DNA of 39,124 nt from a virus: the IMG/VR virus record IMGVR_UViG_3300020183_000200, positions 1 through 39,124 of that record; one strand, given 5' to 3'. Positions 1-39,124 of the stretch are shown one piece after another. How positions within the stretch are numbered: position 1 is the first letter of the stretch; each line of letters begins with the position of its first letter. The notes beneath the pieces were generated by a model. That model was not told the origin of the DNA. It saw only the letters and a program-made list of their open reading frames with translations, and made no database searches. Both the position numbers and the translations under genes were made by a program.

Positions 1-127
1 GCTGCCGTCGATCACGGTGTTGACCTGGGCTTGAAAGGCAGTGGAGAGATCACCACGGGCCTGGGCAGCCCCTTCAAGCTCGGTCTTGAAGTTCTGCGCG
101 GAGACCTTTGCGGCGTTGGCATAACCG
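1..127. repeat. 127-bp perfect direct repeat, copy 1 (contig-end overlap)
   Basis: Bases 1-127 are identical to 36410-36536. The first difference is base 128 (A) against 36537 (G). Beyond that the two tracts remain clearly related but carry scattered substitutions for roughly 570 bp. A perfect match of exactly 127 bases that begins at base 1 is what a de Bruijn assembler with k=127 leaves at a branching node, so this is most likely an assembly-graph overlap and not a biological terminal repeat. Confidence 0.9.
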
Positions 128-2160
128 ACTTGATTGCGCAGCTCGGCGTTCACATCGGCCTGCAGCTGGGCTTGCTGCTCCACCGAGCCAAACTCGGCCT
201 GAGCATTCAGGGCGATCAGCCGTTGCTGGCTGAGCTGATCACGCTGAGCGGCCTGCTGCTCCTGCAACAGCTGACTGCGGAGGTTGCCAAGGCCCAGCTC
301 TTCGGCGTTCGTCTGGCGAATCAGATCCAGGTTTTGCTGCGCCAGCGCCACCTGCTGCTGCGTTTCAGCGCTGCCCTTCTCGGCATTACGGGACTGTGCC
401 TGCAAAAGGGCGATGCGAGCTTCAATTTCAGCCCGCTGGCCGGCTGCTGCGTTCTTCTGCTGCTCAAACGCCAAAGCCGCCTGCTGACCTTGCTGCTCCG
501 TCACCAAAGCGCGGGCCTTGAGGTCAAACTCAGCCACGGTCTGGTTGAACTTGGCCTGCCCGTATTGCAGCTCTAGCGCCCGGCGCTGTTCGTCATTGGT
601 AGCGAGCTTCTGCGCTTGCGCTAGCTCCTGATCCAGCAGGCTCTTGATCGTGTCGCTGCGGCCGATGGCGGCATCAGCGCGGACCTTGTTGATCTGGCCA
701 ACGAGGTTGTATTCCTGTTGATAGACCCCCAAGCGCTTTTCCTGCGCTTGCAGATTCAGCTTGTCCGCAGACAAGGAGGCCAGCTTCTGATTGCGTACAT
801 TGGTCTCAGCCTGTTGCGCTGCGGTTGCACCTTTGATGGCAGCGGCATTGGCTTCAATTAGCTTTTTCTTGGATGAATCTGCTTCTTTTGTCAGATTCTT
901 TTGGCTACCGGTGGCATCATCAAGAGCTTTGCCGACTGCTGCCGCTGTTGCTGCACCCACGCCCAACGCAATGGCCACCTTGGCTGCATTGGCAGGGTTG
1001 AGGATGGTCTGCGCAATGGCAGCTGCGACAGCCAGCGCCTTCTGAGCCACTGCTGCTGCCTTGGTGGCATTGGCGATCAGGTAGAACGCCGCCGCAGCAC
1101 TACCCACACCGGCAAACACCTGCACCAAGGTCTTGGTGTTTTCTGCCGCAAACTGCAGCGAACCGGTCAACCCCTGCACCGATTCCGTAACGGTCGGGAG
1201 CAGGGTTTCACCTAGCTTGATCTGCAGCTCTTCCCACGCATTGGCCAGCTTCTGAAAGCTTTGGGCACTGGTCTCAACGCCACCGCTACCGGCGGTCAAT
1301 TCGTTAAGGCCCTTGGCAAAAGCAGGGAGAAACTCTTGAGCTGTCAGTTTCCCAGACTCAACCAACTTGACAAGCTGTTGTTGATTAATTCCAAGGCCTT
1401 GCGCTGCAGCTGCGAGCGCAATAGGTAGCCGCGAGCCTAGCTGTTCACGCAGCTCCTCAAAAGAAACAACGCCTTTTGAAGAAATCTGCTGCAAAGCCAA
1501 AAGGCTGCCGCTCACTGCATCACTGCTAAGGCCGAGGGCTTGGCCTGCTTTAGCGACAGCACCAAACACCTCTTGCTGTTCCTTCAGCGGGATGCCAGAA
1601 GCGCTGGCCGCAGCGGTGAAGCTACCAAAATCGTTGGACAGCTGCTTGTAGGAAAGGCCGAGCTGATCGGCTAAGCCTTTGGTGAACGCCAAGGCTTCAG
1701 CCGCGCCACCACTGCCCAAGGTGTTCTGCAGCTTGCGGGTAATTGATTCAAACTCCACCGCCGCTTGCACAGCATCCTTGATGCCAACAGCAAGACCAGC
1801 AAAGCCAACTGTTGCACCTACTGCTGCCGCTGCATCTTTTAGGCCAGAACCAACACTTGGTCCCAAACCACCACCAGAGCCTGCTTCAGCCTTTTGCCGT
1901 TCACGGGTGGCCTTGCTGATTTCTGTAGCGAGCTCTCGATACTTTCTGCTGCCGATCTCAACGAGGCGGATCTCCTGCTGCAGGCTGGTGATCCTGATGT
2001 CCAAGGCCGCCAGCGTGCCCTTGCTGGCTTTGGTGCCTAGCGCGTTCTCAATGCTGCGGCCGGCTTGCGTTGCTAGGCCCCGAACTTGCTCAATGCCAGC
2101 GCGGAAGGCTGTCGTGTCCAGCAGAACATCAAAGGTTGCCCGCCCGAGCGAATCCGCCAC
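1..2160 (-). CDS. Tape measure protein, allele 1 (continues at 36409-36266)
   Basis: Sets tail length and plugs the tail tube before DNA ejection. Translation from a GTG at 2160 (frame begins VADSLGRATFDVLL) stays open to base 1. A stop lies in frame upstream and no ATG is nearer, which decides the GTG start. Residues about 115-300 match the tape-measure N-terminal family TIGR02675, with the hallmark stretch around SFEELREQLGSRLP. A hydrophobic Ala-rich segment (about residues 340-430) and a long Gln/Ala/Glu coiled coil follow. Bases 1-127 are identical to 36410-36536; joining 1 to 36409 keeps the frame and gives a 767-residue protein ending at 36266. It follows the tail tube and completion genes, as expected. 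Function is secure; the completed 3' end is inferred from the circular join. Confidence 0.9.
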   Translation of the reverse strand, partial: MADSLGRATFDVLLDTTAFRAGIEQVRGLATQAGRSIENALGTKASKGTLAALDIRITSLQQEIRLVEIGSRKYRELATEISKATRERQKAEAGSGGGLGPSVGSGLKDAAAAVGATVGFAGLAVGIKDAVQAAVEFESITRKLQNTLGSGGAAEALAFTKGLADQLGLSYKQLSNDFGSFTAAASASGIPLKEQQEVFGAVAKAGQALGLSSDAVSGSLLALQQISSKGVVSFEELREQLGSRLPIALAAAAQGLGINQQQLVKLVESGKLTAQEFLPAFAKGLNELTAGSGGVETSAQSFQKLANAWEELQIKLGETLLPTVTESVQGLTGSLQFAAENTKTLVQVFAGVGSAAAAFYLIANATKAAAVAQKALAVAAAIAQTILNPANAAKVAIALGVGAATAAAVGKALDDATGSQKNLTKEADSSKKKLIEANAAAIKGATAAQQAETNVRNQKLASLSADKLNLQAQEKRLGVYQQEYNLVGQINKVRADAAIGRSDTIKSLLDQELAQAQKLATNDEQRRALELQYGQAKFNQTVAEFDLKARALVTEQQGQQAALAFEQQKNAAAGQRAEIEARIALLQAQSRNAEKGSAETQQQVALAQQNLDLIRQTNAEELGLGNLRSQLLQEQQAAQRDQLSQQRLIALNAQAEFGSVEQQAQLQADVNAELRNQVGYANAAKVSAQNFKTELEGAAQARGDLSTAFQAQVNTVIDGS

Positions 2161-2191
2161 GCCTACGCCTTGCTGTGCCTAGAAGTTGCCC

Positions 2192-2599
2192 CTACTTCAC
2201 CAGCTTTTGCAACGTGGTGAGTGCTGGCAGCCGGAACAATGCGGGCGTGATCCAATCCCTTGGCGGCATCTGATTGCCGGCCTTGGTGCGGTAACCCTGC
2301 AGCACGTAGACCGAGTAGTCCACGTTCCAGGTGTAGCGGTAGCTGAACGGTCCGCTCTTGGTCCGCACGATGCTTTGCCGCAACGCTCCGCTATCCACGA
2401 TGTCGCGTGGGCTGCCGACGCTCTCGCGGCCTTTGCCCTTGCGGTTGAAGCTGCCGCGTGTGGCCCTGTAGGTGCTCGGCCAGGTGAACTGTTTGGTACC
2501 GATCTCTTTGGTGAACTGCGCCTCTAGCAGCTGGCTATAGCGCTCAAAGGCTCGCTCTAGGCGATCCTCAATCAAGGTTGCGTTGATCTCGATCTGCAC
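2192..2599 (-). CDS. Tail-completion/neck protein, HK97 gp10-like
   Basis: A 135-residue protein lying between the tail-tube region and the tape measure. The opening MQIEINATLIEDRLERAFER is helical, and a small basic middle section (RGSFNRKGKGRESVG, then DIVDSGALRQSI) resembles HK97 gp10-type proteins, which usually carry an N-terminal helix followed by a region with a D-x-G-x-L-R motif. Such proteins sit at the head-tail joint or tail terminator. It starts 3 bp after the preceding stop and ends 31 bp before the tape-measure GTG, so it belongs to the same operon. Family placement is by motif and gene order only. Confidence 0.65.
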   Translation of the reverse strand: MQIEINATLIEDRLERAFERYSQLLEAQFTKEIGTKQFTWPSTYRATRGSFNRKGKGRESVGSPRDIVDSGALRQSIVRTKSGPFSYRYTWNVDYSVYVLQGYRTKAGNQMPPRDWITPALFRLPALTTLQKLVK

Positions 2600-2601
2600 G
2601 G

Positions 2602-2997
2602 CTACTCCTGCCGCACGGCATCAAGCACCACCACATGACCGACGTTGGCTTCCAGCAGCGCACCGATCCCGCCGCGTCCGTAGGCGCTGCGAGCCGCCAC
2701 CAGCGTGACGTTGTAGGTGCTGCCGTTGTCAATCTCCAGCGTGCCGGTCATGCCTTCCAGCACGTCGTCATCCAGCAGTTGCGGATCGGTGACGTAGCCC
2801 TCAAAGCGTGAGGTGCGCACGTCCACGCCTGCAAAGTTTTGGCCGATCGTGGCACCGATCTCCTTGACGAACACCCGATAGCTGGCGGGCGTGGTGTTGC
2901 CAACCACGTTGCCGGTGTACGGGTTCACGGTGGTGCCCGCTGCGGGAAGCTGAAAGGTCAACTCCCCGTTGCTGAAGCCATCCAGCGGGCTAACCAT
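2602..2997 (-). CDS. Head-closure/adaptor-like structural protein
   Basis: A 131-residue protein with mixed beta-strand character and no signal peptide or membrane segment. It reads like a small head-tail joining protein (head closure or stopper): residues about 30-95 alternate short strands with a conserved-looking FEGYVTDPQLL stretch. It lies between the tail-tube gene (15 bp upstream) and the gp10-like gene (3 bp downstream). Gene order supports a neck role, but the sequence alone does not separate head-closure from tail-terminator function. Confidence 0.55.
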   Translation of the reverse strand: MVSPLDGFSNGELTFQLPAAGTTVNPYTGNVVGNTTPASYRVFVKEIGATIGQNFAGVDVRTSRFEGYVTDPQLLDDDVLEGMTGTLEIDNGSTYNVTLVAARSAYGRGGIGALLEANVGHVVVLDAVRQE

Positions 2998-3011
2998 CGT
3001 TTACGTCAGGG

Positions 3012-3497
3012 CTAAGGAGGGGTCGGTGCTGTGGCCTTGGTCAGGGTGTAGGCGCCGTAACCTTGGAGCGTGAAGCTCACGGTGGCGATACCGCCAGCCT
3101 CGATCGACTCGGAAAAGTCGGTGATGATGCCGATACCGGCGTGCTTTTCCACGGTGGTTACCGAAGCGCCAGGGTCGGGGGATTCCCGATACCACTTGAT
3201 GTATTGCCCGGTCGGAGCGGCCAGGGCTGCATCCTTGAGCAGCTTGTAGCCAGCGTCCACGGTGTCCAAGTTCATGGTCATCGGGATGCTGTAGCTCTGG
3301 CTGGTAGCAACCGCCTTCTGGAAACCACCCGTGGTGCCGTAGTCGGTGACGGTTTGGGTTTCCGTGGTGCCCTCAATGCCTGCGTTGGTCAGGTTGAGGA
3401 TCTCAGTCAGGCCAGAGTTGCTGCTGGGATGGGTGTCATCAGCTGTGGTGGCGTTGGCTATCCACAAGCGATAGCCGATCGCGGACATGAACGCCAT
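3012..3497 (-). CDS. Major tail tube protein
   Basis: A 161-residue protein read as the subunit of the tail tube through which DNA passes. The N-terminal MAFMSAIGYRLWI, the central TVTDYGTTGGFQKAVATSQS loop and the C-terminal strands ending in SFTLQGYGAY match the pattern of siphovirus tail-tube proteins, which form beta-barrel hexamers and often end with a 'F.l.g.G' strand. It sits between a connector gene (3533-3904) and the neck/completion genes, followed by the tape measure, which is the classic setting. No G/GT chaperone pair lies between it and the tape measure; that pair is found far away at 28206-29419. Confidence 0.75.
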   Translation of the reverse strand: MAFMSAIGYRLWIANATTADDTHPSSNSGLTEILNLTNAGIEGTTETQTVTDYGTTGGFQKAVATSQSYSIPMTMNLDTVDAGYKLLKDAALAAPTGQYIKWYRESPDPGASVTTVEKHAGIGIITDFSESIEAGGIATVSFTLQGYGAYTLTKATAPTPP

Positions 3498-3532
3498 GTG
3501 GAAGGTCCTAGATGGTCTGGCTAAACTTGCCT

Positions 3533-3904
3533 TTAGGAGCGCAGCAGCTGTGCCTGGCTAGCGGCATTGCCGTAGAGGTTGCTGAAACGCCCGTCGTAGC
3601 CGATCGCTAGCGAGAGCTGGTTGCGCCAGTAGCTCTGCTGGGTGGTGATGCCGCTGAGCTTGGCGCCTGGGTTGCCTGGTGCCCACTCAAGCACGTCAGC
3701 GCGAATCAGGCCTAGGTCTTCGGAGGCCTTGGTTTCAAAGGCGGTCTCCAAGGCGTTGAGCTTGGTGATGGCGGTTTGGCTGGTGGTAATTGAGGCAGCG
3801 GTGGCCTCGTTCATCAACACGTCGAGGTGCTCAAGTGGGATGTCAGAAGCGGGGATGGCGAGGTGACGGCGGATGGCCTCGCGGTCAGTGGAGAGCCAGG
3901 GCAT
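3533..3904 (-). CDS. Head-tail connector-like protein
   Basis: A 123-residue, largely helical protein starting MPWLSTDREAIRRHLAIP. Short helical proteins with this kind of beginning, following portal and MuF genes, are typically head-tail adaptors of the gp6/gp15 class in siphoviruses. It precedes the tail-tube gene by 36 bp and follows a 68-residue gene. No catalytic motif is visible. The role rests on position and size. Confidence 0.6.
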   Translation of the reverse strand: MPWLSTDREAIRRHLAIPASDIPLEHLDVLMNEATAASITTSQTAITKLNALETAFETKASEDLGLIRADVLEWAPGNPGAKLSGITTQQSYWRNQLSLAIGYDGRFSNLYGNAASQAQLLRS

Positions 3905-3934
3905 GGCAGATCCTTTTGCTTAGGTTGCCATGGC

Positions 3935-4141
3935 TTACGCAGGCCAAATATCATCAACTGCCTCAAAGTCTTCATCTGTTTCAGCTAGAACTAAAAACGC
4001 TTCCACCAGCTCCTTGATTTGAGGCTGTTCAGCTTCGCCAGCTTGATCGTACAGATTTTTGAGCTGCCTAAATCGAGCCGCCGAAAACTTTTCAGCACTG
4101 GCGACCCTGAGAGCTTCTTCTAAAAGCGGCGTGTTCATCAT
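3935..4141 (-). CDS. Small acidic helical protein, unknown
   Basis: A 68-residue acidic protein (begins MMNTPLLEEALRVASAEKF, ends DDIWPA) predicted to be almost entirely helical. Its start overlaps the stop of the preceding short frame by the ATGA arrangement at 4138-4141, implying translational coupling. It lies between MuF and the connector gene, where scaffold or capsid genes would normally be found, but it is too short to be either. Function unknown; possibly a neck or assembly factor. Confidence 0.55.
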   Translation of the reverse strand: MMNTPLLEEALRVASAEKFSAARFRQLKNLYDQAGEAEQPQIKELVEAFLVLAETDEDFEAVDDIWPA

Positions 4142-4317
4142 GAGGCTAAATACTCATAAAGGCTACGTCTGATTCGGTCATAAAGTGCAGGTCTCATTTT
4201 TTTGAGTTTTGCAGGCTGGCTGACAAAAGCGACAAATGCTTCTGCAAAGGCTTCTCGGTCATTTGTGCCTGGGCGGCATCCACACCGCCTCCGCTGCTTC
4301 CTTCCGTCCCAGCGCAC
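4138..4317 (-). CDS. Short frame with a FAEAF-type C-terminal remnant
   Basis: A roughly 59-residue frame from a possible GTG at 4317. It overlaps the 3' end of the MuF gene by 59 bp in another frame. The part beyond MuF (residues about 20-59) contains EAFAEAFVAFVSQPAKLKK and a PALYDRIR tail. That resembles the conserved C-terminus of zincin-like or ADP-ribosyltransferase-like domains often fused to phage minor head proteins. No convincing start codon precedes this stretch. It may be an independent tiny gene or the remains of such a domain cut off by a frame change. Confidence 0.35.
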   Translation of the reverse strand: MRWDGRKQRRRCGCRPGTNDREAFAEAFVAFVSQPAKLKKMRPALYDRIRRSLYEYLAS

Positions 4318-5284
4318 GCTCAAACGGGCTTGGCCCGTAGTTTGGTTCTCTACCTGCATTCCGCAGCTCATCCATCACCTCGGCCCGTTCCCTGGCTTCT
4401 TCCTGCCGGTCTACCAGCCCTAGCTCCACCCACTCCGCATCCCATGGCGTCAACGTGCATCTGCAATTTGGGTGAGCCGGGCACACCACCTCACCCAGCC
4501 GATACACCCTGCGGTGCCGTGGTGCGCAGAAGCTGCAGGTGCGGCTGCTGCCCACTGCCTGCCACTGCACTTCTTTGATCCCTTCGGCCTCATAGCGCAG
4601 CTTGGTGCCTTCCACCATCGCCGATGCCATCTCAGTGCGGGCCAGGATCTGCGCACGGCTGGAGCTGATTGCCAGGCTGTTGGTGAGCGTGCCCTTGAGC
4701 TGCCGCCAGCTGTCGCTCTGCGCTAGGTGGAACTCCACCGCGCCAATGATCCGCCCACGCAAATCCACATCTGCCAACCTGTTGAGCTGGCCAAACACTT
4801 GGCTGCCTTTGCTGCCGGCGGCGTAGTTGCGCAAAGCGTTCTCCCGTTGGGCTGCGGCAATCAGCGCTGATGGGTTCTGCCGCGCCATCGCTGGGCTGAG
4901 GATCGCCTCAGGGTTGGTTGTGGCATTTGCAAACAACTGCGCGGCCTGCTCAATGCCCTGCTGTTGCGCTTGCTGCTGCACGCGGTTCAGCTGTGCCAAC
5001 GCCCAGTAATCAGACGCCAGCTGCCCATCAGCCAAGCCGCGGGTGATCGTTTGCTGCAGCTCTGGCGGCAAGGCCAAGCCATTCAGCTCGCGGCCCAGCT
5101 CATCACGCAGTAGCAACAGCCGTTGCAGCGGGAAGGTGCTGCCATCGTCCAGCGCCCGCTTGTAGGCCACCTCGATCCGGCCTTCCAAGTTTTGGTAGGC
5201 ACCAACAAGAGCACCAACGATTTCGCGCTCGTATGGTCCAATCAGGGCAGATGCCAAGCGGCCCCAGCTTTGGGCCGGATCCAT
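4259..5284 (-). CDS. Minor head protein, SPP1 gp7/MuF family
   Basis: A 341-residue minor head protein of the phage Mu F family, which associates with the portal and is packaged in the procapsid. The diagnostic C-terminal block is present at about residues 245-290: TCSFCAPRHRRVY followed by PAHPNCRCTLTPWD, the Cys/His cluster typical of MuF domains. The N-terminal two thirds are helical and rich in Gln and Ala. Its ATG overlaps the last base of the portal stop (5284), so the two are translationally coupled. The frame ends with a short Pro/Arg/His tail inside a second overlapping frame that carries a FAEAF remnant. Confidence 0.85.
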   Translation of the reverse strand: MDPAQSWGRLASALIGPYEREIVGALVGAYQNLEGRIEVAYKRALDDGSTFPLQRLLLLRDELGRELNGLALPPELQQTITRGLADGQLASDYWALAQLNRVQQQAQQQGIEQAAQLFANATTNPEAILSPAMARQNPSALIAAAQRENALRNYAAGSKGSQVFGQLNRLADVDLRGRIIGAVEFHLAQSDSWRQLKGTLTNSLAISSSRAQILARTEMASAMVEGTKLRYEAEGIKEVQWQAVGSSRTCSFCAPRHRRVYRLGEVVCPAHPNCRCTLTPWDAEWVELGLVDRQEEARERAEVMDELRNAGREPNYGPSPFERALGRKEAAEAVWMPPRHK

Positions 5285-6759
5285 CAGTTACCACGCTGCA
5301 ACGATGCCGGTGGTGGCATCACGTTGCCCTCCAGGAGCTGCCGTTCGCGTTCCATCTGCTGCTGCAGGCTGCTTGCTGCTTGCCCTTCCAAGCCCACTAC
5401 CTCGGCATCTAGATCAAAGTCCACTGGCAGCACCCCACCGCGCTGCAGGATCTCAAGCAACGTCGAGCGGCTGAGGTAGCCGCCATCGGCCAGCGCCTTC
5501 ACCTGTCCCACCTGCTGCGGGTCGAGCTTCGCTTCCAGCGCTTGCGCAACGATTTGCAGGCTGCCGGTGGGCTCCTCCTCGGTGTAGGCACACCAAAGGA
5601 GCTGCAGCTGCTCAAACAGGCTGGCCTTTTGGCTGCCGGCCAGGGCCAAACCGCTTTGCACCTGCCCTGCTTGCAACCGCGCCTGCGTGGCTGTGACGGC
5701 TTCCTTGCCGCTCATGAACGCCAGCGTCTCGTTGTTGATCAGCTCCTCAATGTGGCGGAGGTGATCCTGCTGCTGCTGCAGGCTGCTGCCGGTAGGTTCT
5801 GCAAAGCTGAAATCCCCATCGACTGGCACATCCACCACGCTGTTGGGGCCAATCACCAGCGGTGGTGGGTTCTGGCCATCCATGAACAGCGCACCGCGCC
5901 GCACCGGCACGGGCAAGGCGCAGCGATGCAGCAGCTCGGCTAGATCCGAGCGAGAGCGGTAGTGCTGAAGGGTGAGCAGCGCCAGCTCACGGAATGGCGG
6001 CATCCCATTACCCCAGCGCTGTGGCTGCGGGGAGTACCAAACCAGCGGCACCTCCGGGATGCTGGTGAAGCCTTCCTCGACAAGGCGCATCTTCTGCGTC
6101 GCACCGAGTTGCCGGTTAATGGCCCACACTTGAAAGCCACCAGGGGTGAGCACACGGAAAAACGGCTCTGTCGTGAAGCCGAAGTTTCCGGTTTCCACTT
6201 GCCGCCATTCCATGACGGTGGCCTGAGTGAGACGCTCTTGGCCGGCGATCACCTCCGTCTTCCAATTCAGGATGTTGCGCCGCTCAATCAGGACCAGATA
6301 GGGCATCCGGTTCATCGCTAGCCGGTCTGCCTCCGAATCCACAGCCACCTGCTGGGGCATCTCGACGAGCACCGCGCAGCCGCCATCACGCATCGCCAAG
6401 CTGTCAGCTATCGCCAGAAAGCTGGCCAGGCTGTTGCCCATCTCGTCTACATCATCGAGCTGCCACTCAAAGGACTGGGGCAAATCAGAAACCATGAACT
6501 GCGAGAGGATGCCACTCATCGCCTCCACCGCTTTGCGGAAGCTCGGCACATAAGTGGAGCGAGCCAGGCGCGAGCGATAGGCCGCATCCGGTTCCTTGTT
6601 TTCCTTGTGGAGGTAGCTCGGTTCCACACCACGCAGACCGTTCCAGCAGTCAGCCATCAACTGCAAATCCGCTTCAATGTCCCTCAGGACCGGATGCTTC
6701 CAAGTCGGCAGGTTTGGCAGATCAAACAGATCACCATCAATCACAGGCCTGCCGTCCAT
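5284..6759 (-). CDS. Portal protein, DUF4055 type
   Basis: A 491-residue portal, the dodecameric ring at the capsid vertex through which DNA is pumped. The N-terminal region has LMADCWNGLRGVEPSYLHK and YRSRLARSTYVPSFRKAVEAM, the pattern I associate with DUF4055 portals. A Gln-rich clip/crown helix follows (about residues 320-420, with LINNETLAFMSGKEAVTATQAR). The C-terminus has a basic/Gln-rich helical tail. It is preceded by the sigma-like gene, where most phages place the large terminase immediately upstream, and overlaps MuF by one base. Confidence 0.85.
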   Translation of the reverse strand: MDGRPVIDGDLFDLPNLPTWKHPVLRDIEADLQLMADCWNGLRGVEPSYLHKENKEPDAAYRSRLARSTYVPSFRKAVEAMSGILSQFMVSDLPQSFEWQLDDVDEMGNSLASFLAIADSLAMRDGGCAVLVEMPQQVAVDSEADRLAMNRMPYLVLIERRNILNWKTEVIAGQERLTQATVMEWRQVETGNFGFTTEPFFRVLTPGGFQVWAINRQLGATQKMRLVEEGFTSIPEVPLVWYSPQPQRWGNGMPPFRELALLTLQHYRSRSDLAELLHRCALPVPVRRGALFMDGQNPPPLVIGPNSVVDVPVDGDFSFAEPTGSSLQQQQDHLRHIEELINNETLAFMSGKEAVTATQARLQAGQVQSGLALAGSQKASLFEQLQLLWCAYTEEEPTGSLQIVAQALEAKLDPQQVGQVKALADGGYLSRSTLLEILQRGGVLPVDFDLDAEVVGLEGQAASSLQQQMERERQLLEGNVMPPPASLQRGN

Positions 6760-6808
6760 TCATGCGCCTTCTCCGTGCCTTGAAATTGCCGCTAGAAAGG
6801 GCTAGCAG

Positions 6809-7432
6809 CTACAGCCAGGCAGAATCCATCTGATCATCTGCGCTGTGCAGCTCAAAGCAACCCAGCTCGTGACCCATCCCAGCAGTGGCGCGAAGATCCA
6901 GCTTGAGATCGTCAGCAGTGATGCCGAGCTTTTCGCACACCTGGGGGATAGTGTCACCACTCTCAAGCAAGCGACGTGCGTGCATCCCGCGTTGCCGGAC
7001 GCTGCCGGGTGCCTTGAGCCAGAAGTTGTGGTCGCGGATGTAGTGCCGCCACTCGCCAAGGATAAAGGGCAGAGCGATGGTGCTGAACTTGAACCCTTTA
7101 GAGGCATCAAAACGGCGTACGGCTTTGAGCAGCCCAATCAACCCGAGGGAATAAAGGTCTTCCACTTCCACGCAGCGGTACTTGTGAAACTGCTGGTGAA
7201 TGATGGTCTTGAGCAGGGGGATGTGGCGCTGAACCAAGCGCTCTTCTTCCCGTCGCTTTTGCGGACAGGTCTCGTGATACAGCAGCGTGCGAGGCCTGGT
7301 GCTGCGCGGCTTCAGCGGTGCTGCAGGGCATGGCTTGAAAACTGGTGGCTGCCAAGGATCATGCAATCCCTGCTCAAGGTTAAAAGCAAGCTGCCCATCA
7401 GCATGACGGGCGCGGGATTTAAGGATGGCCAT
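6809..7432 (-). CDS. Sigma-70-like protein with regions 2-3 but no region 4
   Basis: A 207-residue protein. After a basic, Pro-rich N-terminus of about 60 residues comes a sigma region 2: RHIPLLKTIIHQQF (2.1), DLYSLGLIGLLKAVRRFD (2.2) and KGFKFSTIALPFILGEWRHY (2.3-2.4), then a region-3-like HNFWLKAPGSVRQRG. The remaining 50 residues contain a short HTH-like stretch (IPQVCEKLGITADDL) and no region 4, so no -35 recognition module is visible. T4 gp55, a phage late sigma, likewise lacks a normal region 4. The ATG at 7432 shares a base with the TerL stop; two in-frame GTG codons lie just upstream. It is probably a regulator of late transcription, and its position inside the packaging operon is unusual. 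Confidence 0.7.
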   Translation of the reverse strand: MAILKSRARHADGQLAFNLEQGLHDPWQPPVFKPCPAAPLKPRSTRPRTLLYHETCPQKRREEERLVQRHIPLLKTIIHQQFHKYRCVEVEDLYSLGLIGLLKAVRRFDASKGFKFSTIALPFILGEWRHYIRDHNFWLKAPGSVRQRGMHARRLLESGDTIPQVCEKLGITADDLKLDLRATAGMGHELGCFELHSADDQMDSAWL

Positions 7433-8829
7433 CACCACACAGCAGCTTGTCCGTAGCTAACAGAGGCAGACGTTGCAATTGCAGGCCTAGAGCGTAACCA
7501 GGCTAAGCCCTGCGATAGCGCATCCACTTGGTCATCGTGTGCGGCATTAGGGAAGGCTGCTGCTTCTTCAATGAGCAGACTGCCCCAGGTGCTGCGTTCA
7601 GGAAGGAAAACGTTGCCAGCTTCGATCATGGGGGAGATCGCTGCAGCGCGGCTGAACTTTCCGCCTTGGGGGTTGACGGCGATCAGGCCAGGGATTTTGC
7701 TCTTAAGCATGGAGATGACTGCTGGACCGTTTGCTTTGTCTTCAACGATGGTGGCAACGGGCTTGTAGCGGTTAAAGGTATTGACGATGGCGGGGATGGT
7801 TTCGGTGATGTCGAGGCGATCACGAATGCAGTCGAGCAAGTAGAAGCTGCTGCCTTTCTGGCCGATCACCAGACCCACCACATAGTCGGTGTTGGGACCA
7901 TCTTTGAAGGTGAGGTCCCAGGAGGTGATGATGCGCTCCAGCTGGGGCAGTTCGCGGTAGGGCTGCCACCAGGAGCGTTTGAACAGGCCACCGGCGGGTG
8001 GGGATGGGCGCTGTTGGAAAAGGGCGTTGAAGCCGTATTCACCGAGAACGCGGCGGCGATCTTGAAGGGCGTCGAGGTCGTAGCGCTCAGGGCAGAGTGG
8101 TTCGCCAGGCTGGCGCTGCAGGGGGTCGTTGTCTTCTGCAATGGCAGGCAGGTTGACAATGGTCCAGGAGCTGGCGTCTTCGGAGTTGAGGATGCGGCCT
8201 GCGAGGTCATCTTCGTGCCAGCGGGTCATGGTGAGCACGACAGCACCACCAGGCTCAAGGCGGGTGTAGAGATCGTCTCTGTACCAGTTCCAAACGCGCT
8301 CGCGGTAGGCCTCAGATTCAGCTTCTTCGCGGGATTTCGTTGGGTCGTCGATCAACACGATGGAAGCGCCAAGGCCTGTGATACCAGCGCCTACGCCTAC
8401 GGCACGCAGGCCACCACCTGCTGGGGTGTCCCATTGCTCAACAGCCTTGCGATCAGAAGCAATTTCAAATCGCGTCGCAGCGATGCGGCGTGCTTGACGG
8501 GAGAAAGTATTAGCAAGGGTTTGGGAGTAGGCGGCGATCACCACGCGCTGCGTGGGGTCCTGCTCAAGGCGGTAGACGGGATAACGGATGGTGCCCTGGT
8601 GAGATTTACCGTGACGTGGCGGGACGGTGACGATCAGGCGTTTAAGGGTGCCAACGGTGATGGCGTCGAGATGCTGGCGGATGAAGGCAAGGTGGGGCCA
8701 GTCCCAGTTGTCGTCAGGGGAGACCTGCTGAAGCCAGGTGTAAAAGGATTGAGGTTGGCGGGTGGTGGTGCCTTCGAGAAAGGCGGTAAGGGGTTCAGGT
8801 TTGCAGATGCCGGAGAGGAGGGAGGGCAT
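7432..8829 (-). CDS. terL: Terminase large subunit
   Basis: A 465-residue packaging motor and nuclease. The ATPase domain shows Walker A PPRHGKS (residues 70-76) and Walker B IVLIDDP (Asp161, Asp162), with a coupling motif around VVLTMTRWHEDD. The C-terminal RNase H-like nuclease has ITSWDLTFKDG (first acidic residue, about residue 300), VEDKANGP, and HDDQVDALSQ near the end. Length is normal for the family. It overlaps the TerS stop by one base and the sigma-like start by one base. A circularly permuted, headful-packaged genome would agree with the apparent circular map, but no pac site was identified. Confidence 0.93.
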   Translation of the reverse strand: MPSLLSGICKPEPLTAFLEGTTTRQPQSFYTWLQQVSPDDNWDWPHLAFIRQHLDAITVGTLKRLIVTVPPRHGKSHQGTIRYPVYRLEQDPTQRVVIAAYSQTLANTFSRQARRIAATRFEIASDRKAVEQWDTPAGGGLRAVGVGAGITGLGASIVLIDDPTKSREEAESEAYRERVWNWYRDDLYTRLEPGGAVVLTMTRWHEDDLAGRILNSEDASSWTIVNLPAIAEDNDPLQRQPGEPLCPERYDLDALQDRRRVLGEYGFNALFQQRPSPPAGGLFKRSWWQPYRELPQLERIITSWDLTFKDGPNTDYVVGLVIGQKGSSFYLLDCIRDRLDITETIPAIVNTFNRYKPVATIVEDKANGPAVISMLKSKIPGLIAVNPQGGKFSRAAAISPMIEAGNVFLPERSTWGSLLIEEAAAFPNAAHDDQVDALSQGLAWLRSRPAIATSASVSYGQAAVW

Positions 8830-9155
8830 CAGCTGGACATTTCAAAGCGGAGGAGCTTGGCCTGGTCTTCGAGGGCTTTAAGGGCGATGCCGAGCTGATT
8901 GGATTGCGAGGCGCGGCGTTCGTATTCAGTGAGGCGAGCGATTGCAGCGGCAAGCCATTGGGGGCGCTCTAGTTCAGCGTCCAGCTGCATCAACTGGCGT
9001 GCGCGTTGGATATAGGTTTCAGCTGTACGTTCAGCAACTCCCCATTGATCCGCCGAGTATCGCAGGATTTGAGTACGACTGTATGCGCGAAGAAGCAAGT
9101 CGTAGACGGCGTTGACGCGCTCGTCGATTTCTACGTTTGTGCTCTTCTTTGCCAT
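8829..9155 (-). CDS. terS: Terminase small subunit
   Basis: A 108-residue DNA-recognition subunit of the packaging complex. Residues about 20-65 form a helix-turn-helix-like segment (AYSRTQILRYSADQWGV then AERTAETYIQRARQ), followed by an oligomerisation helix (LTEYERRASQSNQ, LKALEDQAKLLR). It directly precedes terL with a one-base overlap, the standard arrangement. The pac site it would recognise is expected in or near this gene, but I could not identify it. Confidence 0.85.
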   Translation of the reverse strand: MAKKSTNVEIDERVNAVYDLLLRAYSRTQILRYSADQWGVAERTAETYIQRARQLMQLDAELERPQWLAAAIARLTEYERRASQSNQLGIALKALEDQAKLLRFEMSS

Positions 9156-9164
9156 GGCCTGATT

Positions 9165-9491
9165 TTAGCCGGTGGCGGGTGTAAAGAGTGTACCGTCTTC
9201 TGCGATTTGCTGCATGAAAAGACGGGCGTCGTTGAGGGAATCTGCTTCGATGCCGGTCATGCGAAGGCGTTGACGGAACGAGTAGGTGATGAGGTAGATG
9301 CCTGAAGTGGTTGTGGTGTCGTAGCCCCAGAGGATGCCAGGGACGTTGTAAGAACAGACAAGTTCAGCAGCGGCTTCCTGCGCGTCAGATTCGTCAAAGG
9401 CATCAACCTTAACGCCGATGAAAAGATCGGGGTCAGTGGGGTGCGGCGCGATGATGGCGTAATCAGGCAGCATGGGCCACAAGGCCGTCAT
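9165..9491 (-). CDS. Hypothetical protein, unknown
   Basis: A 108-residue soluble protein (begins MTALWPMLPDYAIIAPHP) with a mixed alpha/beta pattern and no recognisable motif. It overlaps the end of the RusA gene by 29 bp and ends 9 bp before terS. It is therefore the last gene of the early-type minus-strand block and may be co-transcribed with the packaging genes. Function unknown. Confidence 0.6.
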   Translation of the reverse strand: MTALWPMLPDYAIIAPHPTDPDLFIGVKVDAFDESDAQEAAAELVCSYNVPGILWGYDTTTTSGIYLITYSFRQRLRMTGIEADSLNDARLFMQQIAEDGTLFTPATG

Positions 9492-9921
9492 CTTGAGGTT
9501 GCCGCGTAAGCGGGATGATGGTGATGATGGCGCCAGGGTGTTCGCCTGGAGTGATGTAGCGCTTGGTATGGGAGGAGATGGCGATGCGGGCGTCGTCTTG
9601 CAGGAGGCCTGAGTCTACGAGGGCGTCTTCGGTGGATCGAAGGATTTTGGAGCCGTCGGGTTTGACAAAGTGGAAGGTGGGTGCTGAGGGCTTAAGGGTT
9701 CCTTTGGCGGTGTAGTGAGATTTAGGGCGGGAAAAGAGGAAGACGCAGGAGAGGGAGACAGGTCCGGTGATGGTGGGATGGGATTGAGCGATGGCGGCCT
9801 GTTGAACGAGATAGCGCCAGGGCTTGACGTTTTTAGAGGATTCGATCATGCGGCCATTGCCAACGTGACGCTTGCTGCCCTGGGGCGCAGGTGTCATGCC
9901 AGCAACGGTGAAGGTGATCAC
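9463..9921 (-). CDS. rusA: RusA-family Holliday junction resolvase
   Basis: A 152-residue protein. RusA cleaves four-way junctions formed during recombination or replication, using conserved aspartates. Visible features: APQGSKRHVGNG near the N-terminus (the 'P.s.kR' pattern), KPDGSKILRSTEDALVDSGLLQDDARI in the middle (Asp residues equivalent to the 'D.DNl.K...D.l.g....DD..v' active site, though the first Asp-Asn pair is altered to Gly-Ser-Lys), and a terminal beta strand. The GTG at 9921 is preferred over the longer frame because it couples to the stop of the upstream gene (GTGA). It works with the ERF and RecB-like proteins encoded nearby. Confidence 0.75.
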   Translation of the reverse strand: MITFTVAGMTPAPQGSKRHVGNGRMIESSKNVKPWRYLVQQAAIAQSHPTITGPVSLSCVFLFSRPKSHYTAKGTLKPSAPTFHFVKPDGSKILRSTEDALVDSGLLQDDARIAISSHTKRYITPGEHPGAIITIIPLTRQPQDDGLVAHAA

Positions 9922-10118
9922 TGGCGGCGAGCGGTGAGCGCTTGGCTGAGGTGCTGCAATTCTGCTCGTGCTGCATGGGAGATGGGCATGGATAGGCGAG
10001 CCTCGATGAGCCACAGGATGCCTTCTACGGTGTCGGTGACGGCTTGGTTGTAGGCAGCTGTGTTTGGATCAATGGATGCAGGCTTTAGGGCTTGGCGTAG
10101 GGCAGCGGTCGGGATCAT
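9918..10118 (-). CDS. Small helical protein, unknown
   Basis: A 66-residue protein beginning MIPTAALRQALKPASIDPN and predicted helical. ATG at 10118 overlaps the preceding stop and its own stop overlaps the RusA GTG, so it sits tightly inside a coupled operon. No motif recognised; a recombination accessory role is only suggested by position. Confidence 0.55.
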   Translation of the reverse strand: MIPTAALRQALKPASIDPNTAAYNQAVTDTVEGILWLIEARLSMPISHAARAELQHLSQALTARRQ

Positions 10119-10423
10119 CAGAGGGCACGGATGGTCCAGTAGGTGGTGACTTTGATTTGGGCTTCACCCAAGGCAATGGCCAACTCTTGGGCTTGTTTGA
10201 GAGTGGCTTGTTGCTGCTGGATGTGGTCAGGGTATGCGTAGGACTTGCGGGTGGAGGTGGTGAGCTTGTAGTCATTCCAGGTAAGGGGTTCATCTGGATT
10301 GACTTCGCCTGCGTCTACAAGGGTGTCGAGATCAACGAGGGCGTCTTGAAGGGATGCTTCCCAGCCTTTGATGGCGGCTTTGGCGGTGGTGATGCGCTCT
10401 AGGACTTCATCGAGCGTGGGCAA
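10118..10423 (-). CDS. Hypothetical protein, coiled-coil, unknown
   Basis: About 101 residues from a TTG at 10423 (LPTLDEVLERITTAKAAIKG). A longer frame reaches an ATG at 10501 but adds a Ser/Pro-rich stretch typical of an out-of-frame reading of the overlapping membrane-protein gene, so I prefer the internal start. The centre has NPDEPLTWNDYKLTT, and the C-terminal half is helical and Gln-rich. It may bind nucleic acid or act as an operon-specific accessory protein. Function unknown, start uncertain. Confidence 0.5.
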   Translation of the reverse strand: MPTLDEVLERITTAKAAIKGWEASLQDALVDLDTLVDAGEVNPDEPLTWNDYKLTTSTRKSYAYPDHIQQQQATLKQAQELAIALGEAQIKVTTYWTIRAL

Positions 10424-10556
10424 TGATGACGGCAAACAATGCGGTGAAGAAAGCAAAGAGGGCAAGGTTGTCTCGGGTGATGCGGCGGCGTTGCGGTGCA
10501 TGAATTTGCACGGTGTAAGAGGGCTTGGTAAAGGTGGGCAGTTGGGGAGAGGTCAT
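10407..10556 (-). CDS. Small single-pass membrane protein
   Basis: A 49-residue protein starting MTSPQLPTFTKPS at 10556. The N-terminal half is polar and basic (PQRRRITRDN) and is followed by one hydrophobic helix, LALFAFFTALFAVIIAH, ending at the C-terminus. The arrangement suggests a membrane-tethered protein with a cytoplasmic basic head. It overlaps the next gene by 17 bp. Such small membrane proteins in early operons can serve superinfection exclusion or host interference, but that is speculation here. Confidence 0.55.
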   Translation of the reverse strand: MTSPQLPTFTKPSYTVQIHAPQRRRITRDNLALFAFFTALFAVIIAHAR

Positions 10557-10560
10557 GGGG

Positions 10561-10746
10561 TTAGTCGTCGTCGGATCGGATGACACGGAAGGAAGCGGAA
10601 GGCCAGAGGTCGTGGAGGGTGGAGCAGAGGCGGAGCGCGGCGCCTTCATGGACGAAGGTGTTGGCGGTGAGATCCATGGCGTGACCTTCGAGGGGGAAGG
10701 CGTCAGACCAGCCGGTGGCGGTGAGGGATTGGAGTTTGTATGCCAT
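10561..10746 (-). CDS. Small protein, unknown
   Basis: A 61-residue protein starting MAYKLQSLTATGWSDAFPL at 10746 and ending with an acidic DDD tail. The predicted fold is short beta strands. It lies 4 bp before the membrane-protein start, so it belongs to the same operon. No family recognised. Confidence 0.5.
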   Translation of the reverse strand: MAYKLQSLTATGWSDAFPLEGHAMDLTANTFVHEGAALRLCSTLHDLWPSASFRVIRSDDD

Positions 10747-10779
10747 TTTGTGAGCGTTAGTTAGGGCTAGGGGTTTTGG

Positions 10780-11157
10780 TCAGAAGAAATTGCGTTGTGC
10801 AGCGGTGAGGGTGGGATGCGTGAGCCAGTCGCCGTCGTCTAGGTCGCGGTCTGCAGCGGGAACAATCGGCAGGTGTTGGACGGTGTAGGGGATGCCAGCG
10901 GCTTGGAAAAAAGCGTGGAACTGGGAAAGTTCGGCTTCGCTGGCGTAGTCGTCAAACAGTTTTGAAACGAAGTGCCAGCAGGGTTCTTCGTCCAGCGTGG
11001 GGTCAGCTGGAGGCAGGGTGGTGCAAAGAAGTGCTGGGCCTCCGATACCGCCACACGCGGCGCCCAGCCTTACGGGAAGGACCGACCCAGCGCTGTGGAG
11101 GTTAGCGTTTGAGGTAAGCATGAGTGTTGGATGTGGTGGGGTCGCCCCCGTCGCCAT
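10780..11157 (-). CDS. Hypothetical protein, unknown; start uncertain
   Basis: Up to 125 residues from the ATG at 11157. The C-terminal 70 residues (from about DEEPCWHFVSKLFDDY onward) look like genuine protein. The N-terminal part coincides with a 31-nt element that is repeated at 13169-13199, and the first ATG lies directly behind a likely -10 box, so the true start may be 11121 or later. It is the first gene after the 11158-11191 promoter region. Function unknown. Confidence 0.45.
   Translation of the reverse strand: MATGATPPHPTLMLTSNANLHSAGSVLPVRLGAACGGIGGPALLCTTLPPADPTLDEEPCWHFVSKLFDDYASEAELSQFHAFFQAAGIPYTVQHLPIVPAADRDLDDGDWLTHPTLTAAQRNFF
11058..11088 (-). repeat. 31-nt dispersed element, copy A
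   Basis: Read on the minus strand, this tract matches 13169-13199 on the plus strand at 28 of 31 positions (core CCCGTAAGG followed by TGGGCGCCG). It can fold into short stems (CCTT with AAGG around CCCGT; GCCC or GTCC with GGGC). It lies about 75 nt downstream of a promoter and overlaps the uncertain 5' end of the 10780-11157 gene. It could be an RNA leader element, a protein-binding site or a small mobile repeat. Confidence 0.6.
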
Positions 11158-11191
11158 AACATAAACCCTAGGGTGCGCTAGCGCAAGTCAA
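11158..11191 (-). promoter_or_regulatory. Putative early promoter with palindromic operator TGCGCTAGCGCA
   Basis: Reading the minus strand there is TTGACT (11191-11186) immediately followed by the perfect 12-bp palindrome TGCGCTAGCGCA (11185-11174), then the 8-bp palindrome CCCTAGGG and TATGTT (11163-11158). A 17-bp spacing is obtained if the -35 is read as TTGCGC (11186-11181). The same TTGACTTG start and GGGTGCGCTAGC block occur in the promoter in front of the erf-like gene. A repressor binding the palindrome would cover the spacer. Confidence 0.55.
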
Positions 11192-11206
11192 AAAGCTAGC
11201 GGGAGG

Positions 11207-11917
11207 TCAGAACGGTCTAAAGCGGGCTTCGTAGCGCTCCAGCACTGACCACCAGGCGTCAAGGCATTGCTGCGCGTCGTGAGTTTCGATGCGGAACCCA
11301 CCAGGGCGTGCCCAAAGGCCAATGCAGCGGCTGAACAGCAGGTTGTAGCGATCGCCTGCCATGTGAACACCAGCGCCGAGTTGAGGGCGAATGTCGTAGG
11401 GCCTGCCCGCAGGGCCTTGGGTCTTCAGGTCCGCGATGCCGTAGGTGCCATCAGGGAATTGGAAGATCAGGTCGAGGGTGCCGGCGACGTTGCGTTTGAG
11501 GCAATAAACCATTAACTCACTGCCGATAGGGGTGATGGTGTCCCAGATGGAGTGCGCCAGCATCGGGGTGATGTAGGTGGAGAACTGGGCGTAGGGCTCA
11601 GAAGTCAGGTTCACCGGGGTCGTCCAGGTACTCGCCGGGTTCCAGCGATGGTTGACGAAGTGCTCCAACGCTCGATGGGTGGTGTTCCCGCGTGATTCCC
11701 AGATGTGGCGTTTGGCCATGATCTGATCGAGCTGCTGCGGGGTCTTGGTCACTGCTGAAATCACGCCGGTCACTGAGATCGGAAAGGTGTGGCTGGTCTG
11801 GCCATCGTTCAGGGAGTAGGTCCAGGTTTGGCAATCCCTTGTTAGGCCTAGTGGCTGCAGCCACGTCGAAGTCGCGGGGGTTGATGGTTTGGACAGCTTC
11901 AATGGGGAAGTCGTCAC
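11207..11917 (-). CDS. RecB-like PD-(D/E)XK exonuclease (C-terminal frame)
   Basis: A 236-residue frame carrying a Cas4/RecB-type nuclease core. The helix with HRALEHFVNH (His81) is followed by GTLDLIFQFPDG (Asp149) and GIADLKTQ (Asp163, Lys165), the D...D-x-K signature, then a downstream QLGAGVHM segment like the 'Q...Y' motif IV. The first 20-25 residues are Ser/Thr/Pro-rich and look out of frame, while natural-looking sequence in the overlapping frame (11598-12089) ends at about the same point. The two frames may form one gene broken by a single-base change, or a gene expressed by a +1 shift. The partner for ERF-type annealing is typically such an exonuclease. Confidence 0.7.
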   Translation of the reverse strand: MTTSPLKLSKPSTPATSTWLQPLGLTRDCQTWTYSLNDGQTSHTFPISVTGVISAVTKTPQQLDQIMAKRHIWESRGNTTHRALEHFVNHRWNPASTWTTPVNLTSEPYAQFSTYITPMLAHSIWDTITPIGSELMVYCLKRNVAGTLDLIFQFPDGTYGIADLKTQGPAGRPYDIRPQLGAGVHMAGDRYNLLFSRCIGLWARPGGFRIETHDAQQCLDAWWSVLERYEARFRPF

Positions 11918-12089
11918 GGAGGAGGTTTCGAAAGGGTGGATGGGTGTGACCGGGGATCCGCTTGGCTTGTTGTTTTTGGTAGGACCAGTCTTGGCTGGGT
12001 TTGTCGAGGTCTTCTAGGGTCCAGTACCCGGCATCGATGCCGCGTCGCAGTATGAGTCGAACGCTGGCTAGGTCAAAGAGTTTTTTCAT
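11598..12089 (-). CDS. Probable N-terminal part of the RecB-like nuclease, or a separate overlapping gene
   Basis: From ATG 12089 this frame starts MKKLFDLASVRLILRRGI and reads as a plausible helical protein through FRNLLRDDFPIEAVQTINP and RDFDVAAAT (around 11850). Beyond that the sequence becomes Asp/Arg/Pro-rich and looks like a shadow of the 11207-11917 frame, which takes over in the +1 phase. The switch lies near ACT AGG CCT AAC; AGG is often a slow codon. The open frame upstream of the ATG is also plausible coding sequence (LLQHWQWVDA), so an upstream non-ATG start is possible. Confidence 0.5.
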   Translation of the reverse strand: MKKLFDLASVRLILRRGIDAGYWTLEDLDKPSQDWSYQKQQAKRIPGHTHPPFRNLLRDDFPIEAVQTINPRDFDVAAATRPNKGLPNLDLLPERWPDQPHLSDLSDRRDFSSDQDPAAARSDHGQTPHLGITREHHPSSVGALRQPSLEPGEYLDDPGEPDF

Positions 12090-12147
12090 GACAGCAGCAG
12101 TGGCATCGACCCATTGCCAGTGCTGTAAAAGATTGCTCGACAGCTCA

Positions 12148-12714
12148 TCAGAACAGCCCCGCGAGCACAGGGTTGGTGGTGGGGCCGTCATCGTCTACAA
12201 AGCGCCCGTTCCTGACCACACGCCAAGCAGGGTGCCTCGTCTGCTCAGGAGCCTGCTGTAGGCCCCCACGAGGGGCTTTGAATTGCTCGTAGCGGCTAGC
12301 CGATACCCCAGCCCATTTCCCATTGATCGCCAGCCGTAGCTGCTCAGCGACCACCGCATTGCCGTAGCTGGCCTGCAGCTTGCCCAGCTCAGTTTGCAGC
12401 AGCTTCCAAGCCGTATCCCCCTTGCTGCCCTTCTTGGCACGCCAGAACTCCTCGATCAAGGAGGTGTGCTGCAGCAACGCTTCAGAAATGATTCGCGCCT
12501 TATTTATTCTATTATTTATATTCTTTTCTTTTAATAGAATAGAAGAAGTATTAGATGGAGCCCCGGCTTCGCTCGGTGCTCCAAGGGTACCTGGCTTGTC
12601 AAGTGCTTGGGTCAGCAACAGGCACAAAAAGCCCTTCCTGTCTAGGAAGTCGGGCTTTGCGGCATCGATTCTGTCCAGCAGGTCAGCTGGAATTGAGAAA
12701 TTAAGCTGTGGCAC
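12148..12714 (-). CDS. Replication initiator-like or DNA-binding protein with RHH-like N-terminus
   Basis: A 188-residue protein from a GTG at 12714. Residues 1-45 (PQLNFSIPADLLDRID, then FLCLLLTQALDK) resemble a ribbon-helix-helix DNA-binding unit: a short beta strand followed by two helices. A low-complexity, AT-rich linker (about residues 55-75) leads to a helical C-terminal domain with FWRAKKGSKGDTAWKLL and NGKWAGVSASRYEQFK. The layout (iterons directly upstream, AT-rich inverted repeat inside the gene) recalls lambda O, whose gene contains the origin. There is no good ribosome-binding site before the GTG, because the iterons occupy that place. Role inferred from context. Confidence 0.55.
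   Translation of the reverse strand: MPQLNFSIPADLLDRIDAAKPDFLDRKGFLCLLLTQALDKPGTLGAPSEAGAPSNTSSILLKEKNINNRINKARIISEALLQHTSLIEEFWRAKKGSKGDTAWKLLQTELGKLQASYGNAVVAEQLRLAINGKWAGVSASRYEQFKAPRGGLQQAPEQTRHPAWRVVRNGRFVDDDGPTTNPVLAGLF
12505..12541. other. AT-rich inverted repeat inside the initiator-like gene
   Basis: A perfect 10-bp inverted repeat, TATTCTATTA at 12505-12514 and TAATAGAATA at 12532-12541, separated by 17 nearly all A/T bases. It sits in a tract of roughly 60 bp of very low GC (about 12490-12555) within an otherwise GC-rich gene. It is a candidate DNA-unwinding element for an origin whose iterons lie about 200 bp away. Confidence 0.5.
12628..12658 (-). terminator. Terminator-like hairpin within the 5' part of a coding region
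   Basis: On the minus strand AAAGCC pairs with GGCTTT and CTTCCT pairs with AGGAAG around the loop AGAC, with a small bulge, followed by extra T residues (12628-12630 side). The structure lies about 60-90 nt inside the 12148-12714 gene. It would act as an attenuator for the initiator-like gene and those downstream. The T tract is short, so it may be only coding-sequence coincidence. Confidence 0.35.
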
Positions 12715-12718
12715 TAGC

Positions 12719-12768
12719 GGTAGCGGTGGGGTAGCGGTGGGGTAGCTGTGGGGTAGCTGTGGGGTAGC
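12719..12768. repeat. Tandem 11-bp iterons (candidate replication origin or operator)
   Basis: Four consecutive 11-bp units at 12725, 12736, 12747 and 12758: GGTGGGGTAGC twice, then TGTGGGGTAGC twice, preceded by a half unit GGTAGC (12719-12724). Degenerate GGTAGC/GCTACTGC copies and the palindrome GTAGCGCTAC (12790-12799) follow. An 11-bp period places each unit on the same face of the helix, as expected for initiator or repressor binding. The array abuts the GTG start of the initiator-like gene. Confidence 0.7.
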
Positions 12769-12795
12769 TTAAAGCTACTGCTAGGTAGCGTAGCG

Positions 12796-12984
12796 CTACT
12801 GCTGATGTTGTGCCGCATCCTTGAGCGACCATTCGTGCAGGGCCTGCTCCAGGAGGTATGCCGCCAGGTTGCTCAGCGATCTGCCCTCCCAGTCGCTGCG
12901 TCTTAGAAGCCGCTCATACGGCTGCAACGGCAGCATGATGCTGATGCGCCGAGAGGCGCGTTGGTGGATGCTCAAGTTGGCCAT
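12796..12984 (-). CDS. Ribbon-helix-helix (CopG/Arc-like) regulator
   Basis: A 62-residue basic protein starting MANLSIHQRASRRISIML at 12984. The first strand (ASRRISIMLPLQPYERL) and the helices that follow (SLSNLAAYLLEQAL) have the ribbon-helix-helix pattern of CopG/Arc regulators. It stands at the head of the minus-strand early block, facing the divergent KilA-N operon, and its stop overlaps a GTAGCGCTAC palindrome next to the iterons. It could regulate copy control or early transcription. An in-frame TTG lies 6 bp upstream, but the ATG is preferred. Confidence 0.6.
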   Translation of the reverse strand: MANLSIHQRASRRISIMLPLQPYERLLRRSDWEGRSLSNLAAYLLEQALHEWSLKDAAQHQQ

Positions 12985-13069
12985 GGTCAAATCCGGTATG
13001 CCCGGCGCTCATCCCCATGAGCAGCGACGGATGGCTGGGGCAGTGCCCGTCTCCTCATCCTAGTGGCCC

Positions 13070-13079
13070 CTAGCGCTAG
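13070..13079. promoter_or_regulatory. CTAGCGCTAG palindrome between divergent operons
   Basis: A perfect 10-bp palindrome inside the roughly 400-bp gap between the minus-strand RHH gene and the plus-strand KilA-N gene. It shares the GCGCTA core with the palindromes at 11174-11185, 12790-12799, 15723-15733 and 16502-16513. Possible operator of the lysogeny switch. The remainder of the gap (12985-13381) holds a dispersed 31-nt element, a -35-like TTGACA and a hairpin, and I see no gene in it. Confidence 0.45.
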
Positions 13080-13168
13080 CATGGTGCTGCAGATGTGCTG
13101 CTTCTGAATGCAGGGTGCGGGTCATCCCACCAGGGAGGCCAGGACAGCACCTTTACAGTCCCAATGCC

Positions 13169-13199
13169 GGGTCGGCCCTACCCGTAAGGATGGGCGCCG
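13169..13199 (+). repeat. 31-nt dispersed element, copy B
   Basis: Plus-strand counterpart of the element at 11058-11088, with three substitutions in 31 positions. It lies in non-coding DNA about 180 nt before the KilA-N gene, so the similarity is not explained by protein-coding constraint on this copy. Flanking bases (CAGTCCC before, GTGAGGGGC after) are only loosely similar between copies. Confidence 0.6.
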
Positions 13200-13304
13200 T
13201 GAGGGGCTTTGTTTGGGGCCTCTCTGAAACGGTGACGAAGGCCCGGTCCACTTGCGCCCAGTGCCTATGCCCGTTGCTCCGAATCGAGCTTCGGCTTCAA
13301 GGGC

Positions 13305-13335
13305 TTGACAAGAGGCGCTCATGTATGCCTAAAGT
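13305..13335 (+). promoter_or_regulatory. Putative promoter for the KilA-N/integrase block
   Basis: A consensus -35 TTGACA at 13305-13310 is followed by TA-rich candidates for the -10 (CCTAAA at a 17-bp spacing, or TAAAGT at 19 bp). Transcription would start near 13342 and read into the KilA-N gene at 13382 through a short hairpin. The -10 match is mediocre. Confidence 0.4.
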
Positions 13336-13340
13336 GAAGG

Positions 13341-13360
13341 GGCTCGGCTAGTCCCCGAGC
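13341..13360 (+). other. Leader hairpin upstream of the KilA-N gene
   Basis: GCTCGG at 13342 pairs with CCGAGC ending at 13360 across a short loop containing CTAG. No T tract follows, so it is not a standard terminator. It could shape the 5' leader or be a protein-binding site. Confidence 0.35.
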
Positions 13361-13381
13361 ACTCCAAACATCGGTATTGCT

Positions 13382-13951
13382 ATGAATAACTCCGCACTGT
13401 CTGTGCGTGTCTGGAACGGCACAGCTATTTGGCGCCGGAGCCAGGACGGGTATGTGAACGCCACGGCCATGTGCCAGGCCAATGGCAAGCGCCTCTTCAA
13501 CTACACCCGTTCCGAGCGGACAAGGGCTTACATCGCTGCTCTGGCAGCCGATGCTGGAATCCCAGCAACGGGAATCATCGACATGCGGTGTGGCGGCACA
13601 CCCACCAACCAAGGCACCTGGATACACCCACGGCTGGCCGTAGACCTCGCCCGCTGGATTTCTCCACAGTTCGCCGTCTGGATGGATGGCTGGTTCCTGC
13701 AAGCCATGCAGGCCTCCCTCCAACCTGCAAATGAGCCTGCTGGTCCCAATGGCCGCATTGACCTGGCCTTGACCCTGCTGCATGAGGCGATCGCCACCAT
13801 CGACCCCGGCAAGATCTTTCGCCCCTGCGATGCAGACATTTGGGTGCAACGCCGGGTGCCCTTACAGGAGCCCAGCAAAGCGCTGCGGGATGCAGCAGCT
13901 GTAAACCTCCCGTTTTCGACCGTGCGGCGGGTGCGGGCAGCTGCGATTTAG
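13382..13951 (+). CDS. KilA-N domain protein
   Basis: A 189-residue protein with an N-terminal KilA-N DNA-binding domain (residues about 5-110). Seen in it: the DGYVNATAMCQANGKRLFNY signature, helical SERTRAYIAAL, and GTWIHPRLAVDLARWISPQF followed by VWMDGWFL, the family's conserved closing block. The C-terminal 80 residues are helical. KilA-N proteins occur in phage regulatory and lysogeny regions, where some act as antirepressors. The ATG is preceded by a short leader with a possible promoter. It is the first plus-strand gene and sits 85 bp before the integrase. Confidence 0.85.
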   Translation: MNNSALSVRVWNGTAIWRRSQDGYVNATAMCQANGKRLFNYTRSERTRAYIAALAADAGIPATGIIDMRCGGTPTNQGTWIHPRLAVDLARWISPQFAVWMDGWFLQAMQASLQPANEPAGPNGRIDLALTLLHEAIATIDPGKIFRPCDADIWVQRRVPLQEPSKALRDAAAVNLPFSTVRRVRAAAI

Positions 13952-13987
13952 CCAGTGCTGGCCTCCAGTCTCGGTAGCGCTGTCCTA

Positions 13988-14035
13988 GTTGCCCAATATG
14001 TTGTTAATGCAGGATGGCGCTACATAATGGGCAAC
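13988..14035 (+). promoter_or_regulatory. 48-bp inverted repeat before the integrase: candidate attP and/or int operator
   Basis: Left arm GTTGCCCAATATG (13988-14000) and right arm CATAATGGGCAAC (14023-14035) are inverted repeats matching at 12 of 13 positions around a 22-bp spacer; the centre falls at 14011-14012. Size and symmetry match attP sites of large serine integrases, which often lie directly beside the int gene. CATAAT in the right arm, with TTGTTA 16 bp upstream (14001-14006), also makes a fair promoter, so the repeat could equally be an autoregulatory operator. Confidence 0.5.
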
Positions 14036-14036
14036 A

Positions 14037-15713
14037 ATGAAAAGCCCAGTCACGGCCTACAGCTACGAGCGCGTCAGCCAGCCTCAGCAAGCCAAGGGCC
14101 GAGGCCTTGGGCGCCAGTCTGATGCGGCAGCTGCTTGGGCCGTCAGCCACGGCCTGACGCTTGACACGAGCCTTCAGCTGAGCGATGCGGGCCGATCAGC
14201 CAGCAAAGGCCATCACCTCACCAAAGGCGCCTTGGGCCGCTTCCTGCAGCTGGCGCAGGGCGGGAAGCTCGGTGGCTCTCCAATCCTGCTTGTGGAGGCG
14301 ATCGACCGCCTCAGCCGCCAAGAGCCCCTCGACGCCATTGAAACGATCCTGACCGGGTTGGTGGGCAGCGGCGTGCGGATCATCACCTTGGAAGACGGTG
14401 CGGAGTACAGCCGGGAGACGCTGCGCAGCGACCCCACCAAGCTTTTGGTGCTGGTGGTAAAGATGCAGGCCGCCTACGAGTACAGCGCCCGGTTAGGGAT
14501 GCGGATTCGGGATAGCTGGGATAAGGCCCGCGAACAGATCCGCAATGGCACCATCGCCCGGCCAAGGCAGTTCTGCCCGGCCTGGTGCGATTGGGAGCCT
14601 AAGCAGGGCTACAGCCTCAATGCCAAGGCCGAGACAGCGCGGCTGATCATGCAGATGTTGCAGGACCAGGGGTCCTATGTCGTGGCCCAGCACCTCAACG
14701 GGATTGGGGTGCCGACGTTCAAGGGCAAACGGTGGACCCATGCCAATGTCCGCGAGGTGGCTACCAGCCCTGCCATCTACGGCGCATTAAGACTTAACAC
14801 CAAACCAGGCAATGGCAGCCCGGTGGAGATCTACGAGGGTCTGCTGCCTGCTGTGGTGACAAAAGCCGAGGCGCTGGCGATTCGGCAGCAGCTGGCCCAG
14901 CGTGCAAGGTCGGGTGCAGCAGGTCCGATCACCAACACCCGATGGATTGGCCAGCGATTAACCCATTGCGCCTGCGGCAAGCGGATGGGTTGCACCATTG
15001 GCGGCAGCCCCGGCAAACGGGTCTATTACCTGCGCTGTCGGCATCGCGAGAATGAGCGGCAGGGTTGCGCGAGGCCGGGAATGCTGCTGCAGGCGGCGAC
15101 CGCGCATCTGCTGACGCGGCTGGAGCGCCCGCAGCTTGAGCAGCTGATCGCCAGCTGCCAGCAATCCGACCAGCACTACAACCGTCAGGCGATGGTGGAT
15201 GCGGCCCAGCAACGCTGTGATGAGCTGCAGCTGCAACATAACAACACGCTCAAGGCCTACAAGGCAGCAGCACGCTCAGGTGTGGATCTGACGGCAGCGC
15301 TGCAAGTGCAGGGTGAGGTGGAGGCGGAACTGCGCGAAGCGCAGCAGGCATTGCGCGATGCGCAGCAGCTGCTGGCGCAGCTGGAGGGCGTGCAAGGTGC
15401 TACTGAGGCGCTGGAACCGGTACTGGAGCTGCAGCGGGCATTTGCCTTGGGGCTAGACACCAGCGAGCAGCGGCGAGCGGTGAACTTGGCGCTACGGAAG
15501 ATGGGTCTATCCATCACGGTGGACACCAGCACTGCCGAGATAGGCCTGGCCATTGGTGATGCACCCCCGCAGTGGCAGCCGATCCGGCAGCTGGACCGCT
15601 CGGCCCTGTATTGGGGCGACAAGGTACAAGAGGAAGCCGGGCTGGTGGTGGCTGGTCGGGAGGCGGATTTTGCCGCAGAACTGAGTCGCTGCGCAGGGCT
15701 TGAAATTACCTAG
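14037..15713 (+). CDS. int: Large serine recombinase (phage integrase)
   Basis: A 558-residue site-specific recombinase that would insert the phage genome at a host attB. The resolvase domain (1-150) begins AYSYERVSQPQQ with the nucleophile Ser14 and contains LLVEAIDRLSR and VRIITLEDGAEYS. The recombinase domain (about 170-260) has NAKAETARLIMQML and WTHANVREVATSPAIYG. A zinc ribbon (about 300-345: HCACGKRMGC ... CRHRE ... GCARP) and a coiled coil (about 385-470) complete the fold. The start lies one base after the inverted repeat that may be attP. No separate excisionase (recombination directionality factor) was recognised; one of the small plus-strand genes could supply it. Confidence 0.93.
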   Translation: MKSPVTAYSYERVSQPQQAKGRGLGRQSDAAAAWAVSHGLTLDTSLQLSDAGRSASKGHHLTKGALGRFLQLAQGGKLGGSPILLVEAIDRLSRQEPLDAIETILTGLVGSGVRIITLEDGAEYSRETLRSDPTKLLVLVVKMQAAYEYSARLGMRIRDSWDKAREQIRNGTIARPRQFCPAWCDWEPKQGYSLNAKAETARLIMQMLQDQGSYVVAQHLNGIGVPTFKGKRWTHANVREVATSPAIYGALRLNTKPGNGSPVEIYEGLLPAVVTKAEALAIRQQLAQRARSGAAGPITNTRWIGQRLTHCACGKRMGCTIGGSPGKRVYYLRCRHRENERQGCARPGMLLQAATAHLLTRLERPQLEQLIASCQQSDQHYNRQAMVDAAQQRCDELQLQHNNTLKAYKAAARSGVDLTAALQVQGEVEAELREAQQALRDAQQLLAQLEGVQGATEALEPVLELQRAFALGLDTSEQRRAVNLALRKMGLSITVDTSTAEIGLAIGDAPPQWQPIRQLDRSALYWGDKVQEEAGLVVAGREADFAAELSRCAGLEIT

Positions 15714-15715
15714 AG

Positions 15716-15733
15716 GGCTAGGTTGCGCTAGCC
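15716..15733 (+). other. GGCTAG/CTAGCC hairpin with GCGCTA core after int
   Basis: A perfect 6-bp stem GGCTAG/CTAGCC with loop GTTGCG directly after the integrase stop. It includes TTGCGCTAGCC, which is related to the palindromes at 11174 and 16502. A T6 run follows about 17 nt later (15750s), so it could be a poor terminator. Because it sits in front of the regulator gene it could also be an autoregulatory operator. Confidence 0.4.
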
Positions 15734-15775
15734 AGCCAAGGCGGCGTATTTTTTCCTACAAAACAGAATGCGTAA

Positions 15776-16480
15776 ATGACTGATCAAGACGCTGACAGAT
15801 ACCCTTCTCCCCAGTCACGGCAACGCTTTGCGCAGACAATCCTCATCTGGCGCACCAAGGCTGGTTGGGCTCACGACACCATGGACCGCTGGGGCGAGGC
15901 AGCAGGCTTTACCCGTGTGCGCAACAGCGTTTTTAGCAAACTTGAGCGCGGGCTGGTCGTTCAGCCCAAGCCGCTGACCTTCATTCAGCTCGGCATCGCC
16001 AACGATCGCCTTGCTCGCAAGGACTATGGGCTGATCCCCGATCGCCGCCTGCGTGAGCTAGTGCAGGCCCAAGTGCCGATCACTGATGAGCACGGCAACC
16101 CTTGGACGGAGACTGACTTCTTTGGCCATTTCTGCGGCACGATTGCCGCACCATCATGGGCCAACCCGCCGCAGCTAATGACGCCACAGCAGGCCGAGGA
16201 GCTAAGCCTGCAGCAGCGCGAGATGTTCACCAAGTACGCCAAGGACATGATGCTGCCTCCGGCGCAGGCATTTGATCAGCTGCAACCGCATTGCAAGGGC
16301 ATGAGCCCTGAGCAGGTAAGAACATTCAAAGAGGTCCTGGGTGGGTGGCACATCTGGACGCCCCAAGAGCTGGAAGACCTGACCGACGCAGCAAGGACAA
16401 ACACTGCATCACAGGCGCTGCTGATGTGGTGCGATGCGGATGACTTATGCGGCAAGCTTCGAGAAATGCGCCCTGACTAG
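15776..16480 (+). CDS. Putative HTH transcriptional regulator, candidate repressor
   Basis: A 234-residue protein. Residues about 15-85 (RFAQTILIWRTKAGWAHDTM ... SVFSKLERGLVVQPKPLTFIQLGIAN) have the rhythm of an XRE-type helix-turn-helix, with NSVFSKLERG corresponding to the recognition and following helices. The C-terminal part is helical and acidic with no peptidase motif, so it is not a LexA/CI-type self-cleaving repressor. It stands between int and erf with GCGCTA palindromes on both sides (15723 and 16502), which would suit a regulator acting on neighbouring promoters. The assignment as phage repressor is an inference. Confidence 0.5.
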   Translation: MTDQDADRYPSPQSRQRFAQTILIWRTKAGWAHDTMDRWGEAAGFTRVRNSVFSKLERGLVVQPKPLTFIQLGIANDRLARKDYGLIPDRRLRELVQAQVPITDEHGNPWTETDFFGHFCGTIAAPSWANPPQLMTPQQAEELSLQQREMFTKYAKDMMLPPAQAFDQLQPHCKGMSPEQVRTFKEVLGGWHIWTPQELEDLTDAARTNTASQALLMWCDADDLCGKLREMRPD

Positions 16481-16491
16481 CTCAAAATAGC

Positions 16492-16521
16492 TTGACTTGT
16501 AGGGTGCGCTAGCAGTATGGT
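16492..16521 (+). promoter_or_regulatory. Promoter with operator-like block upstream of the ERF gene
   Basis: TTGACT (16492-16497), an 18-bp spacer and TATGGT (16516-16521) make a good sigma-70 promoter. The spacer contains GGGTGCGCTAGC (16502-16513), shared with the minus-strand promoter at 11158-11191. Two early promoters on opposite strands therefore carry the same block, as expected for common repression. The leader to the ATG at 16545 is only about 17 nt. Confidence 0.6.
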
Positions 16522-16544
16522 TTGAGGGTAGTCAGGCCTAGCCC

Positions 16545-17276
16545 ATGCCGTCACCTGTTTCAGTGCCAGAGCCTGCGGGCTCCCCCTTGACCGCTGCCTT
16601 GGTGGCATTCCACCAAAACGTGGCCACCATCCATGAATCCAGCACCGCTCAATACGGTGCCTACGCTGACCTCAGCACAGTCCTAGGCGCGATCCTGCCG
16701 GCGCTCTCCAAGCACGGCATCCGTCTCTCCCAGACCTTTCAGCCTTGGGGTGATGACGGCACCGCCATGCTGCTGGTCACGAGCTTAAAGCACATTTCCG
16801 GCGAGGAGGAGTCCTCGCGGCTGCCGTTGGTGCGGCCTACCTCCAGCCGTGGCAATGCCGTTCATGACTGGGGTGGTGCCGTCACCTATCAACGCCGTTA
16901 CGCCATCCTCGCGATTCTTGGCCTGGCCGCTGGCATTAAGGATGACGACGGTGATGCTTTTAGCACCGCAGCTCCTAGCGCTAACTTAGGCCACAACAGC
17001 GCTAGCACGAACTTAAAAGCAGAGCTGCCTAAGGCCGGCAATGGTGTCAAAACGGGACCTGTCGCCGCTGGGCCTAGTGCCATCCCTGGTGACGAGCTGG
17101 AGCGCATCAAACGCGCAATCGTCAACCTCACCGCTGATGAGCGCTCGGCCTTGGTCGCTGCCTTCCGCAAGAAGTTCAAAACCCCAGACGGTCAAGGCAT
17201 TGCGGACTACATCAAAACCACCGAGCACGCCGATTTTCTGACCCTTCATTTAAGCCATGTTGCTGGAGTCAACTGA
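16545..17276 (+). CDS. erf: ERF-family single-strand annealing protein
   Basis: A 243-residue ERF superfamily recombinase, which anneals complementary single strands and helps circularise phage DNA. Diagnostic parts: AQYGAYADLSTVLGAILPAL (about 36-56), HGIRLSQTFQPWGDDG, and the block GGAVTYQRRYAILAILGLA then KDDDGD (about 110-136). A Ser/Ala/Asn-rich linker with internal GCGCTA motifs in its DNA precedes a helical C-terminus. It is expected to cooperate with the RecB-like nuclease (11207-12089) and RusA. The next gene starts 20 bp before its stop. Confidence 0.88.
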   Translation: MPSPVSVPEPAGSPLTAALVAFHQNVATIHESSTAQYGAYADLSTVLGAILPALSKHGIRLSQTFQPWGDDGTAMLLVTSLKHISGEEESSRLPLVRPTSSRGNAVHDWGGAVTYQRRYAILAILGLAAGIKDDDGDAFSTAAPSANLGHNSASTNLKAELPKAGNGVKTGPVAAGPSAIPGDELERIKRAIVNLTADERSALVAAFRKKFKTPDGQGIADYIKTTEHADFLTLHLSHVAGVN

Positions 17277-17466
17277 TGACCATCTCAGCGTCGCCCTCAA
17301 TCACATCACCATCGCACTCAGCCAGCTCAGCGAAGACGACAACGAAGCCTTCGCGCAAGCCGCCTTTGAATCACGCATCACCCGCTACGGCAGCCACTGC
17401 CGCCGCAAAGCCCTGCTTCAGCGCATCCACGCCGACCTCCATTGCCTCGTCAGTGAAGCGGCTTAA
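17257..17466 (+). CDS. Small protein, unknown
   Basis: A 69-residue acidic helical protein starting MLLESTDDHLSVALN. It overlaps the erf stop by 20 bp and the next gene by 14 bp. Coding bias supports this frame over the Ser/Thr/Pro-rich overlapping frame. The pattern of an N-terminal acidic part and a basic middle (RYGSHCRRKALLQR) gives no family. It is the first of seven very short, mutually overlapping genes. Confidence 0.55.
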   Translation: MLLESTDDHLSVALNHITIALSQLSEDDNEAFAQAAFESRITRYGSHCRRKALLQRIHADLHCLVSEAA

Positions 17467-17710
17467 GCGCGAGGCCTTTTTCATTCAGCACGGCATCACT
17501 GGCGAGTATCTCTGCGGGATTGAGAACGGCAAACCTCAGTGGACGGCCAATCCGCACCAGGGGTTTCCGTTCTGCACCATCGAAACGATCAGTGCCAACA
17601 TCCGCCAGATCTGGGACTTCTACAACGAGCCACACGCTCGGGTGAGTGCTGTCACCTTTTGGGCGGATCCCGCCCATCCAACCCTCTGGCACGTTTGCTC
17701 GCATGGCTAG
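17453..17710 (+). CDS. Small protein, unknown
   Basis: An 85-residue protein from a GTG at 17453 (VKRLKREAFFIQHGIT). An upstream ATG in this frame exists, but it would add a Ser/Pro/Thr-rich shadow of the previous gene, so the GTG is preferred. The body reads FIQHGITGEYLCGIENGKP and SANIRQIWDFYNEP, a small alpha/beta protein. No motif known to me. Confidence 0.5.
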   Translation: MKRLKREAFFIQHGITGEYLCGIENGKPQWTANPHQGFPFCTIETISANIRQIWDFYNEPHARVSAVTFWADPAHPTLWHVCSHG

Positions 17711-17918
17711 GCCTAACAAGCGCTACGGCAGATCCAGCGAATCCCACCAGCTACGCGCTGGGCTGGTCGGCAACCATAAGAGCTGCCGCGTCGGCATCCA
17801 CCTCTGGCCTGATGCGTATGCGCTGCTGGCCGCTGATGCCGATGCCCATGGCCTAACCCTCAGCGGGATGGGCCATCACATCATCCGCAACCACTACCAA
17901 CTCCCTCCACTTCCCTGA
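17703..17918 (+). CDS. Small basic protein, possibly RHH-like
   Basis: A 71-residue basic protein starting MARPNKRYGRSSESHQLRAG at 17703 and overlapping the previous stop by 8 bp. The second half (VGIHLWPDAYALLAADADAH ... LSGMGHHIIRNHY) has a strand-helix-helix pattern reminiscent of ribbon-helix-helix proteins. It could be a small DNA-binding regulator or recombination directionality factor for the integrase; neither is shown by sequence. Confidence 0.5.
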   Translation: MARPNKRYGRSSESHQLRAGLVGNHKSCRVGIHLWPDAYALLAADADAHGLTLSGMGHHIIRNHYQLPPLP

Positions 17919-17919
17919 C

Positions 17920-18222
17920 ATGGCAGACACCGCTTTTACTGCTCGCTTCCGTTTGATGCACAACACCATGCGCACAGGCGATCGCTCACCAGAGCAAAAC
18001 CTCGTCATTGACTTCACCCCAGAGGATGCCATCGCGGCAGCCAGTTACCTGATGACTATGGCTGAGAACGCCGAAGCCAATGGCACCACCGTCCGGGTTT
18101 ACACAGGCAAAAACAACTACGCCGAGGTGACCGGGTTTTCCCTGTGGGGTGGGCTGTGGGGCAACAGCGGCAAGATCAGCCCGCTGAAGCCTGATTCGGT
18201 CTCGGCTGCGGCGCCCTTCTGA
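17920..18222 (+). CDS. Hypothetical protein, unknown
   Basis: A 100-residue protein starting MADTAFTARFRLMHNTMRTG. The centre (NLVIDFTPEDAIAAASYLMTMAENAEANG) forms a helix flanked by strands, and the C-terminus has a GFSLWGGLWGNSGK turn. A HIP1 octamer (17978-17985) lies in the gene. Its stop overlaps the next ATG by ATGA. Function unknown. Confidence 0.55.
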   Translation: MADTAFTARFRLMHNTMRTGDRSPEQNLVIDFTPEDAIAAASYLMTMAENAEANGTTVRVYTGKNNYAEVTGFSLWGGLWGNSGKISPLKPDSVSAAAPF

Positions 18223-18401
18223 TGAGCAACTGCCACCCTCGCACTGAGCAGGCCAAGGTTGATTTTCTCGAGACTTTGTACGTCGCCGCTGGTCGGAAGC
18301 AAACAAGTCACCCTGATCACGGCCTCTACACCGGGCTGTATCAGAACTGGTACAGCCTGCAGCAACGTGCCGCAGACACCAACGAAGAACTCGCTCCCTA
18401 A
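18222..18401 (+). CDS. Small protein, unknown
   Basis: A 59-residue protein reading MSNCHPRTEQAKVDFLETLY and ending NEELAP. Start (ATGA) and stop (TAATG) both overlap neighbouring genes, so translation is coupled through the run. It contains His and Tyr residues but no recognised motif. Found by direct translation of an otherwise unassigned gap. Confidence 0.5.
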   Translation: MSNCHPRTEQAKVDFLETLYVAAGRKQTSHPDHGLYTGLYQNWYSLQQRAADTNEELAP

Positions 18402-18625
18402 TGCAGTGCTCTCAGTGCCGTGGCACTGCCCTCCGCATCCTGCAGTCCCGTCGTAATCCCTCCGACAACAACAGCCCTGTCATCCGGCAACGGGTTTGCA
18501 AGGCCTGCAGCCAGCGTTGGTTCACTGCTGAAGTGCCCATCCCCTCATTCACCGTCACCCAAGGCACCTGCGGGCACTTCCGCACCAGTGCCCTCATCCA
18601 AGTTCACAACACAGTCGCCGCATGA
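18401..18625 (+). CDS. NrdR-like zinc-ribbon protein
   Basis: A 74-residue protein with an N-terminal zinc ribbon: MQCSQCRGTALRILQSRR ... RQRVCKACSQRWFTAEV. The CxxC ... CxxC spacing, the 'SRR' after the first knuckle and the 'RW.T.E' ending are those of the ribbon in NrdR, the repressor of ribonucleotide reductase genes. The ATP-cone that senses nucleotides in NrdR is absent. It might act as a dominant-negative or alternative DNA-binding module for host nrd operators, or simply be a phage Zn-ribbon regulator. Confidence 0.6.
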   Translation: MQCSQCRGTALRILQSRRNPSDNNSPVIRQRVCKACSQRWFTAEVPIPSFTVTQGTCGHFRTSALIQVHNTVAA

Positions 18626-18789
18626 CTGACACCCAGATTCAGGCTGCCTTCCTTGATTGGTGGAAAGACAGCTACCCGATGCTGCCGCCTAACCCACGCA
18701 CCATCGAAACCCATGTGGCCTTTGCCGCTCACATCCAAGCCATGGCCGAACTGCTGGCGGAATACGACGCCAACAAAGTCCCAGAATGA
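18622..18789 (+). CDS. Small acidic protein, unknown
   Basis: A 55-residue protein starting MTDTQIQAAFLDWWKDSYPM and ending YDANKVPE. It overlaps both neighbours by 4 bp. It is helical, with a Trp-Trp pair and a Pro-rich turn (MLPPNPRTIETH). The pattern resembles small DNA-mimic or accessory proteins only in a general way; function unknown. Confidence 0.5.
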   Translation: MTDTQIQAAFLDWWKDSYPMLPPNPRTIETHVAFAAHIQAMAELLAEYDANKVPE

Positions 18790-19241
18790 TGCGCTGCCAG
18801 CAATGCCGAGGCATTGATTTCAAGGTCATCGAATCCCGCCTCTTGCTCTCCGGTACACGCCGCCGCCGCTGGCGCTGCAACAACTGCGCCAATCGCTGGA
18901 CAACACGTCAACACGGTGCCAGCCCGCCGCGTGAGCGCCGGCTAATGAAGCCGCGTTTGCGTGGTGGCGTTCGCACCCTAACCAATGCCGAAGCGGCCAG
19001 CATCATGCTCTCGCCAGCCACCGTCCGTGAGCTGGCCAAGCAATACGACATGACGCACCAATCCATTTCCGCAATTAAGAGCGGGCGAAACTATCGTGAT
19101 GTCTTCGGCGCATTAGGCCTGAGCCGCAAAGGCTGTCACTCCTGTCAGCACTGGCGTAATGAGGGCTGCTCGTTTGATTTCCCTGAAGCTGGCGGAAGCT
19201 TCTCTAAACATTGCACGCTGTATGAGCCGCACGAACATTGA
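18786..19241 (+). CDS. Zinc ribbon-HTH-Cys cluster protein
   Basis: A 151-residue three-part protein. Residues 1-45 repeat the NrdR-like ribbon (MRCQQCRGIDFKVIESR ... RRRWRCNNCANRWTTRQ). Residues about 70-105 form a helix-turn-helix (SPATVRELAKQYDMTHQSIS then AIKSGRNYRDV) like the small HTH found in phage and homing-endonuclease DNA-binding modules. Residues about 115-148 hold a second Cys/His group (GCHSCQHWRNEGC ... KHCTLYEPHEH). An ATG three bases downstream is an equal start. It overlaps the sigma gene by 20 bp. Probably a DNA-binding regulator. Confidence 0.6.
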   Translation: MMRCQQCRGIDFKVIESRLLLSGTRRRRWRCNNCANRWTTRQHGASPPRERRLMKPRLRGGVRTLTNAEAASIMLSPATVRELAKQYDMTHQSISAIKSGRNYRDVFGALGLSRKGCHSCQHWRNEGCSFDFPEAGGSFSKHCTLYEPHEH

Positions 19242-20280
19242 CAGCTTTGGGCAGTTTCTCAATGATGCAGGACGCATCACTCTGCTCACCGCTGATGAAG
19301 AGATCTATCTCGGCAAGCGGGTGCAGGCCATGCAGGCTTTGAAATCCGAGAAGCCACGCGGACCCTACGGCAAGATTCAAACAGCTACCTTGCGGCGCGG
19401 CCAGCGTGCCAAAGAGCGGATGGTTAATGCCAACCTGCGGCTGGTCGTCAACATTGCTCGCAAGTATGCCGCTAAGAACCAGCACACGGGCTTGACTATT
19501 GACGACCTCGTGCAGGAAGGCTGCATCGGTCTGATGCGAGCGGTAGAGAAGTTTGACCCAACCCGTGGCTACAAGTTTTCCACTTATGCCTTTTGGTGGA
19601 TCAAGCAAGCCATGACGCGGTTTCTGAATCAACGCAGCCGCATGATCCGCCTGCCGCATCATGTGGCCGACAAAGCGCAGCAGCTCAGCAGGACGATGCA
19701 AGATGAGTCCATTCGGTTGGGGCGGGCGCCCACCCGCGAAGAGCTGGCGGTTGCGCTTAACATCAAACGCGAGGAGCTTGAGACGCTGATATGGCGGGGC
19801 GCACCGGTGCTGTCGCTTGACGCCGTGGTGACGGATGACTACTCCAGCGCCTTAATTTCAATAGTGGCAGACCCGGTGTCGCTGGAGCGGGACGACGATG
19901 ACATCCGCCAGCAGATCGCGCTCAACAGCCCGACGCTGGCGGAGTGCATTGCCCGCCTTACGGAGCGGGAGCGCTACGCCGTGATCCGCCACTTTGGGCT
20001 GGATGGCGCCGCACCGGACACCATGATACAGATCTCCAAGGTCTTCGGGCTCTCCAGAGAGCGGGTGCGCCAGATCGTCACCAAGGCTCAGCGCAAGCTG
20101 CGCTTCTACCTCAGTCAGGCGGTGGCGCCTCCGACTGAGGCATTATTGAATAGCCGTAAACGCGCAGCATCCACCGAAGCGGGAACGGTAGAGAAGCCGC
20201 TGTTTGCCCTGAAGCGAAAACTTGCGGAGGAGCTGGTGCGGGATCAGCAGCTTTTACCTGAGTTGGTAATAGGGCAATGA
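19222..20280 (+). CDS. RNA polymerase sigma-70 factor, full-length (group 1/2-like)
   Basis: A 352-residue sigma factor from ATG 19222. An upstream ATG at 19159 would add residues that overlap the previous gene, and MSRTNIDSFGQFLNDAG matches region 1.2, so the inner start is preferred. Region 2: RMVNANLRLVVNIARKYA, LTIDDLVQEGCIGLMRAVEK and FSTYAFWWIKQAMTRFLNQ. Region 3: GRAPTREELAVALNIKREEL. Region 4: LTERERYAVIRHFGLDG and LSRERVRQIVTKAQRKLR. It has the length and order of cyanobacterial group 2 factors and would redirect host core polymerase. The last 45 residues extend over an oppositely oriented gene. Confidence 0.85.
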   Translation: MSRTNIDSFGQFLNDAGRITLLTADEEIYLGKRVQAMQALKSEKPRGPYGKIQTATLRRGQRAKERMVNANLRLVVNIARKYAAKNQHTGLTIDDLVQEGCIGLMRAVEKFDPTRGYKFSTYAFWWIKQAMTRFLNQRSRMIRLPHHVADKAQQLSRTMQDESIRLGRAPTREELAVALNIKREELETLIWRGAPVLSLDAVVTDDYSSALISIVADPVSLERDDDDIRQQIALNSPTLAECIARLTERERYAVIRHFGLDGAAPDTMIQISKVFGLSRERVRQIVTKAQRKLRFYLSQAVAPPTEALLNSRKRAASTEAGTVEKPLFALKRKLAEELVRDQQLLPELVIGQ

Positions 20281-20482
20281 CGGCCTCCAGTTCGGCGACG
20301 TGGTGGACGGCCTTGCGCAAGATGCTGTCTTTGAGTGCCAACTGCTCCAGCAGCGAGCAGCAGAGTTCGGCAACGCTGTTAGGTTCGGCTGAGATGTTGC
20401 TGCGTATGATGCGCTTGCCCTTTTCGATCTCGAAGGCGGCGGAGTCCGTGACCTCCGGGATGAACCACTTGGCTAGGGCCAT
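20111..20482 (-). CDS. Hypothetical protein, convergent with sigma gene
   Basis: About 123 residues from an ATG at 20482 (MALAKWFIPEVTDSAAFEIE). The centre (VAELCCSLLEQLALKDSIL, RKAVHHVAELEAVIALLP) is a strong helical pattern and the C-terminus is Pro/Ala-rich. It runs against the sigma gene and shares 170 bp with it; both frames look coding through most of the overlap. It would be the last gene of the minus-strand transcript after the endolysin. Function unknown. Confidence 0.45.
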   Translation of the reverse strand: MALAKWFIPEVTDSAAFEIEKGKRIIRSNISAEPNSVAELCCSLLEQLALKDSILRKAVHHVAELEAVIALLPTQVKAADPAPAPPQVFASGQTAASLPFPLRWMLRVYGYSIMPQSEAPPPD

Positions 20483-20522
20483 GGGGAACCTAGGGCGATG
20501 CGTGGCTCCACATAGGTTGCCT

Positions 20523-20690
20523 ATGGAGGCGGAAGAGCCGTCTGCCGAACTGGTGCGCACACCAGATGGGGACGTGTGGCGTGTGTGCGGGCTTAACTAC
20601 TGCACGGAGCACGCGCAGCGGTGGCAGGCCGAAGTCATGCACCAGTGCTTGCGCACCGCCAAGGGGCTGCCGGCTTCGCCGTTTCAGTAA
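20523..20690 (+). CDS. Small protein, unknown
   Basis: A 55-residue protein starting MEAEEPSAELVRTPDGDVWR, with VCGLNYCTEHAQRWQAEVMH in the middle. Two Cys and two His residues could bind a metal, but the spacing fits no family I know. The longer frame reaching 20277 is mainly a shadow of the minus-strand gene. It is convergent with the endolysin gene, overlapping its stop by 7 bp. Confidence 0.4.
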   Translation: MEAEEPSAELVRTPDGDVWRVCGLNYCTEHAQRWQAEVMHQCLRTAKGLPASPFQ

Positions 20691-21751
20691 TCCCAGACGA
20701 CCTTCGGTCGACCAGCGCGGATGCCGGTGTGGATGAAGCCCCTAGACGCACCCAAGCCGATGCTGTAGGGCCAGTTTTTGACGCACCAATCTTGGACAGT
20801 CTTAACGGGTACGCCTTGGATGTACCAGTCAACGGCGCCACACCCCGCCTTAAACAAGTGCTCCGAGTTCTGGGCGCCACCGACCGATTGGTTGACTGCT
20901 GGTGGCCGGTGACAGCTCGTGATGATCACTGGCTTGTTACCGAACTGTGCGCGGGCGTTCTCTAGGAAGGTGCAGAGTTCGGTGGCGATGTCACATTGAG
21001 CCTGTTTCGTAAACCGGCGGCGCTCCTCGTTCAGCGTCAGCTCGCCGTAGGCGATGTGGGGCGTGATGAGGGTGGAGAACGGCGAGGAGGGCGTGAACTT
21101 TGGTGCCGGTTGTTGCGGCACCCAGCTGGTGCCTGTGAACAACGCCACCTCAGCGGCGCGGCGGCGCTTGAGGCCAAGTAGGACCGCTTCACCAGCGCGG
21201 CACCACTTCGGCAGCTCCTCGCGCACGACGATGGCGGCAGCCTCACCAGCGTTGATGCGTTTGCGCAGGGTGCTGTCTTCAACTGCGCCTAGGCCTACGT
21301 TGTAGGCCCATGAGATCAATGCTGCCTGCTGATTGCCGCCGTAGTTAGCGGATGCTGGGATCAATTGATGCAGCCTTGCGGCATAGCGATGCACCTCAGC
21401 CTGCAACAGCTCATCAGCTAAATCTTGGCTGATCTTGTCACCCTCGCGCACAGGTGCGCCGTTGACGTTGGTTGCGCCCCAGCCAATGGTCCACACACCG
21501 GCAGGGCACTTGTAGGAAGTCAGCCTGCAGCCTTCCCAGGCTTTGATGATCTTCTCGGCTGAAGCCAGGTAGAGCGGCTCCGGCTTTTTACCGCCTTGGC
21601 TCCATGTGCGGAACCATGGTTGGCTTCTGTCGAGCAGGGAGGCATCCGCCTTCAGCATCGCCTCCTGAAGCTCGGTGATCGCTGCCATTTGGTGCGGCAG
21701 CCCGTGCTTGTAGAAGCGGAACAGATCAGATAGCCGTACTGGGTTGCTCAT
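20684..21751 (-). CDS. Endolysin: GH24 lysozyme fused to M15-type peptidase
   Basis: A 355-residue cell-wall hydrolase with two catalytic modules. Residues about 60-215 form a phage lysozyme with the Glu-8aa-Cys-5aa-Thr triad (Glu73, Cys82, Thr88, in AWEGCRLTSY ... GVWTIGWGAT), cutting the glycan strand. Residues about 245-355 form a peptidase M15/DUF882-like zinc module (SCHRPPAVNQSVGGAQNSEH, GAVDWYIQG, GFIHTGIR), cutting peptide stems. There is no signal peptide, so export depends on the holin. It follows two small membrane-associated genes and a helical gene with 4-bp overlaps, a compact lysis operon. Confidence 0.88.
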   Translation of the reverse strand: MSNPVRLSDLFRFYKHGLPHQMAAITELQEAMLKADASLLDRSQPWFRTWSQGGKKPEPLYLASAEKIIKAWEGCRLTSYKCPAGVWTIGWGATNVNGAPVREGDKISQDLADELLQAEVHRYAARLHQLIPASANYGGNQQAALISWAYNVGLGAVEDSTLRKRINAGEAAAIVVREELPKWCRAGEAVLLGLKRRRAAEVALFTGTSWVPQQPAPKFTPSSPFSTLITPHIAYGELTLNEERRRFTKQAQCDIATELCTFLENARAQFGNKPVIITSCHRPPAVNQSVGGAQNSEHLFKAGCGAVDWYIQGVPVKTVQDWCVKNWPYSIGLGASRGFIHTGIRAGRPKVVWDY

Positions 21752-22017
21752 CGCTTGAAGTTGCGCAGTGCTGCCCGCAGCGGGTCGTAGAGGCCCAGAA
21801 CCGCCTCGATCTGGGTTTCGGTGGCGCGATGGTCAGTAGCCGATGCAATGGCTTGCGCCACCACCGACTCCACCACCATCGGCGCCGGCTTCATGCTCAG
21901 CACCTGGGGCAGGTCAGCGTCGAGGCGCTCATACACCTTGGGCAAAGCGCGGCGTAGGGCCTCGTCCATCGCTGCTTTTAGCAGCGCTTTGGCAAGGCGA
22001 ATCAGCAGAGTTTTCAT
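21748..22017 (-). CDS. Lysis-cassette helical protein, unknown
   Basis: An 89-residue protein starting MKTLLIRLAKALLKAAMDEA, with a basic amphipathic N-terminal helix and a second helical part (VVAQAIASATDHR, AVLGLYDPLRAAL). It lies between the holin-like gene and the endolysin with 4-bp overlaps on both sides. The amphipathic helix could associate with membrane, but there is no clear transmembrane span. It may be a spanin-like or holin-modulating factor; this is a guess from position. Confidence 0.5.
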   Translation of the reverse strand: MKTLLIRLAKALLKAAMDEALRRALPKVYERLDADLPQVLSMKPAPMVVESVVAQAIASATDHRATETQIEAVLGLYDPLRAALRNFKR

Positions 22018-22214
22018 GGTGCGGGAGACGATTTGACGAGGATGGCCAGCAGCGCAGCAGGTGCAGCTGTCACTGAGCCTTCAAGGCGTCCGCGACTGTT
22101 GTCACATTCGCCAGGGCGCTTGAGTTCGCAGTTGATCAAGTCACCAGCGAACAGGCCAATGCCGCTGGCGTAGAAGCCCACCACTGCGCGGATGATGAAG
22201 CTGCGCTCATTCAT
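22014..22214 (-). CDS. Holin-like small membrane protein
   Basis: About 66 residues from the ATG at 22214 (MNERSFIIRAVVGFYASGIG). It has a hydrophobic N-terminal span up to about residue 25, a polar loop with CELKRPGECDNSRGRLEG, and a second short span TAAPAALLAILVKS. Two spans and a charged loop fit a class II holin. The ATG overlaps the previous gene's stop; the longer frame from 22256 starts inside that gene and is less likely. Confidence 0.6.
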   Translation of the reverse strand: MNERSFIIRAVVGFYASGIGLFAGDLINCELKRPGECDNSRGRLEGSVTAAPAALLAILVKSSPAP

Positions 22215-22437
22215 TAGAGCCTTTCTCCAGTCTGCGAATGCGCCCTTCGTGATCATCTAAAACTTCTTCCAACCGCTCCACATCACGGCTAAGCTCCACG
22301 CGCATGGAGCTGATCTGATCCACGACCTGTTGCAGGCCTTTCTCAAGTGCCACGCGCATTCCGGCGTGTTCGGTGCTCAACCTCCAAAGGGTGCCGACGA
22401 TGGCAACGACGCCCGCAACGGCTAAGGATTCGACCAC
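22207..22437 (-). CDS. XhlA-like membrane-anchored coiled-coil protein
   Basis: A 76-residue protein with an N-terminal transmembrane helix (LAVAGVVAIVGTLW) followed by a heptad-patterned coiled coil (VVDQISSMRVELSRDVERLE, DDHEGRIRRLEKG). The topology matches XhlA-type lysis proteins and other holin partners. It is the first gene of the lysis cassette and follows the terminator at 22479-22506, so it needs its own promoter or read-through. Confidence 0.6.
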   Translation of the reverse strand: MVESLAVAGVVAIVGTLWRLSTEHAGMRVALEKGLQQVVDQISSMRVELSRDVERLEEVLDDHEGRIRRLEKGSNE

Positions 22438-22478
22438 TGGAGCAGAAAAGCTTCGCGCTCTTTAAGCTGCCTGCCATG

Positions 22479-22506
22479 AAAAAGCCCCCGCATTGCTGCA
22501 GGGGCC
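22479..22506 (-). terminator. Intrinsic terminator after the capsid block
   Basis: On the minus strand GGCCCC/GGGGGC forms a stem around a 12-nt loop (22484-22505) and is followed by five T residues (22479-22483). It lies 19 bp after the stop of the 22525-22719 gene and about 40 bp before the XhlA-like start, so it separates structural from lysis transcription. Confidence 0.7.
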
Positions 22507-22524
22507 AGATCCCACTTTTCCCCC

Positions 22525-22719
22525 TTAGGCGGTTTCCTTTGAGTCTTCAGTCGAACTTGCCTTGCGTCGCCCTGAGGTTTTGGCAACCACTTCTTTGCGC
22601 TCTTCAGCGCTTAAAGTCCAGCCATTGCTCAAGGCTTCCATCAGCTCCAGCCGGCTAGGGGCCAGATAAGTGGCCCCCGTTTCCGGGTGGTTGAGAGTGA
22701 TGGGATAGGCCGACATCAC
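22525..22719 (-). CDS. Small virion-associated protein, unknown
   Basis: A 64-residue protein starting MMSAYPITLNHPETGATYLA (an ATG three bases on is an equal start) and ending in a Lys/Arg/Ser/Glu-rich tail. The beginning is beta-like, the middle helical (SRLELMEALSNGW). It overlaps the decoration-like gene by 4 bp and is followed by a strong terminator. Possibly a minor head component; unproven. Confidence 0.5.
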   Translation of the reverse strand: MMSAYPITLNHPETGATYLAPSRLELMEALSNGWTLSAEERKEVVAKTSGRRKASSTEDSKETA

Positions 22720-23120
22720 TTGAAGATGTAGGCCACGGCAGTGGCAGTACCAGGGCTGCCGGTTTTGGTCAGCACGCCACGAACCGTTGTGGCACGACCG
22801 CCCAGACGGTGGGTCACCTCAGCGCCAGAAAACGGCACCTCAATGGTCTTGGCAGTGTTGGGAAGCACCACCGACTCAATCGCCACATAGGAGCCCGAGG
22901 CGGTTTTCGCCTCAAAGGTTACGGTCCACTCAGCAGTGCCAGCGGTGTAAGAGCTGTAACCCTGAGAAGCGATAACCACTTTGCCAACGTCAATTGACGA
23001 GGCATCAAACGTCACTGCATCACCGTTGGTGGTGGCAGAGACAGCGCTAACGGACAGCAGTTGAAGCACAGCGTCGCGCAGGTAACCCCGCCGATCGCTC
23101 ATTCCAGTTGCAACAGGCAT
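22716..23120 (-). CDS. Capsid decoration/stabiliser-like protein
   Basis: A 134-residue beta-rich protein following the major capsid gene by 33 bp. It starts MPVATGMSDRRGYLRDAVLQ and then runs as a small beta sandwich with many Thr, Ser and Val residues. A small beta protein immediately behind a capsid gene is often a decoration (cement) protein or head fibre, though these are diverse in sequence. An internal ATG (MSDRRGYLRD, six codons in) is an alternative start. Confidence 0.55.
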   Translation of the reverse strand: MPVATGMSDRRGYLRDAVLQLLSVSAVSATTNGDAVTFDASSIDVGKVVIASQGYSSYTAGTAEWTVTFEAKTASGSYVAIESVVLPNTAKTIEVPFSGAEVTHRLGGRATTVRGVLTKTGSPGTATAVAYIFK

Positions 23121-23153
23121 TAGTCAATCCTCAATGAGGTGGAAAAGAACAGA

Positions 23154-24083
23154 TCAAGCGGCAACCGCAGCATTGGTGACACCAGCCAGACGGGCAATCG
23201 CCTGAGGGTGGAACACCGCCATGCCGAGATAGGCCTCAACGCGGATCCGACGCACCGGCTTGGTGTCGATCTCGCCCAGGTCACGCACCCCGATGCCACC
23301 GTTGGTGATCAAGGTGGCGCCATTCACGCCAGCTGCCACGCAGTAGACGGAGCTGCAGACGCTGCTGCTGCCACGGGTTTCGTTGAAGTCCAGGATTTGA
23401 GCCCCGGTCTCGTCGTAATCCACATCGATGATGGGGACACCGTTGTAGGAATACTGCTGACGACCCAGGGCATCCTGGCCGTACTGCAGATTTCCAACAG
23501 CAGAAGCCACGCGGTTAGCAGCCGAAAGGCGACGACGCAGCGCACGGTTCATAATCAGCACAGGGCTGCCCACGGTTTCGTCTACCGCATCGATCAGCTC
23601 TTCAAGAGCAGCAAGGCTCAGGCCTGCGCCATTGTCAGCGTTGAAAATCAGCTGAGAGGAACCGCTAGGGATCCGTGCCTGCAGACCATCGAACTCGTTG
23701 ACGTTGGTGGTGGAGTCGCCCTTGATCAGGGTCTTCTCCAGCTTCAGGCGAGCGGCCTTCACCTTCATCGCCACTTGAGCGGTGCGGATTTCAGGGCCTT
23801 GCATGGCCTCAAGTGCCAGGTCGATGTCCACATCGCCACCAAAGATCTTGAGCGCTTCGGATTGGGGATTGATGATCCCGGTGGACTCGCTGTAGGCCTC
23901 GTTCACACCACGAAAGCCGATCCCAGGCAGGGTCTGCTCTTGGTTGTAGTGGATGCCGGTGCCAGCAACGGTGAGCTGGGGCATAGCTGCATAGAGCTTG
24001 CCCTCGCGGAAGATGTCAACGATTCCCGCTTTGAGGGAATCCTGCCGGCCAAGCTTGCCGGCCTCAACGGTAGTGAGTGCCAC
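23154..24083 (-). CDS. Major capsid protein, HK97 fold
   Basis: A 309-residue protein from a GTG at 24083 (ALTTVEAGKLGRQDSLKAGI). It reads as an HK97-fold capsid subunit: N-terminal arm, E-loop-like region QTLPGIGFRGVNEAYSESTG, long spine helix region (RTAQVAMKVKAARLKLEK), P-domain segments with LEELIDAVDETVGSPVLIMN, and C-terminal A-domain strands (RIRVEAYLGMAVFHPQAIAR). There is no obvious N-terminal delta domain; a separate scaffold-like gene exists at 29416. Its location after the tail fibres and not next to portal/MuF is unusual. The N-terminus lacks a strong ribosome-binding site. Confidence 0.85.
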   Translation of the reverse strand: MALTTVEAGKLGRQDSLKAGIVDIFREGKLYAAMPQLTVAGTGIHYNQEQTLPGIGFRGVNEAYSESTGIINPQSEALKIFGGDVDIDLALEAMQGPEIRTAQVAMKVKAARLKLEKTLIKGDSTTNVNEFDGLQARIPSGSSQLIFNADNGAGLSLAALEELIDAVDETVGSPVLIMNRALRRRLSAANRVASAVGNLQYGQDALGRQQYSYNGVPIIDVDYDETGAQILDFNETRGSSSVCSSVYCVAAGVNGATLITNGGIGVRDLGEIDTKPVRRIRVEAYLGMAVFHPQAIARLAGVTNAAVAA

Positions 24084-24162
24084 GGTTCAGAAAGATTGTG
24101 TGGAAGGTGTCTGCTGGCTTCGCGCCACAAGACAGGCCCCACATCGCGTGAAAGCCGTTCTA

Positions 24163-24288
24163 TTAGTTGCCAGGCCGATACGGCTTCGCCAGTTGCTTGT
24201 GCTCGTCAATCAGACCAGCCTTTTGAAAGAACCGGCGGGCGTGAGCAGGGTCTTTGTGCCGCTCCAGGAATGCGTTGACTTGAATCAG
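24163..24288 (-). CDS. Short unannotated frame, 41 residues, possible CTG start or frameshift product
   Basis: The interval between the fibre-assembly gene and the capsid gene translates, in the -1 phase relative to the upstream gene, as a natural-looking helical peptide: IQVNAFLERHKDPAHARR, then FFQKAGLIDEHKQLAKPYRP. No ATG, GTG or TTG precedes it; a CTG at 24288 overlaps the upstream stop (CTGA). It may be a coupled non-canonical start, a frameshift extension of the 24285 gene, or a decayed fragment. The remaining bases 24084-24162 hold nothing else I can recognise. Confidence 0.4.
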   Translation of the reverse strand: MIQVNAFLERHKDPAHARRFFQKAGLIDEHKQLAKPYRPGN

Positions 24289-24767
24289 GTTTCTTGCTCA
24301 GGATCAGGCGCAACCCCCTGTCCCTCAGGTTCCGGCCCCCAGGCGCTGTACTCAGGGCTGGTGACGTAGGCCGCCAGCTCGGCGGTATCAGCCGTGGCGG
24401 CAATGGCGGTGATCTTCTCGCCGGTCTGCAGGCGATAGAGCTGACGCAGTTCCTTGACGGCTGGATCCATGACCGTGCCGTTGTCAGCCTCGCGCACCAC
24501 CATCCAGTCGGTAGGCGTTAGCAACGTGCACGCGGTGGTGCGGGTTTGTTGGGTCCACTGCTCGACCAGCTGAGCGTGGTCCTTGGGCAAGCCTGGTTCC
24601 CAGTAAAAACGCTGGTCATACGGCTCGGGGTCAGCCACCTCGGTGATGCCAATGGCGGCACGTTCTTCAGGCGTGGCAAGCCTGAGCCAGTTACTGGGGT
24701 ACTGCGTTCCGTCCGCCGTGGTGAACGCTACGTCCGGTGAAAGTGGCTTGCCGTTAAGAATAAACAT
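24285..24767 (-). CDS. Tail-fibre assembly/accessory-like protein
   Basis: A 160-residue protein starting MFILNGKPLSPDVAFTTADG, continuing YPSNWLRLATPEERAAIGIT and DPEPYDQRFYW, with a helical C-terminal half (AVKELRQLYRLQTGEKITAI). This pattern is common in phage proteins encoded next to tail fibres, with tail-fibre assembly or DUF4376-like C-termini. It lies between the fibre cluster and the capsid gene, consistent with being the chaperone of the fibre set. Assignment moderate. Confidence 0.6.
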   Translation of the reverse strand: MFILNGKPLSPDVAFTTADGTQYPSNWLRLATPEERAAIGITEVADPEPYDQRFYWEPGLPKDHAQLVEQWTQQTRTTACTLLTPTDWMVVREADNGTVMDPAVKELRQLYRLQTGEKITAIAATADTAELAAYVTSPEYSAWGPEPEGQGVAPDPEQET

Positions 24768-24816
24768 GGGTCTAAGGCGTTAGTTGAAGTTTAGGCAGGG
24801 TGGCTAGGCTTGTTCA

Positions 24817-25194
24817 CTACTCACACAGCTCAGGTGCTAATACCCAACTTGTAGTTCCTTCATCCCACACATAAATTTTACCGTCAGTTGGATAAGGTAC
24901 AGGCGAGTCCCAGCGACAGGTATCCTCATTTAAAACCCAAGACGCATAAGGTTTTGGCGGAACAAAAGCGTTGCGGCATGGATCAAAACTATATCCAACG
25001 CCTGCATAATTTTTATAAATGCGTCCATTGTAACTGGTTTGAATCCACTTGGTGTGCTCACCGTAAAGGCTTTGGCAAAATTGTTCACCAAGCCAGTCGC
25101 ATTCAACTCCTAAATTGTTTTTTAAGACATCGTTATTTACCACAATAACTTGTTCTACAATCCAGTTTTTGTTTACCCGTGCGAAGTGTGCCAT
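24817..25194 (-). CDS. Cyanophage-type conserved virion protein
   Basis: A 125-residue protein: MAHFARVNKNWIVEQVIVVN, then GRIYKNYAGVGYSFDPCRNA, PKPYASWVLNEDTCRWDSPV and YPTDGKIYVWDEGTTSWV. I recognise this layout from a widespread protein of marine T4-like and other cyanophages, of unknown or fibre-associated function. Its DNA is clearly richer in A/T than neighbouring genes, a sign of acquisition. The start abuts the stop of the glycine-rich gene. Recognition is from memory of the family, not a search. Confidence 0.65.
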   Translation of the reverse strand: MAHFARVNKNWIVEQVIVVNNDVLKNNLGVECDWLGEQFCQSLYGEHTKWIQTSYNGRIYKNYAGVGYSFDPCRNAFVPPKPYASWVLNEDTCRWDSPVPYPTDGKIYVWDEGTTSWVLAPELCE

Positions 25195-26072
25195 TAGAAA
25201 ATAATGCTCCCAGATGAAGTAAATGTATAGATACGATAACCACCTGTGACGGTAATCGTCGGACTGCCTGTGGTGGTTGCTGCGGCATAAGTATCTGCAT
25301 AACGGATGATTACAATCCCAGAACCACCGGCACCACCTGCAGCAGGAATAACGCCATCTTGCCCCCCAGCGCCGCCGCCGCCGCCGCCTGTGTTAGCAGT
25401 GCCAGCCGTTCCATTTCTGGTAGACGTGCTCGAAAAGGCTCCGCCAGCGCCGCCGCCGCCAGTTCCTCCTGAACCTGCAGAAGCAGTGGTATGAACACCA
25501 CCGCCGCCGCCACCTGCTCGTGTTACAGAGGATCCCGTGATAGAAGAAGCTGTGCCTGCTCCACCAGCACCTCCTTGAGAACCTGCGCTCACACCTCCAG
25601 AGCTTGCGCCGCCACCGCCGGCACCCCATTTATTGCCTGAATTGCCAGAGCCACCATTTGTTCCTTGTGCAGGGGAAGTATTGGGAGTATTTCCTGTGCC
25701 AGAGGTTGTTTTAACGCCACCGCCACCACCGCCGGATCCGCCACTGCCGGCAGTAGCTCCTGGATTTCCACCGCTGCCAAAACCGCCGCCTGCAGCAATG
25801 GTGGAGTTAAATTCTGAATCAGAACCTTTTGTGGCATCTGCTGGAGAACCAGCTGTTGTACCACCAGCGCCACCACCACCAACTGTAACTGTATATGTGG
25901 TTCCTGTAGTTAAAGATTGAGACGTCAGTTCTCTATAACCACCTGCACCGCCGCCACCTCCGCAAGCATGACCACCTCCGCCACCACCACCTGCAACAAC
26001 TAGGTAGTCAACAGTAATTGGCTTGGCAGTTGACGCTAACAATAATGCAATAGCACTTCCTGGAATGCTCAT
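25194..26072 (-). CDS. Glycine-rich tail-fibre tip adhesin
   Basis: A 292-residue protein with many runs of six to eight glycines between short polar loops (for example VVAGGGGGGGHACGGGGGAG). A terminal beta region ends SGIVIIRYADTY and TITVTGGYRIYTFTSSGSI. Such poly-Gly motifs can fold as a polyglycine-II sandwich, as in the gp38-type adhesins of some T-even phages, and glycine-rich domains are frequent in cyanophage fibres. The variable loops between Gly runs would set host receptor specificity. It overlaps the 39-residue gene upstream by 4 bp. The A/T-rich synonymous choice differs from the backbone. Confidence 0.75.
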   Translation of the reverse strand: MSIPGSAIALLLASTAKPITVDYLVVAGGGGGGGHACGGGGGAGGYRELTSQSLTTGTTYTVTVGGGGAGGTTAGSPADATKGSDSEFNSTIAAGGGFGSGGNPGATAGSGGSGGGGGGVKTTSGTGNTPNTSPAQGTNGGSGNSGNKWGAGGGGASSGGVSAGSQGGAGGAGTASSITGSSVTRAGGGGGGVHTTASAGSGGTGGGGAGGAFSSTSTRNGTAGTANTGGGGGGAGGQDGVIPAAGGAGGSGIVIIRYADTYAAATTTGSPTITVTGGYRIYTFTSSGSIIF

Positions 26073-26188
26073 GGTGCAACCTCCAACTTATTTTGAATAC
26101 TGCCGTTGAATTTCAGCGAACGTTCGATCTTGTACTGCGGTGTTCCGCCAGCAGCAAGCAGGTTATTGACGCTTCCAGGTACTCCCAT
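26069..26188 (-). pseudogene. Truncated N-terminus of a LamG-type tail fibre
   Basis: A 39-residue frame starting MGVPGSVNNLLAAGG, followed by YKIERSLKFNGS and ending LEVAP. In many cyanophage LamG-domain fibres the protein begins with 'M.VPGS...LLL' and an 'IERSLRFN' strand before the jelly roll. Here the sequence stops right after that strand. It is either a remnant left by replacement of a fibre module with the glycine-rich gene that overlaps its 3' end, or a functional mini-adapter. Confidence 0.5.
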
Positions 26189-26190
26189 GA

Positions 26191-26664
26191 TTAGCCCAGG
26201 TTGGTAATCAGAGTAGCCGTGATTGCAGTCGTGGACTGAACTGAGTACACCAAGCAATCTCGGGCACTGGCGGTAGTCGTAAGCGTCGGCGCGGTTCCTC
26301 CGGTAAAGTCCCACGCACTGCCATACGCTAGCGTTCTACTTCCTGTGCCATCTTGCGTAATCCAAATCGCTCCTGACTGCCCAGCCACCAAGTTGGTTGG
26401 GTTGGCAAGTGTTCTCGATCCACCGAGCGTGACCGAAAAATTATTTGCCAGGCTGAAATCTGCGGTGATCGTGGCGGCATCGGTCAACGCCGTGATCGCC
26501 CCACGCTGCGCTGCCGTGTAGGTCTGCGTTACGTCCGTCTTGGCGGTGTCGGCGTCATAGGCCTGGACGCTGACGCCAATCGCCGCATCGTTTAGCAGGT
26601 CATCGACATCCACCACCTGAGTGCTGGACTGGAGCTGATCAACCTTGACTTTTCCGAAGGCCAT
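26191..26664 (-). CDS. Tail-fibre module protein
   Basis: A 157-residue protein: MAFGKVKVDQLQSSTQVVDV, then QAYDADTAKTDVTQTYTAAQ, and a beta-rich C-terminal domain with SLANNFSVTLGGSRTLANPT, AGQSGAIWITQDGTGSRTLA and ATLITNLG. The last domain occurs in many phage fibres and side-tail proteins. It stands third in a run of short fibre genes overlapping or abutting one another, suggesting that the fibre is built from several separate chains. Confidence 0.65.
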   Translation of the reverse strand: MAFGKVKVDQLQSSTQVVDVDDLLNDAAIGVSVQAYDADTAKTDVTQTYTAAQRGAITALTDAATITADFSLANNFSVTLGGSRTLANPTNLVAGQSGAIWITQDGTGSRTLAYGSAWDFTGGTAPTLTTTASARDCLVYSVQSTTAITATLITNLG

Positions 26665-26969
26665 TAGAAAACCACCCAGGTAGCGTTTGCAGGAACGGTC
26701 ACTGCGTAAGTGGCAGCAACCTCAACCGGGCCAACGGAGACCCCGTTGAAGCCGGTGCTAAGCGTCAGGTTGGCGCTGATCACCTGAGCGGTTTCAGCGA
26801 TTGGCTTGCTGCCCCCGCCAATCTCAACGATGCTCTCGGCGCCGTCGTTCTTCTTAAAAAACGCCTTCCCGTCGTAGGTGTTGAGCGCAAGTTCGCCCAA
26901 CGCCAGGTCGCTGGTCGTTGGAACCTTGCCGGGCACGGCGCTGCGTTTGATCTTGATTGTTTGTGCCAT
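26664..26969 (-). CDS. Tail-fibre module with short attachment domain
   Basis: A 101-residue protein starting MAQTIKIKRSAVPGKVPTTS, then LALGELALNTYDGKAFFKK, the N-terminal attachment motif common to phage fibres and to the major tropism determinant N-terminus. The second half is beta-rich and ends ATWVVF. It abuts the next module. It is much shorter than a full fibre, so the receptor-binding part is probably supplied by neighbouring chains. Confidence 0.6.
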   Translation of the reverse strand: MAQTIKIKRSAVPGKVPTTSDLALGELALNTYDGKAFFKKNDGAESIVEIGGGSKPIAETAQVISANLTLSTGFNGVSVGPVEVAATYAVTVPANATWVVF

Positions 26970-27037
26970 GTGGCTTCCCGTTGGTTGCTATAAAGCTGGA
27001 ATCAGTTCAAGTCGGCTGGTTTAATGCCCTTCAGGCA

Positions 27038-27493
27038 TCAGAACGTGCCGCCATCCACCACTTCCACCGAAATGGTGACAAAACCATTGCCGGCGTCCTT
27101 GATCCAGCTCAGGCTGCTGTTAAGGCGGATCACGCCATCGGTGCCGTCAGTGCCGTAGATGTAACCGGCGGTGCCGCCGCTCACGATCGCCACCTTCTCG
27201 TCAGTGTCGCTGTCGGGGATGTTGAGCGCTGTTTTGAAGCTGTTAAAGGTGATCTTCTTTTCTTTCTGGCCGCTGCTCTCGCTGGCATCGTGGATGAGGA
27301 TCAGATCCTCGGCGCCGCTGATTGCGCTGAGAGTGGTCAGGTCATCAACAGCAGGCACCACCGTCAGCTTGGTGGTGGCATTGGTGGCGACGTGAAGCGT
27401 TCCGCGATCGGTGGTGATGTGCGGCTCACCGGCCAACATCCCGGTGGTTGGCAGATTGGTCTTAAGACCCCGCTTGAGCTGGAGGCGTGCCAT
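27038..27493 (-). CDS. Tail-fibre module protein
   Basis: A 151-residue protein starting MARLQLKRGLKTNLPTTGML with AGEPHITTDRGTLHVATNA, again the 'KRG...LPTTG...GEPH.TTD.GTLHVA' attachment motif of phage fibres. The body has AISGAEDLILIHDASESSGQ, and the C-terminus reads SVEVVDGGTF. The last residues (VDGGTF) also close the neighbouring 27535-28200 protein, so both may end in the same interaction peptide. Confidence 0.6.
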   Translation of the reverse strand: MARLQLKRGLKTNLPTTGMLAGEPHITTDRGTLHVATNATTKLTVVPAVDDLTTLSAISGAEDLILIHDASESSGQKEKKITFNSFKTALNIPDSDTDEKVAIVSGGTAGYIYGTDGTDGVIRLNSSLSWIKDAGNGFVTISVEVVDGGTF

Positions 27494-27534
27494 TAGGTCA
27501 CGGTGAGCGTTGGCCTAACTTGCCCGCCCTAGCG

Positions 27535-28200
27535 CTAGTTAAACGTGCCCCCATCCACTGTTGGCACCCATTCGGCCTGATAGTTGGCAGTGCCGTTCTT
27601 CAGCAGCACGTTGCCAACTGCACCACCTGTAGGCAGCGGCGCACGATCGCGTGCCTCAAAGGTGTCTGCTGTGGCATCCCAGGCCAGCACCGAATCCTCG
27701 ATCAGCCCCGTGGTTTCCACATCCGTGAGATCAGCCAGGCCCAGTGACACATCGCCCGTCTGCCCGTTGACACTTTGCACCACCGACGTTTGCGGCAGCA
27801 CCACATCCACGATCTGCCCATCCTTCGGCAGGGGGATGCGCAACTGGGATTGACGCCGTGGGCCGATCCCTTCGGTGACGGCCAAAATCAACGCCGTGGT
27901 GCCAGCAAACAGCGACTGCACCAACGTGGTGGCGCCTGCAATGTCACCACCGCCCCAGTCGATTAGAAAGACATTCCATGTCTCCAGAAATGGGCTGTTT
28001 CTGTATTGCTGCTGCGCTTCTAAGTCCGGCACGCTGCTGATCACTACCTCCAGCCCCGTGACAGTCAGACCAGCAGGCAGCCCTTCGCCAGGATCCCGCA
28101 CCACCAACGCGGGGGTGCTGCTGCCATTGGCCAGGGTGTAGGTGCCGAGGTGATTGGTGAGAGCCGTGGCCAGGGCTCCCCGTAGCGCCAGGATGTCCAC
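27535..28200 (-). CDS. Minor tail/fibre-base protein
   Basis: A 221-residue two-part protein. Residues 1-140 look like a structured minor tail protein (MDILALRGALATALTNHLGT, ETWNVFLIDWGGGDIAGATT). Residues about 140-221 resemble fibre sequence: SVNGQTGDVSLGLADLTDVE, then GAVGNVLLKNGTANYQAEWV and VDGGTFN. It lies at the junction of the chaperone pair and the fibre cluster and probably connects fibres to the tail. Confidence 0.55.
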   Translation of the reverse strand: MDILALRGALATALTNHLGTYTLANGSSTPALVVRDPGEGLPAGLTVTGLEVVISSVPDLEAQQQYRNSPFLETWNVFLIDWGGGDIAGATTLVQSLFAGTTALILAVTEGIGPRRQSQLRIPLPKDGQIVDVVLPQTSVVQSVNGQTGDVSLGLADLTDVETTGLIEDSVLAWDATADTFEARDRAPLPTGGAVGNVLLKNGTANYQAEWVPTVDGGTFN

Positions 28201-28205
28201 GCCTT

Positions 28206-28889
28206 TTAGCTTGAACTTGCCCCTAGCAGCTTTTCGCTGCGGTCTTGGTTCACCAGCAGCACAGCCGCTTCAAAATGCACCGGCTGAAGGTTGGCCGGTA
28301 GCTTGAGGCGATAGCTAAGCAGGGGCCGGTCTACATCCTGCAGCTCCAGCACGGTGCCCGGCTGGTGCCCTTTGGACGCCAGGAACACACGCAGGTTTGC
28401 ACCTTCCCAGCTTGGGGCAACAGCAACCACCGTTCGATCATAATTGACGAGGGCACGGATCTCTGGCACCTCTGCATCCACACCAGAGCGCTTAAGCACA
28501 TCTCGCCAGATGCCCATCAACAACGGCGGTAGCTTTTCCTCATGGCGTAGTGCTAGGCAGATGTGCGCCACCACAGGCGGCAGCTCATCGCCCTCCTCTT
28601 TCTTCTCCTGCTCAGAGAAGAACAACCAATCGCGGTAGCTGGTCGCTTTGCTCTTGCGGGCATCGCGGTTGATGTTGAACAGCAGACTGCTGATCTGTGC
28701 CCCCTGCATCTCCATTAGCTGCGCTTCGCCGCGCTCCAGCTCCAGCAGTCGCCGATGAGCCGCCAAGACCACTTGCACCTTCTCTTGGCCAAAGGTCGAG
28801 CGGTGGAACTGGCCGGGGAAGGCACGGCACAACGCCCAGAACAGGGCGCCCCAATCTATGCGGCTTGGTTTCCAGTCCCCGGCCGCTGC
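28206..28889 (-). CDS. Tail assembly chaperone, T-like C-terminal part made by -1 frameshift
   Basis: From the shift point at 28889 the -1 frame gives about 227 residues: AAAGDWKPSRIDWGALFWAL, then FPGQFHRSTFGQEKVQVVL, RRLLELERGEAQLMEMQGAQ and SSLLFNINRDARK. No ATG or GTG lies between the shift point and the body (only a TTG at 28832), while sequence in the overlap with the upstream frame is already natural. This is the T part of a G/GT chaperone pair. The fusion G-T product would be about 404 residues (177 from frame 0 plus 227). Confidence 0.7.
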   Translation of the reverse strand, partial: AAAGDWKPSRIDWGALFWALCRAFPGQFHRSTFGQEKVQVVLAAHRRLLELERGEAQLMEMQGAQISSLLFNINRDARKSKATSYRDWLFFSEQEKKEEGDELPPVVAHICLALRHEEKLPPLLMGIWRDVLKRSGVDAEVPEIRALVNYDRTVVAVAPSWEGANLRVFLASKGHQPGTVLELQDVDRPLLSYRLKLPANLQPVHFEAAVLLVNQDRSEKLLGASSS

Positions 28890-29419
28890 TTTTTTATTTC
28901 CTCTTCAGACGGTGGCGCTGCGCTGTCGGGTTCTTGCCCCTGGCGCTCTTCTTCAAAGAAGGCGAACAGGCTATCAAGCAATGGCTGAGGCAGCTTGAGC
29001 GTGTCTTGACTGCTCCAGTTGGGGCGATCAAGGCGGTTCTGGATTAAGGCGGTGACGCTGGCGAGCATCCGCTGGCGACCGCGTTGGATCCAGCTGCGAG
29101 TCAGCTCGGCAATCTGCGGCAGGTACTTCAGCCGAATCGCATCCTGCTCAGCGCGCAGGGTGCTGCCAACTGCAGCAGCTTCCACCAAGGCATAGGCCTC
29201 TGAAATGCTGATCTCCTGCTCAGCGCTGATCTGCTGTGCCAACTTGGCGGCGATCACCACCGCTGGGTCGTTGTCGGCGCTTAGGTCACTGACAGCGATC
29301 ACCTCAGCGACCTGCAGCGAGCCCAGTACAGGCAGCTCCAGGATGCCGGTGCTCTTGGTGCCGATCCTGCGACTCTTGCGTTTGGTGGGCGCAACAACAA
29401 AGGGAAGATCGAGGCTCAT
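28856..29419 (-). CDS. Tail assembly chaperone, G-like
   Basis: A 187-residue protein (MSLDLPFVVAPTKRKSRRIG, then LELPVLGSLQVAEVIAVSDL, a central helix with AEQEISISEAYALVEAAAVG, and an acidic C-terminus with SEEEIKK). G proteins of long-tailed phages load the tape measure, and a minority of ribosomes shift to make GT. The slippery heptamer lies 11 codons before the stop, the usual place. Its ATG overlaps the stop of the scaffold-like gene. It is encoded far from the tail tube, not between tube and tape measure as in most phages. Confidence 0.7.
   Translation of the reverse strand: MSLDLPFVVAPTKRKSRRIGTKSTGILELPVLGSLQVAEVIAVSDLSADNDPAVVIAAKLAQQISAEQEISISEAYALVEAAAVGSTLRAEQDAIRLKYLPQIAELTRSWIQRGRQRMLASVTALIQNRLDRPNWSSQDTLKLPQPLLDSLFAFFEEERQGQEPDSAAPPSEEEIKKQRPGTGNQAA
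28889..28895 (-). promoter_or_regulatory. Programmed -1 frameshift heptamer A AAA AAG
   Basis: On the minus strand the codons ATA AAA AAG contain the heptamer A AAA AAG in the exact X XXY YYZ phase of the G frame (AAA starts at 28894, 525 nt from the ATG). This is the slip site known from E. coli dnaX. GC-rich sequence follows. Shifting gives a 404-residue fusion into the 28206-28889 frame. Confidence 0.75.
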
Positions 29420-30123
29420 GCGCTCAGGCCATAGTTGATCTTGTCCAGTGCGCTCATCCCCTGCAGGGTGCCGGAGGTAAGGTTTCCGCTGCCGCGCATC
29501 CCGCCGCCGTGACCGTTAGAGGTGGGTGCAAAGAAATGGCCATAGACCGAATGGGTCTTCAGCTGCTCCAGGTAGGCGACAGGGGTGAGTGGATCACCGT
29601 TGTCGGTGAGCATGGCCTCGCCTTTGGCGTTGACCACCTGCACCTCGCCCGTGTCGCTAATGGCAAAGCGACTGCCTACGGCGCCCATCAGGGCATCGAA
29701 ATAAGTCGTGCCATCTTCAGCGCCACCTGTCCGGCCACCAGCGGCCTGAAACGCATTGGCGAGGGCCTGCTTGCGGTACAGCTCGGTCTTCTCGGCCAGC
29801 ACCTCATTGAGCTTCTGGTCTTTAATCTTGACTTGCTGAACAGCTTCAGCCTTGGCTGCTTCAGCAGCCTCTTTGATGCGCTGATCCATTTCAGCGCGTA
29901 GGCGTTCTTCACGCTCCTGCGCTTCTTTGATGCCCCGCAGTTGATCGGGCTCTAGGCCTTGAAGTTGTTGCTCTAGGGCCTTGAGGCGACGTTCGGCTGC
30001 TTTGCGAGCATCGCGTTCTTTCTCCAGGGCGGCTAGGCCAGGAGTGCCAAGCGCCTCAGCGGTGGAACTGGCTGGTGGGGCGTCAAGGTCGGTGGATTGG
30101 TCCAAGTCCGTGGTGTCGGACAT
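29416..30123 (-). CDS. Scaffold-like coiled-coil protein
   Basis: A 235-residue protein. An acidic Ser/Thr/Asp-rich N-terminus is followed by a long charged coiled coil (ALEKERDARKAAERRLKALE, QQLQGLEPDQL, EREERLRAEMDQRIKEAAEA, to about residue 125), then a Gly-containing segment (GGRTGGAEDGTTYFDALMGA) and a Gly/Ser/Asn-rich C-terminus. Phage scaffolds of this type normally stand directly before the capsid gene. Here chaperone and fibre genes, in all about 5.3 kb, lie between this gene and the capsid gene at 24083. Scaffold function is likely but not proven; no protease gene is seen. Confidence 0.6.
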   Translation of the reverse strand: MSDTTDLDQSTDLDAPPASSTAEALGTPGLAALEKERDARKAAERRLKALEQQLQGLEPDQLRGIKEAQEREERLRAEMDQRIKEAAEAAKAEAVQQVKIKDQKLNEVLAEKTELYRKQALANAFQAAGGRTGGAEDGTTYFDALMGAVGSRFAISDTGEVQVVNAKGEAMLTDNGDPLTPVAYLEQLKTHSVYGHFFAPTSNGHGGGMRGSGNLTSGTLQGMSALDKINYGLSA

Positions 30124-30157
30124 AGATAGCGGTGACTACCCAAAAGGCTAGCAGTGG

Positions 30158-31444
30158 CTAGTCAGGAATCAAGTAATGGGTGCTATAAAAGCTAAATAAC
30201 GGGCTGCCAGCAACCAACGGGCGATAGGAGTTGCTGACAAAATAGGTGGGATCAGTCGTAGGAAAGCCACTGACGTGTTCAAAGGCCAGTTCGAAACCCG
30301 GATTATTTGGCGGTGTGACTGCTTGGGTGATTCCGGCTTGGTCTTCGGCCAAGAGCCCACTCACATCGAGCAAGTCTTCCAACGGCTGAACATCGCTTGG
30401 GGTGTAGGAGGCAAAAGATCCAGGCACATTGGCTCCGAGCAAGCTGTAGCCCTGACAGCTCAGCCAGGCTGGATCCAGGGTACTCAGTTCGTGAACATTG
30501 CCATTTCGCAACACCCGCTGCCCAGTTGTAAGATTAACGCCGGCTATGTTATTAAGTTTTAAACGTGCCTCAAAGGGTTGCTTAGACTGGTTGAAAAAAT
30601 TAGGCGCTGCTACGTTTTTACCATCTAAGGCGCCAACTGAAATTAAATCAGGAGTTCCTCGGTCTCCGTCCGTATTAAGAGTCTGGGTGTAGGAGTAGGG
30701 GCCAAGCGATCCGCTGTGCAAGTTGCTCAGGTATGACCACGCGCTTTGCCCGCACGCTTTGAAAGGATGAGAATTTGGCAGGCTGGCACTGATAGCTTCT
30801 TTAAAGCCCGTGTAAGTTCCATTGCGGGTATATTCGTAAACTGCGCCTAGTGCAAGTACAGTTATATTGCTTAAAGAGCTGGTATAAAGAGAAGAGGTGC
30901 CGTGCTCAATGCTGCCATTACTCAAGTCTACGCTAACTGTTAGCAGGTCGTAGCTAGCCGAAGCCGCAAATGGGTCGACGCTGTTGCTGCTGGTCACTAG
31001 ACCAAATAAATCCGGGAAACTCTCAGGCTGTGGATGCACAAGCACAAAGAGCACTGTATAGCTGGCTTCAAACCTCGACGTGCGCAGCAGTGTGCAGTAA
31101 AGCTTGCCATCAATGACCTGCTCTGCAACTCGCACTGTTTCATTAATCCGCTGTCCATACCATTGTGTATCAAGAATAGTTTTTGTCATCCAGGTAGGAT
31201 ATTCGTTATTAACGTAATCTACTGCTGCAGCAATAAATCCAGGATCTTGATCCGAGGGAAGCGCTGGCGGGCTCAACTCCCACGGTGCAAACTCTGCAAC
31301 CTTTCCCTGGCTGCCGGTGTAAACCTTAACTGTTCGGACTATCTCGGAACCTGAGAACGGCTGGGTGACGAAATAAACCGGCTTAAGCTGAGGCCCGCCG
31401 CCGCGCCGTGCGCCGGGGCGATACCGTGCAACAGGCCTAACCAC
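30158..31444 (-). CDS. Large virion-like protein of unknown family
   Basis: A 428-residue soluble protein from a GTG at 31444. The N-terminus is basic and Pro/Gly-rich (VRPVARYRPGARRGGGPQLK). The rest is rich in Ser, Thr, Asn and Tyr with many predicted strands and no recognisable enzyme motif. Much of the gene uses more A/T-rich codons than its neighbours. It lies between tail-hub/minor-tail genes and the scaffold-like gene, so a virion or tail-associated role is plausible. I could not place it in a family. Confidence 0.5.
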   Translation of the reverse strand: MVRPVARYRPGARRGGGPQLKPVYFVTQPFSGSEIVRTVKVYTGSQGKVAEFAPWELSPPALPSDQDPGFIAAAVDYVNNEYPTWMTKTILDTQWYGQRINETVRVAEQVIDGKLYCTLLRTSRFEASYTVLFVLVHPQPESFPDLFGLVTSSNSVDPFAASASYDLLTVSVDLSNGSIEHGTSSLYTSSLSNITVLALGAVYEYTRNGTYTGFKEAISASLPNSHPFKACGQSAWSYLSNLHSGSLGPYSYTQTLNTDGDRGTPDLISVGALDGKNVAAPNFFNQSKQPFEARLKLNNIAGVNLTTGQRVLRNGNVHELSTLDPAWLSCQGYSLLGANVPGSFASYTPSDVQPLEDLLDVSGLLAEDQAGITQAVTPPNNPGFELAFEHVSGFPTTDPTYFVSNSYRPLVAGSPLFSFYSTHYLIPD

Positions 31445-31598
31445 GCAGCGTCTTCAGCGCCTCCGCCGCTGCCAGCTTTGCCTGATACCGCAGGTTCAAC
31501 GCAATCCGGTTGGCCTCTACCTGCTCCTGCAGCCGCTGGCGCAGCTCGTCATTGCCGCTGCCACCCGTCACCACCACATTCACCGGGCTGTCAGCCAT
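31437..31598 (-). CDS. Small coiled-coil protein, unknown
   Basis: A 53-residue protein translated directly from the sequence: MADSPVNVVVTGGSGNDELR, then a single Gln/Ala-rich helix ending LKTLRG. Its ATG overlaps the previous stop (ATGA at 31598), and its 3' end overlaps the GTG of the next gene by 8 bp. The helix could be a trimerisation stalk. No family recognised. Confidence 0.5.
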   Translation of the reverse strand: MADSPVNVVVTGGSGNDELRQRLQEQVEANRIALNLRYQAKLAAAEALKTLRG

Positions 31599-32293
31599 CA
31601 GTCATTCACCGCGAGCTTGACGCTGTAGCCAATCGTCTGGCCATCACTGATGGTCACTGCGGCGTTCTCAGTCAATACGCCGTAGACGCTGCCATTGCAC
31701 TTGCGCACGAGGAGCGTGCCGCTGCCGGTGCTGGTGATGTTTACGAGGTTGCCGCTGGCCACAGGCGTGGCGGTGTGCAACGTGATCGTGGAGCTGGTGA
31801 CGCTATCGACAAAATACAGCGTGCCAGCCGTCAGCCCACCAGGCAGCGTGCCACCACTGTTGGCTGTAACGGTGACGGCATCACCATCAGCGAGGCCATG
31901 GCTGGCCACGGTGATCACATCCGTGCTGGGGTTCACGTCCGTGCTGGCGGTGATCGGTCCACCGGCCTGGCCATCAGCTGCCGCATTGAGCAGCAGCACC
32001 ACATGGGTGTAATTCAGGCTACCGCCTGAGGCTGCAAACTCGACTGACACCAAGGGTTGCTCTTGCCGTGCAGCGCTAGCGCTATAAGCGCCGACCGTCA
32101 GCGCAGCGCTCTGGAAGCGGGCGTAGCCGTTGGTGCCTTCCACCAGCTCATGCTGCAGCCAGGTGGCGATGCCAGCTTCTGTGGATGGTGCCGTAGCGGC
32201 ATTGACCAATGCGGCAGTAAGCACTTTGCCGCTGTAAGCCTCGGACATGACGCGGGCTAGTTCGGCCTGCGTGACGGCGGTGGTGACGGCCAT
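31598..32293 (-). CDS. Tail-associated protein with Ig/beta-rich repeats
   Basis: A 231-residue protein from ATG 32293 (MAVTTAVTQAELARVMSEAY). An upstream TTG (32314) also opens the frame but is less likely. An N-terminal part of about 115 residues is followed by a Thr/Ser/Gly-rich beta domain around DVNPSTDVITVASHGLADGD and SSTITLHTATPVASGNLVNI. Such domains occur in tail and fibre proteins. It follows the tail-hub gene by 57 bp. Confidence 0.55.
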   Translation of the reverse strand: MAVTTAVTQAELARVMSEAYSGKVLTAALVNAATAPSTEAGIATWLQHELVEGTNGYARFQSAALTVGAYSASAARQEQPLVSVEFAASGGSLNYTHVVLLLNAAADGQAGGPITASTDVNPSTDVITVASHGLADGDAVTVTANSGGTLPGGLTAGTLYFVDSVTSSTITLHTATPVASGNLVNITSTGSGTLLVRKCNGSVYGVLTENAAVTISDGQTIGYSVKLAVND

Positions 32294-32350
32294 TGATAAA
32301 ACCCTGTGCCTCAAGTTGCCTTAAGCCAGTGGGAAGAATCAGCGTTGCCC

Positions 32351-35300
32351 TTACTCCACCGGGATGACGCTGGCCGCAGGCAGCACAAACCATGCGGTGC
32401 TGTTGATGCTGCCGAAAATCCAACTCTTGTTGGCAGCGGGGACTGGTGCGGGGTTGGGGTTGAGCACTGCGCTGGCGCTATAGACGTTGAAAAGGCCGGT
32501 GTTGTCGGGCGAAACGCCCATACGGACCTCGAAAACATGGAAGCCGTCAAACACCGATGCCTTAAAGAACGCCACTTCCCACACGCGGTAGATCGTGCCG
32601 GTGTTGGTGGCGCTGGTGTTGCCCTCCACGCGAACGCGGAAGGTGTTGGGGGTAGAGCGCACAAACACCTTTTGCATGGAGTCGTCGGTGGCGTTGATGA
32701 AGATCTTGGGAAGGGAAGGGTTGCCATTACCCAGCCCGGTGAATTGACTTGAACCGGCACCAAAGGTGATATAGCCGTTAGGGCTGAGCCAGAAGCTGGT
32801 GTAGGAAACGCCGTTGAAGAGGAACGGGAATGACATCCCCGTGACTTCTAGCGGAGTGTCATCGACGTTACCGTTGAAGACTTGCGTCCAGCCTGCTGGG
32901 GTTGAGGTAGTGACGCCGCTGCCGGCAAGAGGCACAGCGTCGCCAAAGGCGATGTCAAAGGCAAAGTTTTCCAGCTCCAGCACCACCTCAGGCGACAACG
33001 CCTGCACTGCGTCAAGCTGCAAACGCACCTGCAGTTGCTCGCTGTTCTCCAGTTCCAGCACCACCTCAGGCGACAACGCCTGCACTGCCTCCAGCTGCAA
33101 GCGCATCTGCAGATCCGGACTATCCATGAGGCGGTTGATGCCCAGCGGCACCGTGATCGCCTCCAGCTGTAGCCGCACTTGCAAGCTGGTCACGATGATC
33201 GGCTTAAACGGCAGTGCCAGCTCGATCGGCTCTAGCTCAGTTTCAAATACCTCTGATTCGTCATCCGGCAACGCATTGAGCAGGGCATTGATCGCTGCTT
33301 GATCGCTCACATCCACCGGGTCGATCACGGTGATGCTGTTAGCCGGCGGCTGCGGGCCATTCACCACTAACGCTGGTGGCGTTGGCAGCGCAGTAGTGTT
33401 AGGTGCCACGGGCGTCCAGCGCGGCCCGTTCACATCCCCGCCCGCCAGGCCCCAATAGAGGGCATCAGTGGAGACCATGCAGCTGTTGGCGTCAAACGCA
33501 AAGCTGGTGCCATTGAGCCGATACGTTGCCGTGATGCCATTGCTGCTAAGGTGAAATGGATGCAACGGATTGCTGGGCAGGATGCCAAGGCCGGTGGTCA
33601 CCTGCATGCCAAGCCGGTGACCGATCAGCAATTGGTTCTGTTCCATGGCATAACGGGCAGCCTCACTTACGGCCTCACCGTCGCTGATGGTGCCATCGTC
33701 GTTCACGATGTCATCCGAGAGGAACGGCACGCTAAATACTCGGCTGTTGTTGGGCCGTTGCTCTGGTTCCGGACCCACCTGAATCCTGCTGCCACCTTGG
33801 ATCACCACATCTGCGTTCTGATATGGAGCCAAGTAGTCAGGCACAGGCTTTTCTTTGCCCTCCTGCTGCACGTCGCGGGTGACCACCTCGAAATCTTCCA
33901 ATACCAGAGGGAAGAATTGGTTGATCAACGGCGCTGGATTGATTGATTGGCCGATGAGCTTGCTAGCAGCAGCACTGATTGCTTGCTGCCCCATCTGCGT
34001 CAGTCCATAAGCCACATAAGTGGTCTTCACTTCCCGCATCACATTCTCGCCGTACAGAAATTGTGTGCGGATCACAGAGGATATCTGCTCGCCTGAGGGG
34101 ATACTGCTCAGCTTGGTGTAATCCTTAATCCCACACCGTCCAAGCGCTTCAAGATAAGACATCGTCTCAGTGGCAACGTGCACTGTGACGCGGAAGGTTG
34201 GCAGCTTGGGGAGCAACACCACCCGGTATTTTGCGACAATGGGGGGAGTGTTGCTTAACGGATCATTAGCAGTAAGATTGGCGATTGCTGATTGAACCTC
34301 ATTGTCTGCCTGCTCTTCCTCTTTATCCGTCAGCGGCGGCGGATCAATTTTTTGGTACTCGTATTGATCCACCTTGCGGCTAGTGATCGGCGTGGTGGCA
34401 GCGCTATTGCCCTGTGCGCGTAGCTCAGAGATTCGTAACAGTGTGCCACTAACATTAGATCCAGCATTGAGCTGCGCCTGCAGACTATCTGCTGTATTCA
34501 GATAATCCTGCACCAGCTGGCTGTTGACCTTGACCGCAGCAGTGGTGGTCTCAGCTCTGCGCTCTAGCGTGCGATTGTCGGGCTCAGCCTTTTGCTCACT
34601 GGTGATCACCGTCTCAGTAATCGGGAAGCTTTTCGTGCTGCCGTTCTTCAAAGTGACCTTAACGGCTGTCTGGGTTGACATGCCGTTGTTGTCCCAGCTG
34701 GCCGTAAAGGCCCCCAGTGCTTTATTTTCAATATCAACGCCAGGGGCAAAAAGGGCTTGTGGCGTCAGTGCTTCTTGACCAATATGAACGCCAGGGGTGT
34801 AAATGGCTTGCGGCGGCTGCTCCTCTTCGATCTGCTTTGCCGTGCCGGTGCCAGTGGGATTCTCCGTAAAGTCCACCCCTCCGGTGTTGGGGTTGATGTC
34901 CACCACCTGCTCGAATGTCACCACTGGGCCATTGGTTGGCAGGTTGGCGTAGGGGATCGCCTCTAGCTCGTTCTGTGCATCGAGGTAGCCGACATGGCCG
35001 GCACTGGCCAGCATGTCTGAAAGCGTCTCGATGTAGTCCTCACAATAAAGGTCCGTGATTTGCTGGTTGATCGTCCAGGTGCCAAGCGATTTGACGGTGA
35101 TGCCGACGCGATCGCAAATCAGTGCCGCAGCTTCATGCAGGTCCATCGTTGGAGCAGTTCTCAGCTCACCACGGTTCAAGCCATCGAGCAGGTTGCTGCT
35201 GACCACCCCGCCGCCTTTGCCGCGCTCGTAGGCCAGATCATTGGCCAACTGCACCTGGGTTTGATTGCTAAGCGGATTGGCAAACGCCTGCGTCACCTTG

Positions 35301-35515
35301 AAGTGGCTCCTGGGAAACCGCGCCACCGTGCCGCCATCTGGGGTGACATAGCCCAGCGTCACCCGATCGCCCATGGCCGGTGTGATCAGCCCAGCAATCA
35401 CGACCTCGCCAGTGCTGAAGATCAACCCTTGATTTTGAATGTGGTCATCACGCACGCTGCCCGAGATGACAGGACCCAAGTTGCAGATCACCTGGGCGCG
35501 AACATCAAGCACCAT
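32351..35515 (-). CDS. Tail hub/tip protein (central baseplate-like)
   Basis: A 1054-residue protein. Residues about 1-110 (VRAQVICNLGPVISGSVRDD, FPRSHFKVTQAFANPL) and about 110-260 (LHEAAALICDRVGITVKSLG, CEDYIETLSDMLASAG) resemble the gp27/Tal-type tail hub fold. A long helical section (ERRAETTTAAVKVNSQLVQD) and beta regions follow. Residues about 785-855 contain two or more 26-residue Gln/Glu/Leu-rich repeats. The last 190 residues form a domain with FLFNGVSYTSFWLSPNGYIT, possibly a sugar-binding beta sandwich. It comes after the distal-tail gene, with which it overlaps by one base. Confidence 0.7.
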   Translation of the reverse strand: MVLDVRAQVICNLGPVISGSVRDDHIQNQGLIFSTGEVVIAGLITPAMGDRVTLGYVTPDGGTVARFPRSHFKVTQAFANPLSNQTQVQLANDLAYERGKGGGVVSSNLLDGLNRGELRTAPTMDLHEAAALICDRVGITVKSLGTWTINQQITDLYCEDYIETLSDMLASAGHVGYLDAQNELEAIPYANLPTNGPVVTFEQVVDINPNTGGVDFTENPTGTGTAKQIEEEQPPQAIYTPGVHIGQEALTPQALFAPGVDIENKALGAFTASWDNNGMSTQTAVKVTLKNGSTKSFPITETVITSEQKAEPDNRTLERRAETTTAAVKVNSQLVQDYLNTADSLQAQLNAGSNVSGTLLRISELRAQGNSAATTPITSRKVDQYEYQKIDPPPLTDKEEEQADNEVQSAIANLTANDPLSNTPPIVAKYRVVLLPKLPTFRVTVHVATETMSYLEALGRCGIKDYTKLSSIPSGEQISSVIRTQFLYGENVMREVKTTYVAYGLTQMGQQAISAAASKLIGQSINPAPLINQFFPLVLEDFEVVTRDVQQEGKEKPVPDYLAPYQNADVVIQGGSRIQVGPEPEQRPNNSRVFSVPFLSDDIVNDDGTISDGEAVSEAARYAMEQNQLLIGHRLGMQVTTGLGILPSNPLHPFHLSSNGITATYRLNGTSFAFDANSCMVSTDALYWGLAGGDVNGPRWTPVAPNTTALPTPPALVVNGPQPPANSITVIDPVDVSDQAAINALLNALPDDESEVFETELEPIELALPFKPIIVTSLQVRLQLEAITVPLGINRLMDSPDLQMRLQLEAVQALSPEVVLELENSEQLQVRLQLDAVQALSPEVVLELENFAFDIAFGDAVPLAGSGVTTSTPAGWTQVFNGNVDDTPLEVTGMSFPFLFNGVSYTSFWLSPNGYITFGAGSSQFTGLGNGNPSLPKIFINATDDSMQKVFVRSTPNTFRVRVEGNTSATNTGTIYRVWEVAFFKASVFDGFHVFEVRMGVSPDNTGLFNVYSASAVLNPNPAPVPAANKSWIFGSINSTAWFVLPAASVIPVE
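32969..33112 (-). repeat. 78-bp in-frame tandem repeat within the tail-hub gene
   Basis: Two copies of a 78-bp unit (32969-33046 and 33047-33112, the second incomplete) encode LQVRLQLDAVQALSPEV and VLELEN with few changes. A third, degenerate copy lies just upstream in the protein (LQVRLQLEAITVPLG). Recent expansion is likely, since the two copies are nearly identical in DNA. Confidence 0.75.
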
Positions 35516-36264
35516 TAGACCTCTTCCACCGTGATGCTTACGGTCCAGATGTTGGTCTTGAGTCCACCGACGATCCGCGCTTCAACGCTGGCGGTGGGCG
35601 GTGAAGTCGGCCACCAGCTGCCAGCAGCAGGCGTGCTCTGGACTGTCGTTGCCACCCAGTTGCGCAGCGTCGTAAAGGCCGCTTCGTCGGCCACCGTGCC
35701 CGTGATCTGCTGCACTCTGGAGCTACGCAGCGGCCCTTGGATGTAAGGGAAGCCACCAGCGGTGCGCTCCAGCGTTGGCAGGTCGTCCAGAGTCTCCATT
35801 GAGTCACTGAGCGTGATCACAACTCCGCCCAGGGTGACGGTGCCCAGGTCTGGGTTGAGCGCATCACCTGCGGCGGCATCCTTCTCCAGTGCCTTTTTGG
35901 CAACCGCCAGTGCCTTGGTGGCATCCACCAGCGTGGCGCTTACCTGGACGTAGACACCCAGCTGCTCAAACGTTGGCGCCTCAGTGAACCAGCACGCCAC
36001 CGAGCTAGCGGTGATGCCATTGGCAGAGGCAGAGAGGGTCACCGTGCTGCCGACGGTGCCACTGACCAGCGAATCAGGATCCGCTTGCCGTGCCGCTAGC
36101 CAGGTGTCAAAAATGCTTTTGAACTGGCTTAGCTGCGTGCTGTTGAGCAGCCCGCTAAGCGTCCAGCTGGGTGCCACCAGCCCTCGCCGCACGTCATCTG
36201 CTTCGTAGCCAAACGGCTGAGCAGTAAGGGTCTTGATCTGTAGCCCGTTAATGGTGACGCTCAT
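35515..36264 (-). CDS. Distal tail protein-like
   Basis: A 249-residue beta-rich protein starting MSVTINGLQIKTLTAQPFGY, with LSGLLNSTQLSQFKSIFDTW in the first third and two similar halves ending TNIWTVSITVEEV. It follows the tape measure by one base and precedes the hub gene, the normal place of the distal tail (Dit-like) protein that forms the platform for the hub. Sequence alone gives only moderate support. Confidence 0.65.
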   Translation of the reverse strand: MSVTINGLQIKTLTAQPFGYEADDVRRGLVAPSWTLSGLLNSTQLSQFKSIFDTWLAARQADPDSLVSGTVGSTVTLSASANGITASSVACWFTEAPTFEQLGVYVQVSATLVDATKALAVAKKALEKDAAAGDALNPDLGTVTLGGVVITLSDSMETLDDLPTLERTAGGFPYIQGPLRSSRVQQITGTVADEAAFTTLRNWVATTVQSTPAAGSWWPTSPPTASVEARIVGGLKTNIWTVSITVEEV

Positions 36265-36265
36265 C

Positions 36266-39124
36266 TCACCTTGAGGTGCCGCTCACCACTGCTGCACTTG
36301 AGTTGCCCCGGCTGCTACCGCTGTTGTTGACGGTGACGTTGACGGTGGGCGGTCGGCTGGTGTTGGTGGCGATTTGGGAGAGGATGTCGTTCATGCGGGT
36401 AAACTGCTGGCTGCCGTCGATCACGGTGTTGACCTGGGCTTGAAAGGCAGTGGAGAGATCACCACGGGCCTGGGCAGCCCCTTCAAGCTCGGTCTTGAAG
36501 TTCTGCGCGGAGACCTTTGCGGCGTTGGCATAACCGGCTTGATTGCGCAGCTCGGCGTTCACATCGGCCTGCAGCTGGGCTTGCTGCTCCACCGAACCAA
36601 ACTCGGCCTGGGCGTTGAGGGCGATCAGCCGTTGCTGGCTGAGCTGCTCGCGCTGAGCGGCCTGCTGCTCCTGCAACAGCTGACTGCGGAGGTTGCCAAG
36701 ACCCAGCTCTTCGGCGTTCGTCTGCCGAATCAGGTCTAGGTTCTGCTGCGCCAGCGCCACCTGTTGCTGCGCTGCGGCATCCGGCTTTTCAGCCAGCGTC
36801 GATTGGGCTGACAACAGGGCAATCTGTGCCTCAATCTCAAGACGCTTTCCTGCTGCGGCGTTCTTCTGCTGCTCAAAGGCTAAGGCCGCCTGCTGACCCT
36901 GCTGTTCGGTGACCAGAGCGCGGGCCTTGAGGTCAAACTCAGCCACGGTCTGGTTGAACTTGTCCTGCCCGAACTGCAACTCCAGCGCCCGGCGTTGCGC
37001 GTCGTTGGTGGCGAGCTTCTGCGCTTGCGATAGCTCTTGATCCAGCAGGCTCTTGATCGTGTCGCTGCGGCCGATGGCGGCATCAGAGCGCACCTTGCTG
37101 ATCTGACCAATCAATCCAATCTCTTTGACATAGAGATCAAGGCGAGCCTCTTGGGCTTTGAGATTGGTTTTATCTACCTCAAGCGATCTCAGTTTTTCGT
37201 TGCGACTTGTTGCTTCCTGTTCATTCGCTTTTTCAGCTGCCTGCTGTTGAGCCTTTGCGGCAGCCTCTTGCTCTTTCGTTTGTTGTTTCTGGCCTGCAGC
37301 AGCCTCTGCGCTATTGGATTTGTTTTGCGCAGCAACTTCTTTGAGAATCCGCTTTTGGTTCTCTAGAGACTTGACCTGATCCTCATACTGTTTGGCAAGA
37401 CCTGGATCAAGAATGCGCCCCAAAGGCTTTCTCAGTTCTCCTTTCAAGCGGTTGATCTCGTAATCAATCGCGCTGGTCTGTGCTTCTATCTTGATATTAG
37501 CCTTAATTGAGTCAACTTGTTTCTGCGTCTCTGCGATGTCAGCATCCAGAGCCGTTGTGTCTACGCCTGGAGCGGAGAATGACTTTTGCTGCTGAAGCAG
37601 GAGTAGTTTCTTTTCAACCTCATCCAGCTCGTCGCCGTATGCTTTTAGCGCAGGAGTCAGCTTGCCAACGATTTGCGTACCATCTGGCACGTTAAACGCT
37701 ATATCACGGCCTTCAAGAGCGGCGATTTCGTTGCCAATCGCGCCAAGCTGAGCATTCAGCTCTTCTCCGTTTAACCCAGCACGCTTCAGAGCCTGCGCTT
37801 GCTCGCCAAGGGCAACAGCCTGTTGCTTCAGGCTTTCAACATTGGTCTGCTCGTTAACAACCTGACGGACGACGTTGGCACGTCTTTCGAGTTCTGCCAG
37901 TCGCTTCTCTGCAGCAGAGGTATCAAGTCCGTATTCTTTTTGGCGCTCAATCTCTGCACGTAGCGTCGTGATTGAAGTCTCAATGTCTGCGAATTGACTC
38001 TGAGCTGGCGTCAGGCTGATATTGTTAATCGTCTCGGCGATGCCAGACAGCGAGACGCCAATGGATGAAAAATTAGAGCTTGTGATCAGATTGCTGAAGG
38101 CGTTGCCGATTGCCTCTACGCCGCTACTGATGGTCTGACTAACGGTTTGCGCTGCACTCGCTGCTGCACCAGCATTGTTCTTCTGGTTTTCCAGAAACTG
38201 GTTGTACTTCGCCAGCTGGTCATTCAACAGCGGCTGCACTGCAGTCAACGCTTCAACTGAGCCAAACAGCACCGCGTTAGCGGTCGCGCTGCCTTGTGTC
38301 TTGGCTGCCACTTCCTGCAGGAAAGCACCTAAGCCTTTGGCCTGCAGGGCGGCACCGCTGAAGTCAATACCAAGCTGTTGGGCAAGATCGCTGGCCTCCT
38401 TGCTTGGCTTGAGGATGTTGCTGATCGCTTGGCGCAGGCCGGAGAACGTGGCCTCCACTGGTACACCTTGAGCAGTAGCAGCGGAGATGGCTGCATTCAG
38501 CTCTTCAATGCTGACGCCAGCCGCTGATGCAATCGGCGCAATCGTACCGATCCGAGCTGCGTACTGATCAACAACGATCTTGCCGTCGTTCTGCGTGGTT
38601 ATGAAGCCGTCAATGATCTTGGTGGCTTGCTGTGCGCTGAGCCCGTAAGCATTGAGCACGGACGTGGCGCCATCAGCCACGGTTTGAATGCTGGAGAAGC
38701 CACCCTTAGCGCCCTGAGCCGATGCCTTCAGGATGTCTGTGGCGTCTGCAGCATTGGCAAAACCAGCCGAGGCCACGTCGTAGGCGGCCTTGGTCAGCTC
38801 CAGCGTGGAGACGTTGGCTTTGAGGCCTGCGCTGACCAGCTTGAGGTTGTCGGTGAGCTTGACGGCATCCACCCCAAGGGTGCGAACCGCTGCGGCTGCA
38901 TCGTCAGCTTGCTTGATTTGATTGAACGCCTGCGCAGCTAGGGCCAGCGTTCCCAGTTGAGCGACGAGGCCGCCAATCGCTTGCCCTAAGCCTTGGATGC
39001 CAGATGGATTGAGCCTTTTTCCAAATGTATCTAGCGCACCATTGGCCAGATCTTGTTGCTTGACGTAGCGACCAAACTCATCGCGGAGACGCCCACTTGA
39101 GTCTCTAAACGTGTTAACCAGGCC
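36266..39124 (-). CDS. Tape measure protein, allele 2 (5' end missing)
   Basis: A 952-residue partial tape measure, open to the right edge, ending SGTSR. Residues from the edge to about 360 form a TP901/PhageMin_Tail-type domain (VSTLELTKAAYDVASAGFAN, GFSSIQTVADGATSVLNAYG, ISAATAQGVPVEATFSGLRQ). This is different from the TIGR02675-type domain of allele 1. The C-terminal coiled coil (bases 36410 to about 37110) is nearly the same as bases 1-700. It is longer than allele 1 (767 residues when completed), so virions using it should have longer tails. It may come from a co-existing phage variant. Confidence 0.85.
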   Translation of the reverse strand, partial: GLVNTFRDSSGRLRDEFGRYVKQQDLANGALDTFGKRLNPSGIQGLGQAIGGLVAQLGTLALAAQAFNQIKQADDAAAAVRTLGVDAVKLTDNLKLVSAGLKANVSTLELTKAAYDVASAGFANAADATDILKASAQGAKGGFSSIQTVADGATSVLNAYGLSAQQATKIIDGFITTQNDGKIVVDQYAARIGTIAPIASAAGVSIEELNAAISAATAQGVPVEATFSGLRQAISNILKPSKEASDLAQQLGIDFSGAALQAKGLGAFLQEVAAKTQGSATANAVLFGSVEALTAVQPLLNDQLAKYNQFLENQKNNAGAAASAAQTVSQTISSGVEAIGNAFSNLITSSNFSSIGVSLSGIAETINNISLTPAQSQFADIETSITTLRAEIERQKEYGLDTSAAEKRLAELERRANVVRQVVNEQTNVESLKQQAVALGEQAQALKRAGLNGEELNAQLGAIGNEIAALEGRDIAFNVPDGTQIVGKLTPALKAYGDELDEVEKKLLLLQQQKSFSAPGVDTTALDADIAETQKQVDSIKANIKIEAQTSAIDYEINRLKGELRKPLGRILDPGLAKQYEDQVKSLENQKRILKEVAAQNKSNSAEAAAGQKQQTKEQEAAAKAQQQAAEKANEQEATSRNEKLRSLEVDKTNLKAQEARLDLYVKEIGLIGQISKVRSDAAIGRSDTIKSLLDQELSQAQKLATNDAQRRALELQFGQDKFNQTVAEFDLKARALVTEQQGQQAALAFEQQKNAAAGKRLEIEAQIALLSAQSTLAEKPDAAAQQQVALAQQNLDLIRQTNAEELGLGNLRSQLLQEQQAAQREQLSQQRLIALNAQAEFGSVEQQAQLQADVNAELRNQAGYANAAKVSAQNFKTELEGAAQARGDLSTAFQAQVNTVIDGSQQFTRMNDILSQIATNTSRPPTVNVTVNNSGSSRGNSSAAVVSGTSR
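36410..36536. repeat. 127-bp perfect direct repeat, copy 2
   Basis: Identical to bases 1-127. It marks the point where the assembly can go either to allele 1 (base 128 onward) or allele 2 (base 36537 onward). Bases 36266-36409, encoding the last 47 residues of both proteins plus the stop, occur only once. Confidence 0.9.

Follow-up and report, generated by a model that had tools for sequence, protein, structure and literature searches.

What does it mean that a single virus record begins in one tape measure protein (TMP) gene and ends in another, the two having different N-terminal parts (heads) and one C-terminal coiled coil in common? The record in question, IMGVR_UViG_3300020183_000200, is classed as linear, and the whole of its 39,124 bases is referred to here as the window. 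An initial annotation had placed the two alleles at 2160-1 and 36266-39124, and both open reading frames (ORFs) are found there, on the minus strand (2160-1 and 39124-36266). Allele 1 has 720 of its 767 codons visible, the 3' end being lost at the left end of the record; its full length of 767 aa is taken from a complete copy in a related contig, L003. Allele 2 shows 952 codons and runs off the right end, so that its 5' end is cut about 27 codons short. Judged by position, PHROG matches and the fit of the helical prediction, both ORFs are probably tape measure proteins. The same annotation had assigned their N-terminal parts to different families, and HMM searches bear this out. Allele 1 matches PF20155 TMP_3 (E 3e-26, 92.6 bits, curated cut-off 41) and TIGR02675 (E 7e-15, 55.1 bits, cut-off 21.35), whereas allele 2 matches PF10145 PhageMin_Tail (E 4e-25, 89.2 bits, cut-off 33.2) and TIGR01760 tape_meas_TP901 (E 2e-22, 79.6 bits, cut-off 28.8), in each case far over the curated value. 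The positions of the features discussed below are collected in Table 1; no tRNA genes were found in the window.

Table 1. Features of the window that bear on the tape measure locus
Feature	Position	Strand	Remark
Exact 127-bp repeat of 36410-36536	1..127	.	vertex of the assembly graph at which the genome loop closes
Second copy of the 127-bp vertex	36410..36536	.	convergence point of alleles 1 and 2
TMP allele 1	1..2160	-	alpha leader + TMP_3 core + hydrophobic spacer + shared coil
Allele 1 N-terminus: conserved 22 residues + alpha leader (residues 1-92)	1885..2160	-	same leader on PhageMin cores in L028/L029/L033/L034/L067
TMP_3 / TIGR02675 core of allele 1 (residues 127-330)	1171..1782	-	family match
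Hydrophobic spacer H of allele 1 (residues 346-412)	925..1125	-	77% identical to L033/L034 spacer behind PhageMin core
Shared coiled coil + C-terminal region, allele 1 copy	1..805	-	DNA and protein comparison
TMP allele 2	36266..39124	-	beta leader + PhageMin_Tail core + long spacer + shared coil
Beta leader of allele 2 (part)	38951..39124	-	comparison with relatives
PhageMin_Tail / TP901 core of allele 2	38054..38932	-	family match
Beta spacer of allele 2 (~240 aa)	37292..38020	-	without strong hydrophobic segment
Shared coiled coil + C-terminal region, allele 2 copy	36266..37216	-	DNA and protein comparison
Neck / tail-completion-like protein (135 aa)	2192..2599	-	N-terminus co-varies with TMP leader type
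Conserved 131-aa tail/neck gene (g131)	2602..2997	-	locus anchor
Major tail protein-like gene (161 aa)	3012..3497	-	syntenic upstream flank
Distal-tail (Dit-position) gene, 249 aa	35515..36264	-	syntenic downstream flank
Tail-tip gene (Tal position), 1054 aa	32351..35515	-	syntenic downstream flank
ERF-family single-strand annealing recombinase	16545..17276	+	PF04404 E 1e-14; candidate motor of exchange

The two alleles differ in length and are joined by their C-termini. Allele 2 had been put at at least 185 residues longer than allele 1, which is what the visible 952 codons give against the full 767; with a full length of ~979 aa expected from the relatives L018 and L019, the real difference is ~212 aa. 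L018 (3300021093), whose TMP has a head 87% identical to that of allele 2 and starts 27 codons ahead of the 5' cut in the window copy, was the sole match in an exact search for the 5' end of allele 2, and its upstream genes have 82% DNA identity to those of the window. At the other end of the proteins, bases 1-701 and 36410-37110 are 89-90% identical without gaps, and the window holds no second repeat comparable to this one. Protein similarity (87%) extends upstream to residues 452 of allele 1 and 637 of allele 2. The shared coil and C-terminus comprise ~240 residues. Followed base by base, identity is 100% at 1-127 and ~92-98% up to 360, falls to 53% at 361-420, returns to 85-95% at 480-660 and is at background from ~720. 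In other words, the shared coil of the initial annotation is real, but the gradual fading of similarity that it described is instead a mosaic of identity blocks.

To see the locus in other phages, we gathered relatives by scans that do not depend on the head, one with the conserved 131-aa gene (31 loci) and one with the 249-aa Dit-position gene (28 loci). Wherever enough sequence is available the gene order is major tail protein, g131, neck, TMP, Dit, Tal, and the TMP follows one plan: its first ~22 residues are constant, leader, core and spacer come next, and the coil and C-terminus (~240 residues) are again constant. The distal-tail side is kept, as the initial annotation had proposed, with the C-terminus and the Dit and Tal genes staying in place across relatives. 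The exchangeable leader, core and spacer make up at least five architectures at this same syntenic locus, more than the two alleles first described. These are alpha - TMP_3 - H (allele 1 and L045; 765-767 aa), alpha - TMP_3 - ALF (L004-L015, L036, L040 and L043; 766-768 aa where complete), beta-like leader - TMP_3 - ALF (L032; 760 aa), alpha - PhageMin - H (L028, L029, L033, L034 and L067; 843-844 aa where complete) and beta - PhageMin - beta spacer (allele 2, L018-L020 and L046-L049; 975-1000 aa where complete). PhageMin heads stand between homologous flanks in L018, L019, L020 and L046-L049, and most other relatives have TMP_3; in L019 (3300035670) a full-length TMP of the PhageMin type, 982 aa long, is flanked by homologous genes for portal, protease, major tail, neck, Dit and Tal. 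The TMP_3-type proteins of the group keep to 760-768 aa despite their differing spacers. Both kinds of leader occur on both cores, as does spacer H, which indicates that leader, core and spacer have recombined among themselves. In this siphovirus-like group, then, the TMP gene forms a mosaic cassette in a fixed syntenic position. Two scans covering 84,980 genomes revealed no prophages of the group.

If heads were inherited together with the rest of the genome, core type should follow the flanks. On a tree of the upstream DNA (three genes) core type requires at least four changes, and a single PhageMin clade is rejected (AU p 2e-9); on the Dit tree at least six changes are needed, equal to the mean for shuffled labels (6.0), and a single clade is again rejected (AU p 3e-10), both trees having weak inner branches and comprising ~20 independent lineages. 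Individual loci tell the same story. L032, with a TMP_3 core, has 95% upstream DNA identity and 94-95% Dit identity to the alpha - PhageMin loci L033 and L034, and 92-94% upstream identity to the beta - PhageMin loci L019 and L020, so that three architectures (760, 843 and 982 aa in L032, L033/L034 and L019, respectively) sit on one backbone with 92-95% identity in the flanks of either side. Pairs that share a core type have a median flank identity of 0.841, and pairs that differ in it one of 0.838. As read from these comparisons, core type is unlinked to the flanks and the history is one of exchange, not descent.

The places where exchange occurred can partly be mapped. Allele 1 is 97-99% identical to L065 and L067 (alpha - PhageMin) only from the neck gene to the TMP start, identity farther upstream being 74-95%. 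It also shares 114 exactly identical bases of coil (window 556-669) with the PhageMin-type L018, at a place where alleles 1 and 2 differ. In three-sequence permutation tests on the coil, the trio with allele 1 set between allele 2 and L018 gave p 0.0024 and several other trios p < 5e-5, and a single history of the coil region is rejected. Such near-identical tracts joining different heads mark the coil as an exchange zone. The initial annotation, which had put the crossover in the coil, was therefore right about this zone but incomplete: by these alignments the breakpoints are several, lying in the coil and also at the leader/core, core/spacer and neck-side borders. Its broader proposal, that phages exchange heads by recombination, is supported by the finding of both cores at one syntenic locus, the switches on flank trees, the flanks of 92-95% identity and the coil tracts. 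The best overall explanation, to which we assign a probability of roughly 0.8, is a mosaic TMP cassette whose modules are exchanged by recombination among co-infecting phages.

The N-terminus of the neck protein varies with the type of leader. In all six beta-leader loci it reads M/V-K/D-V-x-V-x-F, and in every alpha, delta or gamma locus whose neck is complete it reads x-x-I-E-I/V/L. The beta label needs one change on the neck tree, which has low branch support (none of 500 shuffles was as low), versus about four on the tree of the upstream genes. That neck and leader vary together could reflect linkage rather than contact. Because the neck N-terminus is the part farthest from the TMP gene, contact between the neck protein and the TMP seems a better guess than linkage alone.

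How, then, did two alleles come to lie in one record? The 127-bp identity begins at the first base of the record and the first mismatch is base 128. JGI metagenomes are assembled with metaSPAdes at k = 33, 55, 77, 99 and 127 (for an example, see PMC10604447), and an end repeat of exactly the largest k suggests a contig returning to a graph vertex already inside it. Two independent IMG/VR contigs put this to the test. L003 (IMGVR_UViG_3300020222_000324) matches the left end and, past allele 1, bases 36409-29229, the mismatches numbering 6 in 10,733, and L017 (3300020603) takes the same path from allele 1 to the tail genes of the window with 1 mismatch in 8,436. This continuity means that the genome is closed and that allele 1 belongs to the phage of the window. 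The record is one closed genome (alpha - TMP_3 - H) with a branch of a second strain attached: allele 2 (36537-39124) is a 2.6-kb branch from a co-assembled strain, joined where the allele graphs merge. For viral assembly the case is a warning that a 'linear' record with both ends in one gene can be a closed genome plus a strain branch.

It might be objected that such a join is an assembly chimera, that allele 2 comes from a different phage species sharing only a conserved stretch, and that the window records no exchange within a population. Exact sharing is indeed limited to 127 bases, the downstream continuation of allele 2 in its own genome is deduced from the path of the assembler, and assemblers can join such branches. 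However, the two alleles are ~96% identical over 360 bases where identity to other relatives is mostly 65-90%, so allele 2 is either close or recently exchanged, and independent contigs, in which the join of the window plays no part, show the same exchange. We therefore regard a chimera between species as rather unlikely.

A second objection would do without exchange altogether and have one ancestral head diverge fast into two HMM families through variation in rate. By every curated cut-off the two cores are distinct families, but calling them unrelated, as the initial annotation did, goes too far, for a motif of ~60 residues scores above shuffled controls. Profile-profile alignment of the cores (hhalign; 30 and 73 sequences) covered 57 residues with a score of 32.2, E 6e-4 and a probability of 28%, compared with a maximum score of 23.3 in 30 column-shuffled controls; shallower profiles gave a probability of 7%. 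Each core also shows sub-threshold matches to the Pfam model of the other, in different registers. A remote common origin of the TMP_3 and PhageMin cores is thus likely on these profile scores. AlphaFold2 models of the two heads are of too low a confidence (mean pLDDT 51 and 49) to bear on kinship or function; PDB fold searches with them returned nothing below 1e-3, and a BFVD search with the TMP_3 head model found other phage tape measures. The motif and the cross-matches are what rate variation would have in its favour. Against it, cores are 67-80% identical among TMP_3 and 63-100% among PhageMin members of the group, flanks of 92-95% identity carry either kind, a given leader or spacer is found with both cores, and PhageMin cores 57-65% identical are present in phages without similarity in the flanking genes searched. 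Divergence without exchange is accordingly very improbable.

The wider distribution of the cores also hints at their source. Among 75 further PhageMin-core loci (mostly 57-65% identical), 67 share only the core with the group in the flanks examined, and TMP_3 cores outside the group (57-66%) are mostly accompanied by a recognisable Dit gene, 34-51% identical. The cyanophages MED4-117 and MED4-184 have a PhageMin core 55-58% identical to that of allele 2, and KBS-S-2A one of ~27%; in all three only the TMP core matches, no similarity being found in the coil, neck or Dit genes. The Dit gene had no match among 50,697 phage records. The simplest reading would be that TMP_3 is the resident head and that PhageMin heads were imported from a wide pool including MED4-117-like cyanophages.

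Two further alternatives can be dealt with briefly. One giant tape measure of 1672 aa, with the record circular, base 1 joined to 39124 and the coil duplicated internally, would fit the repeated coil and two ORFs whose common reading frame stays open through the joint (a chance of 1 in 3), but it is excluded by the continuity of L003 and L017, in which allele 1 leads directly to the stop codon and on to Dit, nearly without mismatches; moreover, full-length relatives (760-768, 843-844 and 975-1000 aa) have one core each, and the right end lacks the 127-bp overlap expected there of a de Bruijn loop. Internal duplication within one protein is ruled out by the same two contigs. An expressed and a silent cassette in one genome, switched by phase variation, would account for both alleles in one record, but the second copy in the window is explained by the loop and the 37-38 kb relatives G008 and G009 carry one core only in the family search, leaving this idea with next to no credibility.

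Under the mosaic-cassette explanation, co-infecting phages would recombine in short conserved islands bordering each module. A TMP probably touches the head-tail connector with its N-terminus and the Dit/Tal complex with its C-terminus. The ends facing the neck and Dit would be retained because of their contacts with fixed partners. The ERF-type annealing recombinase encoded by the phage, tolerant of diverged sequence, would most likely drive the exchange, the link being circumstantial; in phage D3, Erf recombines DNA of 78% identity with an efficiency close to that of Red-beta (PMC3945230). The exchanged middle would set tail length through TMPs of 767, ~844 or ~979 aa. Tails are predicted to be longer with +77 or ~+212 aa, and at 1.5 A per residue we would expect ~115, 127 and 147 nm, that is, +12 and +32 nm over the shortest. 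The middle would also set the number of hydrophobic segments acting in ejection. By hydropathy, allele 1 and the remaining H types have a second hydrophobic region (residues 344-414) that ALF and beta types lack, so that ejection is predicted to differ with the type of spacer. As to the selective cause, host inner-membrane partners and anti-tape-measure defences would act on the TMP middle and in this way probably keep the exchange going. It is tempting, if doubtful, to go further and see in the middle a balanced, serotype-like polymorphism, in which several interchangeable ejection modules would persist in natural phage populations close to linkage equilibrium with the remaining genome, the neck N-terminus would be co-exchanged with the leader, and rare heads would be favoured by host inner-membrane partners and anti-TMP defences.

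Mosaicism of genes, domains and tail fibres in phages is already established. In a 2023 survey of domain shuffling in phage proteins, TMPs were among the classes with a sequence-level mosaic signal, but no genuine case of recently emerged mosaicism was confirmed for them, in part because coiled coils mislead sequence comparison (PMC10684548). Like the cases in that survey, the present locus has a sequence fragment common to otherwise different proteins; unlike the TMPs there, it has near-identical flanks, defined modules and mapped tracts, and so it looks like a recent case of the kind that the survey could not confirm. TMP evolution by repeat units, duplications and losses (PMC3271669) likewise changes TMP length, which sets tail length, but there repeats are gained and lost, whereas here whole domains of different families are replaced. 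In mycobacteriophage TM4 a 114-aa deletion in the TMP gives tails ~20 nm shorter (PMC1796659); there too the TMP contains an accessory module, but one that is an optional inserted motif, not an exchanged core. Dissection of the TP901-1 TMP indicated that the middle sets length (PMC5099701), by laboratory deletions, whereas at our locus both ends are kept naturally and the middle is exchanged.

Other systems, in which TMPs are targeted by anti-phage factors, suggest what might favour such exchange. A difference of 95 aa between TMPs in the PLE11 satellite system goes with a 10-nm difference in tail length; Rta, a satellite protein of V. cholerae, works by way of the ICP1 TMP, and one anti-phage factor is evaded by an alternative TMP (PMC12987554). 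Single changes in the TMP of lambda and Bas14 affect which inner-membrane partner is used or how sensitive the phage is to SNIPE (PMC13190303). Pressures from defences and partners of the kind seen in the SNIPE and Rta systems could favour TMP exchange. Those TMPs are satellite-encoded (PMC12987554) or point mutants (PMC13190303), whereas the locus described here offers a natural series of domain exchanges in a single place of the phage genome. It amounts to a set of natural chimeras with the same neck side, the same tip side and a different middle, with or without an extra hydrophobic region, and makes it possible to test which part of the TMP sets length, which chooses the inner-membrane partner and which is recognised by SNIPE or Rta.

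Exchange within the tail module would not be confined to the tape measure protein (TMP). The two related contigs L067 and L065 are practically identical in TMP and in the gene at the Dit position, yet their Tal genes, likewise named by position, are clearly different, which argues that the tail tip has been swapped independently of TMP. In the window, the Tal-position protein is longer than in relatives (about 800-840 aa); similarity to them is mostly lost around residue 827, and a 69-bp direct repeat, its copies 91% identical, lies within the additional portion. Judging from sequence divergence, a second hypervariable gene appears to be present in the tail/fibre region. Its product shows just 28-35% identity to the syntenic protein of relatives; the neighbouring g238 and g235 show 75-84%. 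Elsewhere, a sub-threshold match (2.4e-5, 24.6 bits versus a cut-off of 26.3) was obtained to Mtd_N, the N-terminal domain of the major tropism determinant.

Features of the window discussed in the text
Feature	Position	Length or match
Major tail protein-like and neck/tail-completion-like genes	2192-3497	
Protease/minor head gene	4259-5284	341 aa
Sigma-factor-like protein	6809-7438	
Large serine recombinase/integrase	14037-15713	PF07508; phrog_95 5e-49
Sigma-factor-like protein	19159-20280	
Mtd_N match	27038-27493	
Tail/fibre-region gene	30158-31444	428 aa
Tal-position gene	32351-35515	1054 aa
Direct repeat, two copies	32966-33034 / 33044-33112	69 bp

The protease/minor head gene probably carries a large optional insertion, since its ORF in relatives encodes either 345 aa or 548-881 aa and since in one of them (L016) the match to the window's protein breaks off after residue ~274, where a large insertion intervenes.

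Two further contigs with 99.9% identity to the window's head genes, L025 and L050, end just short of the neck and TMP genes, at window positions 2622 and 2792, respectively. L050 comes from the same sample (3300020109) as L067, which starts ~360 bases beyond the L050 end; the L067 neck is 98-99% identical to that of the window, and its TMP head (the exchangeable front part) differs. The order of the window's major tail protein-like gene before the neck/tail-completion-like gene is unusual, and no tail assembly chaperone pair was recognised between these genes and TMP.

The large serine recombinase/integrase suggests that the phage is temperate, but no prophages of this phage group were found among the 84,980 genomes scanned. 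This 39-kb phage also has two sigma-factor-like proteins, with matches to a PHROG sigma factor (3e-23) and to Pfam sigma-70 regions 1.2-4.
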